From Archangium primigenium (lineage in GTDB: Bacteria > Myxococcota > Myxococcia > Myxococcales > Myxococcaceae), in NCBI RefSeq assembly GCF_016904885.1, contig NZ_JADWYI010000001.1:1984001-2048000 (forward strand): DNA of 64,000 bases, given 5' to 3'. The position numbers and the translations under genes are program-made. The notes beneath the pieces are model-generated. The model was given only the letters and a program-made list of their open reading frames with translations. It was not told the origin of the DNA and did not search any database. Positions 1 to 64,000 of the stretch are shown piece after piece. Numbering within the stretch: position 1 is the stretch's first letter; each line of letters begins with the position of its first letter.

Positions 1-46
1 CGGGCACGAGCTCCACCACGCTGTCGCCATCCGTGAGCACCACCAT
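1..46 (-). CDS. start of an unidentified protein, cut by the window edge
   Basis: Only the first 15 codons are inside the window, reading M-V-V-L-T-D-G-D-S-V-V-E-L-V-P. The ATG at 46-44 has an AGGAGG ribosome site eight bases upstream, and an in-frame stop lies at 79-77, so this is a real start region and not the inside of a longer gene. It lies 64 bases after the deacetylase gene on the same strand, so it is probably the next gene of the same operon. Nothing can be said about function. Confidence 0.35.
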   Translation of the reverse strand, partial: MVVLTDGDSVVELVP

Positions 47-110
47 GTCATCCACCTCCTGGGCCGGGCGCGTGTCCTAGCCCAGGCGTGGACCGGGTTT
101 CACGGCCTTC

Positions 111-893
111 TCACTGGAGCGCGGACCACACGTCGGGCGGCAGACGGTCCGTCGAGAGGAACACCTCGGCGCAGCCGGAGCGGCCCTGGGCCATGGCCTC
201 GCGCCGGTGGAAGGCGTCCAGCGTGGGGGCCACCGCCCGCGAGCCGCCGAACTGGAAGTCCACCTGGGTGCGGTAGTGGTTGCAGCCGGCGACCTTGCGC
301 GGCAGCTCCGCGGTGACGTTCACGGCCAGGGGCTTGAGGCCCGAGGGCACGGAGTCATCCGGCTCGGCATGGGGCTGGCGCACGGCGTAGGGCGTGTCGC
401 GGTACCACAGCGTCCGGCCCGGCTCGAGGCCCAGTGAGGGCAGGGCCCGCACCAGCTGGACATGGTCCACGTGGCTGCCCAGCGCCTGCGGCACGAAGAC
501 GAGGTCCGGCCGCAGCTCCTTCATCAGCGGGGCGAGCATGTCCACCAGGGGGCCCTCGATGGCGTCCTCCCGGCGCGGCGGCGTGAAGAGCGTCTCCCGG
601 ACATAACCCCGGTGGGGGGCCTCGGGCAGGTCCCCCCACACCAGCCGGTCCACGCCCATGAGCGTCGCGAAGTCCCGATCCTCCTCCCGGCGCAGCGCCA
701 TGTAGTCCACCTCCGGGGCGATGCCCTTGGACGTCTGGCACTCCAGGGCGAAGCCGGTGGGGTGGGGCACCGAGCGGGTGAAGCAGGTGACGAGCGCCAC
801 CGTCCACCCCTGGTCCTTGAGACGGGCGAGCGTGCCTCCACAGGAGAAGGCCACGTCGTCCAGGTGCGGCGAGAGGAAGAGGGCGGTGCTCAT
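111..893 (-). CDS. PIG-L/LmbE family deacetylase
   Basis: A 260-residue zinc-dependent deacetylase of the LmbE/PIG-L family, whose members remove N-acetyl groups from GlcNAc conjugates (MshB in mycothiol, BshB in bacillithiol, GlcNAc-PI deacetylase). The first metal motif is S-P-H-L-D-D at residues 8-13 and the second is H-V-D-H at 141-144; both fit the family. I start it at ATG 893 because the metal motif then sits at the usual distance from the N-terminus, and because the start overlaps the stop of the upstream glycosyltransferase gene as ATGA. That coupling argues that it acts on the product of the glycosyltransferase. The substrate is not visible from the sequence. Confidence in the family is high and in an MshB-like role moderate to low. 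Confidence 0.88.
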   Translation of the reverse strand: MSTALFLSPHLDDVAFSCGGTLARLKDQGWTVALVTCFTRSVPHPTGFALECQTSKGIAPEVDYMALRREEDRDFATLMGVDRLVWGDLPEAPHRGYVRETLFTPPRREDAIEGPLVDMLAPLMKELRPDLVFVPQALGSHVDHVQLVRALPSLGLEPGRTLWYRDTPYAVRQPHAEPDDSVPSGLKPLAVNVTAELPRKVAGCNHYRTQVDFQFGGSRAVAPTLDAFHRREAMAQGRSGCAEVFLSTDRLPPDVWSALQ

Positions 894-2173
894 AGCAGGT
901 GCGGCGCGCTCCGGAAGCGGCAGGAAGGATCGGCCTTCTCCGCGGTGGTCTGGGGATCGTAGAGGCCCGTCCACCCCGTGTCCGGACGGGTGCCGGTCAG
1001 GTCCGCGTAGACGTCCTGGATCTGACGGCCCACGGCCTGCCAGGAGTACAGCTCGCGCACTTCCTTGAGCGCCTGGCGCGCGAGGCGCTCGCGCAGCGCG
1101 GGCTCGTCCAGCATCCGGGCGATGGCGTCGGCCAGGGCGTCCGCGTCCTTGGGCGGCACGAGCAGCGCGTCGCGTCCGTCCTCCAGGCAGTCCACCACGC
1201 CCACCGCCCGCGTGGACACGATGGGCAGGCCCGTGGCCATGGCCTCCAGGATGGTGTTGGAGAAGCCCTCCGAGTACGTGGGCGACACGAAGAGGTCTCC
1301 CCGGCGGTAGATCTCGGGCGCGTGCTCGTAGTCGGAGTAGCCGGGCATCTCCACGCGGCCCCCGAGGCCCAGCTCGCCCACGCTGGCGCGCACCGCCTCC
1401 ACGTCCGGACCGATGCCCGAGACGATGAGCTTGAGGTCGCGGCCGGAGGCCACGAGCTTCTTCATCGCGTGCATCATCTCCATCACGCCTTTCCGGGCGT
1501 CCACGCGGCCGTGGTACAGCAGCACGGGCGTGGGGCTCAGGGCGCCAATCGCCGACTCGTCGCGCGGGTGGAAGCGCCGGGTGTCGGTGGCGCCGGGGAC
1601 GATGGTGAAGCGGTCCATGCCCGTGCCGTGGTGGCCCTTCACCTCCTCGGCGAAGGACTGGCTGCCGATGAGCAGCGCGCCCGAGTGGCCGAGCACCGCC
1701 AGCATGGCCTGCTTGTGGGTGGCGCAGCAGGTGCCCACCCAGTGGCCGTCACCGCCCTGGATGGAGACCACGTTGGGCAGTCCCAGCCGCCGGCTCGCCT
1801 CCAGCGCCGCCAGGCCGCACGGATAGCCGTACTGGGCGTGGATGAGATCGAAGGGCCGCAGGCGGTGCTCGCGCTCGATGATGGCGACCATGTCCTCCAC
1901 GTCCTGCTCGAAGCTGGCGGGCAGGCCGTCGTTGACGCGCTGCTCGCCCAGTGCCTCGCGACCGAGCACCTTGGCGCCGTTCACCTCGGGCGGAGGGCCC
2001 CCGCCGTACACCGAGGCGCCCGCCTGATCGTTGCGGTACTGGCTCACCATGGTGACGTCGTGGCCACAGGAGACCAGCTCCTGCACCAGGTTGAGGGCAT
2101 AGACGCTCATGCCGGAGATGGCGGGAAAGAAGCGCCGGGAAATGAAACACACGCGCAGCGGATTCGGGCTCAA
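890..2173 (-). CDS. GT4 family glycosyltransferase (MshA/BshA-like fold)
   Basis: A 427-residue GT-B glycosyltransferase of family 4. The N-terminal domain begins R-V-C-F-I-S with the usual flexible S-G-M-S-V loop near residue 20. The nucleotide-sugar domain has G-R-V-D-A-R-K-G near 222-229 and the EX7E motif at E302 to E310 (S-E-G-F-S-N-T-I-L-E). I use the TTG at 2173 as start: it has GGAGG seven bases upstream and overlaps the stop of the TIM-barrel gene (TTGA), while longer versions lack similarity to the family. Members include MshA, which adds GlcNAc to inositol phosphate. Co-occurrence with inositol-3-phosphate synthase and an LmbE deacetylase makes an inositol-type acceptor plausible, but this is inference. 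Confidence 0.87.
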   Translation of the reverse strand: MSPNPLRVCFISRRFFPAISGMSVYALNLVQELVSCGHDVTMVSQYRNDQAGASVYGGGPPPEVNGAKVLGREALGEQRVNDGLPASFEQDVEDMVAIIEREHRLRPFDLIHAQYGYPCGLAALEASRRLGLPNVVSIQGGDGHWVGTCCATHKQAMLAVLGHSGALLIGSQSFAEEVKGHHGTGMDRFTIVPGATDTRRFHPRDESAIGALSPTPVLLYHGRVDARKGVMEMMHAMKKLVASGRDLKLIVSGIGPDVEAVRASVGELGLGGRVEMPGYSDYEHAPEIYRRGDLFVSPTYSEGFSNTILEAMATGLPIVSTRAVGVVDCLEDGRDALLVPPKDADALADAIARMLDEPALRERLARQALKEVRELYSWQAVGRQIQDVYADLTGTRPDTGWTGLYDPQTTAEKADPSCRFRSAPHLL

Positions 2174-3036
2174 GGCGAGGCCTCCAGTTGAGAAGGAAGG
2201 TGGGCCCGCAACCACTCCAGGGCCTGGGGCACCATGGTGTGGGCGCGGTGTGCATCCCGGGACAGCTCCACGCACACGAGCCGGCGGTAGCCGATGTCCT
2301 GGAGCGCCTGGAGCACCGAGGGCATGTCGAGGTCTCCCTCGCCGAAGGGCAGGTGCTCGTGCACGCCGCGCTTCATGTCCTCCACGGCCACGGTGCCCAG
2401 CACCGGTGCCAGCTCGCGCACGGCGTCCGCGGCCCCGCGCTCCTGGGTCACCAGGAGGTGGCCCACGTCCAGGGCGATCTTGATGGGCGCGGCGCCCAGG
2501 GCGATGACGTCGTGCTGCAGCCGCAGCCAGTCATCCACCGTCTCCACGCGCATGCCGGGCTCGGCCTCCACCGCCGCCACCACGCCGCGCGAGGCCGCGT
2601 AGTCGGACAGCCGGGCCACCCCCTCCACGAGCCACTCCCACGACTGCGTGGGGTCCACGCCCGCCTGGGGCACGCCGCCCCAGAAGGACACCGCCTCGCC
2701 GCGGCAGGTGGCGCAGATGTCCACCGCCCGGCGCAGGAAGTCGAGCCGACGCTCGCGGCCCACGGCATCCGGGGTGACGAGCGTGGGCTCGTGCTTGGCG
2801 CGGGGGTCGAGCAGGAAGCGCGCCCCCGTCTCCACCACCACGTCCAGGCCGAGCCGGTCGAGCAGCCCCGCCAGGGCCCCCGCGCGCCGCTCCAGGTCGG
2901 GCGCGAAGGGATCGAAGTGGTGATGGTCCAGGGTGAGGGCCACGCCGTCGTAGCCGCAGTCGGCGATGAGCCGCAGGGCGTCCTCGAAGCGGTGGTTGGA
3001 CACCCCGTTGGTGTTGTAGGCGAAACGCAGCGTCAT
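2170..3036 (-). CDS. sugar phosphate isomerase/epimerase-like TIM barrel protein
   Basis: A 288-residue protein of the xylose-isomerase-like TIM barrel (AP endonuclease 2) superfamily, which includes IolE, IolH, IolI and many sugar epimerases. It opens with R-F-A-Y-N-T-N-G-V and shows the spread metal ligands of the fold: E in A-V-E-A-E-P, D and H in I-A-L-D-V-G-H, and E in V-C-V-E-L near the end. The start is three bases after the stop of the YcaO gene and its stop overlaps the glycosyltransferase start, so it is translationally coupled to both. Beside an inositol-phosphate synthase and a MocA-type dehydrogenase, an inosose or keto-cyclitol isomerase or dehydratase role is reasonable but not proven. 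Confidence 0.82.
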   Translation of the reverse strand: MTLRFAYNTNGVSNHRFEDALRLIADCGYDGVALTLDHHHFDPFAPDLERRAGALAGLLDRLGLDVVVETGARFLLDPRAKHEPTLVTPDAVGRERRLDFLRRAVDICATCRGEAVSFWGGVPQAGVDPTQSWEWLVEGVARLSDYAASRGVVAAVEAEPGMRVETVDDWLRLQHDVIALGAAPIKIALDVGHLLVTQERGAADAVRELAPVLGTVAVEDMKRGVHEHLPFGEGDLDMPSVLQALQDIGYRRLVCVELSRDAHRAHTMVPQALEWLRAHLPSQLEASP

Positions 3037-3039
3037 GAC

Positions 3040-4524
3040 TCAGGCTCCTCCAAACTTCTTGCGGTCGCGCATCAGCACCTGCACGGCGTGACGCTCGGGC
3101 TCGCGGTAGAGCGCGTACAGGCGGCCCACGCGCTTTTCCGCCTCCTGCACGTTGAACCAGGCGGGCCCGCCCAGCCGGGCCTCGGCGGCGGGGGTGAGGC
3201 GCACGGGCCTGGCGCCCTCGGGCGGCGCGCCCACGCCCGCGAGCCTCCGCTCGCCCCGCTGCATCAGCTTGGCCACGTTGCGCTCGCCGATGCGGTCGTA
3301 CGTCATCGTCTCCACCTCGAGCCCGGGCACCACCACCTTCACGGAGTGCAGGGCGTGGCCCTCGGGCGACAGGTCCGCCACGAGGATGTCGAAGCCCGAC
3401 CCGGTCAGCAGGCGCACCACCTGCTCGAGCCGCTCGGTGGGATCCAGGGTGACCTGGACCTGGGGCAGGTCATTGAAGCGCACCGAGCGCTCGTGCTTGA
3501 GCGTGACGGCCGTCAGGGCGCGCAGGGCGGGCGCGGACATCTGCGCCCAGTCGAGCATGTCGCGCAGGGCCCGGTTCTCCTCCGTGCCCAGGCTCTTCTC
3601 CACCTCGGGCAGCACCTTGCGGAGGTACTCGGGCGGGACCACGCCCTTGAGCGCGGCGAGGGGGCCATGGCCGAAGGCCTTGCGGGTGCGCGAGCCGGCG
3701 TACTCCAGCAGCGCCTTGCGCAGGGCCCGGTCCCGGTCGGGGTCGGCCGCCTCGCCGCAGGCCGTCACCATGAGCGGCTGGTGGTCCGCGTGCAGGTCCC
3801 GGCCCACCACGTAGACACTCACCAGGCCGAAGTCGGTGCTGGCCAGCTTGGCCATGATCTCGATGCCCGCGCGGCGGTAGAGCTCCAGCACCTCACGCAC
3901 CTCGGGCGACACGTCCGCGCCCTCCAGGTCGATGACGACGCCCTGGTCCAGGGCGCGGTAGCCCACGCAGTTGCCGTCGCGCTGCAGCAGCTCGAGGATG
4001 CCGTGGACGATGGCCCGGTCCCGCGTGAGGCCCGCGCCCTGGCCATTGGTGATGGGGCGGATGAGGGGCGTGCGGCCCTGCTGGAGCTGCCCGGGATCCG
4101 TGGCGATGTACTCCTCGGGCACGAGCACCCGCTCGCCCGTGGTCAGGCGCGTCGTCTCCACCCAGGTGAGCGTCATGTCCGGGTGGTAGGGGCTGCCCGC
4201 GGGCAGACACAGCGTGAGGGGGTCGGCCACCCCCGAGGCCCCGCGCTCGCGCACCATCTGGTGGTAGCTGCCCGTGAAGCGCGGGAGCGTGGGCACGAAC
4301 CGGGCGGCGGACACCTCCTCGGCCAGCTCGCCCAGGGAGCTGACCGCGGCCTCGTCCTCGGTGGCGCCGTAGCCACTGGCGGGAATCCACTGGCCGTCCT
4401 CCATCTGGAGGGCGCTCACCACCGAGGGGATGCCCAGGCGGTCCAGGGCATCGTTGCGGAAGATCATCACCTCACCGGGGGGCATGGCTCGGAGATACGC
4501 GTCACGGATGTCCTTGAAGTTCAT
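3040..4524 (-). CDS. YcaO-like family protein, copy 1
   Basis: A 494-residue YcaO-domain protein. YcaO enzymes use ATP to activate amide carbonyls, making azolines, thioamides or amidines; a few act on small molecules. Three YcaO ATP/Mg segments can be seen: G-A-T-E-D-E-A ending in E-L-A-E-E near residues 54-69, G-Q-G-A-G-L-T with E178 and R182 near 161-182, and A-C-G-E-A-A-D with E274 near 255-274. The C-terminus ends K-K-F-G-G-A and lacks the P-x-P-x-P tail of azoline-forming YcaOs. It is clearly a paralogue of the gene just upstream. No precursor peptide, TfuA partner or E1/ThiF-like protein is seen in the operon, which argues for a non-peptide substrate or a trans-acting precursor. Confidence 0.85.
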   Translation of the reverse strand: MNFKDIRDAYLRAMPPGEVMIFRNDALDRLGIPSVVSALQMEDGQWIPASGYGATEDEAAVSSLGELAEEVSAARFVPTLPRFTGSYHQMVRERGASGVADPLTLCLPAGSPYHPDMTLTWVETTRLTTGERVLVPEEYIATDPGQLQQGRTPLIRPITNGQGAGLTRDRAIVHGILELLQRDGNCVGYRALDQGVVIDLEGADVSPEVREVLELYRRAGIEIMAKLASTDFGLVSVYVVGRDLHADHQPLMVTACGEAADPDRDRALRKALLEYAGSRTRKAFGHGPLAALKGVVPPEYLRKVLPEVEKSLGTEENRALRDMLDWAQMSAPALRALTAVTLKHERSVRFNDLPQVQVTLDPTERLEQVVRLLTGSGFDILVADLSPEGHALHSVKVVVPGLEVETMTYDRIGERNVAKLMQRGERRLAGVGAPPEGARPVRLTPAAEARLGGPAWFNVQEAEKRVGRLYALYREPERHAVQVLMRDRKKFGGA

Positions 4525-4568
4525 GATGAAGGCTCCTGGTGAGGTGTGGGATCGAAGGTGGGTGAGGC

Positions 4569-6059
4569 TCAGCCCAGGCCGCCGCCGAAGCGGGGCTGGC
4601 GCAGGAGCAGCTGGGCGGCGTGGCGCTCGGGCTCGCGGTAGAGCGAGTACAGGCGGCCCACGAGCTGCTCGGCCAGGCGCGTGTTGAACCAGACCGGGCC
4701 GCCCAGGCGCTCCTCGGCCTCGGGCGTGAGGAGCACGGGCCGGGCGCCCTCGGGCGCCTTGCCGTGGCCCGCGAGCGGATCCTCGCGCGCGAGCAGCTTG
4801 GCGATGCCGCGCTCGCCGATGCGGTGGTAGCTCATGCTCTCCACCTCCAGGCCGGGGACGATGACCTTGACCGAGTGCACCGAGTGGTCCGAGGGCGACA
4901 GGTCCGCCACGAGGATGTCGAAGCCCGCCTGGGTGAGCTTGTTGACGAGCAGGGCGGCGCGGTCCTTGGCGTCCCCGAGCGGGCCGCTGGTGGGCAGGTC
5001 GGTGAAGGGCACACGGCGCTTCTCGCTGAGCACCGGCTTCTCGATGAGCGCGCGCATCTGGGGCGCGCTGAGCCGGGCCCAGAAGGCCATGGCGTGCAGG
5101 GCGCGGGGCTCCTCGTCCTCCAGCTTGATGTAGGGCAGGAAGCGGTCGAAGTAGCCCGGCGGCACGATGCGCGCGGCCAGCTCCAGCGGGCCGTTGGCGA
5201 ACGCCTTGCGGGTGCGCGAGCCGGCGTACTCCAAGAGCGCCTTGCGCAGCGCGCGCTCGCGGTCCAGGTCCGCCGCCTCGCCGCAGGCGGTGAGCGCCAT
5301 GGGCTGATCATTGAGGTACGGGTCGCGCCCCACCACGTAGACGCTCACCAGGCCGAAATCGGTGCTGGCCAGCTTGGGAATCACCTCGATGCCCAGGGAC
5401 TGGTAGCGCGCGAGCAGGTCACGCACGTCGTGGCCGAGCGGGGCGTTGGTCAGGTCCAGCACCACGCCCTGGTCGAGCGCGCGGAACTGCAGGCCGTTGC
5501 CATCGCGCTGGAGCAGCTCGAGGATGCCGTGGGCGAGCGCCTGCTCCTGGGTGAGGCCCGCGCCCTGGCCGTTGGTGATGGGCGTGATGAGGGGCGAGCG
5601 ACCGCGCAGCTCGCCGCCCCAGGTGGCCACCCACTCCTCGGGGATGAGCACGCGCTCGCCGGTGAGCAGGCGCTTCACCGTCACCCAGGTGAGCGGCATG
5701 TCCGCGTCGTAGTGGCTGCCCGCCGTGAGGCACAGGCGCAGGGGGTTCATCACCGCGGACTCGCCGTGGTGGCGCACCAGCTCGTTGTAGCTGCCGGTCA
5801 CGCGCGGGTGGGCGCGCAGCGCGGCGTCGGTGAAGACGGCCTCGGCCATCTCGCCCAGGGCGCCCACCTCGGCTTCCTCCAGCGTGGCGCCGTAGCCGTG
5901 GGTGGCGAATTGGGTGCCCGTCTTCAACCGGAGGCTGGCCGCCACGGCGGGGACGCCTACCCGATCGATGGGATCCTCCCGGAACATCTCCAGCTCTCCC
6001 GGGGGGAAAGCACTGCGGTAGGCCTCGCGCGCTTCAACCAGACTCTGCTTCTTGCTCAT
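4569..6059 (-). CDS. YcaO-like family protein, copy 2
   Basis: A 496-residue YcaO protein with the same layout as its downstream paralogue: G-A-T-L-E-E-A with E-M-A-E near residues 54-70, G-Q-G-A-G-L-T with E-L-L-Q-R-D near 162-184, and A-C-G-E-A-A-D with A-L-L-E-Y near 255-276. The blocks T-N-G-Q-G-A-G-L-T and L-L-E-Y-A-G-S-R-T-R-K-A-F are identical in both copies, so they arose by tandem duplication and both stay under selection. The C-terminus ends Q-P-R-F-G-G-G-L-G, again without a P-x-P-x-P tail. The start overlaps the stop of the metallo-hydrolase gene (ATGA), and the gap to copy 1 is 44 bases. The two may form a heteromer or act one after the other. Confidence 0.85.
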   Translation of the reverse strand: MSKKQSLVEAREAYRSAFPPGELEMFREDPIDRVGVPAVAASLRLKTGTQFATHGYGATLEEAEVGALGEMAEAVFTDAALRAHPRVTGSYNELVRHHGESAVMNPLRLCLTAGSHYDADMPLTWVTVKRLLTGERVLIPEEWVATWGGELRGRSPLITPITNGQGAGLTQEQALAHGILELLQRDGNGLQFRALDQGVVLDLTNAPLGHDVRDLLARYQSLGIEVIPKLASTDFGLVSVYVVGRDPYLNDQPMALTACGEAADLDRERALRKALLEYAGSRTRKAFANGPLELAARIVPPGYFDRFLPYIKLEDEEPRALHAMAFWARLSAPQMRALIEKPVLSEKRRVPFTDLPTSGPLGDAKDRAALLVNKLTQAGFDILVADLSPSDHSVHSVKVIVPGLEVESMSYHRIGERGIAKLLAREDPLAGHGKAPEGARPVLLTPEAEERLGGPVWFNTRLAEQLVGRLYSLYREPERHAAQLLLRQPRFGGGLG

Positions 6060-6892
6060 GACGACAACTCCTCCAACGCAATGGCGTTCGTATGCGGCAT
6101 GCCCGAAAGCAGCCGATCGAACAGGGCGAGCGCGTGTTCACGCGTCACTCCGCGCGCGAACTCAAATGGCGTGAACACGTTCTCGAACGGCAACTGCTCG
6201 AAGACCTCCCGATAGCGACGCAGCTCCGCGTGACTGAGCGGAATGGCGTAATGAAATCCCTTGTGACACGACAGGCCCACGGGCTGGCCCCTCGGGCCCA
6301 GCTCCACCTTGAGCGCGTCGCCGCTGAAGAGCGAGCGCGTGCGGGCGTCGTACATGACGCTGTGGCCCTCGTAGTGGCCGTTCACGTGGTGCAGCGTCAG
6401 GTCCGGGGCGAGCGTGTGCTCGTCATCCACGGGCCAGCGCACTTTGAAGGCCTTGGTATAGGACAGGGCATCGCGGTGCAGCACCAGCAGCGGATCGAAG
6501 CGCTCCTGGAGCTGCCACAGCGCGCCGAAGCCGTGCACGTGCGAGGAGGACAGCCAGCGGATGCCCCCCAGGGACGCGATGTGCTCGAGCGCCGGGCGCG
6601 TGTACCAGGGCGCGCCCTCGAAGGCCACGTTGCCCTCGGGCCGCGTGAGCAGCCAGCCCGTGCCACCCAGGCCGAAGCCGGGCGTGCAGCTGAAGCCGAG
6701 CACGCCGGGCAGGGCCTCGCTCCAGGTCGTCTGGAGCTGCTCGGACACGCGCGCGGCGGAGCGGAAGTCCCAGCCGTTCTCGGGCAGGGCGTTGCGCACG
6801 TCCATGCAGGTGGGGCAGTGCGGGGGCGGCTCGTGCGCGAACCACGGCTGCCAGGTGCCACAGTTGGCGCAGGCGTAGCGGACTAGCGGCAC
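6056..6892 (-). CDS. metallo-beta-lactamase-fold protein with N-terminal zinc ribbon
   Basis: About 278 residues. The N-terminus has two paired cysteines, C-A-N-C and C-P-T-C, 15 residues apart, typical of a rubredoxin or zinc-ribbon knuckle. The rest resembles the metallo-beta-lactamase fold: S-S-H-V-H-G-F-G-A-L for the first motif, G-H-Y-E-G-H-S-V for the next His, and F-S-G-D-A-L for the bridging Asp. The classical HxHxDH is HxHGFG, so the second metal site looks altered. I start at GTG 6892, which has GGGGG at good spacing and overlaps the end of the dehydrogenase gene; an ATG at 6922 is the alternative. Its stop overlaps the YcaO start. It could be a hydrolase or a redox or sulfur-handling partner of the YcaO pair. 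Confidence 0.75.
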   Translation of the reverse strand: MPLVRYACANCGTWQPWFAHEPPPHCPTCMDVRNALPENGWDFRSAARVSEQLQTTWSEALPGVLGFSCTPGFGLGGTGWLLTRPEGNVAFEGAPWYTRPALEHIASLGGIRWLSSSHVHGFGALWQLQERFDPLLVLHRDALSYTKAFKVRWPVDDEHTLAPDLTLHHVNGHYEGHSVMYDARTRSLFSGDALKVELGPRGQPVGLSCHKGFHYAIPLSHAELRRYREVFEQLPFENVFTPFEFARGVTREHALALFDRLLSGMPHTNAIALEELSS

Positions 6893-7920
6893 GACATGTC
6901 CCCCCAGGTGCGCGGATCGCACGAGCGCTCGAGCAGGCCGAGCAGCCGCAGGTCCCGCTCGGGCGCGAACGGATAGGTCCGGCCCTCCAGCACGGCGGAG
7001 GAGAAGGCCTCCACCTGGTTGAGGAAGGGGCTGCGGTCCTCCTCGGGCGACAGCTCCACGGGCCGCTCGGCGCCGGTGGCCGCGTCGGTGAGCGTCAGCG
7101 TGCCCCCGGGCGTCTGGCCCATGGTCTTGTAGGCGAGCGCGCGCGCCTGGGTTCCGATGATCTCCAGGGTGCGGCGCGGGTAGTTGTCCGGGCAGTTGTA
7201 GGCCACCTGGAGCATGCCGAGGATGCCGCTCTTCATGCGGCCCACGAGCACGGCGCCATCATCCACGGCGTAGTCGTGCACGCGCCGCTGCTGCACGGCG
7301 ATGAGCGACTCCCACTCGTCGCCGAGCAGCACCTCGAGCAGGTCGATGCCGTGGGGCGCCAGGTCGATCATCGCGCCGCCGCCGGCCTGGCGCGGGTCGA
7401 TGCGCCAGTTGTTGGCCGTCCAGTCGCGCGGCGTCCAGCAGGCGTAGTGGATGCGCGCCTGGGTGACGGTGCCCAGGGCGCCCTCGTGGATGAGGGTGCG
7501 CAGCTTGCGGTGGGCCGCGTGGTGGCGCTGGTCGAAGGCGGTGGCGTACATCACGCCCGCGCGCTTGCACGCCTCCACCATGCGCACGCCATCCTCCAGG
7601 CGCGTGGCCATGGGCTTCTCGCAGAAGACGTGCTTGCCCGCGGCGGCGCACGCCTCCGTGAGGGCGGCGTGCGCGTGGTTGGGCGTGGCGATGTAGACCG
7701 CCTGGACGTCGGGGTCCTGCAGCACCTGGCGCAGCTCGGTGTGCCGGAGCACCTCGTCGCCGGGCATGCGCGCGAGGGCCTCGGCATCCAGATCACACAG
7801 CGCCACGAGCCGGGCATTGCCCGCCTGCAACACCGCGGGGGCCACGTAGTCCCGGGCCACCCATCCACACCCCACGATGGCCCACCCGAGCCGGCGTGAG
7901 CGAGGCAATGCACAAATCAT
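6883..7920 (-). CDS. Gfo/Idh/MocA family NAD(P)-dependent oxidoreductase
   Basis: A 345-residue dehydrogenase with an N-terminal Rossmann fold (A-I-V-G-C-G-W-V-A near residue 14) and the family signature C-E-K-P-M-A near residue 99, followed by the C-terminal alpha/beta domain (D-P-R-Q-A-G-G-G-A-M-I-D then H-G-I-D). Relatives oxidise sugars and cyclitols, including myo-inositol 2-dehydrogenase (IolG). With inositol-3-phosphate synthase at the head of the operon and an IolE/IolI-like TIM barrel downstream, oxidation of an inositol derivative is a natural guess, but substrate cannot be read from sequence. ATG 7920 has GGGGAAG upstream, and the gap to the preceding HD-like gene is 54 bases. Confidence 0.87.
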   Translation of the reverse strand: MICALPRSRRLGWAIVGCGWVARDYVAPAVLQAGNARLVALCDLDAEALARMPGDEVLRHTELRQVLQDPDVQAVYIATPNHAHAALTEACAAAGKHVFCEKPMATRLEDGVRMVEACKRAGVMYATAFDQRHHAAHRKLRTLIHEGALGTVTQARIHYACWTPRDWTANNWRIDPRQAGGGAMIDLAPHGIDLLEVLLGDEWESLIAVQQRRVHDYAVDDGAVLVGRMKSGILGMLQVAYNCPDNYPRRTLEIIGTQARALAYKTMGQTPGGTLTLTDAATGAERPVELSPEEDRSPFLNQVEAFSSAVLEGRTYPFAPERDLRLLGLLERSCDPRTWGDMSCR

Positions 7921-7974
7921 CGGACTTCCCCTCCCCTCGGTACTGCTGAACGGATTGCTGGCGCGGCCAGGCGG

Positions 7975-8907
7975 CTAGTGGATGAGACCCGCGGCGGCGA
8001 GCACCGCGTTCTCGTAGGCCTGCATGGGGCCTTCGTGGATGAGGTCCAGGTCCACCATCGCCTGGCGCAGGGTGAAGCCCGCGGCGCGTGCATGCGCGTC
8101 CATCTCCAGCACCCGGTCCATCGCGTCGGCGGCGTGAAAGGCGCGCGCCTCCGGGCTGTCCGTGTGCGGCAGGATCTTCCTCGCCTCGCGCACGAGGGCG
8201 GCGAGGCCCTCGGGCAGCGTGGCGAGCACGTCCTCGGTGACGCGGGCCATGAGCGGCGCCGCGTCCTCTCCGAGCAGCCGGTCGCCGTAGTCCCCCGCGT
8301 CGGGCAGCACCACGTTGAAGAAGTGGTGGCTCAACGCGGCCACGAAGGGGATGGCCGGGTCCGCGCCGAAGAGCGGGGAGACGAGCACCGACGCCACGGC
8401 CACCACGTAGCAGTGGTCGGCGTGGCTCTCCGCGGGCAGGAGCACCACGCGCGGCGTGTTGGCGCGCGTGGGTCCGGCCCGGGGTTGACGCACCAGCCGC
8501 TCGACGAAGGCGGGCGGCTGGATTTGCCCCGGGACCGGCAGTCCGGCGAGCGCCGTGTGCAGGCGCTCGCGCAGCTCCCGGTCCAGGGGCTCCGCCGCGG
8601 CGTCCAGGCCCCGGCGGAGGACTTTCACGGCGCGCTCGTGCGGCATGCCGGCCCGGGACAGCACGTCCAGGTCGATGCCCCCCAACCGGATGCCGGTCAG
8701 GGCGAGCGCCGCTTCCCGCAGCGCCAGGGTGTCCGGATGCACGCCTGACACCAGGGCCGCCCAGGCCCGGCGGAAGCCATGGGCCGCCAGTCCCTCCGGT
8801 TGATCCGGTGTCCGCACCCGCTTGAGGTCCATCAGCTCGCCCACCAGGGGGCGAAGCCCGGCCAGGCGGCCGGGGACCGCGGTGATTCCCTGCGCAGTGT
8901 CCTTCAT
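7975..8907 (-). CDS. HD-domain-like protein
   Basis: A 310-residue protein with no family I can name firmly. Its middle has an HD-superfamily pattern: E-S-H-A-D-H-C-Y-V-V-A (H162, H165), then A-L-S-H-H-F-F-N (H194, H195) where the signature usually reads H-D, then D-A-G-D-Y-G-D (D202, D205/206), and a late A-M-D-R-V-L-E. HD proteins are metal phosphohydrolases, but some are di-iron oxygenases, such as myo-inositol oxygenase and PhnZ. The gene begins three bases after the inositol-3-phosphate synthase stop, so the two are surely co-translated; a phosphatase or an oxygenase acting on the inositol product would make sense. Both the fold and the role are inference. Confidence 0.6.
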   Translation of the reverse strand: MKDTAQGITAVPGRLAGLRPLVGELMDLKRVRTPDQPEGLAAHGFRRAWAALVSGVHPDTLALREAALALTGIRLGGIDLDVLSRAGMPHERAVKVLRRGLDAAAEPLDRELRERLHTALAGLPVPGQIQPPAFVERLVRQPRAGPTRANTPRVVLLPAESHADHCYVVAVASVLVSPLFGADPAIPFVAALSHHFFNVVLPDAGDYGDRLLGEDAAPLMARVTEDVLATLPEGLAALVREARKILPHTDSPEARAFHAADAMDRVLEMDAHARAAGFTLRQAMVDLDLIHEGPMQAYENAVLAAAGLIH

Positions 8908-8910
8908 GGC

Positions 8911-10134
8911 CTAGCCCCGGATGCGCTCGCCGCCGCCGGTGGTCTGCACGCTCTCCTTGCCCAGCCAGCTCATCAGCCGGCGCTGCTGCTCGGGCACGGC
9001 GTGCTCGGGCGTGCCGCCGTTGCGCGTCATGGGCGCCTTGAAGAAGCAGCCCAGCTCCTCGATGACGCCCGCCTCCCCGCGGCGCTTGGCCAGGTCCAGC
9101 GTGCGCGCCAGCTCCACCACCAGCGGCGCGGCGAGGATGGAGTCCTTGCAGAGGAAGTTGATCTTCAGCTGCATGGGCTGACCGCAGAAGCCGATGACGT
9201 CGATGTTGTCCCAGGCCTCCTTGTTGTCACCGCGCGGCCGGTAGTACTGGATCTGCACGATGTGATCCTGGACCTTGTAGCCGAGGATGCTGTCGAGCAC
9301 GGCGCCCTTGGTGTCGATCTTCGACGCCTTGGAGGCCGGATCGTTGAGCGCCTCGCCGTCGCGGTTGCCCAGGATGTTGGTGGAGTACCAGCCGTCCACG
9401 TACAGCGCGCGGTCGCGCAGGGCCGGGGCGAGCACCGTCTTGAGCAGCGTCTGGCCCGTCTTGCCGTCCTTGCCCGCCACGGGCGAGCCGTTGCGGCGCG
9501 CCAGCTCCAGGATGGCCGGCACGTCCGCGGCCACGCTGGGCGTGAAGTTGGCGAAGGGGATGCCCGTGGTCACCGCCGCGTAGGCATAGAGCATGGCGGG
9601 GCTGATGTTCGGATCGTTCGCGTCGAGCGCCGTGTCGAAGGCCTCGGGCGTGGCGAACTGGGGCAGGGCGAGGTTCACCGGCCGCTCGGTGGAGGCGACG
9701 TTCACCATCACCACCCGGTCGAGCTTCTGGTCCTGCTTGAAGCGCACCAGGTCCTCGAGGATGCCGTTGACCTGGTCGCGCAGGTCCTTGGCCTTCTTGG
9801 TGGAGCTGCCCACCACGTTCTTGCAGAAGTTGGTGTTGGACGAGGCCGTCCACGGCCGCATCTTGCCGAGGATGGGGCCCACCGCGGCGAGCTGGGTCTC
9901 GTTGAGCACGCCGTGGTTGCGCGCCGCCTTCGCCAGATCGTCGTCGTACAGGTCCCACCCGCCGAAGACCAGGTCCCCGTAGTCCGCCAGCCCCACGCCC
10001 CGCACCCCCGCCAGCGGAAGGCCCTTGGTGTCCGTCAGCCCCCGCTTGAGGAGCTCCATGCCCGCCACCGCGGTCGTCGCCACCGCGCCACCCAGACCCA
10101 CCAACGCGACACCCAGACGCTCCGTCCCTGCCAT
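8911..10134 (-). CDS. inositol-3-phosphate synthase
   Basis: A 407-residue myo-inositol-1(3)-phosphate synthase, which turns glucose 6-phosphate into inositol phosphate using enzyme-bound NAD. It has the Rossmann start A-L-V-G-L-G-G-A-V-A-T-T, the conserved S-S-N-T-N-F block, V-N-V-A-S-T-E, the G-K-D-G-K-T-G-Q-T segment with W-Y-S-T-N-I-L-G-N, and late L-K-I-N-F-L-C-K-D-S, all hallmarks of the family. I use ATG 10134, seven bases after AAGGGG. It is the first gene of the long minus-strand operon, and so supplies the likely starting metabolite. In mycothiol-makers this enzyme feeds MshA; in other bacteria it feeds inositol lipids or compatible solutes. Confidence 0.93.
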   Translation of the reverse strand: MAGTERLGVALVGLGGAVATTAVAGMELLKRGLTDTKGLPLAGVRGVGLADYGDLVFGGWDLYDDDLAKAARNHGVLNETQLAAVGPILGKMRPWTASSNTNFCKNVVGSSTKKAKDLRDQVNGILEDLVRFKQDQKLDRVVMVNVASTERPVNLALPQFATPEAFDTALDANDPNISPAMLYAYAAVTTGIPFANFTPSVAADVPAILELARRNGSPVAGKDGKTGQTLLKTVLAPALRDRALYVDGWYSTNILGNRDGEALNDPASKASKIDTKGAVLDSILGYKVQDHIVQIQYYRPRGDNKEAWDNIDVIGFCGQPMQLKINFLCKDSILAAPLVVELARTLDLAKRRGEAGVIEELGCFFKAPMTRNGGTPEHAVPEQQRRLMSWLGKESVQTTGGGERIRG

Positions 10135-10605
10135 GTGACTACCCCTTGTTGTGAAGGCCATTGCCCTGTGGACCCATGACGACTCCGGGTCGGATTGGGC
10201 TCGCACGCCCCAGCTCCAGGGCTGCGCGAGCCTTCCGATTCATCCGGGGCTCCCACGAGTTCATGCAATGAATTGCCATGAAAGCCGTCCCTCACAACCC
10301 CCATAAGGGCATACATCCCCGGCGAGGGAGGCCAACGTCTCGTACGAGAAAGGCCGCCTGGGGCGTGTCGCGTGAAGCACAGGGACAAGGTCCCCTGGCC
10401 GACAGGATGTCTGGGTTTATCGGCCGACGAGAGTCGGGGTCGGAACCGACCGCGACCCCAGGGCAGGCCTTCCGGCGTCTCGACCCGTGAGAAACGGGGT
10501 CGGAGTGGACCCCGATTCTCCGAGGAGAATCACCCTTTCTCGGGGCGTGAGAGGTGGGGTTGGAAGTGACCGCCACGCCGGGTCCGGGTGGAATGCCTTT
10601 CATCG
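10135..10605. other. gene-free region upstream of the inositol operon
   Basis: About 470 bases without a convincing gene. It must hold the promoter of the inositol/YcaO operon (minus strand), although I see no clear -35/-10 pair. A 13-base palindrome, TTCATGCAATGAA, lies at 10260-10272, about 125 bases before the ATG, and could be an operator. The half farther from the operon holds three units of a 60-bp-period repeat, listed separately. Possible reading frames here are short and have no recognisable composition. Confidence 0.5.
10427..10580. repeat. three imperfect tandem units with a 60-bp period
   Basis: The core G-G-G-G-T-(C/T)-G-G-A-(A/G)-(C/T)-(C/G)-G-A-C-C recurs with its GGGGT ending exactly at 10440, 10500 and 10560. 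Each copy is preceded by a GAGA/GAAA stretch, and in the last two by CGTGAGA. About 25-30 bases of each unit are conserved and the remaining 30 differ. In the first copy the core is itself part of an inverted repeat with GACCCC. The period resembles a CRISPR, but repeats are too divergent and there is no cas gene. It could be an array of binding sites or a remnant of a myxobacterial intergenic repeat. Confidence 0.6.
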
Positions 10606-10652
10606 AAAAAAGGGCGGCGGAGCGGGGTCGAAAACACCCCGCTCCGCCGCCC
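10606..10652 (-). terminator. intrinsic terminator of the MATE exporter gene
   Basis: A perfect 17-bp stem, arms GGGCGGCGGAGCGGGGT at 10612-10628 and ACCCCGCTCCGCCGCCC at 10636-10652, with a seven-base loop. On the minus strand it is followed at once by six T residues (AAAAAA at 10606-10611 on the plus strand). It stands 35 bases after the MATE stop, which makes it the clearest factor-independent terminator in the window. It separates the MATE gene from the inositol operon that follows on the same strand. Confidence 0.9.
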
Positions 10653-10686
10653 GATGTCTGTCTTTGAGAGGGAAAAGCCGCGTGGG

Positions 10687-12132
10687 TCAGATCCGACCGA
10701 GCTTCCACCGCCCGCGCCGGAAGAGCACGGCGCACAGGATGCCGAGCACGCAGTAGCCGATGGTGATGGCCAGGAAGGCGCCCAGGGCCCCGAGGCCCAG
10801 GGGGCCCGAGAGCACCCAGGCCAGGGGAATCTGGAGCAGCCAGATGGACACCAGGTTGATGAGGGTGGGCGTGGTGGTGTCCCCGGCGCCGTTGAAGGCA
10901 TGGGGCAGCACGGTCCCGAAGGCGTAGAAGAGCAGGCCCACGCTCACGATGCGCAGGCAGCGCGTGGCCTGGAAGACGACCTCGGCCTCGGTGGTGAAGG
11001 CGTGCACCAGGGGCTCGGCGAACACGAGGAAGCCCAGGGCCACCGCGCACAGGAAGAAGAGGGTGTGGAAGCTGGCGCGCCAGGCGACGCGCTCGGCCCG
11101 GTCGCTGTCGCCGGCCCCCAGGCTCTGGCCCACGAGCGTGCCCGCCGCGTGGCTCAGGCCCCAGGAGGGCTGCTGCGCGAGCAGGATGATGCGCATGGCG
11201 ATGGTGTAGCCGGCGAGCGCCGCGCTGCCGAACTGGGCGATGATGCGCATGAGGACCAGCCAGTTGCCCATGGTGAGCAGGGCCTGGAGCAGGGCGCTGC
11301 CGGACAGCCGCAGGAGCGACAGGAGCGTGCGCGGCTCCATGCCCAGGTGCCGCCGGGCGATGACGAGCCGGCCCCGGCCCCGGGCCAGGGCCCGGAGCTG
11401 GTAGAGCACGCCCACGCCGCGGCTGAGCGTGGTGGCCACCGCGGCGCCCAGGACGCCCATGCCCTCGAGCGGCCCCATGCCGAAGATGAGCAGCGGGGCG
11501 AGCACCAGGTTGAGGGCATTGGCCACCCAGAGCGCGCGCATGGACGTGGCCGCGTCCCCCGCGCCGCGCAGGATGGCGCTGATGAGGAAGAGCAGCATGA
11601 TGATGACCGTGCTGCCGAGCATCACCCGGGCGTAGGGCGTGCCGTGGGCCACCACCTCGGGCGAGGCGCCCAGGGCCGAGAGCAATTGGGGCGCGAAGAG
11701 GGCGCCCAGCACCGCCACCGGCACGGACAGGAACAGGCCCAGCCACAAGGACTGCACCGCCGCGCTCGCCGCGCGCTCGGGGTTCTTCTCCCCGATGCGT
11801 CGGGCCACCAGCGCCGTGGCGCCGATGGACAGGCCCATGGGCAAGGTCTGCAGGAAGGACAGCATGGACTCGGTGAGGCCCACCGTGGCCACCGAGGCCG
11901 CGCCCAGCCGGGAGACGAAGAAGACGTCCACCACGGCGAAGACGGACTCCATCACCATCTCCAACACCATGGGGATGGACAAGAGCAGCAGCGCGCGGTT
12001 GACGGAACCGGCGGTCAGGTCCCGGGTCGTGCCCCGCAGCGCCTCGCGCAGCGTGGACCACCAACCAGAGGGAGCGTCGAGGGAGGGGGAGGAAGCAGGC
12101 GTGAAGATTTCAGGAGAAAGCGTCTGGGACAT
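10687..12132 (-). CDS. MATE family multidrug/metabolite exporter
   Basis: About 481 residues with twelve hydrophobic segments in the two-times-six pattern of MATE transporters, which export cationic drugs or metabolites using Na+ or H+ gradients. The first repeat has I-P-M-V-L-E-M-V-M-E-S-V then D-V-F-F-V-S-R-L-G, and M-G-L-S-I-G-A-T-A-L-V-A-R-R-I-G-E typical of the NorM/DinF group. I start at ATG 12132 because the first membrane segment then follows a short polar leader; the ribosome site is weak, and a longer start at 12210 would overlap an inverted repeat. It has its own terminator, so it is a single-gene unit. It could export the product of the adjacent inositol/YcaO operon, but the terminator between them weakens that link. 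Confidence 0.88.
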   Translation of the reverse strand: MSQTLSPEIFTPASSPSLDAPSGWWSTLREALRGTTRDLTAGSVNRALLLLSIPMVLEMVMESVFAVVDVFFVSRLGAASVATVGLTESMLSFLQTLPMGLSIGATALVARRIGEKNPERAASAAVQSLWLGLFLSVPVAVLGALFAPQLLSALGASPEVVAHGTPYARVMLGSTVIIMLLFLISAILRGAGDAATSMRALWVANALNLVLAPLLIFGMGPLEGMGVLGAAVATTLSRGVGVLYQLRALARGRGRLVIARRHLGMEPRTLLSLLRLSGSALLQALLTMGNWLVLMRIIAQFGSAALAGYTIAMRIILLAQQPSWGLSHAAGTLVGQSLGAGDSDRAERVAWRASFHTLFFLCAVALGFLVFAEPLVHAFTTEAEVVFQATRCLRIVSVGLLFYAFGTVLPHAFNGAGDTTTPTLINLVSIWLLQIPLAWVLSGPLGLGALGAFLAITIGYCVLGILCAVLFRRGRWKLGRI

Positions 12133-12204
12133 GAAATGAAGCGCGCCGAAGGGGTTGGCTTCTTCGCGATGCCAGGGAACCACGCCTCTGGCGTGCTTCA
12201 TTTC
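12133..12204. promoter_or_regulatory. inverted repeat ahead of the MATE gene
   Basis: Arms GAAATGAAGCGCGCC (12133-12147) and GGCGTGCTTCATTTC (12190-12204) match as an inverted repeat at 14 of 15 positions, 42 bases apart. The left arm touches the ATG of the MATE gene. Paired, spaced arms of this kind suit a dimeric repressor or looping operator; as RNA they would form a long stem over the start codon. No regulator gene lies beside it. Confidence 0.5.
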
Positions 12205-12255
12205 CAACACCCGGCGCCCGGCCGGAGTCCAGACAGGGCGCCGGGCGCCCGCGCG

Positions 12256-12741
12256 CTAGCGGCGCGTCGTCTTCTTCGCGGCGGTCTCGCGGGCGGGGGC
12301 CTTCTTGCGCGCCGGCGCCCGGGCACGGCGGGCGGAGGCGGCGGGACGGGCCCGGCTCTTGGTGCCGCTCGCCTTCTTCTTCGCGCCACCGGCCGACGTC
12401 TTCGTGGCCTGGTAGCGCTCGAGCAGGCGGGTGCCCTTGGCGGCCAGGCGCTTGGCGGCCGCGGCGTCCTTGGGCACGGGCTCGCCCCAGGCATGGGCCG
12501 ACAGCGCCAGCCGCGTGGGCTCACCGTTCTCGTCCTGCATGGGGCCGCGCGGGTGGGCGAAGTGGCGCCGCAGGAAGCTGCCCTTGCGCCGCATCTTCTC
12601 CGGCGTGTCCGCCTTGCCCTGGACGCCGGGCTTGAGGTTCGCCCCTTCCGTCTTCTTGAAGTGGGCGCGCCCCGCCGCGGTCAGTCCTCCCTTGGGATTA
12701 TTGAGCGGGTTCTTGCGCGCGGCGGTGGATCGGCTCGGCAT
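12256..12741 (-). CDS. DUF6321 domain protein with basic, histone-like tail
   Basis: A 161-residue protein. The first 100 residues (K-N-P-L-N-N-P-K-G-G-L-T-A-A-G-R, then K-M-R-R-K-G-S-F-L-R-R-H-F and A-L-S-A-H-A-W-G-E-P) match my memory of the DUF6321 family, whose function is unknown. The last 45 residues are almost only Lys, Arg, Ala, Pro and Thr, like a histone H1 tail, so nucleic-acid binding is likely. ATG 12741 has a strong GGAGGAG site five bases upstream, and that site lies inside a hairpin stem. It sits between phosphofructokinase and the MATE gene on the same strand, 116 bases after phosphofructokinase. Confidence 0.78.
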   Translation of the reverse strand: MPSRSTAARKNPLNNPKGGLTAAGRAHFKKTEGANLKPGVQGKADTPEKMRRKGSFLRRHFAHPRGPMQDENGEPTRLALSAHAWGEPVPKDAAAAKRLAAKGTRLLERYQATKTSAGGAKKKASGTKSRARPAASARRARAPARKKAPARETAAKKTTRR

Positions 12742-12746
12742 GGTGT

Positions 12747-12784
12747 CTCCTCCCGGGGGCACGGATGTGCCCCTCCAGGAGGAG
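12747..12784 (-). promoter_or_regulatory. hairpin burying the ribosome site of the DUF6321 gene
   Basis: On the minus strand the leader reads CTCCTCC, then GGGGCAC-ATCC-GTGCCCC, then GGAGGAG. The outer 7-bp stem pairs the ribosome binding site GGAGGAG (12747-12753) with CTCCTCC (12778-12784); the inner 7-bp stem is 12756-12762 with 12767-12773. If formed, it would block translation. A protein, a small RNA, temperature or ribosome passage could open it. Confidence 0.6.
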
Positions 12785-12857
12785 AGGTAGGTCTTGTCGG
12801 GCGGGCGTGCACGCGAGGGCGGGCTGCCTTCCTGCCTGGCCGCCCCGGCGGGTCCTG

Positions 12858-13895
12858 CTAGCCGAAGAAGACCTGGGCGACCTTGAAGAACTCCTCGGGC
12901 ACCTTCTTGAGCTCGCGCGTGGCCTCGGACAGGTCCACGCTGACGATGTCGTTGCCCCTCAGGGCCGCCATCTTGCCGAACTCGCCCTGGGCGACCATGT
13001 CGCAGGCGTGCACGCCGTAGCGCGTGGCCAGCACGCGGTCGTGCGCCGTGGGCGCGCCGCCGCGCTGGATGTGCCCGAGCACCGACACGCGCGTCTCGTA
13101 GCCCGTGCGCCGCTCGATCTCGTTGGCCACCAGGGCGCCCACGCCGCCGAGCCGCGGCCGGCCCGCCTCGTCCAGCGAGCCCGAGGTGACGAGCTGCTCC
13201 TGGCCCTCGTGGGTGAGCTTGATGCGCGTGCCCTCGGCCACCACCACGATGGAGAAGGAGCGGCCGGTGGAGTGGCGGTGCTTGATGTGCTCGGCCACGC
13301 GCTCCAGGTCCGCGGGCACTTCCGGCACGAGGATGACGTCCGCGCCGCCGGCCAGGCCCGCGTAGGTGGCGATCCACCCCACGTGCCGGCCCATCACCTC
13401 GCACACGATGACGCGCTTGTGCGACTCGGCGGTGGAGTGCAGCCGGTCGATCGCCTCGGTGGCGATGCCCACCGCGGTGTCGAAGCCGAAGGTGAAGTCC
13501 GTGCCGTTCAGGTCGTTGTCGATCGTCTTGGGCACGCCCACGATGCGCACGCCCTCCTGGGACATGCGCGTGGCGGCCGACAGCGTGCCCTCGCCGCCGA
13601 TGGCGATGACGGCGTGGATTTCATGCCGCTCGATGGCGCGCTTGACGCGCTCCAGGCCGTTCTCGACCTTGAAGGGGTTGACGCGCGAGGTGCCCAGGAT
13701 GGTGCCGCCCCGGTGGAGGATGCCCGAGGTGGTCTCCCGCGTCAGGCGGAAGTGGTTATCGTCCAAGAGGCCCCGCCAACCATCCCGAAGGCCCATCATC
13801 TCGAATCCGTGGGCGCTCGCCCGACGGACAACGGCGCGGATGACCGCGTTGAGGCCGGGGCAATCACCCCCGCCCGTGAGAACGGCGACTTTCAT
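12858..13895 (-). CDS. pfkA: 6-phosphofructokinase
   Basis: A 345-residue phosphofructokinase that phosphorylates fructose 6-phosphate in glycolysis. It begins K-V-A-V-L-T-G-G-G-D-C-P-G-L-N (nucleotide loop) and has G-G-E-G-T for the next loop, P-K-T-I-D-N-D for the catalytic Asp, and M-G-R-H-V-G-W for substrate contact. The combination of Gly after G-G-E with Lys in P-K-T-I-D-N-D marks the mixed 'group III' type also found in actinobacteria, which can be ATP-dependent despite the Lys seen in pyrophosphate enzymes. ATG 13895 has AAGGG six bases upstream. In Myxococcus the enzyme is activated by the kinase Pkn4, whose gene is adjacent there; no such kinase gene is next to it here. Confidence 0.92.
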   Translation of the reverse strand: MKVAVLTGGGDCPGLNAVIRAVVRRASAHGFEMMGLRDGWRGLLDDNHFRLTRETTSGILHRGGTILGTSRVNPFKVENGLERVKRAIERHEIHAVIAIGGEGTLSAATRMSQEGVRIVGVPKTIDNDLNGTDFTFGFDTAVGIATEAIDRLHSTAESHKRVIVCEVMGRHVGWIATYAGLAGGADVILVPEVPADLERVAEHIKHRHSTGRSFSIVVVAEGTRIKLTHEGQEQLVTSGSLDEAGRPRLGGVGALVANEIERRTGYETRVSVLGHIQRGGAPTAHDRVLATRYGVHACDMVAQGEFGKMAALRGNDIVSVDLSEATRELKKVPEEFFKVAQVFFG

Positions 13896-14031
13896 GAAGT
13901 GCCCTTCTAGCTCACCTCCCGCGTGAGTCATGCGCGAAGTTGAGGGAGAAACCGCCTGTCCGCCTGGAGGTCAGGCCACCCTACCCACACCGCCCCAGTC
14001 CCCGGGCCCGATGCGTTGGGTGACTCCCTCC

Positions 14032-14060
14032 TTGGTGCTCCGAGGGGCATTGGCTATGCT
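14032..14060 (+). promoter_or_regulatory. likely sigma-70 type promoter of the NagB-like gene
   Basis: TTGGTG (14032-14037) and TATGCT (14055-14060) are separated by 17 bases. Transcription would begin near 14067, which places the TTG at 14088 about 20 bases into the message and excludes the upstream TTG at 14016 as a start. Confidence 0.5.
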
Positions 14061-14087
14061 GAGGGGCACCTCTCCCCACGGACCGCC

Positions 14088-14828
14088 TTGAACGTTCGCG
14101 TCTTCGCCTCCGAGTTGGAAGCCGCCGCCGCCTGTGCCGCCCACATCGCGGAGGCGCTCCGGGACAAGCCCTCGCTGGTGCTCGGGCTGCCCACGGGGCG
14201 CACGCCCCTCAACGTCTACCGACAGCTCGTGCACCTGCACCAGCGGGGCGAGGCGGACCTGTCCCGGGCGACGACCTTCAACCTGGACGAGTTCCTCGGC
14301 CTGCCGCCGGATGATCCGTGCAGCCTCCGGGCCTATATGGACCGGCACCTCTTCCGCCACGTGAACCTCGCCCCCGCGCGCATCCACTTCCTGGACGGGA
14401 GCGCGGAGCGGGCGGAGTGGGAGTGCGCCCGCTACGACGCGCGTCTGGCGCAGGCGGGGGGGTTGGACCTCTTGCTGCTGGGCATCGGCTCCAACGGGCT
14501 GGTGGCCTTCAACGAGGCGGGCGACAGCCTCCAGGCGGCGAGCCACCGGGTGCGCCTGTCACGCGAAACGCGCCTGGGCATGGCCTCCTTCTTCGGGGAC
14601 GACGTGTCCAAGGTGCCCATGGCCGCCCTCACCCTGGGCATGGGGGCGCTCTTCCAGGCGCGGCGCATCATCCTGCTGGCCTTTGGCATGAGCAAGGCGG
14701 CGGCCGTGACGGCGCTCGTGCGCGGACCCATCACCTCGCACTGTCCGGCGTCCTTGTTGCAGCTCCACGGGCAGGTGGAGGTGTGGGTGGACACCGAGGC
14801 GGGGCGAGGCCTGGAGGGAACCAGCTAG
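14088..14828 (+). CDS. NagB-family (glucosamine-6-phosphate deaminase-like) protein with altered active site
   Basis: A 246-residue protein of the glucosamine-6-phosphate deaminase/isomerase family. It shows G-L-P-T-G-R-T-P-L for the phosphate loop, F-N-L-D-E-F with the first catalytic Asp, and C-P-A-S-L-L-Q-L-H near the end. The catalytic loop, normally G-I-G-x-D-G-H-x-A-F-N-E, reads G-I-G-S-N-G-L-V-A-F-N-E: the Asp is Asn and the His is Leu, while the Glu is kept. A standard deaminase mechanism is therefore doubtful. TTG 14088 is chosen since it gives the family N-terminus and follows a promoter-like pair; its ribosome site is weak. The gene is followed after 11 bases by a secreted carboxypeptidase gene. 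Confidence 0.78.
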   Translation: MNVRVFASELEAAAACAAHIAEALRDKPSLVLGLPTGRTPLNVYRQLVHLHQRGEADLSRATTFNLDEFLGLPPDDPCSLRAYMDRHLFRHVNLAPARIHFLDGSAERAEWECARYDARLAQAGGLDLLLLGIGSNGLVAFNEAGDSLQAASHRVRLSRETRLGMASFFGDDVSKVPMAALTLGMGALFQARRIILLAFGMSKAAAVTALVRGPITSHCPASLLQLHGQVEVWVDTEAGRGLEGTS

Positions 14829-14839
14829 ACTCCGGGCCC
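14826..14839 (+). promoter_or_regulatory. -10 box placed for a leaderless carboxypeptidase message
   Basis: GCTAGACT ends eight bases before the ATG at 14840; the -10 hexamer TAGACT is 14826-14831 and overlaps the stop of the upstream gene. No ribosome site lies between. The same layout with the same eight-base gap is seen ahead of the lipoprotein gene at 18508. Confidence 0.45.
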
Positions 14840-16507
14840 ATGCCTGCCTTGCTTCTGAGTCTTCTCGCCGCGGCGTCGCTCGCCGCGGCTCCCGTGGTGA
14901 CCCCCGCCGTGCCTCCCATCGAGCCTCCCGCCAAGGAGTCTCGTCCCGCCGCGCTCCTCACCCGCGTGTCGTTCGACTCGCAGGACGACCTCAACCGGCT
15001 CGCCGCGCGCCTGGACCTGACCGCGGCGGTGGACCGCGCGCGGGGCACGGTGGAGGCGGTGCTGTCGCCCGAGGAGTATGACGCCCTGGTGAAGGAGGGG
15101 CGGCGCGTGGAGCTGCTCGAGGAGGGCACCCGGCGCCTCAACGCGCCGCGCGAGCGTCTGGCCGAGCAGCGCCTGGGCATCTCCGGCTACGCCTGCTACC
15201 GCACGGTGGACGAGACGTACGCGTCCATGCAGGAGCTGGCCAACACGTACCCGCGGCTGGCCCAGTGGCGCTCCATCGGGGACAGCTGGGACCGGATGAC
15301 CCCGGGCGGCAATCCGGGCGACGAGCTGAAGGTGCTGGTGTTGACCAACCGCGCGCGGCTCAAGGCCAAGCCGCGCTTCTTCCTGATGGCGGCCATCCAC
15401 GCGCGCGAGTACGCGACGGCGGAGCTGGCGGCGCGCTTCGCCGAGGAGCTCGTCAACCGGTACGAGGTGGACGCGGACGCGCGCTGGCTGCTCGACTACC
15501 ACGAGGTGCACATCGTGGTGCAGTCCAACCCGGACGGCCGACGCGTGGCGGAGACGGGCCTGTCCAAGCGCAAGAACACCAACACCACCCAGGGCTCCTG
15601 CTCCGCGGCGACGTGGGGCGTGGACCTCAACCGCAACAGCAGCTTCGACTGGAACCAGGGCGGCACGACCACCAGCGCCTGTGGCGAGACGTACCTCGGG
15701 CGCACGCCGGCCTCGGAGCCGGAGACCCAGGCGCTGGAGAACTACATCCTCTCGCTGTACGCGGACCGGCGGGGGCCCGCCGCCTCGGACCCGGCGGCCG
15801 AGGACACCTCCGGGGTGATGATCAGCCTGCACAGCTATGGCGGCTGGGTGCTCTACCCCTGGGGCGCGGACACCTCCGCGGCGCCCAACGAGGCGCGGCT
15901 GCGCACGCTCGGGCGCAAGTTCAACTACTTCAACGGCTACCAGGCGTGCCCGGCCGCCACGTGCCTGTACGTGGCCTCGGGCTCGACGGACACGTTCGCC
16001 TACGGGGTGCTGGGCGTGCCGTCCTACACCATCGAGGTGGGCACCGAGTTCTTCCAGAGCTGCTCCTCGTTCGAGAACGTCGTGCTGCCCAACAACATGC
16101 CGGCGCTCTGGTACGCCCTCAAGGCGACGCGGCGGCCGTACCAGTCGCCCGCGGGGCCGGACTCCGTCACCCTCAGCCTGTCCGCGGCCGCGGTGCGTCC
16201 GGGCACCCCGGTGACGCTCTATGCCCAGGCGGATGACACGCGCTACGGCACCAACGGCGGGGTGGAGCCCACGCAGAACATCGCCGCCGCGCGCTACAGC
16301 GTGGACGCGCCTTCCTGGGTATCCGGCACGCCGACGTACGCGCTCACCCCCCTGGACGGCGCCTTCGACAGCCCCGTCGAGCAGCTCCAGGGCACGGTCT
16401 TCACCTCGACGCTCACCCCGGGCAAGCACATCCTCTTCGTGGAGAGCCAGGACGCCAGCGGCAACTGGGGCGTGCCCACGGCCATCTTCCTCACCGTGGT
16501 GCAGTAG
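14840..16507 (+). CDS. secreted zinc carboxypeptidase, M14 family
   Basis: A 555-residue exported metallocarboxypeptidase. A signal peptide of about 20 residues ends near A-A-P. The zinc ligands are H187 and E190 in A-I-H-A-R-E and H331 in S-L-H-S-Y-G, and the catalytic Glu is E399 in Y-T-I-E-V-G-T-E-F-F. Substrate motifs N-P-D-G-R and V-D-L-N-R-N are present. After the catalytic domain about 125 residues form a beta-rich tail with an A-R-Y-S-V-D segment, probably an attachment or substrate-binding module. It would trim amino acids from peptides outside the cell, in keeping with a proteolytic predator. Its last 17 bases overlap the end of the convergent S41 protease gene. Confidence 0.9.
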   Translation: MPALLLSLLAAASLAAAPVVTPAVPPIEPPAKESRPAALLTRVSFDSQDDLNRLAARLDLTAAVDRARGTVEAVLSPEEYDALVKEGRRVELLEEGTRRLNAPRERLAEQRLGISGYACYRTVDETYASMQELANTYPRLAQWRSIGDSWDRMTPGGNPGDELKVLVLTNRARLKAKPRFFLMAAIHAREYATAELAARFAEELVNRYEVDADARWLLDYHEVHIVVQSNPDGRRVAETGLSKRKNTNTTQGSCSAATWGVDLNRNSSFDWNQGGTTTSACGETYLGRTPASEPETQALENYILSLYADRRGPAASDPAAEDTSGVMISLHSYGGWVLYPWGADTSAAPNEARLRTLGRKFNYFNGYQACPAATCLYVASGSTDTFAYGVLGVPSYTIEVGTEFFQSCSSFENVVLPNNMPALWYALKATRRPYQSPAGPDSVTLSLSAAAVRPGTPVTLYAQADDTRYGTNGGVEPTQNIAAARYSVDAPSWVSGTPTYALTPLDGAFDSPVEQLQGTVFTSTLTPGKHILFVESQDASGNWGVPTAIFLTVVQ

Positions 16508-17849
16508 CCAGCGCCGTCATCAGGCGCAGCACGGCCCGCGCATGTCCCTGGGCGGGCGCGTCGGGGGGAAACACCTCCAGGGGCATGGCCGGGGGGATGC
16601 CCCGGGGCTCGAAGTCGGTGCCCTGGGCGTCCCGGTACACCTCGCCGGCCAGCGCCAGCCGCCAGCCGTTGGGCAGGGGCTTCTCCAATTGATCCGACAG
16701 CGCCCCCCGGGTCGTCGTGCCCACGTGCCGCACGTTGGGCAGCGCGCGCATGGCGAGGGTGAAGACCTCCCCCGCGCTGACCGTCACGTCGCTCGTGAGC
16801 AGGTAGACGGGCCCCTCGTAGCGCACGCGCGGCGAGGGCTCCACGTGGAAGGCCTGGGGCGCCACGTCCCGGGCGCCGAAGCCCACCTTGGTGTAGGCCA
16901 GTCGCCGCTCGGACGCGAAGCGCCCCGCCAGGCGCAGGCTCACGCCGTCGTAGCCGCCCCGGTTGTTGCTCACGTCGACGATCACCGCCCGTGCGCCCTG
17001 GAAGGCGCCGAGGGCCTCGTCGAGCGCGGCCTCCAGGGCGGTGGTGTCGTCCGGGGCGGCGTCGGCGTCGAACGCGCCCATGGTCACCACGTTCAGGTAG
17101 CCGACGTCCTCCACCCGTCCCCAGAAGAGCCGGTGGTTGGCCACCTGCCGGCCCGTGCCCCGGAGGATGTCCTCCAGGATGCCGCGCTTGTAGGCGCGCA
17201 GCCACGTGCGCTCGTCCATGTCCGCCCGCGCGAGGCGGCGCAGCGTGGGGGCCTCGCCCGGCGTGAGTTCCCGGGGCTCGCCGCCCACGGTCGCGTGCAG
17301 CTCCACGTGGGCGTCGTCCACGTCCGCGAGCATCTCCGACAGCGCCTCGAACAGCGCCGCGTCATCGGATGACGCGTCCAGTCGGCGCGCGGCCGTCGCG
17401 GCGCGCGCGCTCCAGTCCAGCCCGCGCGCGGCGGACGTCGGGTAGAGCGTGGCGAACGTCTCCGCCGTCAGCGCGGCGAGGCGGTCGGCCGTCCACGGTG
17501 TCCGATCCTCGCAGGCGGCGGGCAGGGCGGGCAGCCGCTCCAACACGTAGCGCGTGCCCCCGGGGGTGCCGGACACGGCGAGGGTGTCGTCCGTGAGCCG
17601 CTGGTGGCCGCCGAGCCACCCATCCGGGTCCGCCTCGGGCCGGGGATCGCGGTAGCAGAAAGGTCCGGCGACATGAAATCCCGTCACGCCCGTGGCCTCC
17701 ACCTGGAACAGCCGACCATAACCCCGCGAGCGCCAGACGCCTCGGGGCAGGGCGGTGGACGCTTCCTGGACGACGGGGGAGGGCGCGTGGGCACACGCCA
17801 GCGCGACACAGACGAGGCCCCACGCCAGGGGCCGTGCACACGGTTTCAT
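16491..17849 (-). CDS. S41 family peptidase, lipoprotein
   Basis: A 452-residue C-terminal-processing-type serine protease. The N-terminus has a short hydrophobic stretch ending in a lipobox (A-L-A-C near residue 20), so it is probably anchored in the envelope. The protease half shows V-D-V-S-N-N-R-G-G-Y-D, then L-L-T-S-D-V-T-V-S-A-G-E with the likely nucleophile Ser, then G-T-T-T-R-G-A-L-S-D. I see no clear PDZ domain, so it is closer to the tricorn/IRBP-like S41 members than to Prc. ATG 17849 is taken because the signal sequence starts there. It ends convergently inside the carboxypeptidase gene. Confidence 0.87.
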   Translation of the reverse strand: MKPCARPLAWGLVCVALACAHAPSPVVQEASTALPRGVWRSRGYGRLFQVEATGVTGFHVAGPFCYRDPRPEADPDGWLGGHQRLTDDTLAVSGTPGGTRYVLERLPALPAACEDRTPWTADRLAALTAETFATLYPTSAARGLDWSARAATAARRLDASSDDAALFEALSEMLADVDDAHVELHATVGGEPRELTPGEAPTLRRLARADMDERTWLRAYKRGILEDILRGTGRQVANHRLFWGRVEDVGYLNVVTMGAFDADAAPDDTTALEAALDEALGAFQGARAVIVDVSNNRGGYDGVSLRLAGRFASERRLAYTKVGFGARDVAPQAFHVEPSPRVRYEGPVYLLTSDVTVSAGEVFTLAMRALPNVRHVGTTTRGALSDQLEKPLPNGWRLALAGEVYRDAQGTDFEPRGIPPAMPLEVFPPDAPAQGHARAVLRLMTALATAPR

Positions 17850-17967
17850 GGCGCGAGCATGGCAAGGATGCCATTCGGTTGACAGCGAATCGCCGGGCGC
17901 ACATATGAGGCGCCGACGCGGCCCCCCGAGGGTCCGTCCCTCCTCTTCCCCAACCCCCCGGAGCACC

Positions 17968-18474
17968 ATGTCCCTGTCCATGTACCAGGCGTCGGTTCCC
18001 GTTTTCATCCGCATGCTGGGCAACCTGTCGGCGATCCTCGACAAGGCCGCCGCCTACGCCGAGACGAAGAAGATCGCCCCCGCGGTGCTGCTCGGCGCTC
18101 GGCTGGCGCCGGACATGCTGCCCTTGTCCTCGCAGATTCAGATCGCCTGTGACTCGGCGGTGCGGGGCGCGGCCCGGCTGGCGAACATGGACCTGCCCAG
18201 CTTCCCGGACACCGAGACCTCCTTCCCCGAGTTCCAGGAGCGCCTCGCCAAGACGATCGCCTTCCTCAAGACCGTGCCCGCGGCGCAGGTGGACGGCAGC
18301 GAGGAGCGCACCGTCACCCTCAAGATGCGCACCGGCGAGGTGCAGTTCCAGGGACAGGCCTTCCTACTCGGCTTCTCGCTGCCCAACTTCTATTTCCACG
18401 TCACCACCGCCTACGCCATCCTGCGCCACAACGGCCTGGACGTCGGCAAGACCGACTTCCTCGGCAAGTCCTGA
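17968..18474 (+). CDS. DUF1993 family protein
   Basis: A 168-residue cytosolic protein of the DUF1993 family. It begins M-Y-Q-A-S-V-P-V-F-I-R-M-L, has D-M-L-P-L-S-S-Q-I-Q near the middle, and ends N-F-Y-F-H-V-T-T-A-Y-A-I-L-R-H-N-G, all typical. The fold is related to DinB-like four-helix bundles; the function is unknown. The ATG follows a weak ribosome site (GGAG). It is divergent from the S41 protease gene and stands alone. Confidence 0.88.
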   Translation: MSLSMYQASVPVFIRMLGNLSAILDKAAAYAETKKIAPAVLLGARLAPDMLPLSSQIQIACDSAVRGAARLANMDLPSFPDTETSFPEFQERLAKTIAFLKTVPAAQVDGSEERTVTLKMRTGEVQFQGQAFLLGFSLPNFYFHVTTAYAILRHNGLDVGKTDFLGKS

Positions 18475-18493
18475 GCGGGTCGGGGGGACGCGC

Positions 18494-18507
18494 TATCGTC
18501 CGGTGTG
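18494..18507 (+). promoter_or_regulatory. -10 box placed for a leaderless lipoprotein message
   Basis: TATCGT at 18494-18499 lies eight bases before the ATG at 18508 and no ribosome site is visible. The arrangement matches that of the carboxypeptidase gene, and supports ATG 18508 over the GTG at 18505. Confidence 0.4.
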
Positions 18508-19443
18508 ATGCCTCCCGCCTTCCGTCCCGTCCTGTTGTCGGCCGCCGTGCTCGTGGGGACGAGCGCCTGCGTGACCTCCTCGTCCACGCGGATTCCCCCG
18601 GGCGCGGTCGTCTTGCGCTTCGCGTGGCCCCAGACGCTGTCCGCGCGCGTCTCCCATTCCGTGTTCAACGGAGACGCCCGGGGCGAGCGCCTCTACTGGT
18701 GGAGCCTGGAGCCCGGGGAGGGCGCGACGCCGCGGCGGCTCGGGGTGGAGCCCGGGGCCTCGCCCGAGGCGGGCCTCGCCGCCCTCGCGCACCCGGAGAT
18801 GTCGGTGCGCTTCGATGCCGAGGGGACCTTCGTCGGCGCCGAGCCGCCCGCGGACTCCGCCGGGCAGGCGATGCTGGAGGCGTTTCCGCTGGAGCCCGAG
18901 CAGCGCGAGCACCTGTTGCGCACCCTGCGGGCCTCGCAGGAGGAAGCGGCCCGGGTGCGCTGGGAGCAGCGGGTGGGGCACTGGCGCGACGTGATGCTGC
19001 TGTCCGGGGAGACGGTGCGCTTCGCGACGAAGATGTGGTTGGGGGAGGACTCGCTCCAGCGTGAGGAAGTGGAGGCCGAGGAGCGCACCACCTTCGAGGC
19101 GGGGGTCGCCTGCGTGCCCGAGGAAGGGGACACGCGCTGCGTCCGGCTCCGGGTGGAGACCACGCCCCTGCATGCCCTCCACGAGGACGACCCGTGCGAG
19201 CGCGTCCACTCGCGGCGGACGTTCGAGTTGGTGACGGATCCCCAGACGCTGCTGCCCTACCTGACGCGCGCGGTGCAGGAGGACGAGCGGGTCTGGTGCG
19301 AGGCGGACGGCACCGCGGGCACCGAGCGCACGCGGCAGGGCGAGGTGTTCGTCTTCACCTACGGCCTCCAGCCCCTGCCGCCCGGTACCTGGACACGGCG
19401 CGAGCCCGGCTCAGGGCCCGCGCGGTCCCACACAAGGCCCTAG
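18508..19443 (+). CDS. hypothetical lipoprotein
   Basis: A 311-residue protein with a lipoprotein signal (V-G-T-S-A-C near residues 17-22). I recognise no domain. The mature part is rich in Glu and Arg and contains paired cysteines in V-A-C-V-P-E-E-G-D-T-R-C and C-E-R-V-H, suggesting disulfides in the periplasm. The C-terminus is Pro/Gly rich. Its TAG stop shares the four bases CTAG with the stop of the convergent small lipoprotein gene, so there is no room for a terminator between them. Confidence 0.75.
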   Translation: MPPAFRPVLLSAAVLVGTSACVTSSSTRIPPGAVVLRFAWPQTLSARVSHSVFNGDARGERLYWWSLEPGEGATPRRLGVEPGASPEAGLAALAHPEMSVRFDAEGTFVGAEPPADSAGQAMLEAFPLEPEQREHLLRTLRASQEEAARVRWEQRVGHWRDVMLLSGETVRFATKMWLGEDSLQREEVEAEERTTFEAGVACVPEEGDTRCVRLRVETTPLHALHEDDPCERVHSRRTFELVTDPQTLLPYLTRAVQEDERVWCEADGTAGTERTRQGEVFVFTYGLQPLPPGTWTRREPGSGPARSHTRP

Positions 19444-19697
19444 TTGACCTTGTCGCACACCACCTGCGGACAGCCACCGCCCGCGGGCGCGCACCAGCCA
19501 CAGCTCGAGTTGCAGCAGAAGGTGCCCTTGGCGCAGGTGTTGGTGCCACAGGCGCCCCCGCCGATGATGACGGACTCCTCGCTGCCGGACACGGCGAGCG
19601 CGGCCTCCTGCGTGCCGACCGTCTCCTCTTCCTGCACCGGGCCACCACAGGCCACCAGCAGCGCCATCACTCCCAGCCACGGCATTCGCATCTTCAT
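19440..19697 (-). CDS. small cysteine-rich lipoprotein
   Basis: An 85-residue protein. The signal ends in the lipobox L-V-A-C near residue 17. The mature part has eight closely spaced cysteines after residue 50 (C-G-T-N-T-C, F-C-C-N-S-S-C-G-W-C, then C-P-Q-V-V-C), arranged like a disulfide-knotted domain. Small secreted proteins with this pattern are common in myxobacteria, but I know no function. ATG 19697 follows GAGGAG. Its stop overlaps that of the convergent lipoprotein gene. Confidence 0.75.
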   Translation of the reverse strand: MKMRMPWLGVMALLVACGGPVQEEETVGTQEAALAVSGSEESVIIGGGACGTNTCAKGTFCCNSSCGWCAPAGGGCPQVVCDKVN

Positions 19698-19778
19698 GGG
19701 TCGGACTCTCCTCAATCGGGGGGAAGGAAGTCTCATCCTAGTAAAATCCGCGAAAACCGTGAAGATGGAAAAGACTCC

Positions 19779-21443
19779 TCAGGGGGTGGAGCGGGCGAAG
19801 GAGGGGGGAACCATGCCGCGCACGCGGCGCAGCAGGCCGAGGAACTCGGCGCGGTCGCTCAGGTCGTCCAGGGCGGACTCGGCGAGGGCCTCGGCGGTGG
19901 ACAGGTTCCAGTTGTCCGCCTGGGGGGCGCCGCGGAGGATGTCGGCGGTGCCCGCCACGGCGGCGGCGAAGCGCAGGTTGGCCGAGGCGCGCGACAGCGA
20001 GTCGTGCACCTGGCCGCGCTCCAGGACGAAGCGCTGCTCGGCGGCTTCGACGCCGCCGGGGCGCTTGGCGCGCACCCGCACCGTGGCCAGGGGCGAGCGC
20101 GTGCCGATGAGCTTCACCTCGTAGAGCGCGGTGACGGTGTGCCCGGCGCCAATCTCCCCGGCGTCCACCTTGTCGTCGCGGAAGTCCTTGTCGGCGATGG
20201 CCCGGTTCTCGTAGCCCATCAGCCGGTAGGTATGGACGGCCTCGGGGTCGAACTCCACCTGCACCTTCACGTCCTGGGCGATGACCTCCAGCGTGCCCGA
20301 GAGCTTCTCCTGGAAGACGCGGCGCGCCTCGTCCTCGCTGTCGATGTAGAAGCAGTTGCCGTTGCCCTTGTCGGCCAGGCGCTCGAGCACGTCATCGCGG
20401 TAGTTGCCCATGCCGAAGCCGATGGCGGACAGGGTGACGCCCTCCTGCACGTAGCCGCGGATGTTCTCGTACATCACGCTCGCCGAGGTGTTGCCGATGT
20501 TGGCGTCGCCGTCGGTGAGCACGATGACACGCGAGACGCTGTCGGGGCGGGCGTGCCGCGCCGCGTGCCGGTAGGCGAGCTCCAGGCCACTGCCCATGGC
20601 GGTGGAGCCCTCGGCGCTCAGCGCGTCGATGGCGGCGAAGATCGTGCCGCGCTCGGTGGCGGGGGTGGGCGGCAGCACGTCCCGCACGCTGCCCGCGTAG
20701 GTGACGAGCGCCACGGTGTCCCGGGCGGTGAGGCCCTGGACCAGGACCTTCATGGACTTCTGGGCGAGCGGCAGCTTGTCCTGGCTGAACATGGAGCCGC
20801 TGGTGTCCACCAGGAAGACGAGGTGGGCGGGCTTGCGCTGCTCGGCGGTGACGACGCGTCCCTGGACGCCCACCTTGATGAGGTGCCAGCCCGGGGTATA
20901 GGGCGAGGGCGCGCCCTCCAGATCCACGCGGAAGTCGCCCTCCTGGGGGGCGGGGTAGCGGTACTGGAAGTAGTTCATCCACTCCTCCACGCGCACCGCT
21001 TCGCGCGGCGGCAGGCGGCCCTCGGACATGTAGCGACGGAAGAGGGTGTAGGAGGCCGTGTCCACGTCCACCGCGAAGGTGGAGAAGCGGTCCGTGCTCA
21101 CCAAGGTGTAGGGGTTGGGCCGGACGGCCTCGTGCGTGCTGCCCGCCGTGCGCAGGGTCTCGGGGACGGACTCGACGCGGGCCGGGGCCGGGGCCACGGC
21201 GGCCTGGGCCGGGGCGGGCGTGGCGGGCGCGTCGGGGTCCTTGCTGAAGTCCTTGAGCCGCTTGTAGTGGACGCTGGACTCCCTGTGCTCGGCGAACGTG
21301 TGCCCCGAGAGGCTGTCCGCGCTCGCGCCGAGGAGCCGGCGGATGTTGTGGCCCCAGAAGAGGATGACCACGAGCGGAACGACCCCGAGGACGAACAGGA
21401 GACCGCCGACAATGCCCAGGATCCGCGAGGTGCGTTTCGTCAT
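19779..21443 (-). CDS. von Willebrand factor A domain protein, YfbK-like
   Basis: A 554-residue protein with one N-terminal membrane segment (residues 8-30). After a Pro/Ala-rich linker comes the YfbK-type N-terminal domain (F-S-T-F-A-V-D-V-D-T-A-S-Y), then the VWA domain with an intact metal site D-T-S-G-S, T-A-M-G-S-G and V-I-V-L-T-D-G-D-A-N. The C-terminal part matches the DUF3520 domain that follows VWA in YfbK proteins. Such proteins bind partners through the metal site; their cellular role is poorly known. The start could also be ATG 21455, four residues longer and with better ribosome-site spacing. A lytic transglycosylase gene lies 58 bases upstream on the same strand. Confidence 0.86.
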   Translation of the reverse strand: MTKRTSRILGIVGGLLFVLGVVPLVVILFWGHNIRRLLGASADSLSGHTFAEHRESSVHYKRLKDFSKDPDAPATPAPAQAAVAPAPARVESVPETLRTAGSTHEAVRPNPYTLVSTDRFSTFAVDVDTASYTLFRRYMSEGRLPPREAVRVEEWMNYFQYRYPAPQEGDFRVDLEGAPSPYTPGWHLIKVGVQGRVVTAEQRKPAHLVFLVDTSGSMFSQDKLPLAQKSMKVLVQGLTARDTVALVTYAGSVRDVLPPTPATERGTIFAAIDALSAEGSTAMGSGLELAYRHAARHARPDSVSRVIVLTDGDANIGNTSASVMYENIRGYVQEGVTLSAIGFGMGNYRDDVLERLADKGNGNCFYIDSEDEARRVFQEKLSGTLEVIAQDVKVQVEFDPEAVHTYRLMGYENRAIADKDFRDDKVDAGEIGAGHTVTALYEVKLIGTRSPLATVRVRAKRPGGVEAAEQRFVLERGQVHDSLSRASANLRFAAAVAGTADILRGAPQADNWNLSTAEALAESALDDLSDRAEFLGLLRRVRGMVPPSFARSTP

Positions 21444-21501
21444 GCTCCAGCACATCGCACGTTCCGGAGCGGCCGAGCGTCCGTCATCCGGAGGAGGTCG
21501 G

Positions 21502-22188
21502 TCATCCGGCGGAGGGTCGCGCCTCGGGCGATGGGTGGGTGGGGGTGGGCGCGGCGCGGCCCTGACGCTTCGCGGCGGAGGCGGGCGGGGGCGCGCGCGG
21601 CGGCGGGGGCGGGCGCAGGCGCGCGTAGGCGGTGAGCACCTTGTCCACGTAGAACTCCGTCTCCCCGTTGCGCGGCACGCGGCCATTCACGTTGCCCGGC
21701 CCCGCGTTGTACGCCGCCACCGCGAGCGTCACGTTGCCCCGGTAGCGCGTGAGCTGCTCGGCGAGGTAGCGCGCGCTGCCGTCGAGCGCCGGCGCGGGAT
21801 CGAACGGATCCTCCACGCGCAGCAGGCTCGCGGTGGAGGGCATGAGCTGGCCGGGGCCCATGGCGCCCGCGGGCGAGATGCGGTGGGGCTGGGTGTTGGA
21901 CTCCACCTGCACGAGCGCGCGCAACAGGCCCGGGGGCAGGCGGTGGCGGCGCTCGGTGTCGCGGATGAGGGGCTCGAGCTCCGGGTGCCCGTCGAGCACG
22001 CAGGTGGGCCGGTGGCGCGCGTAGGCGCTCAGCGCGTGGGCCTTCTCCTTGAGGAAGGACAGGGAGAAGAGCGGCACGCGGGTGTCCCCGAAGAAGGCCA
22101 CCGCCAGGTTGAGCAGCACGAGCGGCGCCAGGACGCACAGTCCCACCCGCACCCAGGGAAACCCGCCGCTGCTCCGCTTGCGCCGCAC
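21502..22188 (-). CDS. membrane-anchored lytic transglycosylase
   Basis: A 228-residue protein with an N-terminal membrane anchor (residues 12-32) and an SLT domain: L-V-Q-V-E-S-N with the catalytic Glu, S-P-A-G-A-M-G-P-G-Q-L-M-P, and A-V-A-A-Y-N-A-G-P-G-N-V. It would cleave peptidoglycan glycan strands, forming anhydro ends. The C-terminal 40 residues are a Pro/Arg-rich tail. The start is GTG 22188, preceded by AAGGAGG at very short spacing. It precedes the VWA gene in the same direction and may be transcribed with it. Confidence 0.88.
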   Translation of the reverse strand: MRRKRSSGGFPWVRVGLCVLAPLVLLNLAVAFFGDTRVPLFSLSFLKEKAHALSAYARHRPTCVLDGHPELEPLIRDTERRHRLPPGLLRALVQVESNTQPHRISPAGAMGPGQLMPSTASLLRVEDPFDPAPALDGSARYLAEQLTRYRGNVTLAVAAYNAGPGNVNGRVPRNGETEFYVDKVLTAYARLRPPPPPRAPPPASAAKRQGRAAPTPTHPSPEARPSAG

Positions 22189-22246
22189 GCCTCCTTCCTA
22201 CGAGGCCCCCGGCGTCCCGTCCAACTTCCGGCCCGCGTCCGGCTCC

Positions 22247-23320
22247 TCACTCCGGGAGGCTCCGCGTGCGCGCGTACACGGCGCGCAGGGTGTCCAGGCC
22301 GGGCTTCAGCTCGTGCCGTCCCAGGGCGTGCACCGTCTCCCACAGGCAGGTGTTCACCGGCACCGCGATGCCGTGGACCTGGGCCTTGCGCACCACCTCG
22401 CCGTTGAGCGAGTCCACGGCCGGCTCGCGCCCGCGCTCGATCGCCGCCAGCATGGACGAGCGCATCTTGCGGTAGTGCGTGCCGATGGCCAGCAGCACCG
22501 CGTGCTTGAGCAGGAGCGAGGGCGAGCCCCGCGCGCGCCGCTCCGCGTCGTCCAGCGCGAGCCACTCCAGCTCCAGCGTGGGGGCCACCTTCTCCAGCGT
22601 CACCCCCTCGGCGCGCGCCACCTGGAGCACCTCGGTGATGACCTCCAGGCCCAGCCGGCGCACGAAGCGCTGGCGCATGAGCGGCCCCAGCCGGTCTCCT
22701 CCCACCGTGCCCAGCGAGGAGATGGCGCAGTTGATGGCCAGCTTGCTCCAGCGCACCCCGCGCAGGTTGGTGGTGAGCTCCACCGGGCACACGGCGCGCA
22801 GCACCCCGGCCAGCCGCTCCACGCGCGCGTCCGTGCCCCCGCGCAGCGTGCCGAGCACGATGCCGCCCGTGGCCGTGCGCACGTAGACGCCCGTCTCCGG
22901 GGACGAGGCGCCCCAGGCCACCACGGCGCCGATGACCCGCTCGGCCTCCACCTCGCGGGCCACCCGCTCCTCGCACAGTCCGTTGGACAACACGACCACG
23001 GCGCCCTCCGGCGCGAGCAGGTGGCGCGTGTCCCGCACCGCCTCCTCCACGCCCGTGGGCGGCGTGGCCAGCAGGATGAAGTCGTAGGTGCCCCGCTCCG
23101 GCGGCCGCACGAAGACCTCCAGGTTCGTTCCGGGCACCGCGCGCTCGCCCTTCTCGTCGTGCAGGCGGGGTCCCCGCTCGCGCAGCACCTGGGCGATCGC
23201 CTCCCGGCGCGCCACGGCATGCACCGGGTGGCCCGCTTCCAGGAGGCGCGAGAGCACCACGCCTCCGATGCCACCACAGCCGACGACGAGGATCCGGGGA
23301 GCGGTCCGCGAGGAGTCCAT
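22247..23320 (-). CDS. panE: 2-dehydropantoate 2-reductase family protein
   Basis: A 357-residue NADPH-dependent ketopantoate reductase-family enzyme. The N-terminal Rossmann motif is V-V-G-C-G-G-I-G-G (residues 11-20); the family block N-G-L-C near residue 110 and the helical C-terminal domain with K-L-A-I-N (catalytic Lys and Asn) are present. The usual product, D-pantoate, leads to coenzyme A. It is slightly longer than typical PanE (about 300), so a related 2-ketoacid reductase is possible. The ATG has AGGAG-like context, and the gene is divergent from the SUKH-like gene across a 151-base region carrying a strong operator-like repeat. Confidence 0.82.
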   Translation of the reverse strand: MDSSRTAPRILVVGCGGIGGVVLSRLLEAGHPVHAVARREAIAQVLRERGPRLHDEKGERAVPGTNLEVFVRPPERGTYDFILLATPPTGVEEAVRDTRHLLAPEGAVVVLSNGLCEERVAREVEAERVIGAVVAWGASSPETGVYVRTATGGIVLGTLRGGTDARVERLAGVLRAVCPVELTTNLRGVRWSKLAINCAISSLGTVGGDRLGPLMRQRFVRRLGLEVITEVLQVARAEGVTLEKVAPTLELEWLALDDAERRARGSPSLLLKHAVLLAIGTHYRKMRSSMLAAIERGREPAVDSLNGEVVRKAQVHGIAVPVNTCLWETVHALGRHELKPGLDTLRAVYARTRSLPE

Positions 23321-23377
23321 AGCGGGCGCGTGCCTACCACGGGCGGCGGGCGGAGGGGGAGCCCTCGGTCGACATCC

Positions 23378-23422
23378 GTGACATGACCTTCGCGGTCATC
23401 TACAGTCAGGTGACCGCGAAGG
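23378..23422 (+). promoter_or_regulatory. promoter overlaid by a perfect 12-bp inverted repeat
   Basis: GTGACA (23378-23383) and TACAGT (23401-23406) are spaced by 17 bases, close to sigma-70 consensus. Arms CCTTCGCGGTCA (23387-23398) and TGACCGCGAAGG (23411-23422) match perfectly and flank the -10 box, so a bound dimer would block RNA polymerase. The site lies 50 bases before the SUKH-like gene and about 70 from the divergent panE start. Confidence 0.65.
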
Positions 23423-23471
23423 ACACGTCGCCACGCACCTTCGAGGACACCCTGGAGGAGGAGCCCCCGTC

Positions 23472-24128
23472 ATGCCGTCCCACCGTCCGTTGCCCGGCCT
23501 GGAGCGCCTGTTGGAGGTCTGCCGCGCGCGGGCCCATCCCGTGAAGCTCGAGCCGCCCGTGGCCCCGGGGGCGGACGCGCTCGTGGCCGGACAGCCCCTG
23601 GACGCCCAGCTCGCGGCGATCCACGCGCGCGCCAACTACCTGTGGGTCCACGACGAGCTGTACCTCTTCCCCGCGCGGCACGTGCGGCGGCCCGATCTGC
23701 ACCGGGTCAACGCGCACTGGCGCCAGGACTGGGAGGAGCCCTTCGCGTCGCTGCTCGTGTTCGGCAAGGACGACCGGCTGGCCTACTGCTACGCCACGGT
23801 GCCGTGGCTCGCCGAGGCGCCCGGCGGTCCGCAGCCGGTGGTGTGGGTGGACGTCTACGAGACCCTGTACGCCATTCCCGTGGCGTCGAGCGTGGATGGC
23901 TTCCTCGCCACCTACGCGCGCTACCTGGACGTGGCCCCGTCCTCCACGGCCCAGAGCGAGGACTTGCCCCCGCCCCGGAGCTTCCCCTGGGACGCCGGGG
24001 CGTTCATCGCCCAGGACCTGGCGCTCGTGCGGCGCGTGGAGGCCGGCCACTTCGACGGCCTGCTCCACCCCAGCGCCCGCGCCCGCGATTGGATGGCGCG
24101 GCGGGTGCTCCAGAGCGCCCGTCAGTAG
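23472..24128 (+). CDS. hypothetical protein, SUKH (SMI1/KNR4)-like
   Basis: A 218-residue soluble protein. The pattern in the second half, V-D-V-Y-E-T-L-Y-A-I-P-V-A-S-S-V followed by F-L-A-T-Y-A-R-Y-L, recalls SUKH/SMI1 domains, which often serve as immunity proteins against polymorphic toxins, but similarity is by eye and weak. ATG 23472 has GGAGGAG upstream. It follows a promoter with a perfect inverted repeat, so it is likely tightly repressed. The last seven bases overlap the convergent lipoprotein gene. No toxin gene is seen beside it. Confidence 0.6.
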   Translation: MPSHRPLPGLERLLEVCRARAHPVKLEPPVAPGADALVAGQPLDAQLAAIHARANYLWVHDELYLFPARHVRRPDLHRVNAHWRQDWEEPFASLLVFGKDDRLAYCYATVPWLAEAPGGPQPVVWVDVYETLYAIPVASSVDGFLATYARYLDVAPSSTAQSEDLPPPRSFPWDAGAFIAQDLALVRRVEAGHFDGLLHPSARARDWMARRVLQSARQ

Positions 24129-24688
24129 ATGAACTGGAAGGCGTGGACCTCGGCGCGCAGGCTCGCGCAGGCCTGGAGGTCCACCGTCCAGGGCTGGGTG
24201 GGCAGGTGGCCGCGCGCCTCGAACACCAGCTCCACCTGCTCGTCGCGCGCCAGTTGGGGCACGCTCGCCGCCTCCACCGCCCGGAGCGTGAGCCGGGTGG
24301 GGGAGAAGCCCTGCGAGGAGTTGCCGTACTCGAGCAGCGTGCGGATGAACTCCGTGGCGCCCACGCGCCGCAGCGACACCTTCACCGTGTCGATCTGGCT
24401 CAGGTCCAGCGTGGCGTCGCCCCCCGTCACGTCCAGCTCGAACAGCCGCAGGCGCAGCTCGGTCTCCAGCGAGCCCGGGGGCAGGTCCGCGCCGAGCTGT
24501 CCGAGCGGGAAGGTGACGGTGTGTGTGAGCGTGTCCGTGCCGTCGGGGACGAACGTCAGCGCGGGCTCGCGCTTGCAGAGCTCGTCCGTCTCGGCGTTCA
24601 CCACGAAGAAGGTATCGGCGATGCGCCGGCAGCCCGGAGCGAGCAGCACGGCCGTGAGCAGGAGCAGGGCGCGGGTCGGAAGGGGCAT
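24122..24688 (-). CDS. hypothetical lipoprotein
   Basis: A 188-residue protein with a lipoprotein signal (L-L-A-P-G-C at residues 15-20). The mature part alternates hydrophobic and polar residues as in a beta-sandwich (L-R-L-R-L-F-E-L-D-V-T, then V-K-V-S-L-R-R-V). I recognise no family. It starts 11 bases after the stop of the outer-membrane-type protein gene on the same strand, so the two are probably one operon and act together in the envelope. Confidence 0.75.
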   Translation of the reverse strand: MPLPTRALLLLTAVLLAPGCRRIADTFFVVNAETDELCKREPALTFVPDGTDTLTHTVTFPLGQLGADLPPGSLETELRLRLFELDVTGGDATLDLSQIDTVKVSLRRVGATEFIRTLLEYGNSSQGFSPTRLTLRAVEAASVPQLARDEQVELVFEARGHLPTQPWTVDLQACASLRAEVHAFQFIY

Positions 24689-24699
24689 GGCCGCTTTCG

Positions 24700-25398
24700 T
24701 CAGTTGAAGTAGAGGAGGACGGCCAGCCGGGCCACCGGGGTGGACAGGCCCAGGCGCAGCGGCGTGGAGGTGATGGTCGGATCCTCCCCGGCCTCGCGGA
24801 TGAAGGCCGGGGTGTCCGTGACGCGGATGAACCAGTAGCCGACGCCCAGCCCCCCGGAGATGGTCACCGGACGCCAGGGGGAGAACTCCAGGCCCACGGT
24901 GGCGCTCAGTTGCTCCGCGGCCACGCTGCGCAGGGCCGTGCCCGGGGTGGTGGGCGTGCCGTGGAGCCGGGAGAGCAGTCCCGGGTAGTCCAGCGCGAAG
25001 GCATGGCCGTAGCCCAGGCCCACCACGGGTGACACGACGAGCTGGATGGGCAAGAGCTCCACGCCGGCCTGCAGGGTGGTGCCCAGGCTGTTGCGCGCGC
25101 CCCCGAGCTGCACTCGGAGCCAGGGGCGGGGCTGGAGCAGGGCCGCGAGGGCCACGCCGTCCGGGGCGCCCAGGGCCAGCCGCAGTCCCACGCGCGGCGA
25201 CCAGGGCGAGGCGTCATCCAGGGCCACGGCGGTGGGGGGCGCGGGCACGCTCGTGGGCGCGGGGACGCCCGCTTCTCGCGGCGCGTCCGGGGTCTCCTGG
25301 GCCCAGGCCCCGGGGCCTGGCGTCAGTAGGGTGAGCAACACGGGCAAGAGGCATGTGTTCCGTGCCCGGCCCTTGCCGGCGCGTGGAGGGGGCGTCAT
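24700..25398 (-). CDS. outer-membrane beta-barrel-like protein
   Basis: A 232-residue exported protein; a signal peptide ends near A-W-A-Q at residue 34. The mature part starts with a Pro/Ala/Thr linker and continues with amphipathic strands such as V-V-G-L-G-Y-G-H-A-F and I-S-G-G-L-G-V-G-Y-W-F, ending V-A-R-L-A-V-L-L-Y-F-N; a terminal aromatic/Asn end is usual for outer-membrane barrels. I start at ATG 25398, where the signal sequence begins. It is upstream of, and probably co-transcribed with, a lipoprotein gene. Function unknown. Confidence 0.72.
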   Translation of the reverse strand: MTPPPRAGKGRARNTCLLPVLLTLLTPGPGAWAQETPDAPREAGVPAPTSVPAPPTAVALDDASPWSPRVGLRLALGAPDGVALAALLQPRPWLRVQLGGARNSLGTTLQAGVELLPIQLVVSPVVGLGYGHAFALDYPGLLSRLHGTPTTPGTALRSVAAEQLSATVGLEFSPWRPVTISGGLGVGYWFIRVTDTPAFIREAGEDPTITSTPLRLGLSTPVARLAVLLYFN

Positions 25399-25443
25399 CG
25401 CCCCGATTGTTCGCGAGCCGGGCCCAGGAGAGAAGGGGTCTGC

Positions 25444-25449
25444 TAGGGT
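25444..25449 (+). promoter_or_regulatory. possible -10 box of the SRPBCC gene
   Basis: TAGGGT in the context GCTAGGGT, about 40 bases before the start. It resembles the GCTAGNNT boxes ahead of neighbouring genes. No clear -35 box. Confidence 0.3.
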
Positions 25450-25488
25450 GACGGCCCCCAGGCGGCGGCTGCGCCCCGGAATCGCGTG

Positions 25489-26280
25489 ATGCTCAAGAAG
25501 ATCCTCATCTCCAGCGGAGGCGTGTTCGGCGGCGTGCTCGTGGTGGGCCTCGTGTTGCCGTCGACCTACCGGGTCGAGCGCACGACCCTGCTGCGCGCGC
25601 CGACCGGGCGGGTGTACCCCCACGTGGCGGACCCGAAGCGGTGGCGCGAGTGGACGCCCTGGCAGGAGGCGGCGTACCCGGAGGCGCAGTGGGCCTTCGG
25701 CAGCCAGGCCGGCCCGGGCGCCGTGCGCAGCTGGAGCGGCGAGCGGGTGGGGCGGGGCTCGCTCGTGCTCACCCGGGCGGACCCCGAGACGGGCGTGGCC
25801 TATGACGTGTCGCTCGACGGGGGCCGGTTCCTCGCCCAGGGCACCATCGCCTTCGCCTCCTCGGAGGATGGCACCTGGGTGACGTGGGTGGACTCGGGGG
25901 ATGTGGGCGGCAACCCCTTCCTTCATTACCTGGTGCCGTGGATCGAAGCGCGGCTGGGCCGGGACCTGGACCAGGCCCTGCTCCAGCTCCAGCGCGTGGT
26001 GCGGGACGCGCCCGCGGAGGTCGTCGAGGCCACGCCCGCGCCCGAGCCCGTGCCGGAGACCGCCCCCGCCGTCGCCGCGCCCGTCCCCGACGCGGGTCCC
26101 GCCCCCATGGAGGACGCGGGCCCGGCGCCCGCAGTGGATGCCGGACACGATGCCGGACACGCGCCGGACGCGGGCGTGCTCCCCGCGGCCTCCGAGGAGC
26201 CCGCGCCCTCGGGCACACCCACGTCGGCGGAGTCTTCCCTACCCGAGGCGGCCCCGGAGGACGCCGGGCCGACACATTGA
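25489..26280 (+). CDS. SRPBCC (polyketide cyclase-like) protein with acidic Pro/Ala tail
   Basis: A 263-residue protein. A hydrophobic N-terminal helix (residues 8-24) anchors it; then comes an SRPBCC domain (V-Y-P-H-V-A-D-P-K-R-W-R-E-W-T-P-W) like those annotated as polyketide cyclase/dehydrase or START-related lipid binders. The last 90 residues are low-complexity Pro/Ala/Glu with repeated D-A-G-x-A-P units, likely a flexible periplasmic arm. The ligand is unknown. GTG 25486 directly before ATG 25489 is an equal start choice. A 13-base palindrome, GGAGCAGTGCTCC, follows at 26294-26306. Confidence 0.78.
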   Translation: MLKKILISSGGVFGGVLVVGLVLPSTYRVERTTLLRAPTGRVYPHVADPKRWREWTPWQEAAYPEAQWAFGSQAGPGAVRSWSGERVGRGSLVLTRADPETGVAYDVSLDGGRFLAQGTIAFASSEDGTWVTWVDSGDVGGNPFLHYLVPWIEARLGRDLDQALLQLQRVVRDAPAEVVEATPAPEPVPETAPAVAAPVPDAGPAPMEDAGPAPAVDAGHDAGHAPDAGVLPAASEEPAPSGTPTSAESSLPEAAPEDAGPTH

Positions 26281-26358
26281 GCCGTGTTCCCTTGGAGCAG
26301 TGCTCCCTTGCCCGAGCGCTGGCTTGCCATGGGGGGCGTGCTGCACTAGGTGCTCCCC

Positions 26359-27759
<1,401 letters not shown>

Positions 27760-27800
27760 GCCCGAGGTGTCCTCTGCGGTCAGTTGCCCCTGTCAGACCT

Positions 27801-27816
27801 CGGAAGTAACCTTCCG
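27801..27816. terminator. small hairpin after the FAD dehydrogenase gene
   Basis: CGGAAG-TAAC-CTTCCG, a 6-bp perfect stem 41 bases after the stop, without a T run. It may end the upstream message or sit in the leader of the Uma2 gene. Confidence 0.3.
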
Positions 27817-27844
27817 GGAGCGGGCATGAACGCGGGGAGGACAC

Positions 27845-28450
27845 ATGATGGGGTGGGGCAGCACAACGAAGGTCACACCGCCTGGACCCGATGAGGCGCT
27901 GCTCGCGCGGCTGGAGGCGCTCCCTCCCCATGTGGTGGGGGAGATCCTGGCGGGCCAGTTGATCGTCTCGCCCCGGCCCGCGAGCCCGCACTCGGCCGCC
28001 AACTTCGCGCTGGCGGGGGCATTGGGCGGCCCCTTCCAGCGAGACCGCCCCGGGCCGGAGGGCTGGTGGTTCTTCGCCGAGCCGGAATTACGACTGGGGC
28101 CGGACGTGGTGGTGCCGGACCTGGCGGGCTGGCGGCGCTCCCGCATGCCCGTGCGGCGGCCCGTGCCGAACTTCACCCTGGCCCCGGACTGGGTCTGCGA
28201 GGTGCTGTCCCCCTCGACGGCGCGCATCGACCGGACGCTCAAGAAGCGGTTCTACGCGCGGGAGGGGGTCGAGTACGTCTGGCTCGTGGACCCGGTGGCG
28301 CGCACGCTGGAGGTGCTGCGCCGGCACGAGGACCCGTGGCTGGAGCGCGGCGCCTGGAGCGGCGACGCGCGGGTGCGCGCCGAGCCCTTCGACGCATTGG
28401 AACTGGAGCTCAAGCGCTTCTGGTTCTCCGAGTCCCCCGAGCCGGAGTGA
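27845..28450 (+). CDS. Uma2 family (DUF820) endonuclease-like protein
   Basis: A 201-residue protein of the Uma2/DUF820 family, a PD-(D/E)XK nuclease-fold group abundant in cyanobacteria and myxobacteria. Visible signatures are E-P-E-L-R-L-G-P-D-V-V-V-P-D-L (first acidic residues) and E-V-L-S-P-S-T-A with the later R-F-Y-A-R-E-G-V-E-Y-V-W-L-V-D-P. The active-site E-V-L-S is intact. The biological target is unknown. ATG 27845 (or 27848) follows GGGGAGG. It stands alone between the FAD dehydrogenase and the convergent SerA gene. Confidence 0.88.
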   Translation: MMGWGSTTKVTPPGPDEALLARLEALPPHVVGEILAGQLIVSPRPASPHSAANFALAGALGGPFQRDRPGPEGWWFFAEPELRLGPDVVVPDLAGWRRSRMPVRRPVPNFTLAPDWVCEVLSPSTARIDRTLKKRFYAREGVEYVWLVDPVARTLEVLRRHEDPWLERGAWSGDARVRAEPFDALELELKRFWFSESPEPE

Positions 28451-28477
28451 GGGCTCCGGCCCGGAGGTACGCACGGC

Positions 28478-29728
28478 TCAGAAGACGATGCGCGTCTTGA
28501 TGTCCGTCTTGAGGCCGGCGATGGCCTGGCACACGGGGTTGACCACGTCCTGGTCCAGGTCCATCACCAGGTAGCCGATGTGGGCGTCCGTGCTCAGCAC
28601 CTGCGCGTGGATGTTGGCGTTGAGGTCCGAGACGATGCGGTTGATGTCGCGAAGCACGCCCGGCGTGTTGCGGTGCACGTTGAGGATGCGGTGCGTCTTG
28701 GGGATGAGCGGCGCCTCCACCTGGGGGAAGTTCACCGCGCCCGTGGTGGCGCCCGTCTTCACCAGCTTGATGAGCGAGGTGGCCACCTCCTTGCCGATGG
28801 AGGCCTGGGCCTCCTCGGTGGAGCCGCCGATGTGGGGCGTGAGGATGACGTTGGACAGGCCCTGCAGCGCCGAGATGAAGCCGTCGCTGTTCGTCTCCGG
28901 CTCCTCCGGGTAGACGTCCACCGCGGCGCCGCCCACGTGGCCCGAGCGCAGGGCGTTGGCCAGCGCCTCGATGTCCACCACCGTGCCCCGGCTCGCGTTG
29001 ATGAGGAAGGCGCCCTTCTTCATGCGCGCCAGCTCCGCGGTGCCCATCATCTTCTCCGTGGCGGGCGTGGCCGGCACGTGCAGCGTCACGAAGTCCGACG
29101 CCCCGAGCAGCTCCTCGAGCGACGCCGTGGCGCGCGTGTTGCCCAGGGGCAGCTTCGTCGCCACGTCGTAGAAGAGCACGCGCATGCCCATGGACTCGGC
29201 GAGCACGCCCAGCTGCGAGCCGATGTGCCCGTAGCCCACGATGCCCAGCGTCTTGCCGCGCACCTCGTAGCTGCCCACGGACACCTTGCGCCACTGGCCC
29301 GTGTGCACCTCGCGGTTGCGATCGCCCAGCTGGCGGCTGAGCATGATGATCTCCGCGATGACGAGCTCCGCCACGCTGCGCGTGTTGCTGAAGGGCGCGT
29401 TGAACACGGGCGTGCCGTGGCGGTTGGCCGACGCCAGGTCCACCTGGTTGGTGCCGATGCAGAAGCAGCCCACCGCGAGCAGCTGCGGCGCCTTGGCCAG
29501 CGCCTCCGCGTGGATGGTCGTCTTGCTGCGGATGCCCAGCACGTGCACGCCCTGGATGCGCTCCTCCAGCTCGTCGGGCTTGAGCGCGCCCTTGAGCCGC
29601 TCCACCAGGAAGCCCTCCGCGGCGAACATCTCCGCGGCGGACGAGTGGATGTTCTCCAGCAGCAGGACCTTCGGCGGGCCGTCGATGGACACCGGCGTGG
29701 ACGGCGAGGGGAAGACGGGCGTGTTCAT
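28478..29728 (-). CDS. serA: D-3-phosphoglycerate dehydrogenase
   Basis: A 416-residue NAD-dependent dehydrogenase that starts L-serine synthesis from 3-phosphoglycerate. The NAD motif is G-I-V-G-Y-G-H-I-G-S; the catalytic set is R in N-A-S-R-G-T, E in D-V-Y-P-E-E-P, and H in L-T-P-H-I-G-G-S-T. The C-terminal 80 residues form an ACT domain (H-R-N-T-P-G-V-L-R-D-I-N), usually the serine-feedback site, so the E. coli type (about 410 residues) fits. The ATG has no strong ribosome site. SerA enzymes of this type can reduce 2-oxoglutarate, which fits the nearby D-2-hydroxyacid dehydrogenase. Confidence 0.95.
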   Translation of the reverse strand: MNTPVFPSPSTPVSIDGPPKVLLLENIHSSAAEMFAAEGFLVERLKGALKPDELEERIQGVHVLGIRSKTTIHAEALAKAPQLLAVGCFCIGTNQVDLASANRHGTPVFNAPFSNTRSVAELVIAEIIMLSRQLGDRNREVHTGQWRKVSVGSYEVRGKTLGIVGYGHIGSQLGVLAESMGMRVLFYDVATKLPLGNTRATASLEELLGASDFVTLHVPATPATEKMMGTAELARMKKGAFLINASRGTVVDIEALANALRSGHVGGAAVDVYPEEPETNSDGFISALQGLSNVILTPHIGGSTEEAQASIGKEVATSLIKLVKTGATTGAVNFPQVEAPLIPKTHRILNVHRNTPGVLRDINRIVSDLNANIHAQVLSTDAHIGYLVMDLDQDVVNPVCQAIAGLKTDIKTRIVF

Positions 29729-29761
29729 GGCCCCCCGCGTTAGATCCCGCCCCCGGGGCTG

Positions 29762-29781
29762 TCAAGCCTTCCGGAGCTTGA
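29762..29781. promoter_or_regulatory. hairpin between the serA start and the STAS-like gene end
   Basis: TCAAGC and GCTTGA pair across an eight-base loop, followed by GGGGGGCCCCC. It lies 34 bases upstream of the serA ATG and 39 bases after the STAS-like stop, so it may terminate that message or belong to the serA leader. Confidence 0.35.
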
Positions 29782-29820
29782 GGGGGGCCCCCGCCCGTTC
29801 AAAAGCGGCGGGAAGGCGGC

Positions 29821-30198
29821 TCAGTCGTGCTCGGGATTGCGCAGCCAGGCGAGGGCCGCCTCGCGCGTCTCGAAGGTCTGGGTGGGGATGGTGAGCAGGG
29901 CGCGCTTGGTCATGCGCCAGGCCTGCAGGCCGCTGGCCGGGTCCGTCACCACGCGCGCCGAGCGCTTCATGCCGTGGTGCTGCGCGAAGGCGTTGAGGCT
30001 GGCCATGGTGGCCACCATGTCCGGCGGCATCACCCGGAGGTGGGCCTGGTCCACCAGCGCGCTCCAGGGGCTGCCCACGCGCAGGATCGTCTCGCGAATG
30101 CGCTTGAGGTAGTCCTCCACGTCCTCCGCGCTGGGCTGCGGGGGATAGACGACGTCGATGATGCGGTCCGCCTCGTGGACGGTGATCTGAAAGGGCAT
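29821..30198 (-). CDS. STAS/SpoIIAA-like protein
   Basis: A 125-residue protein that looks like the SpoIIAA-like/STAS fold found singly in many bacteria: I-T-V-H-E-A-D-R-I-I-D-V, then Y-L-K-R-I-R-E, S-A-L-V-D-Q-A-H-L, and the closing F-E-T-R-E-A-A-L-A-W-L. Such proteins are small signalling or lipid-associated adaptors. Similarity is by pattern only. ATG 30198 is chosen because upstream codons are not family-like. It is divergent from the MshEN gene. Confidence 0.65.
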   Translation of the reverse strand: MPFQITVHEADRIIDVVYPPQPSAEDVEDYLKRIRETILRVGSPWSALVDQAHLRVMPPDMVATMASLNAFAQHHGMKRSARVVTDPASGLQAWRMTKRALLTIPTQTFETREAALAWLRNPEHD

Positions 30199-30377
30199 GC
30201 GGGGTTCGGTGCTCCGGGGGTAGCGCACTCTAGCGCCCACCGGGCCCTCGTCGACATCCCGACCCACCCCGCTCCCCGGGAGAAAGGCGCGTCACCCCCT
30301 CTGAAATTTTTCCACCACTCGGGCCGGCCTTCCGGGGGCAGGCCCGCCAAGCCCTCGGAATCCATGGTCTCCGGCTC

Positions 30378-30393
30378 TGGCACGCCTCGCGCA
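30378..30393 (+). promoter_or_regulatory. possible sigma-54 promoter of the MshEN gene
   Basis: TGGCACGCCTCGCGCA has the perfect -24 element TGGCAC and keeps the key GG-N10-GC spacing; the -12 part is GCGC in place of TTGC. It is about 90 bases upstream of the start. Myxobacteria use sigma-54 widely. The match is partial. Confidence 0.35.
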
Positions 30394-30468
30394 TGCAGTT
30401 GGGGTGGGATGGGGCGGGAGCGGGGCGGGGCGTGGCGTCGAGCGGGGACGAGGTGCGGCGTGTGGGAG

Positions 30469-30951
30469 ATGCGGCTGGGTGAGTTGTGGGTGGCGAGCGG
30501 GCTGCTGTCGGCGGCCCAGGTGGATCAGGCGGTGGCCTACCATCGGCGGCACGGATGCCGGTTGGGCGAGGCGGCGGTGGCCCTGGGCCTGCTCACACCC
30601 GAGCAGACGCTCACCACGCTGTCCCAGCACCTGCAATTGCCCTTCGTGCGCCGCGAGGGCCTGGAGCGCGTGCCCCGGGCCCTGCTCAAGTGCATGCCGG
30701 AGGCGGTGCTGCGGCGCCTCAAGGTCTGTCCCCTGCGCATCCAATGGAGTGAGGAGGGGCAGGGCCTCGTCTACGTGGCCACCAGCGAGCCGGACAACTT
30801 CGAGCTGCTCGGGGAGATCGAACTCGTCACCGGCTGCACCGTGAAGCCCGTGCTCGCGCTCGCCTCGGACTTGCGCCGGGTGCTCGCCTCCCACGGCCTG
30901 GGCGCCGAGCCCATCGCCGAGCCCGTTGCCGCGCCCAGCGCCGCCCTCTGA
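30469..30951 (+). CDS. stand-alone MshEN (GspE N-terminal) domain, probable c-di-GMP binder
   Basis: A 160-residue protein made of one MshEN domain, normally found at the N-terminus of type II secretion/type IV pilus ATPases. Two tandem c-di-GMP motifs are clear: R-L-G-E-L-W-V-A-S-G-L-L with V-D-Q-A-V at residues 2-22, and R-L-G-E-A-A-V-A-L-G-L-L with L-T-T-L-S-Q at about 32-55. Both keep the R-L-G and G-L-L residues known to contact the dinucleotide. No ATPase domain follows. It may be an adaptor that reports c-di-GMP to motility or secretion. GTG 30460 is a possible alternative start. Confidence 0.82.
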   Translation: MRLGELWVASGLLSAAQVDQAVAYHRRHGCRLGEAAVALGLLTPEQTLTTLSQHLQLPFVRREGLERVPRALLKCMPEAVLRRLKVCPLRIQWSEEGQGLVYVATSEPDNFELLGEIELVTGCTVKPVLALASDLRRVLASHGLGAEPIAEPVAAPSAAL

Positions 30952-31045
30952 GTCCCTCCGCTCGCCCATGTGGGGCGGGGTAGGTCTCCTGGAGATGTGC
31001 GCCGCGCCGGGATGGCGCGAGGTGGGCTCGCAGGTTCCAGGGAAC

Positions 31046-31315
31046 ATGGAAACGGAGACGAAGAACCAGTTGCGCCGGTTCATCCGGACGACCTTCCTGC
31101 GCAATGAGCAGGCCTCGCTGTCCGACGGCACCTCGCTGCTCGCATCCGGGATGATGGATTCCACGGACACGCTCGAGCTCATCCTCTACTTGGAGAGCGA
31201 GTTCGGCATCACCGTGGATGACGAGGAGGCGGGGCCGGAGAACCTGGACACCATCGAGCGCATGGCCGCGTTCATCGCCGGCAAGCGCTCGGCGGGTCAG
31301 CTGTCGCCCGCATGA
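31046..31315 (+). CDS. stand-alone acyl carrier protein
   Basis: An 89-residue acyl carrier protein. The phosphopantetheine Ser is in G-M-M-D-S-T-D-T-L-E-L-I near residues 36-47, and the typical helix III/IV region follows (F-G-I-T-V-D-D-E-E, then N-L-D-T-I-E-R-M-A-A-F-I). The D-S-T-D form, instead of D-S-L, is typical of carrier proteins outside primary fatty-acid synthesis. No ketosynthase or ligase gene is beside it. The next gene, a methyltransferase, starts at most 98 bases later, so a carrier-bound methylation substrate is possible. Confidence 0.88.
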   Translation: METETKNQLRRFIRTTFLRNEQASLSDGTSLLASGMMDSTDTLELILYLESEFGITVDDEEAGPENLDTIERMAAFIAGKRSAGQLSPA

Positions 31316-31413
31316 GGAGGCCGAGCCGCTGGTCTCCGGGCGGCGGAGCGAGGGCCACACGCGAACCTTTCCCACGGGGAACGGAATGCCGGGCGCTTCC
31401 CGTTGTGCGGGGC

Positions 31414-32433
31414 ATGGACGATCCCTCCCTCATCTTGAAACACCCCGCAGGCCTTGGTGAGTCCTGTCATGTGCGAAACGAATTGGCGGCTCCCGTGATG
31501 GATTGGGTGGAGCGCAGTGACGCGTTTCTCCAGGCGGACTCGTGGCTCAAGGGCATCCACGAGCGCCTGCGCTCGGGCCGGGTCGAGGAGGACATGGCGG
31601 CCCTGTACCAGGGGCTGCATTGGCTGCGCCGCAAGTGTGACCGCGAGGAGTGGCACGTGTTCTGCCTGGAGTCCACGCGGGCCCATCCCCTGCGCGAGCT
31701 GTTGCACCAGTGTCCCTACTCGCGCCACAGCTACGAGCGGCCCCGGGGGTATGCCGGGGACGCGGACCTCATCGACTACGTGTACGAGCCGCGGCTCACG
31801 GGCGCGCCCCCGCTGGGCCAGGCCATCTACCGCTTCCTCTTCGAGCAGACGGGCCCCCAGAGCGTGCGCGAGCGGCGGCTCATCCTGGCGCGGGAGATCG
31901 ACACCATCGCCGAGCGGGTGAAACAGCCGAAGGTGCTGTCCATCGCCTGTGGGCACCTGCGCGAGGCGGAGCTGTCACGCGCCGTGGCCGAGCGCCGGGT
32001 GGGCCAGTTCCTCGCGGTGGATCAGGACCAGGCGAGCCTGGACGAGGTGGCGCGGCGGCACGTCGGGGGCGTGGTGCGCCCGGTGTGTGACACCGTGCGC
32101 TCCATCGTGCTCGGGCGCACCGTGTTCGAGCCGCAGGATCTCATCTACACGGCGGGCCTGTACGACTACCTGTCGCAGTGCACCGCGCAGCGGCTCACCC
32201 AGCGGCTCTTCCACATGCTGCGGCCGGGAGGGCGGCTGGTGATCGCCAACTTCGCCCTGAGCACGCCGGACGCCGGCTACCTGGAGGCCTTCATGGACTG
32301 GTGGCTCGTCTACCGGGACGAGGCCGAGATGCGGGGCCTCGCCCAGGGCATCGATCCCAAGCAGGTGGGCGCGATGAACCTGTTTCGCGACAGCGTGGGC
32401 CACGTCATCTATCTGGAGCTGGAGCGGCGCTGA
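31414..32433 (+). CDS. class I SAM-dependent methyltransferase
   Basis: A 339-residue enzyme. The N-terminal 140 residues are helical with the block R-P-R-G-Y-A-G-D-A-D-L-I-D-Y, and the C-terminal Rossmann methyltransferase has V-L-S-I-A-C-G-H-L-R-E-A-E (motif I), L-A-V-D-Q-D as the SAM acid, and L-R-P-G-G-R-L-V-I-A-N. From memory, proteins with this layout are often labelled as fatty-acid methyl-ester (3-OH-PAME-type) signal synthases, but I cannot check this here. The ATG at 31414 suits the N-terminus; an in-frame ATG at 31312 would overlap the carrier-protein stop. It ends convergently, overlapping the giant kinase gene by 25 bases. Confidence 0.8.
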   Translation: MDDPSLILKHPAGLGESCHVRNELAAPVMDWVERSDAFLQADSWLKGIHERLRSGRVEEDMAALYQGLHWLRRKCDREEWHVFCLESTRAHPLRELLHQCPYSRHSYERPRGYAGDADLIDYVYEPRLTGAPPLGQAIYRFLFEQTGPQSVRERRLILAREIDTIAERVKQPKVLSIACGHLREAELSRAVAERRVGQFLAVDQDQASLDEVARRHVGGVVRPVCDTVRSIVLGRTVFEPQDLIYTAGLYDYLSQCTAQRLTQRLFHMLRPGGRLVIANFALSTPDAGYLEAFMDWWLVYRDEAEMRGLAQGIDPKQVGAMNLFRDSVGHVIYLELERR

Positions 32434-35400
32434 GCGCCCGGGTCCCTCGGGCCCTGCAGGGGCAGGAGCACGGTGAAGGCCGCGCCCTGCCCCGGCGCGC
32501 TGCGCACCTCGATGTTGCCGCCCAGCGCCTGGACGATCTCCCGGACGATCCACAACCCGATGCCGAAGCCGCCGTAGTGGCGCACGGACACGGCGCGCTC
32601 GAAGCGCTCGAAGATGCGCTCGGTGTCCTCCTGGGCGATGCCGATGCCCTGGTCGCGCACCTCGAGCCGCGCGTGCGTGGCGTCCCCGTCCACGGTGACG
32701 GTGATGGGCCGGCCCGCGCCGTACTTCATGGCGTTGGTGAGCAGGTTGAGCACCACCTGCTCCAGGCGCGTGGCATCCCAGCGGCCCACCAGCGCGGGCG
32801 CCAGCTCCAGGGTGAGCTCGCACTCGGCGCGCGTGAGGCTCTCGCGGGAGCGCTCGGCCACGCCGCGCACCACCTGCACCAGGTCCACGGGCTCCAGCTC
32901 CGCGAGCAGCTGGCCCTGGGCGATGCGGGAGATGTCCAGCAGCTCGTTGACGAGCTTGCCCATGCGCTGCGTCTGCAGGTTGGCGGACTCAAGCCGGGTG
33001 GCGAGCCGCTCGGGCGGTAGCTCCTTGGCGCCCGGCCGCGTCTGGTTGAGCAGGCCCTGCAGGTGCAGTTGCAGCGAGGTGAGCGGCGTCTTGAGCTCGT
33101 GCGCGGCGATGGACAGGAAGTCGTCGCGGCGCCGCACCGCCTCCTGCTCCTCGCGATAGAGCCGACCCTGCTCCTCGGAGAGGGCGGCCATGCGCTCGAA
33201 GCCCTCGGCGTTCTCCAGCGCGGTGCCGGCGAGGATGCAGACGAAGGAGGCCAGGCGCTCCTCGTCCTCGCCGAACAGCTCGCCCACCTGCCGGTGGGTG
33301 GCGCACACGCACGCCACCGTCCGGCCGCGCACCTGGATGGGGGCGCACAAGAGCGAGCGCACCCCGAGCAGCTCCAGGCTCTCGCTCACGCCCCCGGGCA
33401 TGCCCTGGCCCATGAGCACGGGCTTGCCCGACTCCAGCACCCGGCGCACGGCGGTGCGGCTCACGCCCTCGGCCGTCAGCTCCTCCTCGGGCAGGAGCGT
33501 GCGCGGCTCGAACACCACGCAGTGCTCGGGCCGCAGCAGCTCCATCATGGACTCGCGCACGGACTCGAACACCGCCTCGCCCGTGAGCGCGGAGGCGATG
33601 CGCCGCCCGGCGTCCAGCACGCGCGGGAAGCGATCCACGAGCGACAGCGTCTCCAGGCGCTCGGGGGCCCGTGTGGGGGCGGTGGCGTCCGTGCCCAGGC
33701 CCTGCTCCAGCTCCTGCAACCGCCGCCGCGCCGTCTCCAGATCCTCGGGGGCGTCGGGCCAGCCCCACGCCTGCCCCACCTCGCCGCGCGCGAGCAGCGT
33801 CTGGGCGTGCTCGTGCTCCATCTTCAAGGACTCCGCCAGGCGCAGGGCCTGCTCGAGCAGCCGGCGGGCGCGGCGGGGGTGGCCGTCCATGGCCTCCAGG
33901 AGGCCCCGCTCGCGCAGCAGGTGCACGAGGTTGTTCTGGAAGGCCTCCGCGGAGGAGCGGGCCTTGCGGGCCACGTGGCGGGCCTGCTTGAGCAGGGCGG
34001 CGCGCCGCTGGGGCGCGAGCGGGGAGACGCGCTCGGCGAGCAGGCGCAGGGCGGTGATGTACCAGGGCCCCACGGGCGTGACGTACTCGTTGCGCAGGCG
34101 GGCCTTCTCCACCAGGCGGTGCGCCCGCTCCAGCGTGGCCACGGCGCCCTCGCGGTCGTCCTCGCGCAGCTGGCGCAGGGCCTCGGCCTGGAGCAGGCCC
34201 GCGTGCGTCTGGGTGTCGATGCCCGGGTCGGTGAGGGCGTCGCGCAGGAGCTCCGGGGCGATGCGGCCCACGGACGCCTTGCCCCACACCTCCAGCGCGA
34301 GCCGCGCGGCGTACCGGTCCCCGATGGCCACGGCGGAGGCGTGCAGCCGCTGGCTGGAGGCCTCCGCCTCGCGCAGCCGCCCCAGGCGGTAGAGGCTCAT
34401 GGCCTCGTGGTAGTGGGCGTTGTGCATCTCCCACTTGTCACCGGTGCGGGTGAGCAGGCGCATGCCCTCGCGCGCCTTGTCGATGCTCTCCTCGTAGCGG
34501 CCGGAGGCGTAGAGCGCGAGCGAGTAGAAGTGCAGCGTCTGGCCCTGGCCCCAGGTGTCGCCCCAACTGCGGCGCATGGCGAGGGACTTCTCCAGGTAGG
34601 CGATGGCGCGCGAGAACCACGGCACCTGCGTCATCACCGGCGAGTGTGTGGAGTAGGCCTGGGCCAGCTCGGGAGTGGGCGGGTAGCGCTCGGCCACGTT
34701 GACCTCTCGCAGGTGGGCCCAGAACGTGGGGATGGGGCCGCGCTTGTACCAATAGCCGTAGGTGAGCCGGTTGTAGAAGTGGACCGCGAGCAGGTCCTCC
34801 TCGGCGTGCTCCATGCCGCGGCGCGCGAGGCGCTGGGGCATGAGCGTGTGGCCCGCCTGGACGACGAGCTCCCACACGGCGCGCAGGCCGTAGGTGAGGT
34901 TGTGGCGGGGCACCCAGCGCTGCAGCAGCTCCAGGCCCTGCTCGTTGGCGGCGTTGCTCTCGGCCATGTTGCCGCGCTTGAACTCGAGCTCGCCGAGCTT
35001 GGAGGAGATGCGCGCCTGCTCCAGGCGGTTGAAGGCGAGCTGTTGGGCGCGCTCGAGCTGCTGCTGGGCGGCGTCGTAGCGGCCGCGCAGCATGAGCACG
35101 TCCCCGAGCCCCGCGGCGATGCGAAAGCGCGTGCTGGCGTCGGCCTCGGCCGCGCCCCGCTCGGCGATGCGGTAGTTGAGCTCGGCGGACTCCAGGGCGA
35201 ACTGCATGCGGGCGCGCTCGGCGGCCACCATCGCGTGGGGCAGGGCCTGGGCGTGCTCGCCCGCGGCGTCGTAGTGGTAGGCCAGCTCGAAGGCGTCCGC
35301 CTCGTCCCGGGCCTCGAAGGTGCGCGCCGCCAGGCGGTGCAGCTCCCGGCGGGTCTCCGGCTCCAGGAGGCCGAGCAGCGCCTCGCGCAGCTTGTCGTGC

Positions 35401-37394
35401 ACGAAGGTGTAGTGGCCCGCCTGGCCGGCCCACAGCATGTGCCGGTGCTGGGGCTCCACCAGCGCCGCCACCACCTGATCGCGCGGGGTGCCCGAGAGCG
35501 CCGCGACGCGCTCCAGATCGAAGCGCTTGCCCAAGAGGGCGCCCACGGACAGCAGGCGCAGCGACTCCTCGGGCAACAGCTTGAGCCGACGCACGAGGAA
35601 GGCGGCGGCCTGGCGCGAGGAGCGCACGTGCGCCATGGCCGCGGGCCGCACCGTCCAGCCCCCGGGCCCCGGCGCCAGCGCGCCGTCCTCCACCAGCCCG
35701 TGCATCACCGCCGAGGCCATGAAGGGGTTGCCCTCGGACAGGCGCACCACGAGCTCGGTGGCCTCGCGCGGCAGGGGGCCCGCCATGGACTCCATCATGC
35801 GCGTGAGGTCGTCCGGCCCGAAGGCCTTGAGGCGCAGGTGCGCGTCGGGGTGGAGCTTGCGCAGGAGGTGGCCCTCGCCCACCTCGTCCCCGCGGAAGGA
35901 CAGCACGATCAGGATGTGGCCCAGGCCGGCGCGGCGCGACTGCCGCCAGCCCTCCAGCGCCTTGAGCGTGGGCTCATCCATCCACTGGCAGTCGTCGAGC
36001 AGCACCAGCGCGGGCTCGCTGTCCGTGCCCAGCGCGCCGAGCAGGGCCGTCAGGGCGGCGATGCCGCGGCTCTCGCCCAGGGAGTCCGGCCCCAGGTTCT
36101 GCTGCTCCGGCCGCAGCACGGGCCCGAGCTGTGGCAGCACGGTGCACACCGCCACCGCCTGCTCGCGCAGCCGTTCACGCAGGCGCTCGGCCACCTCGGG
36201 CCGCTCCCGCGCCGCCGCGGCGATGCCCGCGGCCACGTCCCCGAAGAGCTGGAAGGGGCGCTGCGCGGAGTGGGCCACGGCCTGGCCCTGCAGCAGCCAC
36301 GCCCGGTGCTGGCGGGCGCGCGAGGCGAACTCCTCCAACAGCCGGCTCTTGCCGCCGCCGCTCTCGGCCTCCACCACGAGCAGCCGGCCCGGCTCGGCCC
36401 GGGCGCGCTCCAGCTCGCGCTCGAGCAGGGCCAGCTCCTCCTGCCGCCCCACGAAGGACGGCTCGGTGAGGCTGTGGCGGGTGTCGTGCGCGCCCGCCAC
36501 CAGCTCCGGATCCTGCTCACCCCGGGCCAGCGCCAGCTCGATGGCCCGCAGGTCCTCGCGCGCCGAGTCGGCCGACTGGTAGCGATCCGGGGGGTCCGTC
36601 TGGAGCAGCCGGGCGACGACCTCCTCCAGCGCGCGGGGCACCTCCACGCCGGTGGTGCGCAGGCGCGGGCGCGGGGTGAGGTGCTGGCGCAGCACCTCGC
36701 CCACGGACGCGCCGTCGAAGGCGGGGTGGCCGGCGAGCGCCTCGAAGAGCACGGCGCCCAGGGCGTACAGGTCCGAGGTCGCCTCCACGGGGCGGTTGAG
36801 CAGCCCGGCCTGCTCGGGCGACAGGTAGCGCGCGGTGCCCACGGGCAGGTCGCGCAGGGAGGGATCCAACCGCTCGCTGCGCGCCAGGCCGAAGTCCACC
36901 AGCGTCGCGTGCGTGACGGTGGGGTAGCCCTGCACGACGATGTTGGAGGGCTTCACGTCGCGGTGCAGTACCCCGTGGGCATGCGCCTCGGCGAGCGCGG
37001 CCAGCACGCACTGGCCCATGGCGAGCGCCTCGGGCACCGACAGGGTGCCGCTGGCGAGCCGCTCTTGCAGCGAGCGCCCCTGGATGAAGGGCGTGGCCAG
37101 GAAGAGCAGGTCGTCACTCGTCCCGAACGCCAGCACGGGCACCAGGTGGGGGTGGGTGAGCGAGCGCAGCACCCGGGCCTCGTGCTCCAGCCGACGCCGG
37201 GACGTGGACACGAGCGTGGCCAGGGGCGTGGTCTTGACGATGAGCTGCGCCCCCGTGTCCAGGTCCATGCCCAGCCACGTGGTGATGCCCCGGCCCTGCT
37301 TCATGCGCTGCAGCAACTCGAACCGGCCACCCAACCGCCGTCCGGGGCGCGCGCCTTCGAGTGAGGGTCCCACCTGTTCGTAGCCCTCCGCCAT
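32409..37394 (-). CDS. Ser/Thr kinase - AAA ATPase - GAF - histidine kinase fusion
   Basis: A 1661-residue cytosolic signalling protein. Residues 20-290 are a Ser/Thr kinase (L-I-V-K-T with catalytic Lys, H-R-D-V-K-P-S-N, V-D-F-G-L-A; the glycine loop is degenerate). Residues 315-650 are an AAA/STAND ATPase (F-V-G-R-Q-E-E-L, Walker A S-G-G-G-K-S, Walker B V-L-L-D-D-C-Q-W). Residues 700-1180 are TPR-like helical repeats, 1220-1390 a GAF domain, then HisKA (A-A-H-E-L-K-T-P-L) and HATPase (N-L-L-T-N-A-M-K-Y-G, D-Q-G-I-G-I, F-G-I-G-L-W). There is no receiver domain. Such fusions are typical of myxobacteria and cyanobacteria. A three-hairpin leader precedes the ATG. Confidence 0.92.
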   Translation of the reverse strand: MAEGYEQVGPSLEGARPGRRLGGRFELLQRMKQGRGITTWLGMDLDTGAQLIVKTTPLATLVSTSRRRLEHEARVLRSLTHPHLVPVLAFGTSDDLLFLATPFIQGRSLQERLASGTLSVPEALAMGQCVLAALAEAHAHGVLHRDVKPSNIVVQGYPTVTHATLVDFGLARSERLDPSLRDLPVGTARYLSPEQAGLLNRPVEATSDLYALGAVLFEALAGHPAFDGASVGEVLRQHLTPRPRLRTTGVEVPRALEEVVARLLQTDPPDRYQSADSAREDLRAIELALARGEQDPELVAGAHDTRHSLTEPSFVGRQEELALLERELERARAEPGRLLVVEAESGGGKSRLLEEFASRARQHRAWLLQGQAVAHSAQRPFQLFGDVAAGIAAAARERPEVAERLRERLREQAVAVCTVLPQLGPVLRPEQQNLGPDSLGESRGIAALTALLGALGTDSEPALVLLDDCQWMDEPTLKALEGWRQSRRAGLGHILIVLSFRGDEVGEGHLLRKLHPDAHLRLKAFGPDDLTRMMESMAGPLPREATELVVRLSEGNPFMASAVMHGLVEDGALAPGPGGWTVRPAAMAHVRSSRQAAAFLVRRLKLLPEESLRLLSVGALLGKRFDLERVAALSGTPRDQVVAALVEPQHRHMLWAGQAGHYTFVHDKLREALLGLLEPETRRELHRLAARTFEARDEADAFELAYHYDAAGEHAQALPHAMVAAERARMQFALESAELNYRIAERGAAEADASTRFRIAAGLGDVLMLRGRYDAAQQQLERAQQLAFNRLEQARISSKLGELEFKRGNMAESNAANEQGLELLQRWVPRHNLTYGLRAVWELVVQAGHTLMPQRLARRGMEHAEEDLLAVHFYNRLTYGYWYKRGPIPTFWAHLREVNVAERYPPTPELAQAYSTHSPVMTQVPWFSRAIAYLEKSLAMRRSWGDTWGQGQTLHFYSLALYASGRYEESIDKAREGMRLLTRTGDKWEMHNAHYHEAMSLYRLGRLREAEASSQRLHASAVAIGDRYAARLALEVWGKASVGRIAPELLRDALTDPGIDTQTHAGLLQAEALRQLREDDREGAVATLERAHRLVEKARLRNEYVTPVGPWYITALRLLAERVSPLAPQRRAALLKQARHVARKARSSAEAFQNNLVHLLRERGLLEAMDGHPRRARRLLEQALRLAESLKMEHEHAQTLLARGEVGQAWGWPDAPEDLETARRRLQELEQGLGTDATAPTRAPERLETLSLVDRFPRVLDAGRRIASALTGEAVFESVRESMMELLRPEHCVVFEPRTLLPEEELTAEGVSRTAVRRVLESGKPVLMGQGMPGGVSESLELLGVRSLLCAPIQVRGRTVACVCATHRQVGELFGEDEERLASFVCILAGTALENAEGFERMAALSEEQGRLYREEQEAVRRRDDFLSIAAHELKTPLTSLQLHLQGLLNQTRPGAKELPPERLATRLESANLQTQRMGKLVNELLDISRIAQGQLLAELEPVDLVQVVRGVAERSRESLTRAECELTLELAPALVGRWDATRLEQVVLNLLTNAMKYGAGRPITVTVDGDATHARLEVRDQGIGIAQEDTERIFERFERAVSVRHYGGFGIGLWIVREIVQALGGNIEVRSAPGQGAAFTVLLPLQGPRDPGAQRRSSSR

Positions 37395-37418
37395 GAAGCC
37401 CTCCCCCTCGGGATGTCA

Positions 37419-37484
37419 CCACCAGGCACGTGGTGGGGTCGGCGCGATACCGACAAACTTGGGACCGCGGAGTGCGGTGCCAAG
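37419..37484 (-). promoter_or_regulatory. three consecutive hairpins in the leader of the giant kinase gene
   Basis: In minus-strand order: a 10-bp stem with one mismatch (37458-37468 with 37474-37484, loop 5), a 5-bp stem GTCGG/CCGAC (37438-37442 with 37450-37454), and a 6-bp stem CCACCA/TGGTGG (37419-37424 with 37431-37436). They end 25 bases before the ATG, just ahead of a GAGGGGGAGGG ribosome site. The row of stems suggests a structured RNA leader. Confidence 0.5.
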
Positions 37485-37649
37485 GGGGCCGATGCCTCAA
37501 CGGCTCCCGGCCAAAGGTAGGCAGCTTCAATTGAGGCGGCTGTCCCGCTCGCGCATCTCCTCGGACATGGGCGCGATGGCTCGGGCCGCCGTCTGGGGAG
37601 CGGGCGGGCGAGCGGGGCAGCGAGGGGTTGGACCCCGGGACAAGGGGCT

Positions 37650-39728
37650 TTAGGGGCCCACGGTGATGCCGTCCACCCAGGCCTTGGCGCGGCTCACGGT
37701 GGAGCTCAGGTCCTTGGCGCTGACGACGAACTTCAAGGTGACGGTCTTGTTCGCGTAGGCGGACAGGTCCAGGTTGGCGCGCTGGGTCCAGGCCGATTCG
37801 CTCACGCTGCCCAGCGTCTTGGAGACGCTGTCCACCACCTTGTCCGAGCCGTCGTTGACGACCACCTGGAAGCTCACGGCGGCGCTGGTGTTGGCGCCGG
37901 ACAGGTCCAGCTTGCGCCAGTAGGTGAGGCGCGCGTTGGCGGGCACCTTCAGGCTGACGCTGGCGGTGCGGGTGACGGTGCTGAAGGAAGGCGTGGCCGA
38001 GCCCGTGAGGGACTTGCTGCCCGAGGTGCCCGTCTGGTCGCCCGAGTCCAGGGCCCACTCCGTGAGGCTCCAGCCGGTGTTGTCCGGGCCGCTCTGGGAG
38101 AAGGTCTCGAGGAAGCGCGCGGAGGTCTGGTCCACGGTGACGCTCACCTGGGTGGACAGGCCGGTGTTGCCCGCCGCGTCCAGGGCCCGGGCCCGTACGG
38201 TGTGGGTGCCGGTCGCGGCGGTGGTGGTGTTCCAGCTGGCGGTGTAGGTGCCGCCGCCCGTGGGCGTGCCCGAGGCCACCACGGCCCCATCCACGAGGAA
38301 CTCCACCCGGCTCACGCCGAGGTTGTCGGTGGCGGTGGCGGTGAGGGAGACGGTGCCCGAGAGCGTGGCGCCCGCGGCGGGGGAGGTGAGGGCCACGCTG
38401 GGGGCGGTGGTGTCCGAGACGCCGCCGGTCACGGTGACGGACACGGCGCTGGAGGGGGTGGTGTTGCCCGCGGTGTCCGTGGCCCGGGCCAGCAGCGTGT
38501 GCGCGCCGTTGGCCGCCGTGGCGCTGTTCCACGCGGCCTCGTAGGGCGCCGCGGTGTCGATGCCCACGGACGCGCCGTCCACCAGGAACTCCACCTGGGC
38601 GACACCCACGTTGTCCGAGGCCGAGGCGGTGAGCTTCACCGTGCCGCTCACGCTCGTGCCCGAGCCAGGGGCGGTGAGGGCCACGCTCGGCGCGGTGGTG
38701 TCCGAGTTGTCCAGCCCGAAGAAGCGCGCCACGTGCCAGGTGGAGCAGATCTTCGTGGCCAGCACGTAGGCGCCCGCGGTACCGCACGCCGCGGAGCCGC
38801 CGGGGAACTTCGTGGACGGATCGATGGCGGTGCCATGGCCCATGCCCGTCAGGTCATACGTCTCCACCAGGGCGTTGCCCGCGCCGTCCTTGTAGACCTT
38901 GTGGGGGTAGCCCGACACGGTCTCGCTGACGCTCGGCGTCTGGGAGAGCCCGTGCACCGCGGTCCACTGCTCCATGCCCTCGTTCTGGTTGCTGTTCTTC
39001 ACGGTGTAGTCGGACGTGCCGTGCCAGAAGGACATCCTCGGGTAGGGGCCGCTGTAGCCCGAGTAGGCGCCGCGCACGAGGCTCGCCCAGTCCGCGGGCG
39101 TCTTGTCCGAGCCCGGGCTCATGCACGAGAAGCCCTGGGTCATGGTGGTGGCGCACTTGTAGGGGATGCCCGCCATGACCGCGCCGCCGGCGAACACGTC
39201 CGGGTAGGTGGCGGCCATGACGTGCGTCATCGCCGCGCCCGCGGACAGGCCGGTCACGAAGACGCGGCGGCCGTCGATGGAGTGGTCCGCCTTCATCTTG
39301 TCCACCATCTGCTTGATGGACAGCGCCTCGCCCTGGCCCCGCGTGATGTCTCCCGGCTCGAACCAGTTGAAGCACGTGTTCTGGTTGTTGGCGCTCAGCT
39401 GCTCGGGGTAGAGCACGTAGAACTTGAGCTGCTCGGCCAGCTCGTTCCACCCGGCGTTGGTGTAGCCACTGGCCGTCTGCGTGCAGCCGTGCAGGGCCAC
39501 CACCAGCGGCGCGTTGGCCGGCATGTTGGCGGGCACGTGCTTCCACATCCGCAGGTTGCCCGGGTTGCCGCCAAAGCCCGTCACCTGCGTCAGGGCGCTC
39601 GTCACCTCCCCCGTACGGGAGGCCTCGACCTGCTCGGACGCCTCGTCCACCGCTGAAGGCCCTCCGCATCCGAGCAGACCCAGCGCCAGACTCGCACCCG
39701 TCACACCCGCGAAACGTCGCTTCGACAT
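37650..39728 (-). CDS. extracellular PHB depolymerase-type esterase with Ig-like repeats
   Basis: A 692-residue secreted esterase. A lipoprotein signal ends at L-L-G-C near residue 20. The catalytic domain (50-325) matches the extracellular poly(3-hydroxybutyrate) depolymerase/feruloyl esterase family: oxyanion segment L-H-G-C-T-Q, nucleophile S162 in G-L-S-A-G, probable D240 in H-G-T-S-D, and H298 in G-M-G-H-G-T. Two Ig-like (Big-type) repeats follow, each beginning D-T-T-A-P-S-V-A-L-T, then a C-terminal beta-sandwich that may bind polymer. ATG 39728 follows GGGAGG. Close genes for 3-hydroxybutyrate dehydrogenase and an importer support polyhydroxybutyrate as substrate. Confidence 0.86.
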   Translation of the reverse strand: MSKRRFAGVTGASLALGLLGCGGPSAVDEASEQVEASRTGEVTSALTQVTGFGGNPGNLRMWKHVPANMPANAPLVVALHGCTQTASGYTNAGWNELAEQLKFYVLYPEQLSANNQNTCFNWFEPGDITRGQGEALSIKQMVDKMKADHSIDGRRVFVTGLSAGAAMTHVMAATYPDVFAGGAVMAGIPYKCATTMTQGFSCMSPGSDKTPADWASLVRGAYSGYSGPYPRMSFWHGTSDYTVKNSNQNEGMEQWTAVHGLSQTPSVSETVSGYPHKVYKDGAGNALVETYDLTGMGHGTAIDPSTKFPGGSAACGTAGAYVLATKICSTWHVARFFGLDNSDTTAPSVALTAPGSGTSVSGTVKLTASASDNVGVAQVEFLVDGASVGIDTAAPYEAAWNSATAANGAHTLLARATDTAGNTTPSSAVSVTVTGGVSDTTAPSVALTSPAAGATLSGTVSLTATATDNLGVSRVEFLVDGAVVASGTPTGGGTYTASWNTTTAATGTHTVRARALDAAGNTGLSTQVSVTVDQTSARFLETFSQSGPDNTGWSLTEWALDSGDQTGTSGSKSLTGSATPSFSTVTRTASVSLKVPANARLTYWRKLDLSGANTSAAVSFQVVVNDGSDKVVDSVSKTLGSVSESAWTQRANLDLSAYANKTVTLKFVVSAKDLSSTVSRAKAWVDGITVGP

Positions 39729-39879
39729 GTGTCCTCCCACGAAAAGGGGAGACATGGCTTAGCACCAATGACTGGGATTCGAGACGCTCCTGGGAAGGAT
39801 GACGCGCGATGTCACGGACGGGGGGCGAACCCACATGAACCTCCCATCATACAAACATGAACCTGACCTCAACTCCCGC

Positions 39880-39885
39880 TAGGAT
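39880..39885 (+). promoter_or_regulatory. -10-like box of the lipase-like gene
   Basis: TAGGAT in the context GCTAGGAT, about 44 bases before the ATG at 39929; the stretch just upstream is unusually AT-rich for this window (CATCATACAAACATGAA). No clear -35 box. Confidence 0.35.
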
Positions 39886-39928
39886 GGCGCGCCGCCGCCT
39901 CCCCCCCCGTTCCACCAGGAGCCCGTCC

Positions 39929-41374
39929 ATGCGTCCGTTCACGTCCTCCCTCCTCGTCGCCAGCGCCCTGCTCGCCTGCGGCTCGCCCTCGACGGGCGGT
40001 GGTGGCACCCCCACGCCGGACAAGAACCCGCCGGTGACGGTGGAGCGCTGCCGCGAGCGCATCGCCGCGCTGACGGACGAGCTGCGCGCGGCCAACGTGG
40101 ACGTGGCCAACTGGTCCTTCCGGGACGCGCCGGAGATGAAGGAGCCCACCTTCACGGGCGCGCAGACGCCGAAGACCTACAAGCAGTACGACGGCCGCTA
40201 CCGTCAGCCGGAGCCCGCGCTCCATCCGGGCTGCTCCACGGCGAACCTCTACTACGACAAGAAGAACGTCGCGAACGACACCGCCGGCCAGACGCCGTAC
40301 AAGGACGGCAACAACGACGGCAAGTGGACGGGGCAGGAGGCCTTCGGCGGACCCAACGCGGCCACGGGCTTCATCGACGGGGACGTGGCGGACATCCCGG
40401 GCTTCCCCTGCGCCGCCAAGCAGTACACCCAGGGCAACCCGGACCGCGCGCTGCCCATCGTCATCCTCGTGCACGGCAACTCCACCCGGCCGCACTCCTG
40501 GGAGAAGTTCCTCCTGACGCCGGGCACGGCCATCAACTCCGCCTTCGAGAACGTCCAGTTCAACCCCGACACCCAGGCGCGCACCCAGCTCGCCGAGGCG
40601 CTCATCGCCGCGCGCTACGAGGTGGTGGCGGTGGACTTCCGCACGGACCTGGTGGCCAGCGTGGACCCCACGGCCAACAACACCACGGAGAACGTGGCGG
40701 GCAACATCGACCACGGCTGGTCCACGCCCATCCTCGAGTCGCTCGTCAAGGCCGTCATCCAGAACAACCCGGGCCGCAAGGTGGCGCTCGTGGGGCACTC
40801 GCTGGGCGTGACGGTGGTGCGCGATGCCCTGCGCCGGCTCTACGTGGAGTCCGTGGACGGCGTGGCGGGCGCGGTCAACCCCTTCGCCCACGTGAGCCAC
40901 GTCATCCTGGGCTCGGGCGCCAACCACGGCGTGTCCACGTACGATCCGCCGAGCGCCCTGTGTGGCCCGAACCTCACCATGCGCGGCACCATCGTGTGTG
41001 AGATGGGCAGCCGTGGCAACTACCAGCAGACGTACTTCCACAAGCCGCTCAACGGCCCCCGCGACCTGTTCGCCACGCCGTGCGCGGACGGCGACTACGC
41101 CTTCGGCCGCACTGGCCAGTGCGAGGGCAACGCGGTGAAGTACCTCACGCTCACCATGACGGACATCAACTCGGGCTCCAACTACCAGGACCTGTACGTG
41201 TCCGAGTCCGCCTCGCGCATCGAGATGCCCGGGTGCGTGAACAACACCCTCACCACGCTCGGCGACTACGACACGAGCGGCTACTTCAACAAGGGCTTCA
41301 TCGCCAACCACTTCGGCTCGGTGCGCTCGCCGGCGGGCCTCAACCAGGTGCTGGCCTTCCTGGCGGCGAAGTAG
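39929..41374 (+). CDS. alpha/beta hydrolase lipoprotein, lipase-like
   Basis: A 481-residue exported hydrolase with a lipobox (A-L-L-A-C at residues 13-17). The alpha/beta-hydrolase core has I-V-I-L-V-H-G-N-S (oxyanion loop), Y-E-V-V-A-V-D-F-R, and G-H-S-L-G with nucleophile S291. Several cysteines in the last third suggest disulfides. The order of parts recalls large secreted lipases and the PhaZ7-type depolymerase, but no close family is certain. It is divergent from the PHB depolymerase gene and heads a run of three plus-strand genes ending with 3-hydroxybutyrate dehydrogenase. ATG 39929 follows AGGAG seven bases upstream. Confidence 0.78.
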   Translation: MRPFTSSLLVASALLACGSPSTGGGGTPTPDKNPPVTVERCRERIAALTDELRAANVDVANWSFRDAPEMKEPTFTGAQTPKTYKQYDGRYRQPEPALHPGCSTANLYYDKKNVANDTAGQTPYKDGNNDGKWTGQEAFGGPNAATGFIDGDVADIPGFPCAAKQYTQGNPDRALPIVILVHGNSTRPHSWEKFLLTPGTAINSAFENVQFNPDTQARTQLAEALIAARYEVVAVDFRTDLVASVDPTANNTTENVAGNIDHGWSTPILESLVKAVIQNNPGRKVALVGHSLGVTVVRDALRRLYVESVDGVAGAVNPFAHVSHVILGSGANHGVSTYDPPSALCGPNLTMRGTIVCEMGSRGNYQQTYFHKPLNGPRDLFATPCADGDYAFGRTGQCEGNAVKYLTLTMTDINSGSNYQDLYVSESASRIEMPGCVNNTLTTLGDYDTSGYFNKGFIANHFGSVRSPAGLNQVLAFLAAK

Positions 41375-41478
41375 TCAGCTCCCCTTCCGTGAGTCTCCTC
41401 CCGCCGCCCGTGGCCGTGGCCGCCGCACGGGCGGCGGTCGTCTTCCGTGCGCGGCCGCACAAGCGAGCCTTCCCCCCT

Positions 41479-42858
41479 ATGACTCCGTTGTTCCCCACCG
41501 CGGCGCGCGTGGCCGTGGTCTGCTCCCTGACGTCCGCGCTGCTCGCGGCCCCCACGGGGGCGCAGGAGCCCGTGGCCCCGACCGAGCCCCCCGCCGCGCC
41601 CGCGGCGCCCCCGAAGCCCGCCCGGCCCGATGCCGCCTCGAGCCAGGATCCGGACGCGCTCGTGCTCGCCACGCCGCCGCCCGCCACCCGGCCGTTGTTC
41701 GCCCTGGGCAGCGACACGTACTTCATCAGCCCGGTGCTCTCCATCGCCGGCGGCTTCCAGTCCGAGCACCTGCTGGTCAACCCCCTGCCGGAGAAGGAGG
41801 GCCGCCTCACCACCGTGGCCCTCTCGCGCTTCGGCGCCCAGGGCCGCCTGGGCCCCTACGTCACCTTCCACAGCGAGTTCGAGCGCAACCTGCGCAGCCA
41901 CGGCTCGGGCATCTGGGAGGGCACCGCCTCGCTGTCCGTGCGCGATCAGATGCTGCGCCTGCAGCGCTGGGGCGCCACGGTGGAGGTGGGCATCGTGCTG
42001 GACCCCGCCAGCGTGGACTTCTTCTCCGCGCACATGGGCGACCTGCTGCTCGCGGACAAGTACACGCGCGATCCGCTGCTCTACAGCGGCTTCAGCCGGG
42101 GCCAGGGCGCGCAGGTGCGCTACTCGCGCTGGGGCTTCACCGCGGGCCTGAGCTTCACCGAGGCCAACCCCCTGAGCACCTCGGCCTCGTTCATGGTGGG
42201 CGGTGCCTTCGGCGGCAACAGCCGCTTCTGGGAGCGGCCCCTGGGCACCTTCCGCAACGGCCAGCCGGATGACGACCTGCACTTCCGCGTCGTCGCGCCC
42301 TCGCTCTCCTACGAGCACGCCGCCTTCGAGGCCAAGGCGATGGCGCAGGTCTTCCGCATCAACTACCAGACCAACTCCCAGCAGGATCCGCCCCTCAACG
42401 GCTACAACCTCCGGGGCAACTTCAAGCTCAAGCTCAAGGGGCTCATCCCCGCGCTGCCCTTCGAGGTGACGCCCTTCGTGAACGTGGCGCGCGTGCGCAA
42501 CGAGGTGCTCAACTCCGCCACGGGCTACGCCAACACGCTCCTGGAGACGCCCTTCGAGGCGCTCACCGTGTCCGGCGGCCTGGACGTCTTCCTCCACGGC
42601 CGCTCGGGCGTGGGCGTGCACGTGGCGCGGGTGGCGGACGAGACGCCCTCCTTCGTGCCGGCCACGGGCAGCGCGCCCCAGAGCGAGCCGCGGCTGGCCA
42701 CCACCACCACCTACGTGAACGTGGGCGCCACCTGGTGGATGTTCGATCAGATCGCCCTGGGCGCGCGCGTGGCCACCTTCAGCCGGCAGATCCAGGACAA
42801 GCCCGAGGCCGAGGAGCGCGACGTGTCCGCCTTCCTCACCTTGCGGATGATTCTCTAG
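41479..42858 (+). CDS. putative outer-membrane porin-like protein
   Basis: A 459-residue exported protein. A signal peptide ends near P-T-G-A-Q at residue 29, followed by a Pro/Ala linker to residue 70. The remainder has many amphipathic strands with aromatic girdle residues, such as G-P-Y-V-T-F-H-S-E-F, and ends F-L-T-L-R-M-I-L. A trimeric-porin or OprB/OprO-like channel is likely; the exact family is unclear. It lies between the lipase-like gene (104 bases) and 3-hydroxybutyrate dehydrogenase (22 bases), so uptake of hydroxyacid products across the outer membrane is a reasonable role. Confidence 0.7.
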   Translation: MTPLFPTAARVAVVCSLTSALLAAPTGAQEPVAPTEPPAAPAAPPKPARPDAASSQDPDALVLATPPPATRPLFALGSDTYFISPVLSIAGGFQSEHLLVNPLPEKEGRLTTVALSRFGAQGRLGPYVTFHSEFERNLRSHGSGIWEGTASLSVRDQMLRLQRWGATVEVGIVLDPASVDFFSAHMGDLLLADKYTRDPLLYSGFSRGQGAQVRYSRWGFTAGLSFTEANPLSTSASFMVGGAFGGNSRFWERPLGTFRNGQPDDDLHFRVVAPSLSYEHAAFEAKAMAQVFRINYQTNSQQDPPLNGYNLRGNFKLKLKGLIPALPFEVTPFVNVARVRNEVLNSATGYANTLLETPFEALTVSGGLDVFLHGRSGVGVHVARVADETPSFVPATGSAPQSEPRLATTTTYVNVGATWWMFDQIALGARVATFSRQIQDKPEAEERDVSAFLTLRMIL

Positions 42859-42880
42859 AAAGGACCGTCAGGAAAACACC

Positions 42881-43651
42881 ATGGGAACGATGAACGGGAA
42901 GTGCGCGCTGGTGACGGGCGCGGCGAGTGGAATCGGTCAGGCGGTGGCCGAGGGATTGGGTGCCCAGGGCGTGCGGGTGCTGGTGTCGGACCTGGACGAG
43001 AAGGGCGCGCGGGCGGTGGCCGAGCGCATCCCCGGGGCCATCGCGCAGCGCGCGGACGTGTCCTCGCGTGAGGACTGCCGCGCCCTGGTGGCGCGGGCCG
43101 AGCAGGAGTGGGGCCGGCTGGACATCCTGGTGAACAACGCGGGCCTGCAGCACGTGTCCCCGGTGGAGGACTTCCCCGAGGACAAGTGGGAGCAGCTCAT
43201 CCGCATCATGCTCGTGGGGCCCTTCCTGCTCACCAAGTACGCCCTGCCGCACATGTACGCGCGCAAGTGGGGCCGCATCCTCAACATCTCCTCGCTGCAC
43301 GGCGTGGTGGCCTCGCCGTACAAGTCCGCCTACGTCTCCGCCAAGCACGGCCTCATGGGCCTGACCAAGACGGTGGCGCTGGAGGCCGCGGACAAGGGCG
43401 TCACGGTCAACGCCTTGTGCCCCAGCTACGTGCGCACCCCGCTCGTGGAGAAGCAGATCGCCGACCAGGCGCGCGTGCACAACATGACGGAGGCGGACGT
43501 CGTCGAGCGCATCATGCTCGCGCCCGCGGCCATCAAGCGCCTGCTGGAGCCCTCGGAGGTGGCCGCCTACGCCACCTTCCTGTGCTCGGACGCGGCGGGC
43601 GGCATCACCGGCGCCGCCCAGATGATGGACTGCGGCTGGACGGCGCGCTGA
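42881..43651 (+). CDS. bdhA: 3-hydroxybutyrate dehydrogenase (SDR family)
   Basis: A 256-residue short-chain dehydrogenase. The NAD loop is T-G-A-A-S-G-I-G, then N-N-A-G, the catalytic Ser in N-I-S-S-L-H-G, and Y-V-S-A-K-H-G with Tyr and Lys. The block L-Q-H-V-S-P-V-E-D-F-P and the C-terminal L-C-P-S-Y-V-R-T-P-L-V-E-K-Q-I are typical of D-3-hydroxybutyrate dehydrogenase. It oxidises 3-hydroxybutyrate to acetoacetate. The ATG follows an AGGA site, 22 bases after the porin-like gene, so they are one operon. With the depolymerase nearby it completes the first steps of polyhydroxybutyrate use. Confidence 0.92.
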   Translation: MGTMNGKCALVTGAASGIGQAVAEGLGAQGVRVLVSDLDEKGARAVAERIPGAIAQRADVSSREDCRALVARAEQEWGRLDILVNNAGLQHVSPVEDFPEDKWEQLIRIMLVGPFLLTKYALPHMYARKWGRILNISSLHGVVASPYKSAYVSAKHGLMGLTKTVALEAADKGVTVNALCPSYVRTPLVEKQIADQARVHNMTEADVVERIMLAPAAIKRLLEPSEVAAYATFLCSDAAGGITGAAQMMDCGWTAR

Positions 43652-43655
43652 GGCG

Positions 43656-45044
43656 CTAGGCCACCTCGCGCCTGGACTCGCTCCCGGAGGCGTCCGCGCC
43701 GGGAGCCCCGCCGGGCGCCCCGCCGGGAACATCGGTGCCGATGCCCTCGCGGAACGTCTCGGCGGACAGGTACACGGACACGATGGTGACGAGCGCCAGG
43801 CCCACCATGTAGAGCGACACCGACCAGGGCGCGTTGTCCGTGGCCTGCAACAGCCCCGTGGCGACGAGCGGGGACAGGCCGCCGGCGAACACCGACGCGA
43901 GCTGGTAGCCGAGCGAGGCGCCGCTGTAGCGCACCCGGGTGCCGAACAGCTCGGAGAAGAAGCTGGCCTGGGGCCCGTACATGGCCCCGTGGGCGATGAT
44001 GCCCAGGGAGATGGCCAGCCACACGGCGCCCGTCTGCTTCGTGTCGATGAGCCAGAAGAAGGGGAAGGCGAGCAGCGCGCAGCCCACCGCGCCGCCGATG
44101 TACACGGGCCGCCGGCCCACCACGTCCGAGAGCGCCCCGAAGGCGGGAATGGCCACCAGGTGCACGCACGTGGCCACCAGCACCGCCTTGAGCATGGCCG
44201 CGCGCTCCAGGCCGATGCTCGTGCCGTAGGCGAGCACGAACGTGGTGACGATGTAGAAGAAGCCGTTCTCCGCGAAGCGCGCCCCCATGGCCAGGAGGAT
44301 CTGCCGGGGGTAGGTGCGCAGCACCTCGAGCACCGGCGGCGTGCTCTTCTCCGCGGGCTTGTGCTGATGCGCGGCGCGGAACGCGGGCGACTCGGCGACA
44401 CCCAGGCGGATGAAGACGCCAATGCCGATGAGCACCGCGCTGAAGAGGAAGGGCACGCGCCAGCCCCAGGAGATGAACTGGTCCTCGGGCAGCCCGGAGA
44501 AGATGGAGAACACCGCGTTGGCGACGAGCAGGCCCGCGGGCGCGCCCATCTGCGGCCAGCTCCCGTAGAAGCCCCGGCGGTGGGCGGGCGCGCTCTCCAC
44601 CGCCATGAGCACCGCGCCGCCCCACTCCCCCCCCAGGCCGAAGCCCTGGAAGATGCGCAGCACCACCAGCAGGATGGGCGCCAGCACACCCGCGCTCGCG
44701 TACGTGGGCAACAGCCCGATGGCGAACGTCGCCACGCCCATGATCATCAACGTGGCGCTGAGCATGGACTTGCGGCCGAGCTTGTCGCCGAAGTGGCCGA
44801 AGATGATGCCGCCGAGCGGCCGCGCGACGAAGCCCACCGCGAACGTGCCGAACGCGGCGAGCGTGCCCATCAGCGGGTTGAACGAGGGGAAGAACAGGCG
44901 GTTGAAGACGAGCGCCGCCGCCGTGCCGTACAGGAAGAAGTCGTACCACTCGACCGCCGTGCCGATGAAGCTCGCGGCGGCGACCTTCCAGATGGGGGTC
45001 GTGGAAGGGTCGGTGGGGCCTGGGGCGGTGGGGGAGTCCGTCAC
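43656..45044 (-). CDS. MFS transporter, metabolite:H+ symporter (MHS) family
   Basis: A 462-residue importer with twelve membrane segments. It has the MHS signature near the start (G-T-A-V-E-W-Y-D-F-F-L-Y-G-T-A), the MFS loop G-H-F-G-D-K-L-G-R-K, R-I-F-Q-G-F-G-L-G-G-E-W-G-G, and an inner L-S-D-V-V-G-R-R-P. Relatives (ProP, ShiA, KgtP) carry proline/betaine, shikimate or 2-oxoacids. The start is GTG 45044. It ends five bases from the convergent 3-hydroxybutyrate dehydrogenase stop. Uptake of 3-hydroxybutyrate or a related acid is suggested by position only. Confidence 0.88.
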   Translation of the reverse strand: MTDSPTAPGPTDPSTTPIWKVAAASFIGTAVEWYDFFLYGTAAALVFNRLFFPSFNPLMGTLAAFGTFAVGFVARPLGGIIFGHFGDKLGRKSMLSATLMIMGVATFAIGLLPTYASAGVLAPILLVVLRIFQGFGLGGEWGGAVLMAVESAPAHRRGFYGSWPQMGAPAGLLVANAVFSIFSGLPEDQFISWGWRVPFLFSAVLIGIGVFIRLGVAESPAFRAAHQHKPAEKSTPPVLEVLRTYPRQILLAMGARFAENGFFYIVTTFVLAYGTSIGLERAAMLKAVLVATCVHLVAIPAFGALSDVVGRRPVYIGGAVGCALLAFPFFWLIDTKQTGAVWLAISLGIIAHGAMYGPQASFFSELFGTRVRYSGASLGYQLASVFAGGLSPLVATGLLQATDNAPWSVSLYMVGLALVTIVSVYLSAETFREGIGTDVPGGAPGGAPGADASGSESRREVA

Positions 45045-45127
45045 GTCGTGTGTCCTCGATGGACCTGCTCGGTGCGAGGCCTCGTCTTACCACGACCCGG
45101 GTCGGCGGCGCCCGATGCGGCCGGCGC

Positions 45128-46015
45128 TCAGTAGGCGCGCTTGACCACGTCCTCGCGGACCCGGCCGGGGATGCCCTCCCACTTGCCGTTGCCCGAGTGG
45201 CCAAAGGCCTCGGCGTCATCGCGGAAGCTCACCGAGTGGAAGGACCACTTGGCCTGGCCGCTGCTGCACGCGGTGGTGCCGGTGTTGAGCGTGCCGCCAC
45301 AGAACCAGTCCCCCGGGTTGCACAAGGAGGCGCCCGCGGAGCCCGAGACGCCGCCGGTGGAGTGGTACGCCACGGCCTCGTCGTCCTGGCCCGGGAGGAT
45401 GCCCGAGTAGAACGTCCCCTTGGACGCGGCGAAGTTGTAGAACCACACCGAGCGCGTGGTGTTGTGGTTGTACATGGCGCGCGCCGTGGTGGTGACCAGG
45501 TCGCTCACGATGGGATCCTTCACCGCCCATTCGCCCTTGTCCGCGAGCTCGCTGCCGCCCGCCGCGCCCGACGCCACGTTCACCCACTTGATGTTCCAGC
45601 CCGTCTGGGTGCCGCCCGCGTCGCCACACACGCCGCTCGCGTTGGGCTTGGCGTCCTTCTTGTTGCGCGTGGAGCCGCCGTGCAGCGACAGCGTGTAGCC
45701 CATCTGCAGGTCGCCCGCGCTGTGCACGGCGACGTAGCACCAGTTCTCACCCGTGCAGAAGCAGTCGAGCGCGTCGCGCACCCGGTAGTTCTCCACGGAG
45801 ATCTTCTGCGAGCCGTTCCAGTTGACGGCCTTCTTGTTCACGCCCGCCTCGGCGGTGCTCGGCCCCCAGTTGGAGAAGTCGGCGTAGTTGCCGCCCTGGG
45901 TGCCCCCGCCATTCTTGCCGTGGATCCACAGCGTGTAGTTCGTGGCGAGCGCGGGCGCGGCGAGGAGGGCGGTGGTGAGGCCCGCGGCCAGGGCCGCGTG
46001 ACGGGGGAAGGGCAT
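45128..46015 (-). CDS. secreted protein, possible alpha/beta hydrolase
   Basis: A 295-residue protein with a clear signal peptide ending A-L-A near residue 24. The mature part begins T-L-W-I-H-G-K-N-G-G-G, like a hydrolase oxyanion loop, and has A-V-H-S-A-G-D near residue 100, which could be the nucleophile elbow. Later come G-Q-D-D-E and F-G-H-S-G, possible Asp and His partners. Eight cysteines suggest disulfides. The assignment to alpha/beta hydrolases is tentative. It lies upstream of the MFS gene on the same strand, beside the PHB-linked genes, and so could be another secreted esterase. Confidence 0.6.
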   Translation of the reverse strand: MPFPRHAALAAGLTTALLAAPALATNYTLWIHGKNGGGTQGGNYADFSNWGPSTAEAGVNKKAVNWNGSQKISVENYRVRDALDCFCTGENWCYVAVHSAGDLQMGYTLSLHGGSTRNKKDAKPNASGVCGDAGGTQTGWNIKWVNVASGAAGGSELADKGEWAVKDPIVSDLVTTTARAMYNHNTTRSVWFYNFAASKGTFYSGILPGQDDEAVAYHSTGGVSGSAGASLCNPGDWFCGGTLNTGTTACSSGQAKWSFHSVSFRDDAEAFGHSGNGKWEGIPGRVREDVVKRAY

Positions 46016-46055
46016 GGGGTGCTCCGGGTGGAAGGGGAAGCCTCCACCCTAGCAC

Positions 46056-47416
46056 TCACGTCCCGTTGCCCAGGGGCGTCTGCCCGAGCGCGCGCGCCAA
46101 TTCCGTGCGCGCGGTGGCCAGGTTGTAGGCGGCCTGGACGCGCTGCACCGCGGCATTGGTGGCGGACAGCTGCGCGTCGGCCAGCTCGATGATGTTGCCC
46201 ACGCCCGCGCGGTAGCGGCCCTCCGCCAGGCGCAGCCGCTCCTCGGCGTTCCTCAGCGCCTCGTCCGCCGCGGACACGCTCTCGCGCGAGGTGGTCACCA
46301 ACACCTGCGCGCGTTCCACTTCCAGTCGCACCTGCTGGCGCAACGCGTCTCGCTGGGCCTGGACGTTGCGGATGTTGGCGCGCTGCTCGCGCATCTGCGC
46401 GAGCGTGAGGCCGCCCTGGAAGAGCGACCAGTTCAGCCCCAGCTGGCCCGTCACGCCCCATTGCAGGTTGGCGGGGTTGGGGCCGGACTCGGTCGCGGCG
46501 ACGGAGACGTTGAAGCTCGGAAAGAAGTTCGAGCGCGTCACGGACAACTGCTGCTCCTGGGCGGCGAGCTGGTGCGCCGCCGCGGACAGGTCCGGCCGGT
46601 TCTGGAGCGCCACGTCCACGAGCTCCTCGGGGGGCCGCTGCTCGCCCTGCACCAGGTCCACGACCTCGTCCTGCACGGCGTAGTCGGTGCCGCCCTCCAC
46701 GCCCATGGCCTGGTTGAGCGCGGCGCGCGTGGCGGCGGCGTTGCCCTGGGCCTGGATGAGCTGCACCTTGGCGTTGGCCACCAGCGTCTGCTGCTGGAGC
46801 AGATCGATCTCCGCGCGGGTGCCCACCTGCACCTGGGCGCGCACCTGGTCCAGGTGCGTCTGCTGGTTCTGCAGCGTCTCCTCGGCCACCTTCACGAGCA
46901 CCTGCTGCGCCAGGGCGTTGAAGTAGGCCGTCTGCACGTTGGCGAGCACGTTGCCGAGCGTCTGGGTCTCGGTGTCCTTCTGCGCCGCGGCGGTCTGCTG
47001 GGACACGCGCCAGCGGCCCGTGGTGCGGCCGAAGTCCCAGATGAGCTGGTTGGCGGACAGGCCCACGTTGAAGCCCTCGCGGCGGATGATGCCGGAGGTG
47101 GGGTCCGTGGTGCCGAACGTCGTGCCGCTGGAGAACGAGCGCTGGTAGGCCGCGTTGGCGCTCACCTGCGGCAGGAGCGAGGAGAAGCCCTGGTCCACGC
47201 GGGCGTTGGCCGCGGCGGTGCTCGCCTGGGCCTGGCGCAACTGCGGCTGGCGCTCCTGGGCGTTCTGGAGCGCCTCGCGCAGCGTGAGCACGCGCACGGG
47301 GGCCGGGGCGGCCGGAGCCGCTGCCGGAGTGGGGGCCGGGGCCGGAGCGGCGGGCGTCTGGGCGCTCGCGGGCGCGGCGGCGAGCAGCAGCAGGGCGAGG
47401 GGAAGGGAAGCGCGCA

Positions 47417-47417
<1 letters not shown>
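46056..47417 (-). CDS. TolC family outer-membrane efflux protein
   Basis: A 453-residue outer-membrane channel component. The signal peptide ends A-S-A-Q at residue 20; an Ala/Pro linker follows. Two OEP repeats of long coiled helices are evident: L-R-E-A-L-Q-N-A-Q-E-R-Q-P-Q-L near residue 50 and V-A-L-Q-N-R-P-D-L near residue 260. It would form the trimeric exit duct for the MacAB-like pump. It is the last gene of the efflux operon; its ATG overlaps the permease stop (TGATG). No terminator is evident before the next gene. Confidence 0.92.
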
Positions 47418-49389
<1,972 letters not shown>

Positions 49390-49404
49390 GTCCGAGTCTC
49401 CCGC

Positions 49405-50769
49405 CTAGAACGGGCCGCGACCGCGGCCGCCGCCCATGCCGCCGCCCATGCCACCCCCGCCCGGCCGCTGCCCGCCACCCTGCGCGCCCGCCGCACCCGG
49501 GGCGCCCGCGGACTGCCCGGTGATGACCCGGTCGCCCTCGTTCAGCTCGCCCTCCACCTCCGTGTACGAGCCGTCCGTCACCCCGGCCTTCACGGGCACG
49601 GGGGTGGGGCGCCCGTCCCGCAGCACGTAGACCGTCTTGCTCCCGGGCGGGGGCGGCGTGGACGGCGCCGCGCTCGGGCGGCCCGGACGGCCCTCCTTGG
49701 CGCCGGGCGCCGCGGAGGGCGGCGGCGCGGGCGGCCGGTAGCGCAAGGCCGCGTTGGGCACGGTGAGCGCGTTCTCGGCGCGCGCGGTGGTGATGTTGAC
49801 GTTGGCCGTCATGCCGGGCTTGAGCTTCATGTCCGGGTTCTTCACGTCGATGACGGCGTCGTAGGTGACGACGTTCTGCACCGTCTGGGCGGCGTTGCGG
49901 ATCTGCCGGATGACGCCCTCGAAGTTCTGCCCCGGCCAGGCATCCACCGTGAACGTGGTGGGCATGCCGTCCTTGAGCCGGCCCACGTCGGACTCGGAGA
50001 CGCTGGTGTCCACCTGCATCTTCGCCAGGTCCTCGGCGATGGTGAACAGCGTGGGCGTCTGCAGCGAGGCGGCCACCGTCTGGCCCACGTCCACGCTGCG
50101 CGAGATGACGATGCCGTCCGTGGGCGACACGATGGTGGTGTAGCGCACGTTCACCTCGGCCTCGTTGAGCGCCGCCTGGGCCTGGGCGAGCGAGGCCTCG
50201 GCCGACGTCACCTGGGCCTGGGCCGCCTGGGCCGTGGCCTCCGCGGTGTCCAGGTCCTGCTGGGCGATGAACTGCTGGGCCCGGAGCGTCTTGGCGCGCT
50301 CGGCCTGCCGCCGCGCGTTCTCCGCCTCCACCCGCGCGCGCTGCACGTTGGCGCGCGCCGACAGCAGGTTCGCCTTGGCCCGCTCCAGCGCCGCCTGGAG
50401 CAGCTGGGGATCGATGCGCGCGATCACCTGCCCCTTCTTCACCGGCGAGTTGTAGTCGACGAGGATCTCCTGGATGCGGCCGGACACCTGGCTGCCCACC
50501 TGCACCGTGACCAGGGCGGACAGGGTGCCCGTGGCCGTCACGCGCGCCTCGACGGTGCGGCGCTGCACGTCCGCCAGCTCCAGGCCGGCCGAGGGATCCT
50601 TCGGCTGGGGCCGCATGAACCAGAACGCCCCCCCGCCGAGCACGGCGAGGATCACGCCCCAGGTCAGCCAGCGCCGCCAGGAGGCGCGCTTCGTGGAAGG
50701 GGGCTCACCGGACACGGAGGGACTTCTGGGGGACGGGGACGACTCTTCGCGTCGGGGCAACTCGCTCAT
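49405..50769 (-). CDS. MacA-like periplasmic adaptor subunit
   Basis: A 454-residue membrane-fusion protein. One membrane segment (residues 33-50) follows a polar N-terminus. Then come the lipoyl half-motifs (V-G-S-Q-V-S-G-R-I and V-D-V-G-Q-T-V-A-A), a long coiled-coil hairpin rich in Ala/Gln (about 125-200), a beta-barrel and an end domain. The tail is Gly-rich (G-G-G-M-G-G-G-M-G-G-G-R), unusual for MacA. It links the permease to TolC. ATG 50769 is chosen for the anchor; ATG 50778 is equally possible. A 98-base gap separates it from the histidine kinase gene. Confidence 0.92.
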   Translation of the reverse strand: MSELPRREESSPSPRSPSVSGEPPSTKRASWRRWLTWGVILAVLGGGAFWFMRPQPKDPSAGLELADVQRRTVEARVTATGTLSALVTVQVGSQVSGRIQEILVDYNSPVKKGQVIARIDPQLLQAALERAKANLLSARANVQRARVEAENARRQAERAKTLRAQQFIAQQDLDTAEATAQAAQAQVTSAEASLAQAQAALNEAEVNVRYTTIVSPTDGIVISRSVDVGQTVAASLQTPTLFTIAEDLAKMQVDTSVSESDVGRLKDGMPTTFTVDAWPGQNFEGVIRQIRNAAQTVQNVVTYDAVIDVKNPDMKLKPGMTANVNITTARAENALTVPNAALRYRPPAPPPSAAPGAKEGRPGRPSAAPSTPPPPGSKTVYVLRDGRPTPVPVKAGVTDGSYTEVEGELNEGDRVITGQSAGAPGAAGAQGGGQRPGGGGMGGGMGGGRGRGPF

Positions 50770-50867
50770 GGGCCTCATGGTCCAACGAATAGGCTTTGGC
50801 GCGTTTCGATAGATGAAGGCCAAATTACGATATGTGACGCGGAGGGGGGAGCTTGTTCGCCCGCCCG

Positions 50868-52268
50868 CTAGGCCCGGGGCGCCGCCGGCAACTGGACGCG
50901 GGCCGTGGTGCCCTGTCCCGGCTGACTCTCCAGGGACAACGAGCCCCCATGGGCCACGACGATGCGCCGGGCGAGCGCGAGCCCGAGCCCCACGCCGCCC
51001 GTCTTGCGCGCCCGGCTGCGATCACTGCGGAAGAAGGGCGTGAAGAGGTGCTGCATGTCCGTCGCGTCGATGCCGATGCCCTCGTCGGCGACCACCACCT
51101 CCAGGCCGCCGCCGGACACACGTGCGCGCAGCCGCACCGTGGTGTTCGGCTCGGAGTACTTGCCCGCGTTGTCCAACAGGTTGTCCAGGGCCCGGCGGAG
51201 CAGCACCGGATCCGCCTCCAGCACGGGCAGGTCCGGCTCCAGCGCCACGTCCAGGCGGTGCTCGGGGCGCGCGGAGCGGAAGCGCGCCGCGGCCTTGTCC
51301 ACCAGCACCTGGGCCTCCACGCGCTCGCGGCGCAGGGGCGGCGTGGCGCCGGGCGTCTGCCCGGTGGTGAGATCCAACCGGGCCGTGGTGAGCACGTCCT
51401 GGATCAGCCGCTCCAGCTCGCCCAGGTCCTCGGCGATGTCCGCGAGCGACTCGCGCGCGAGCGACGCGTCCCCCTCGTTGGCCAGGTCCAGCGCCACGCG
51501 GATGCGCGCCAGGGGCGTGCGCAGCTCGTGCGACACGTTGGCGAGCAATTCCTTCTGCGAGCGCAAGAGCAGGGTGATGCGCTCGGCCATCTCGTCGAAG
51601 GCCTGGGACACCTGGCCGAACTCGTCGCGGCGGCGCATGCCCACGCGCGTGTCCAGCTTGCCCTCGCCGAAGGCGCGCGCCGCGCCCGCCAGCCGCTGCA
51701 GCGGAATGGCCAGCGTCTGGGCGAACACGAGCGAGGTGATGGCCGTGCAGGCGAGCATCACGCCGATGAGCGCCATCATGTGCGTGGGGGGCGGGGGCGG
51801 CTTGGTCTCGCGCAGGATGGCGTAGGCCTCCAGCGGGCCCGTCTCGGGGATGGCCACGGCCACGAGCCGCTCCGGCCGATCCTTCGGCGTGTCCGCCGAC
51901 TTCTCCGTATAGGTGATGACCCGCTCGCGCCCGAGCCGCTCGAGCTGCTCGGGCGGCAAGGGCGCGAAGTCGCGGCGGGTGTTGGTGCTGATGAGGCGGC
52001 CGTCGACGCCGAGGAGGGACACCCGCATGTCCAGCCGCCGCCGCACCCTGTCCAGGGCCGCCTGGAGCGCCTCGGGCTGGCCGCGCAGCGGGGCCCACTC
52101 CGAGACGTTGTAGGCCATGGTCCGCTCCAGGCCCCGCCGCCAGGGCTCCTCCAGCGCGGAGCGGCGCACCAGGTCCATGCCCATGATGAAGAGCAGCAAC
52201 TGGACGAGGCACACCAGCCCGATGCGGAACAGGAGCCGTCCGGTGACCCGGCGGCGGCGCGACGTCAT
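50868..52268 (-). CDS. sensor histidine kinase
   Basis: A 466-residue membrane kinase. Two membrane helices (about 13-32 and 163-185) bound a periplasmic sensor domain of about 130 residues. HAMP follows, then HisKA with the phospho-acceptor in V-S-H-E-L-R-T-P-L, then HATPase (N-L-L-D-N-A-G-K-Y, D-E-G-I-G-I, G-L-G-L-A-L-A). The layout matches CpxA/EnvZ-type sensors. Its ATG overlaps the response-regulator stop (52265-52268). It probably senses an envelope stress or compound that the downstream pump removes. Confidence 0.93.
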   Translation of the reverse strand: MTSRRRRVTGRLLFRIGLVCLVQLLLFIMGMDLVRRSALEEPWRRGLERTMAYNVSEWAPLRGQPEALQAALDRVRRRLDMRVSLLGVDGRLISTNTRRDFAPLPPEQLERLGRERVITYTEKSADTPKDRPERLVAVAIPETGPLEAYAILRETKPPPPPTHMMALIGVMLACTAITSLVFAQTLAIPLQRLAGAARAFGEGKLDTRVGMRRRDEFGQVSQAFDEMAERITLLLRSQKELLANVSHELRTPLARIRVALDLANEGDASLARESLADIAEDLGELERLIQDVLTTARLDLTTGQTPGATPPLRRERVEAQVLVDKAAARFRSARPEHRLDVALEPDLPVLEADPVLLRRALDNLLDNAGKYSEPNTTVRLRARVSGGGLEVVVADEGIGIDATDMQHLFTPFFRSDRSRARKTGGVGLGLALARRIVVAHGGSLSLESQPGQGTTARVQLPAAPRA

Positions 52269-52993
52269 GTCTCGTCCCCCGTGGCGAGCAGGTAGCCCGC
52301 GCCGCGCACCGTGCGCAGGAGCTTGGGGTTGCGCGGGTCCTCCTCGATCTTCTGCCGGATGCGGAAGATGTGCACGTCCACCGAGCGGTCGAAGACCTCA
52401 TCGGCGTTGCCCTTGACCAGGTCGAGCAGTTGCTCGCGGCTGAGCACCCGGCCGGCGCGCTCGGCCAGCACGCGCAACAGCCCGAACTCATAGGTGGTGA
52501 GCGGCAGCACCTTGCCGTTGAGCGTGGCGCGCAGGCTGCGCGGATCCAACGACAGCTTCCCCGCCTGGATGGGCTGGGACGAGGGGCCCGCGCGGCCCCG
52601 GGCACGGCGCACCTGGGCGCGGATGCGCGCGAGCAACTCGCGCGAGGAGTAGGGCTTGGGCAGGTAGTCGTCCGCGCCCGTCTCCAACCCGAGCACCCGG
52701 TCCACCTCCTCGCCCCGCGCCGTCACCATGATGATGGGCACGTCGCTCCGGCCGCGCAGCTCGCGGCACACGTCGATGCCATCGCGCCCCGGCAACATCA
52801 AATCCAACAGGATGATGTCGTAGGCGTGGCGGTTGGCCTCGGTGAGCCCCTCGGGCCCCGTGCGCGCCACGGTGACCAGCAGGCCGTGCTCCTGGAGGTA
52901 GCGGCTGGTGAGCCGCGCCAGTCGCTCGTCGTCCTCCACCAGCAACACCTGGATGACGCCTTCTTCCGGATGGCTCTGTGTCGTCGGCTCCAT
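52265..52993 (-). CDS. OmpR/PhoB family response regulator
   Basis: A 242-residue regulator. The receiver domain has L-L-V-E-D-D-E (acid pocket), the phospho-acceptor Asp in I-L-L-D-L-M-L-P-G, T in M-V-T-A-R, and K in L-P-K-P-Y. The C-terminal winged helix shows L-T-T-Y-E-F-G-L-L and the recognition region V-D-V-H-I-F-R-I-R-Q-K-I. I start at ATG 52993; upstream codons lack family character. It is first in the efflux operon and is likely to control it, and possibly the FG-GAP gene across the divergent region. Confidence 0.94.
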   Translation of the reverse strand: MEPTTQSHPEEGVIQVLLVEDDERLARLTSRYLQEHGLLVTVARTGPEGLTEANRHAYDIILLDLMLPGRDGIDVCRELRGRSDVPIIMVTARGEEVDRVLGLETGADDYLPKPYSSRELLARIRAQVRRARGRAGPSSQPIQAGKLSLDPRSLRATLNGKVLPLTTYEFGLLRVLAERAGRVLSREQLLDLVKGNADEVFDRSVDVHIFRIRQKIEEDPRNPKLLRTVRGAGYLLATGDET

Positions 52994-53377
52994 GGACCTC
53001 GCTGCCTCCTGTTGCACGCTGCCTCGTCCTCGCCGCCCGCGCTCCCGGAGGGAAGATACGACCGGGAGGCGGGAGGGGATCATGCTCCGCCGCTCGAGGG
53101 AGGGGCGAGCGGACGGAGCCCTCCCGGGCGCAGTGGAACCCTGGCCGCGCCACATGTCCCGCGCACTTCGGCCCGATGACGAAATATTTCCTGGCTGGAT
53201 TCGCACACATCCGCCGAAATCCGACTGTCTTCTGTTGGGTGTCGGGCGAAGGCCTACCCAGACACGCGTCCGAGAGGGAAAAGTGTAGAATTCCGGGAGG
53301 GCTGTTCATGCTCAAAATAGTCGAGACACGGGGTCCGAATTCTTGATTTCCTGGTCTACCCCCCGACCAGGAGCGCC
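52994..53377. other. divergent intergenic region, regulator operon and FG-GAP gene
   Basis: About 380 bases without a gene. It is less GC-rich than its surroundings between 53170 and 53350. A good -10 box, TAGAAT, is at 53286-53291 for the plus-strand gene, without a clear -35. AGAATTC (53287-53293) and GAATTCT (53337-53343) form a spaced inverted repeat downstream of it. The last 30 bases hold a hairpin over the ribosome site, listed separately. The promoter of the efflux operon must lie in the left half. Confidence 0.45.
53349..53372 (+). promoter_or_regulatory. hairpin burying the ribosome site of the FG-GAP gene
   Basis: TCCTGGTC (53349-53356) and GACCAGGA (53365-53372) form a perfect 8-bp stem with an eight-base loop TACCCCCC. 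The AGGAG ribosome site (53369-53373) lies in the right arm, five bases before the ATG at 53378, so the folded form would hide it. Confidence 0.6.
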
Positions 53378-55912
53378 ATGAGACAGACACCCCAGCGGCA
53401 CCTTTCGAAGGCAGGCAGGCGGTACGAGCGCGGGCTGATGCTCGCGTTGGCGGCGATGATGACCTCGCTGGGCTGCCAATCCACGGAGGCCACTCCCGAG
53501 CCCCGGGCGCGAGGCCGCGACGCGCTGACGGCGCGCTGCGAGGTGCCGCCGCCGTTCACGGGCCACTTCGAGCCCGAGCAGCAGTGGGCCTGGTCCGGCG
53601 GCGGGACGCTGCCCGAGTACGGCCAGGTGATGATGACGCCGGTGGTGGTGGACGTGAACGGCGATGGCGTGCCGGACATCGTGTTCAACTCCTTCAAGGG
53701 CGCCGAGTACTCCAAGGACGGCGTGCCGCGGGCCATCAGCGGCGATGACGGGCGCGAGTTGTGGGCGGCGGTGGATCCCGCGGTGCGCACCAAGCCCGCC
53801 ACGAGCCTGGCCGCCGGAGACATCGACGGCGACGGCAAGGTGGAGATCTGCGGCATCCCCGAGGACGGCCGCGGCATCATCTGCTTCGAGAACGACGGCG
53901 CCTTCAAGTTCCGCTCGGCGCCGGACGCGTACGACTACAACGAGTGGGGGGGCCCCTCGCTGGCGGACCTCGACGGCGACGGCACCGTGGAGATCCTCGA
54001 CGGCAACCGGGTCTACTCGAACACGGGCGCGCTCAAGTGGGTGGGCTCGGACGGCATGGGGGGCGCCGAGTACACCGGCCCCATCTCCTTCGCGGCGGAC
54101 ATCGACGGCGACGGCCAGCAGGAGCTCGTCAACGACCGGGCCATCTACCGGCATGACGGCTCGCTCAAGTGCGCCAACCCGGACATCCCCCATGGCTTCG
54201 CCGCCGTGGGCAACTTCGACGCGGATCCCGCGGGCGAGGTGGTCATCTCGGGCTACGGCAAGGTGAGCCTGATGGACGACGACTGTTCGCTCGTGTGGAG
54301 CGTGGACGTGCCCGGCGGGGGCCACGGCGGACCGCCGCTCCTCGTGGACGTGGACGGGGATGGTCGGCCGGAGATCGCCGTGGGCGGCGAGCGCTTCTTC
54401 TCCGTGCTCGCGTCCGATGGCGGCGTGAAGTGGACCTCGCCCATCCAGGATCAGAGCTCCGCGCGCACGGGCGCCACGGCGTTCGACCTGGACGGGGACG
54501 GCGCGCTGGAGATCATCTTCGGCGACGAGACGACGCTGCGCATCTACGAGGCGGCCACGGGCGCGGTGCGCTGGTCCACGCTCAACGGCTCGGCCACGGC
54601 GCACGAGAACCCGCTCGTGGTGGACGTGGACGGGGACGGGGCCGCGGAGATCGTGGTGGTGACCAACGACTTCGCCTATGGCGACAAGCGCGGCGTGCGC
54701 GTGTTCCGCGACGCGACCGAGGGCTGGGCGGGCACCCGCGGGCTCTGGAACCAGCACGCCTACTCGGTGACGAACGTCCGCGACAACGGCGCCATCCCCG
54801 CCACCGGCGCCGGGGCGTCGTGGTTGGATCCGCGCCTCAACGCGTTCCGCGCCAACGTGGCCCACTACGTGAGCGGCGAGGGGCGGCCGTATGACGCCGC
54901 GGACCTCGTGGTGTCGGGCCTGTCCTCCGCCTGTGACTTGCTGGGCCGGCTCGAGCTGGGCGCCCAGGTGCACAACCAGGGCGATGCCCCGGTGGCCGCG
55001 GGCCTCAAGGTGGCCTTCTACCAGGGCAACCCCGCCTCGGGTGGCACGCTGCTGGGCGTGGCGGAGCTGACCGAGCCCCTGGCTCCGGGCGAGACCGTGG
55101 ACGCCGTGGCCCTCGTGCCGGCCGCGGACGCGGCCGCGGGCAGCACGCTCTACGCCGTCGTGGACGATGACGGCACGGGCCAGGGCCGGGACCGCGAGTG
55201 CGTCGAGAACAACAACAGCGCCTCCGCCACGGCCAAGCTCTCCTGCGGTCCGGTCATCGGCGACGGTGAGGGCCCGGGCAACGACGGCGGCACGCCCGGC
55301 GAGGGCGATGGCGGCACGCCCGGCGAGGGCGATGGCGGTACGCCGGGCGACGGTGAGGGCCCGGGCAACGACGGCGGCACGCCCGGCGAGGGCGATGGCG
55401 GTACGCCGGGCGGCGGGGAGCCGGCGAAGAACGTGCCGCCCGTGGCCCTCTGCCGCGACGTCTCGGTGGTCGCCGACGCGTCCTGCCGGTCCCAGGCGAG
55501 CGTGAACAACGGCAGCCATGATCCCGATCACGGCCCCTCGCCGCTGACGCTCACCCAGTCGCCCAATGCCAGCTTCGGCCCCGGCAGGCACGCCGTCACG
55601 CTGACGGCCTCGGACGGCGAGGCGAGCAGCCAGTGCGTGGGCCACGTCACCCTCGTGGACACCACCAAGCCCACCATCACCTGCCCCCTCGGCCTGGAGG
55701 CCAAGATTGGCCTGGGCGGCATCGGGCTCTCCCTCCAGTACGCCGTGTCCGCCAGCGACAACTGCGGCGCGGTGCCCGTCACGTGCTCGCACCCCTCCGG
55801 CGGCCTCTTCCTGCCGGGCCTCACGCGCGTCACCTGCACCGCCCAGGATGCCTCCGGCAACTCCGCTTCCTGCAACTTCGGCATCCGGATCAAGGTGGGC
55901 ATCTCCCTGTAG
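53378..55912 (+). CDS. FG-GAP/VCBS repeat lipoprotein with HYR-like domain
   Basis: An 844-residue surface protein. The signal ends in a lipobox (S-L-G-C near residue 33). Residues 80-460 form FG-GAP/VCBS repeats, each with a calcium-loop motif such as D-V-N-G-D-G-V-P-D, D-I-D-G-D-G-K, D-L-D-G-D-G-T, D-V-D-G-D-G-R, probably a beta-propeller. A CARDB-like adhesive domain (510-620) follows, then a 53-residue Gly/Asp/Glu/Pro repeat linker, and two C-terminal immunoglobulin-like modules of HYR type with paired cysteines. It may bind a ligand or surface in a calcium-dependent way. A strong hairpin follows the stop. Confidence 0.82.
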   Translation: MRQTPQRHLSKAGRRYERGLMLALAAMMTSLGCQSTEATPEPRARGRDALTARCEVPPPFTGHFEPEQQWAWSGGGTLPEYGQVMMTPVVVDVNGDGVPDIVFNSFKGAEYSKDGVPRAISGDDGRELWAAVDPAVRTKPATSLAAGDIDGDGKVEICGIPEDGRGIICFENDGAFKFRSAPDAYDYNEWGGPSLADLDGDGTVEILDGNRVYSNTGALKWVGSDGMGGAEYTGPISFAADIDGDGQQELVNDRAIYRHDGSLKCANPDIPHGFAAVGNFDADPAGEVVISGYGKVSLMDDDCSLVWSVDVPGGGHGGPPLLVDVDGDGRPEIAVGGERFFSVLASDGGVKWTSPIQDQSSARTGATAFDLDGDGALEIIFGDETTLRIYEAATGAVRWSTLNGSATAHENPLVVDVDGDGAAEIVVVTNDFAYGDKRGVRVFRDATEGWAGTRGLWNQHAYSVTNVRDNGAIPATGAGASWLDPRLNAFRANVAHYVSGEGRPYDAADLVVSGLSSACDLLGRLELGAQVHNQGDAPVAAGLKVAFYQGNPASGGTLLGVAELTEPLAPGETVDAVALVPAADAAAGSTLYAVVDDDGTGQGRDRECVENNNSASATAKLSCGPVIGDGEGPGNDGGTPGEGDGGTPGEGDGGTPGDGEGPGNDGGTPGEGDGGTPGGGEPAKNVPPVALCRDVSVVADASCRSQASVNNGSHDPDHGPSPLTLTQSPNASFGPGRHAVTLTASDGEASSQCVGHVTLVDTTKPTITCPLGLEAKIGLGGIGLSLQYAVSASDNCGAVPVTCSHPSGGLFLPGLTRVTCTAQDASGNSASCNFGIRIKVGISL
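55259..55417 (+). repeat. in-frame tandem repeat coding a Gly-rich linker
   Basis: Repeats of about 24 bases encode G-G-T-P-G-E-G-D, interrupted twice by G-D-G-E-G-P-G-N-D units. The whole block of roughly 84 bases appears twice, so both short and long repeats are nested. Length changes by slippage would keep frame and alter linker length. Confidence 0.7.
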
Positions 55913-55919
55913 TCCCCGA

Positions 55920-55954
55920 GGGGACCCCTCCGCGCCGGACGCGGAGGGGTCCCC
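55920..55954 (+). terminator. strong hairpin after the FG-GAP gene
   Basis: Arms GGGGACCCCTCCGCG (55920-55934) and CGCGGAGGGGTCCCC (55940-55954) pair perfectly over 15 bp around a five-base loop, starting eight bases after the stop codon. No T run follows, so it may act with Rho or stabilise the message end. Confidence 0.65.
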
Positions 55955-56039
55955 CGGACTCGCGGGGAAACTCCGGGGAGATGTTGGAATCCGTGGATAC
56001 GGTAAAGCTGCCTTGTACCTCCCTCCGGGTGGGATGGGG

Positions 56040-56098
56040 TAGGCTGCACCCGTGTCCGTTCCGACACCGATGATGTCGTCAGGGACCTCCGCCCTGAC
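56040..56098 (+). promoter_or_regulatory. -10-like box and leader hairpin of the hotdog gene
   Basis: TAGGCT (56040-56045) could be a -10 box. GTCAGGG (56078-56084) and CCCTGAC (56092-56098) pair as a 7-bp stem with a seven-base loop, ending seven bases before the AAGGAG ribosome site. Both assignments are tentative. Confidence 0.35.
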
Positions 56099-56119
56099 TT
56101 CTCCCAAGGAGTTTCCCGC

Positions 56120-57157
56120 GTGAGTCATGTCCTGCGCTCCTCCCTGGCCATTTCGCGCTGTTCGTCCATCGCCGAGCTGGCGACGCCGGCGCTGAACACG
56201 CTGTGGGGGCTGGCCTGTGCGAACCCCCGGGAGCAGCCCCTCGTGGCGTTGGATCGGCAGGTGCTCTACTCGCGCATTTGCGTGCGGGACCCCTACTTCG
56301 CGCTGCAGGAGGTGATGGAGAGCGCGCGGGGCGAGCTCACGGCGCGGGTGCCGGTGGAGATGGAGCCCGGCGCGGAGGCCTCGCCCATCAGCGCGGCGGA
56401 GGTGGGGCGGCACCTGGCCATCCTCGGCTCGTGCGCGGTGTCGCGGGTGAATCCCCAGGAGGGGCAGCACTACTACCTGGCGCGGCGCGCGCGGGTGGAG
56501 CGGCTGCACGAGGGGCCGCTGCCGCGGGCGCCGGGCCTGCTGTGGGGCCAGGCGAAGGCGGAGTTCAAGGAGCGGCGCACGGCCAGCGCGTTCACGCTGC
56601 TGTCGAGCGCCGAGGGCCAACCGCTCTTCTCCATGAACGTGGACTTCAACGTGCTGTCGGCGGCGGCCTTCCAGCGGCTCTTCCAGGGGGCGCGCCAGGA
56701 ACTGCGCCGCGAGCCCCGGGGCGAGCGCGCGCCGCGCGACGCGGGCCCCGGCGACTTCCTGTCCCTGCGGCAGAACCCGCACCGCGAGCCCCCGCCGCTG
56801 CGCGACCTGGTGCGCGAGGGCGAGTGCCTGCGCGGCACGCTCGGTCCGGTGGGGCCGGAGCTGTGCAAGGGCCACTTCGCGCTCTACCCGGTGCTGCCCG
56901 TGGCGGTGGTCATGAGCGGCCTGTCCGGGCTGGCGGGCACGCTCTTGCGCCAGTGGCTGGGCAACGACTCGGCGCGCTACCTCGTCAAGAGTGGCAACGT
57001 GCGCGCGGAGAGCCTCGCCTACGCCGGGGAGACGGTCCGCTTCGACGCCCATCGGCTGGGCGGCGAGGGCCGCGAGCACCACTTCGACTGCTGGGCCTCG
57101 GTGGGCACCCGGGTGGTGGGCACCATGGAGCTGACGCTCACGGCGCTGGAGCGCTGA
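56120..57157 (+). CDS. double hotdog-fold protein, FabA/FabZ-related
   Basis: A 345-residue protein. The C-terminal half carries a FabA/FabZ-like motif: K-G-H-F-A-L-Y-P-V-L-P-V-A-V-V-M near residues 254-269 parallels GHFPxxPxxPG, with the catalytic His kept; the downstream acidic residue of FabZ is Ser in M-S-G-L-S. The N-terminal half looks like a second hotdog (I-S-A-A-E-V-G-R-H-L-A-I-L-G-S-C). It may be a dehydratase or an acyl-binding relative for lipid or polyketide chains. The start is GTG 56120 with AAGGAG eight bases upstream. It ends 16 bases before the convergent DUF2378 gene. Confidence 0.65.
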   Translation: MSHVLRSSLAISRCSSIAELATPALNTLWGLACANPREQPLVALDRQVLYSRICVRDPYFALQEVMESARGELTARVPVEMEPGAEASPISAAEVGRHLAILGSCAVSRVNPQEGQHYYLARRARVERLHEGPLPRAPGLLWGQAKAEFKERRTASAFTLLSSAEGQPLFSMNVDFNVLSAAAFQRLFQGARQELRREPRGERAPRDAGPGDFLSLRQNPHREPPPLRDLVREGECLRGTLGPVGPELCKGHFALYPVLPVAVVMSGLSGLAGTLLRQWLGNDSARYLVKSGNVRAESLAYAGETVRFDAHRLGGEGREHHFDCWASVGTRVVGTMELTLTALER

Positions 57158-57173
57158 CGCCCGGCGCCGGGGC

Positions 57174-57758
57174 TCACGTCCAGCTGATGTGGTAGTCCAC
57201 CGAGTCGAGCCCCAGCGGCTGCGCGGTGACGAGGCCCGTCATGCCCAGCGTCTCCAGCGCGGCCTCGAAGATGCCCACGTGGTAGGAGGGGGGCTGCATG
57301 TCGCCCCGGTAGCGGATGAGGCACGTGTTGGGGCCCGTGGCCACGTGCTCCCGCTGGCCGTACGTCACCACGGTGCTGAAGGCCATGGGCGTCTGGGCGA
57401 AGAGCCGCTGCGGGTTGCCCTTGCCGAGGATGCCGAAGACGATCTGCCCCATGCCGCCGGAGAAGCTGTGCAGGCACGCGCGGCCACAGGCGTTGAACAC
57501 CTGATCCTCGGCGCCCACCTTCGGCTCGAGCACGTCCGCGGCGCTGTAGAGCATGGCCAGGTAGTCCGCCGCGGGGTAGGTGCGCAGATCCTTCATCTCC
57601 CGCGCCAGGCCCTCGTGGGCGCGCACCTGACGCAGCGCTTCCGGCCCGCCCCGTTTCTCGAGGAGCTCGAACACGACGCGGAAGAAGATGCCCCGGACTC
57701 CATCGTTGGGCTTGGTGAGGGCGACACGCGCGGCGAATTCGGTCTTGTTCGAGGGCAT
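57174..57758 (-). CDS. DUF2378 family protein (Myxococcus paralogous family)
   Basis: A 194-residue protein of the DUF2378/TIGR02265 family, known chiefly from myxobacteria, where genomes hold many copies. Typical blocks are N-D-G-V-R-G-I-F-F-R near the start, Y-P-A-A-D-Y-L-A-M-L-Y-S-A-A, and Y-H-V-G-I-F-E-A-A-L-E near the end. Function is unknown. It supports the taxonomic placement. It is divergent from maiA across a promoter region with twin repeats. Confidence 0.85.
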   Translation of the reverse strand: MPSNKTEFAARVALTKPNDGVRGIFFRVVFELLEKRGGPEALRQVRAHEGLAREMKDLRTYPAADYLAMLYSAADVLEPKVGAEDQVFNACGRACLHSFSGGMGQIVFGILGKGNPQRLFAQTPMAFSTVVTYGQREHVATGPNTCLIRYRGDMQPPSYHVGIFEAALETLGMTGLVTAQPLGLDSVDYHISWT

Positions 57759-57795
57759 ATTCCGGCGCGGAGTCTATAGGGCACCCCTCATGGAG

Positions 57796-57834
57796 TGGAA
57801 AATCGAGGCGTGGAAAATCGGGCGCCGCTTGACA
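57796..57834 (+). promoter_or_regulatory. twin TGGAAAATCG repeats with a perfect -35 box
   Basis: TGGAAAATCG occurs at 57796-57805 and 57811-57820, a 15-base period, followed by TTGACA at 57829-57834. The -10 position is only GAAAAG-like, so an activator bound to the twin sites may be needed. It lies 80 bases upstream of maiA. Confidence 0.5.
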
Positions 57835-57914
57835 CCCCGTGCTCCGGCGCGGAAAAGCCGGGGGCGGGGAGCACGGACTCCCCACGGACCCTTCTCGGGC
57901 GAGGTGGCTGCGGG

Positions 57915-58562
57915 ATGCGACTGCACAACTACTGGCGTTCCTCGTGTTCCTGGCGCGTGCGCATCGCGTTGCATCTCAAGGGACTCGCCTACGAGTACGT
58001 GCCCGTGCACCTGGTGAAGGACGGGGGCGCCCAGCACTCGGAGTCCTACCGGGCACTCAACCCCCTGCGCACCGTGCCCACGCTCGAGTTCGAGCACGAG
58101 GGCCGGGTCCACCACCTCAGCCAGTCGCTCGCCATCCTCGAGTACCTCGAGGAGCGCTACCCGTCGCCCGCCCTGCTGCCCGCCGACGCGCTCGGCCGGG
58201 CCCACGCCCGCATGCTGGCGGAGGTGGTGAACTCGGGCATCCAGCCGCTGCAGAACCTCATGGTGACCCAACGCGTCAAGGCGGAGCTCCACGGGGACGA
58301 CCGGGCGTGGACCGCCCATTGGATCGACCGGGGGCTCGGCGCGCTGCAGGCGCTTGCCGAGCGGACGGCGGGCCGTTACCTCGTGGGCGACGCGGTGTCG
58401 TTCGCCGACATCTGCCTCGTGCCCCAACTCTACTCCGCGCGGCGGTTCGGGGTAGACCTGGGGCCCTACGGGTTGCTCACGCGCGTCGAGGCGGCGTGCG
58501 CGGGGCTCGCCGCCTTCCAGGCCGCCCACGCGGACCGGCAGCCCGACGCCGTTCCGGCCTGA
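57915..58562 (+). CDS. maiA: maleylacetoacetate isomerase
   Basis: A 215-residue zeta-class glutathione transferase that converts maleylacetoacetate to fumarylacetoacetate in tyrosine breakdown. The active-site motif S-S-C-S-W-R-V-R-I-A-L begins at residue 8; N-P-L-R-T-V-P-T-L and L-S-Q-S-L-A-I-L-E-Y-L bind glutathione, and Y-L-V-G-D-A-V-S-F-A-D-I-C-L is in the helical domain. ATG 57915 gives the family N-terminus. It is followed after 50 bases by hppD, an earlier step in the same pathway; homogentisate dioxygenase and fumarylacetoacetase genes are not in the window. Confidence 0.92.
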   Translation: MRLHNYWRSSCSWRVRIALHLKGLAYEYVPVHLVKDGGAQHSESYRALNPLRTVPTLEFEHEGRVHHLSQSLAILEYLEERYPSPALLPADALGRAHARMLAEVVNSGIQPLQNLMVTQRVKAELHGDDRAWTAHWIDRGLGALQALAERTAGRYLVGDAVSFADICLVPQLYSARRFGVDLGPYGLLTRVEAACAGLAAFQAAHADRQPDAVPA

Positions 58563-58612
58563 CGCGCCGGGACATCGCATCTTTGAATCCGAAGCACGCA
58601 AGGAGCCGACAC

Positions 58613-59776
58613 ATGGCGAAGCTCGAATCGCTGGGCATCAAGGGGCTGGAGAGCATCCACTGGTACGTGAACGACCTGGAGCGCAGCCGCCAGTTCTACG
58701 TGAAGGGGCTGGACTTCACCGAGCGGGGCGTGTCCTCGCCGGACCTGGACGCCCGGGGCAAGCAGAAGTCGGCCGTGTTCCAGGCCGGGCAGATCGTGCT
58801 GGTGGTGAGCCAGCCGGTGGGCGAGGGCGGCCGCGCGTGGCGCTACCTGCGCAAGCACCCGGACGGCGTGGGCACGCTCAACTTCCAGGTGGAGGACGTG
58901 AACAAGGCGTTCCGCCTGCTCGAGGAGCGCGGCGCCACCTTCATCACGGACATCGAGCACTTCACGGACGACAAGGGCGGCAAGCTCTCGCAGTTCTCCA
59001 TCACCACGCCCTTTGGTGACACCACCTTCCGCTTCATCCAGCGCGACGGCTACGAGCCCCTGTACCCGGGCTTCGTGGCGCACGCCGAGCCCCGCGGCGG
59101 CCACAACCGCTACGGCTTCAGCCACGTGGACCACATCACGACGAACTTCCAGACGATGAAGCCCATGCTCCTGTGGATGGAGCACGTGATGGGCTTCGAG
59201 AAGTTCTGGGAGGTGCAGTTCCACACCGAGGACGTGAAGGCGCAGCAGAAGCGCGCGCACGGCTCGGGCCTGCGCTCCGAGGTGATGTGGGATCCGGCGA
59301 GCCGCGTGAAGTTCGCCAACAACGAGCCTCTGCGCCCCTTCTTCAAGGCCTCGCAGGTGAACCTCTTCACCGAGGATCACCGGGGCGATGGCGTGCAGCA
59401 CCTGGCGCTCATCGTGAAGGACATCCTCACCACGGTGCGCGAGATGCGCGACAAGAAGGCCGTGAACTTCATGCCCACGCCGGGCTCCTACTACGACGGC
59501 CTGCCCGAGCACATCCAGAAGCTGGGCATCAAGAAGATCGACGAGGACGTGGAGGAATTGCGCGACCTGCAGGTGCTCATCGACGGTGGCAGCGAGCACA
59601 GCTACATGCTGCAGATCTTCATGCAGGACGCGGCGGGGCTCTACAAGGACCGGCAGGCCGGGCCCTTCTTCTACGAGCTCATCCAGCGCAAGGGAGACCA
59701 GGGCTTTGGCTTCGGCAACTTCCGCGCGCTGTTCGAGAGCATCGAGCGCGCGCAGAAGGCCGAGGGCCGCGTCTAG
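58613..59776 (+). CDS. hppD: 4-hydroxyphenylpyruvate dioxygenase
   Basis: A 387-residue iron dioxygenase turning 4-hydroxyphenylpyruvate into homogentisate. Two vicinal-oxygen-chelate modules are present; the C-terminal one carries the iron triad: His in F-S-H-V-D-H-I, His in G-V-Q-H-L-A-L, and Glu in F-F-Y-E-L-I-Q-R. The end F-G-F-G-N-F-R-A-L-F-E-S-I-E is diagnostic. The ATG follows AGGAG. Homogentisate can also feed pyomelanin or plastoquinone-like products. The gene ends in a hairpin facing a decayed papain-like gene. Confidence 0.95.
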   Translation: MAKLESLGIKGLESIHWYVNDLERSRQFYVKGLDFTERGVSSPDLDARGKQKSAVFQAGQIVLVVSQPVGEGGRAWRYLRKHPDGVGTLNFQVEDVNKAFRLLEERGATFITDIEHFTDDKGGKLSQFSITTPFGDTTFRFIQRDGYEPLYPGFVAHAEPRGGHNRYGFSHVDHITTNFQTMKPMLLWMEHVMGFEKFWEVQFHTEDVKAQQKRAHGSGLRSEVMWDPASRVKFANNEPLRPFFKASQVNLFTEDHRGDGVQHLALIVKDILTTVREMRDKKAVNFMPTPGSYYDGLPEHIQKLGIKKIDEDVEELRDLQVLIDGGSEHSYMLQIFMQDAAGLYKDRQAGPFFYELIQRKGDQGFGFGNFRALFESIERAQKAEGRV

Positions 59777-59791
59777 GCGGCTTCCACGGGT

Positions 59792-59813
59792 CGGCGGGAA
59801 GTGCTTCCCGCCG
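59792..59813. terminator. hairpin after hppD
   Basis: CGGCGGGAAG and CTTCCCGCCG form a 9-10-bp stem with a tiny loop, 15 bases after the hppD stop and directly against the end of the convergent pseudogene. It could serve both directions. No long T run. Confidence 0.6.
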
Positions 59814-59815
59814 GC

Positions 59816-60431
59816 TCACGCGGCGAGGAACGCGCGGTTCTCCTGGAGGAGCGCCGGGGCCGGGCGCGTGTCGTAGTTGAGGCCGTTCATCCGCGAGTGG
59901 AACTCCGCGGCGGCCCATGCGCTCGTGCTGGCCCCAGGGGTTGATGTACTTCACGTCCTCCGTGCCCTGGTGCTTCTGCAGGCCGGTGACGAGCAGTTGG
60001 TGGCCCCCCGAGCCGTACTTGATGCCGGCCAGCACGCTCTGCCCCTGGGCCAGCTCCGAGCGGATGCGGTCCATCCACGTCGACTTGTTGCGCGTGTCGA
60101 AGGCCATGTCGTGGCCGTAGACGGCGTCGTAGAGCGCGTCGAGCTCCCGCGCGGTGGCGCCCGCGTTGCGCTTGTCCTTGGCGGCCGAGTCCCGGTAGTC
60201 GTCCTGGCCGTTGGAGGCCTCCATGAAGATGGGGGCCCACGTGAGCAGGGTCCGTCGATCCACATGCCGGTCGAGGTCGTGGCCCCGGGCGATGTCCGAC
60301 AGGTGCTGGAGCACGGAGCCCTGGTCGAGGAAGTCCGCGCCCTTCTCCAGGCGGCCACTGACGCGCGGCTTCTGCAGGGCGAGCGTGGCCACGGGATTGG
60401 TGGCGGCCCCCAGCTCCTTGTCTGGGGACAT
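59816..60431 (-). pseudogene. decayed copy of the papain-like gene at 62084-63367
   Basis: A degenerate paralogue. Compared with the intact gene it has lost the first 150 or so codons, and an in-frame deletion of roughly 80 codons (residues 206-287 of the intact protein) that removed the catalytic Cys region: L-L-T runs straight into W-A-P-I-F. Near 59913 an extra G shifts the frame; after it, the other frame continues with matching codons (R-M-N-G-L-N-Y-D-T-R-P) to a TGA at 59816-59818. Upstream it keeps the same 36-base leader as the intact gene with one mismatch. It is surely non-functional as a protease. Confidence 0.85.
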
Positions 60432-60466
60432 CAATCCGCCGCCGCACCTGCCGTCTGCATCCCTCA
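60431..60466. repeat. leader repeat, copy at the pseudogene
   Basis: A 36-base stretch identical except for one base to 63481-63516. On the minus strand it lies upstream of the coding remnants in both places, so the duplication included the 5' region. Confidence 0.85.
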
Positions 60467-60510
60467 CTCGGGGCCGCGCGCCCCGCACGGGAGGTCGTGG
60501 GTCCTGTGCG

Positions 60511-60535
60511 CGAGGTGACTTCCGCCGTCACCTCG
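60511..60535. promoter_or_regulatory. 9-bp perfect inverted repeat upstream of the Ser/Thr kinase
   Basis: CGAGGTGAC (60511-60519) and GTCACCTCG (60527-60535) are separated by seven bases, 29 bases ahead of the GTG start. It may be an operator or a leader hairpin. Confidence 0.45.
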
Positions 60536-60563
60536 TGGTAGGGCGCGCCTGGGAGGTGCACGC

Positions 60564-61559
60564 GTGTCCACGAGTCAGGGAGCGGGGCCGCCTCGGCCCG
60601 AGGCCTTGAGGCCGGGCTCGCAGGTGGGCGCTTGGCGCGTGGTGGAGGCGCTGGGCGTGGGCGGGCAGGGCGCGGTCTACCGGGTGGAGGACAGGGCCCG
60701 TCCAGGTGAGTTCCACGCGCTCAAGCTCTCCCTGCACGCGCGAGACAAGCGGGCCGAGCGCGAGGTGGCGTTGATGATGAGCCGGGCGGCCCATCCCCAC
60801 GTGGTGCGCTTCCATGGCTGTGCCCGCTGGCCCCGCCCGCGCGAGGGCTGGCTGGGCATCGTCATGGATTGGGTGCCCGGCCAGGCGCTGGACGCCTGGG
60901 CGGAGTCCGGCGCCACCTTCCGGCGACTGGCCCTCGTGGGGGCCACGGTGGCGCGGACGCTGGGCGAGCTGCATGCGCGGGGCGTGCTGCATCGAGACCT
61001 CAAGCCCGAGCACATCCGGGTGCGCGCCTCGGACGGGCAGCCGGTACTGCTCGACTTCGGCGCGGGCTGGTACGAGGGCGCTCCGCCCCTCACCACCGGC
61101 CCCCTGCCTCCCGCGACGCCCTATCTCCTCAGCCCCGAGGCGGCCTACACCCTGTGGCGCAGCTCCAGGCAGGCCGGGGTCCGCCACCTCTTCCAGCCCG
61201 CCGATGACCTGTATGCCCTGGGCATCTGCCTCTACCGGGCCACCACCGGGCACCATCCCTTTCCCGAGGGCTGGCCCCCGGAGGTGCTGCTGTCGGCCTC
61301 CGTGCACGTGCTGCCGCTCGCGCCCTCGCGCGTCAACCCGCGTGTCCCCCGGGCCTTGAGTGACATCGTCATGCGGCTGCTGGAGAAGGACCCCCGGGCC
61401 CGCCATCCGGACGGCGCGGCGCTCGCGGCGGCCCTGCTCGCGGCCTCCGAGGAGACGGACCCGGAATGGGACGCACCCATCTTCGAGTGGGATGCACAGG
61501 AGCACGAGATCGTCCGGCCGCCGAGGCCTCGGCCCACGAGGTCCACGCGCCGCCCGTGA
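60564..61559 (+). CDS. serine/threonine protein kinase
   Basis: A 331-residue eukaryotic-type kinase. It has G-V-G-G-Q-G-A-V-Y (glycine loop, residues 32-40), A-L-K-L with the catalytic Lys, H-R-D-L-K-P-E-H, L-L-D-F-G-A-G-W for the metal loop, and D-D-L-Y-A-L-G-I. The C-terminus is Arg/Pro rich and ends just where relatives continue into a membrane segment; here that part is encoded by an overlapping second frame (GTGA). The start GTG 60564 has GGAGG seven bases upstream. Targets unknown. Confidence 0.92.
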   Translation: MSTSQGAGPPRPEALRPGSQVGAWRVVEALGVGGQGAVYRVEDRARPGEFHALKLSLHARDKRAEREVALMMSRAAHPHVVRFHGCARWPRPREGWLGIVMDWVPGQALDAWAESGATFRRLALVGATVARTLGELHARGVLHRDLKPEHIRVRASDGQPVLLDFGAGWYEGAPPLTTGPLPPATPYLLSPEAAYTLWRSSRQAGVRHLFQPADDLYALGICLYRATTGHHPFPEGWPPEVLLSASVHVLPLAPSRVNPRVPRALSDIVMRLLEKDPRARHPDGAALAAALLAASEETDPEWDAPIFEWDAQEHEIVRPPRPRPTRSTRRP

Positions 61560-61926
61560 CCCGAGGGCGGTGGCGTTGGCCCCCGGGACTGGGATGGGCC
61601 GCGGCGGCGCTCTTGATGCTGCTGCCCCTGGTGCGGCTCGCGCCGGGGGGAAGCGTCCCCGACGCGGCGTGGGTCACGGACCTGCGCGTGGAGTCCGCGC
61701 CTGGCCCCTCCGAGCCGCCGCCTCAGCCCGCCCGCGACCAGAAGCTGGCTCTCTGCGAAGACGGATTGGAGGTGGAGCTGTCCGGTGGATGTGGCATCGG
61801 CTCTGGCAGCGGCCTCCGGCCTGTCCGCGGAAGACCGTCGCGTACAAGGACCAGTGCCTCTGGCCCGTCCCCAAGTCGAAGGCGCTTCCGACGAGCGTGG
61901 ACGCGGGGACGCCCGGGGCGCGATGA
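61556..61926 (+). pseudogene. membrane/tail protein of the kinase, frameshifted
   Basis: The GTG at 61556 overlaps the kinase stop. The frame gives a membrane helix (A-A-A-A-L-L-M-L-L-P-L-V) and a periplasmic part up to E-V-E-L-S-G-G-C at about 61795. From there a different frame continues with W-H-R-L-W-Q-R-P-P-A-C-P and K-T-V-A-Y-K-D-Q-C-L-W-P-V to TGA 61926. Kinase-associated tails in myxobacteria, as I recall them, read G-x-C-W-x-P ... R-P-P-C-P continuously, so one base is missing near 61796. A sequencing error or a true mutation are both possible. Confidence 0.7.
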
Positions 61927-62083
61927 CGACGGACCATGTCCGAAAAGGAGGGATGTTGGTGAAAACGGACACGGTGACAACGATTGGCTCCGGACCGGAG
62001 GGGCCTTTGTCTCCGAACGCCCGAGGCCCGGTGCCACGGAGCGTGTCCCGGGCGGGGCTGGAGGACTCAATCGGGACGGGGAC

Positions 62084-63367
62084 TCAGGCGGCGAGGAACG
62101 CGCGGTTCTCCTGGATGAGGGTCTTGGCCGGGCGCGTGTCGTAGTTGATGCCGTTCATGCGCGACTGGAACTCGGCCACGGCCATGCGCTCTTCCTGGCC
62201 CCAGGGGTTGATGTACTTCACGTACTCCTTGCCCTGGTGCTTCTCCAGGCCGGTGACGAGCAGCTGGTGGCCGCCGTTGCGGTACTTGATGCCGGCCAGC
62301 ACGTTCTGTCCCTCGGCCAGCTCCGAGCGGATGCGGTCCATGAGCTTGGCGCGGTCCTTGGTGTTGGTGTCGTAGGACATGTTGTGGTCATAGACGGCGT
62401 CGTAGAGGGCATCGAGGCCCCGGGCGGTGGCGCCCGCGTTGCGGTTCTCCTTGGAGGCCGAGTCGCGGTAGTCCCGGTCGCCATTGGAGGCCTCCATGAA
62501 GATGGGGGCGAGCAGCCGCTGGGTGAGGGCCCGGCCCGAGCCGTCATCCTTGAAGGCCGTGTCCTTCTCGCGCGGCAGCGTGGTGCCGTTGGCGAGCTTG
62601 ACGTTGCCCGAGGTGCTGGCGGCGGCCTTGATGAGGCGCGCGTACTCGGCGGGCCGCTCGATGTTCAGGCCGATGGTCATGGCCGTGGGGGCGCAGGTGC
62701 CACGCGCGCCCTGGTTGATGGCGCTCGGGGTGGCCAGCTCCTGCACCAGGTCGGTGAGCAGCGTCTGTCGGTCCACACGCCGCTCGATGTCGTTGCCTTG
62801 CGCGATGTCCGACAGGTGCTGGAGGACGGAGCCCTCGTTGAGGAAGTCCGAGCCCTTCTCCAGGCGGCCGCTGACGAGCAGCTTCTGGAGCGCGAGCGTG
62901 GCCACGGGGTTGTTGGCGGCGGCGAGCTCCTGGCGCACCGTCGCATAGCGCGCGCTCTCCTGGGGCGAGAGGCGGGCGAGCTGCTGCTGCTCGAGGGCCT
63001 CGTGCGACTTCACCTGGGCCTGGGCGGCCTTGTAGCGCGAGGACTTGGGATTGGTGTTGGTGGAGCGCTCGACGTTGAAGGCGTCCTGGACGACGACGGC
63101 GCCGTTGTAGCCCTGCTTGCGGTTGGCCTGCGCGTTGAGCAGCGCGTCCATCTGGCTCACGGCCTGCGCGCGCACCTTGTCGCTGGCCGAGGGCTTGGAG
63201 GGCTCGAACACCGAGCCGCCACCGTGGCCCGTGGTGGGCGCCGGTGCCGGAGCGGGCGTGGGCGTCGGGGCGGGCTTGGTGCACCCAGGCGCCTTGGGCG
63301 GGGTCTTGGTGCAGGAGGAGGAGACGCGAACGGTGGTGGAGGAGGAGAAGGAAGAAGAGCAGCGCAT
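62084..63367 (-). CDS. papain-like cysteine protease-fold protein
   Basis: A 427-residue protein. The N-terminal 60 residues are low complexity (Ser, then a Pro/Ala/Thr stretch) with cysteines, without a clear signal peptide. The middle is helical. The C-terminal half shows a papain-like set: I-N-Q-G-A-R-G-T-C-A-P-T-A with Q219 and C225, G-G-H-Q-L-L-V-T-G with H367, and Y-I-N-P-W-G with N387. The precise family is unknown to me; an effector or toxin-like protease is possible. It follows, on the same strand, another papain-fold gene that enters from the right edge, and a decayed copy is 1.7 kb away. Confidence 0.72.
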   Translation of the reverse strand: MRCSSSFSSSTTVRVSSSCTKTPPKAPGCTKPAPTPTPAPAPAPTTGHGGGSVFEPSKPSASDKVRAQAVSQMDALLNAQANRKQGYNGAVVVQDAFNVERSTNTNPKSSRYKAAQAQVKSHEALEQQQLARLSPQESARYATVRQELAAANNPVATLALQKLLVSGRLEKGSDFLNEGSVLQHLSDIAQGNDIERRVDRQTLLTDLVQELATPSAINQGARGTCAPTAMTIGLNIERPAEYARLIKAAASTSGNVKLANGTTLPREKDTAFKDDGSGRALTQRLLAPIFMEASNGDRDYRDSASKENRNAGATARGLDALYDAVYDHNMSYDTNTKDRAKLMDRIRSELAEGQNVLAGIKYRNGGHQLLVTGLEKHQGKEYVKYINPWGQEERMAVAEFQSRMNGINYDTRPAKTLIQENRAFLAA

Positions 63368-63480
63368 GGGAGCCTCGGGGGTGCGGCGAGTGGATGCCGA
63401 GACATTGAGCAAGCGATGGGCCAACCCCGTGCGCTGACCACCTCCCTCGGAAGCGCCCGGCGGATTGCTGTCTTCAGACC

Positions 63481-63516
63481 TCAATCCGCCGCCTCACCTG
63501 CCGTCTGCATCCCTCA
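63481..63516. repeat. leader repeat, copy at the intact papain-like gene
   Basis: Matches 60431-60466 at 35 of 36 bases. Beside it, CGGATTG (63461-63467) and CAATCCG (63482-63488) form an inverted repeat only at this intact copy. It lies about 115 bases upstream of the ATG, in the likely promoter. Confidence 0.8.
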
Positions 63517-63572
63517 ACCCCGCCGCGACACGCGCCGGTGGCGCCAGCTGCGAGCGCCGCGGGGGGGCGGGC

Positions 63573-64000
63573 TCAGATGCCCGACATGCTCACGTTCTTG
63601 CCGCCCTTGGAGCCGGTGCCCGGGGTGTTGCCCAGCGCCGCGGCGTACAGCGTGTTCTGCGCGCGCAGGCGCTGGGAGCTCGCGTGGGTGTTGGCCTTCA
63701 CGGAGACGAAACCGCCGCCCTTGTGGCCGCCGCCGGTGAAGGCCTCCTGGAGCTGCTGCGGCGACAGGTAGTAGTCCTTGCCCGTGGCCGGGTTCTTCAC
63801 CAGGTACTTGCCGGTGCTCTCGTCCTTGCCATCGACGATGACCCAGTGGGCCGTGCCCGCGCTCCCCGTGCCCCCGCCCTTGTCGATCTTGTCCGAGTCC
63901 ACCAGGGCGACGACCTTGTGGCCCTGCTGCAGCGACGCGTCCAGCTTGGAGATGAGCCGCGGGTCCGTGTGCGCCACGCCCTGGGTCACCTCCAGTCCCG
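63573..64000 (-). CDS. papain/C39-like fold protein, C-terminal part
   Basis: The open frame enters from the right edge and codes for at least 142 residues to a TGA at 63573-63575. The block T-A-H-W-V-I-V-D-G-K-D and V-K-N-P-A-T-G-K-D-Y-Y-L-S resembles the catalytic His and Asp/Asn half of C39-like or papain-fold peptidases; the Cys half must lie beyond the window. The C-terminal 40 residues are Gly/Asn/Ser rich. It precedes the intact papain-like gene on the same strand and may be a diverged member of that family. Confidence 0.65.
   Translation of the reverse strand, partial: GLEVTQGVAHTDPRLISKLDASLQQGHKVVALVDSDKIDKGGGTGSAGTAHWVIVDGKDESTGKYLVKNPATGKDYYLSPQQLQEAFTGGGHKGGGFVSVKANTHASSQRLRAQNTLYAAALGNTPGTGSKGGKNVSMSGI

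Follow-up and report, generated by a model that had tools for sequence, protein, structure and literature searches.

A nine-gene operon of Archangium primigenium, recurring in six phyla: a probable glucosaminyl-cyclitol pathway with YcaO enzymes at its centre

The mycothiol pathway (Ino1-MshA-MshB-MshC-MshD) brings together an inositol phosphate synthase, a GT4 glycosyltransferase and an LmbE-type deacetylase in the logic of a GlcN-inositol core, and the bacillithiol pathway (BshA-BshB-BshC) has the same GT4 and LmbE pair, with malate as its acceptor. The mycosporine/gadusol pathways combine a sugar phosphate cyclase (SPC), an O-methyltransferase and an ATP-grasp step. The ebo operon, a widespread cryptic cyclitol pathway, pairs a DHQS-family cyclase with a xylose-isomerase-like TIM protein; its EboD, a member of the SPC superfamily, is close to EEVS and DDGS, the cyclases of gadusol/MAA synthesis (PMC5133447). 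YcaO proteins, in so far as they have been characterised, act on peptide or protein backbones, the function of most being stated as unknown (PMC8442711); for Actinobacteria, one study states that evidence for YcaO functions outside RiPPs is lacking (PMC8442711).

The locus considered here lies at one end of the window, the 64,000-nucleotide stretch of the A. primigenium genome that was analysed (contig NZ_JADWYI010000001.1, positions 1,984,001 to 2,048,000). Nine open genes, all on the minus strand at window positions 111-10134, form one operon (Table 1). Their families are confirmed by Pfam and NCBIfam profiles; open reading frames and junction sequences bear out the order and tight coupling given in a preliminary description of this DNA. 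(Read from the sequence, Ino1 and HD are separated by 3 bp, as are YcaO2 and the TIM barrel; the HD/MocA gap of 54 bp is the largest within the operon, and the two YcaO genes are 44 bp apart. The MocA and MBL genes overlap by 10 bp, the MBL/YcaO1 and GT4/LmbE junctions are ATGA, and the TIM/GT4 junction is TTGA.)

Table 1. Features of the operon and its upstream flank, in window coordinates
Feature	Position	Strand	Size	Basis
Ino1, myo-inositol-1-phosphate synthase	8914-10134	-	407 aa	Pfam NAD_binding_5 1.3e-64, Inos-1-P_synth 3.9e-33
HD-fold protein	7978-8907	-	310 aa	Pfam HD_3 2.4e-6
GFO/IDH/MocA oxidoreductase	6886-7920	-	345 aa	Pfam
Zinc-ribbon MBL (metallo-beta-lactamase fold)	6059-6892	-		Pfam
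YcaO1	4572-6059	-	496 aa	Pfam YcaO 4.4e-55
YcaO2	3043-4524	-	494 aa	Pfam YcaO 3.3e-60
Xylose-isomerase-like TIM barrel (AP_endonuc_2)	2173-3036	-	288 aa	Pfam 8.6e-39
GT4 glycosyltransferase	893-2173	-	427 aa	profiles and tree
LmbE/PIG-L deacetylase	114-893	-	260 aa	Pfam 2e-18
Strong terminator-like hairpin, between operon and MATE gene	10612-10652	-	17 pairs	T tail
MATE-family transporter gene, upstream of operon	10687-12210	-		family by sequence reading

The MATE gene precedes the operon in many myxobacteria (synteny in L021-L025, L033, L044 and L066), and its product, judged from its family, is a candidate exporter encoded in a separate transcription unit. The further gene that had been noticed at the LmbE edge is indeed present, and is aldose-1-epimerase-like; a threonine synthase-like gene follows it, to the left of the window. 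Their position beside the operon is confined to the window's own genus; for this reason they were rejected as members and probably lie outside it.

The order Ino1-HD-methyltransferase-MocA-MBL-YcaO-TIM-GT4-LmbE recurs nearly unchanged over six phyla, with holders in Myxococcota, Alpha- and Betaproteobacteria, Actinomycetota, Bacteroidota, Planctomycetota and Verrucomicrobiota (YcaO loci were recovered by search of genome contigs with an alignment query). The proposal that these genes stay together as an undescribed operon thus holds, no description having turned up in the literature searched; its framing as a myxobacterial locus is too narrow. Among 195 Myxococcota genomes, 31 have the operon YcaO, and every genome with the HD protein (29; hypergeometric 1e-32) or the cluster-type GT4 (25; 3e-26) is one of these 31; at genus level the corresponding value is 2e-8. 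The recurrence of order together with this nested co-occurrence places the association of the genes beyond chance. Only four of 72,556 plasmid records contain the HD gene, and the same four contain a full-length YcaO; in Methylobacterium aquaticum 22A and Roseomonas the operon is plasmid-borne. Gain and loss are patchy. The window copy lacks the methyltransferase gene, present in most holders, and has two YcaO genes; three loci (L053, L054 and L059) encode methyltransferase and MocA as one fused protein, MBL is absent from the Methylobacterium operon, and in Actinomycetospora the gene set is divided between two loci, each set with paralogous IclR-like regulators.

Ino1 scores only 40.5 bits against the mycothiol_INO1 model (cut-off 638). 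In four loci (Planctomycetota, Verrucomicrobiota and Polaromonas) a DHQS-family sugar phosphate cyclase (NF004852, 482 bits), with no counterpart in the window operon, stands in for both Ino1 and the TIM barrel, the latter an accompaniment of Ino1-type operons. This exchange supports a cyclitol core. The earlier suggestion of a GlcN-cyclitol type of structure with YcaO at the centre is supported. The TIM barrel retains metal-type residues, and its faint resemblance to UlaE, IolE and IolI suggests, weakly, kinship with IolE/IolI/epimerase proteins. The conserved genes differ from ebo in lacking a UbiA-type EboC and a phosphodiesterase-type EboF, and in the presence of Ino1, GT4, LmbE and YcaO.

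The C-terminal domain of the HD protein is YfbR/HDDC2-like, with its dyad altered (H194-H195 in place of H-D) and invariant columns in the alignment. Its AlphaFold model (pLDDT 91.5) matches 1xx7 and HDDC2 with a VIA Z of about 14, and 5'-deoxynucleotidases head the structure matches. Inositol oxygenase (MIOX) was considered and set aside: it does not figure among these matches, an absence that is not proof. The HD gene is retained in cyclase-type operons, which makes a phosphatase-only role unsatisfying; a C7 unphosphorylated ketone from the cyclase would bar its acting there as a simple inositol-phosphate phosphatase. MocA is nearest in solved structure to 1,5-anhydrofructose reductase (2glx, 1.3e-43), and scores 117 bits against IolG, under the cut-off of 355. 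The MBL protein has an N-terminal zinc ribbon with invariant C8, C11, C26 and C29, and an HxHxDH motif shrunk to HxH; its AlphaFold model (pLDDT 94.3) matches 2p97 with a VIA Z of 20.1.

All 23 cluster GT4s that were sampled fall in a single clade, separate from MshA and BshA (support 100/99). The window GT4 falls well below the MshA and BshA cut-offs (89.3 bits against 462.5, and 83.3 against 273.7), the window LmbE does so for MshB (18.3 against 224), and the pair lies under both bacillithiol pathway cut-offs. The solved structures nearest LmbE are the glycopeptide pseudoaglycone deacetylases Dbv21/Orf2 (GlcNAc-type), so that LmbE is probably an N-deacetylase of a GlcNAc unit.

YcaO1 and YcaO2 score 187.7 and 204.6 bits against a Pfam threshold of 25.7; in the tree, YcaO1 belongs to a lineage of the window's own genus and YcaO2 groups with other myxobacterial operon YcaOs. 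Like the YcaOs of RiPP pathways, McrA thioamidation and S12 modification, they have the YcaO domain with putative ATP/Mg-site glutamates (both window copies have E70, E73, E181 and E277, matched to MJ1094/MkYcaO by profile alignment). E70, E73, E181, R185, D186 and E277 are kept in essentially all intact YcaOs, the exceptions being some extra or decayed myxobacterial copies. The nearest solved structure is MJ1094, at only 1.2e-17. Unlike those YcaOs, they are set among sugar enzymes and lack the PxPxP tail, ending in FGGGLG and KFGGA. No conserved short ORF that might encode a precursor peptide was found in the flanks within 4 kb of the operons, and no E1, TfuA or peptidase partner among the conserved operon genes. 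The absence of a conserved short peptide from the flanks, taken with internal gaps of at most 54 bp, favours a non-peptide substrate. A second, polyphyletic context joins an operon-type YcaO to a sugar ABC importer and a polysaccharide-deacetylase-like protein, which suggests that a related compound is handled elsewhere; YcaOs in this setting, apart from the rest of the pathway, could serve degradation.

The operon can best be thought of as a glucosaminyl-cyclitol (pseudodisaccharide-type) small-molecule pathway, probably horizontally spread, and completed by an ATP-dependent YcaO whose substrate is not a peptide. The following is inferred in its product and chemistry, in the sequence of its steps, in the choice of GlcNAc for the sugar and of nitrogen for the nucleophile, and in the role of the product. 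Ino1 would supply inositol phosphate, with the HD-fold, phosphatase-like enzyme acting at an early step; GT4 would add a GlcNAc unit, from which LmbE would free the amine. (The likely acceptor, the product of Ino1 or of the cyclase, is a point of difference from bacillithiol.) Oxidation of a ring hydroxyl would fall to MocA, and isomerisation or dehydration of the keto-cyclitol to the TIM barrel. YcaO and ATP would then phosphorylate a carbonyl or enol oxygen for displacement by nitrogen, from ammonia or from the newly freed GlcN amine, generating an enamine- or amidine-type group, and in most hosts, though not from the window operon, a methyltransferase would cap the product. The non-canonical HD dyad, the lack of a step for MBL and its absence from Methylobacterium count against this proposal, as do the retention of HD in cyclase-type loci, if the ketone made there is C7 and unphosphorylated, and the importer-linked YcaOs, if they serve degradation; and a precursor peptide may be encoded elsewhere in the genome.

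A more specific version, a mycosporine- or gadusol-like screen against UV or oxidative stress, is put forward tentatively. MocA and the IolE-like TIM step (or the cyclase) would yield a hydroxy-cyclohexenone, O-methylated by the methyltransferase, and YcaO, in place of the mycosporine ATP-grasp enzymes (if the two are analogous), would activate the vinylogous acid for attack by an amine. The cyclase of variant operons, the presence of IolE among the TIM kin and a methyltransferase profile weakly nearest UbiG O-methyltransferases are consistent with this; no ATP-grasp MysC/MysD or NRPS gene occurs among the conserved operon genes, which differ from mycosporine/gadusol also in the additional GT4, LmbE, HD and MBL and, in most hosts, Ino1. 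The Roseomonas operon adjoins two spore-photoproduct-lyase genes, and a UVA absorber compared to avobenzone is known from Methylobacterium (PMC7769811), with no account of its biosynthesis found in the literature examined. Air, leaf, desert or crust is the source of many holders, going by their records or by what is typical of the genus, but others are soil myxobacteria, marine genera and one tick isolate, and the window operon lacks the methyltransferase. Carried further, and a shade more tentatively, the metabolite might constitute an unrecognised UV- or stress-protective class of at least six phyla, an inositol- or cyclase-derived cyclohexenone joined by YcaO to glucosamine nitrogen, which other bacteria import and process by means of the ABC importer, the deacetylase-like protein and a YcaO of their own.

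Aminocyclitol antibiotics use the Ino1, MocA, GT4 and deacetylase classes. A product of inositol and glucosamine that serves as a signal, or as an antibiotic resembling aminoglycosides or glycosidase inhibitors, is nevertheless unlikely: the operon has these classes, the patchy gain and loss, and in myxobacteria the upstream MATE gene, but its conserved genes include no aminotransferase or resistance gene, and an antibiotic pathway would not usually keep one strict architecture across six phyla. YcaO can introduce thioamides together with TfuA (PMC8442711); that it attaches such a group, or another containing sulfur, to a glycosyl-cyclitol is decidedly unlikely, the conserved genes including neither TfuA nor a rhodanese or sulfide donor. 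A glycolipid or envelope component is, if anything, more doubtful; GT4 and PIG-L classes serve envelopes too, and an acyltransferase closes the verrucomicrobial/Polaromonas clusters, but it is confined to that subgroup and no polymerase or flippase is conserved. A RiPP pathway with an unlinked precursor, in keeping with the peptide and protein substrates of characterised YcaOs, is highly improbable for want of a conserved short ORF within 4 kb, of partner genes among the conserved set and of a proline-rich C-terminus, and equally improbable is the low-molecular-weight thiol of the preliminary description, which shares Ino1, GT4 and LmbE with the mycothiol core: no MshC/MshD type gene (Cys ligase, acetyltransferase) occurs among the nine genes or conserved neighbours and no BshC type among the operon genes, MocA, TIM, HD, MBL and YcaO are added, and the tested genomes have a genuine BshA (the window genome, 514.7 bits against 273.7) or MshA (actinobacterial holders) besides the cluster GT4. 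As far as could be checked, the genes were not found scattered, nor the GT4 among lipopolysaccharide or thiol enzymes, nor the YcaO in a peptide pathway.

We know of no YcaO previously known to act on a non-peptide small molecule, and a search of the YcaO literature on mycosporine, inositol, cyclitol and mycothiol yielded no description of the pathway. The metabolite may have been overlooked because no family model names the HD, methyltransferase, MBL or YcaO proteins of the operon. Its breadth of distribution and carriage on plasmids suggest ecological importance. With its YcaO surrounded by cyclitol and amino-sugar enzymes, and with no peptide detectable, this nine-gene operon of six phyla opens a non-peptide YcaO reaction to direct test, M. 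aquaticum 22A and Roseomonas being apparently convenient organisms for the purpose. If the UV- or stress-metabolite reading is true, its YcaO would be, to our knowledge, the first to act on such a molecule.

The window lies in a 9.47 Mb contig from a myxobacterial-type genome, at bases 1984001-2048000. Its operon comprises nine genes on the minus strand (10134 to 111) with overlapping or very short junctions (gaps ≤ 54 bp). The preliminary description had read this tight coupling and the gene families correctly: Pfam and NCBIfam assign them likewise. Left of window position 1 lie an aldose-1-epimerase-like and a threonine synthase-like gene, which adjoin the operon in its own genus only. Between the upstream terminator and Ino1 (10400-10600), roughly three degenerate direct repeats built around GGTCxxTTCCGACCCC..TCTC are discernible by eye.

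Searching relatives for YcaO and scanning 84,980 species genomes with a profile turned up 37 loci, to which plasmid records added four; gene order was mapped by tblastn and with HMMs built in this analysis. The full order Ino1-HD-MT-MocA-MBL-YcaO-TIM-GT4-LmbE (HD, HD-fold protein; MT, methyltransferase; MBL, metallo-beta-lactamase-fold protein; TIM, xylose-isomerase-like barrel) is found in Myxococcaceae, Skermanella, Aerophototrophica, Parvularcula, Roseomonas, Modestobacter, Geodermatophilaceae, Lewinella, Neolewinella, Saprospiraceae and Leeuwenhoekiella. YcaO is present in 31 of 195 Myxococcota genomes, HD in 29 and operon-type GT4 in 25, every holder of the latter two being among the 31; in 72,556 plasmids, HD occurs in the same four records that hold full-length YcaO. 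(Two spore-photoproduct-lyase family genes directly adjoin the Roseomonas plasmid copy, L069:15801-17922, and MdoH/OpgH-like glucan glucosyltransferase genes lie near the operon in three alphaproteobacteria, flanking loci L041, L042 and L069.)

MT is absent from the window operon and several relatives' operons, and none was found across the window organism's whole genome. The Hymenobacter operon also lacks MT, that of Methylobacterium lacks MBL, and Actinomycetospora divides the gene set between two loci with paralogous IclR-like regulators. At L026 and L027, a second locus, HD-MT-YcaO, accompanies a main operon without HD and MT. Close relatives G001-G003 retain only remnants, and the pathway is thus dispensable. 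Isosphaeraceae, Verrucomicrobia and Polaromonas have a DHQS-family sugar phosphate cyclase instead of Ino1 and TIM and keep the other seven families; MT and MocA form one polypeptide of ~750 aa in three such loci. Because cyclase-type loci form no single group in the GT4 or YcaO tree, this exchange, or a transfer, probably occurred more than once.

Locations of genes near the window operon (read from sequence) and of MT-MocA fusions
Feature	Location	Strand
NagB/6-phosphogluconolactonase-like gene	window 14016-14828	+
6-phosphofructokinase-like gene	window 12858-13931	-
MT-MocA fusion	L053:3785-6073	
MT-MocA fusion	L054:3895-6138	
MT-MocA fusion	L059:3662-5905	

The nearest relatives of MocA and LmbE are anhydrofructose reductase and pseudoaglycone deacetylases, respectively. 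TIM has isomerase-type metal residues (UlaE, IolE and IolI are weak kin), and MT is class I (UbiG is weak kin). MBL has a confidently predicted fold, zinc-ribbon cysteines and a motif reduced to HxH. In a confident predicted model, the C-terminal half of HD resembles YfbR/HDDC2 5'-deoxynucleotidases; HH stands where the HD dyad is expected, and ExHxxH and PDxGxxG are additionally conserved.

Both window YcaOs have the complete set of putative ATP-site residues; in the YcaO tree YcaO1 belongs to the lineage of its own genus and YcaO2 to the general myxobacterial one. Additional tandem copies originated independently in Corallococcus and in a Myxococcaceae MAG. Among the extra or decayed copies, some no longer have E70 or E73. 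In the second Corallococcus copy (L037:6721-8196, L032:6651-8180) the putative Mg-site glutamate E70 is G or K, and these copies are possibly pseudoenzyme partners. Operon remnants in the window's genus (L018, L019, L020) keep YcaO1 open with E70 or E73 changed to K, which may reflect decay or a new function.

Operon-type YcaO also stands beside sugar ABC importer genes and a polysaccharide-deacetylase-like protein (L047, L050, L051, L056, L065) in Sphingomonas jatrophae, a Sphingomonadaceae MAG, Rubrobacteraceae and an actinobacterial MAG; amino-sugar-type catabolic genes can be read nearby in one MAG. Neither GT4 nor HD was found in these five genomes, and their YcaOs are not monophyletic, nesting beside biosynthetic ones. 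Possibly this is an uptake or processing module for the operon product or a relative.

Sugar phosphate cyclase products are keto-cyclitols; since the cyclase replaces the Ino1-TIM route, this suggests that TIM and MocA turn inositol into a keto- or dehydrated cyclitol. On the simplest reading, the operon product is a glucosaminyl-cyclitol: LmbE would free the GlcN amine (the sole amine source visible in the operon), YcaO with ATP would activate the cyclitol carbonyl, and nitrogen would attack. The YcaO ItfB is reported to use ammonia in amidine formation (PMC11002830). A UV-screen version of this product is a candidate that fits the proposed chemistry and part of host ecology.

In membership tests the operon lacks at least one defining feature of every pathway compared (mycothiol, bacillithiol, RiPP, mycosporine and ebo), and it is therefore placed under none of them. 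Judged from sequence, it is not a visible peptide pathway: no short ORF within 4 kb is conserved across phyla, no E1 or TfuA partner of YcaO was found, and the YcaO C-terminus has no proline-rich tail. The low-molecular-weight thiol of the preliminary description is rejected, since the cluster GT4s form a single clade (support 100/99, in all bootstrap trees) grouping with neither MshA nor BshA, and tested hosts have the genuine enzymes: MshA (635-647 bits) in Modestobacter, Geodermatophilaceae and Actinomycetospora, BshA in the window genome, G010 and tested Bacteroidota.

In its mode of working the operon is most like a glucosaminyl-cyclitol pathway to which YcaO has been added. A literature search found no paper describing it; a YcaO reaction on a non-peptide, if demonstrated, would make it categorically new.
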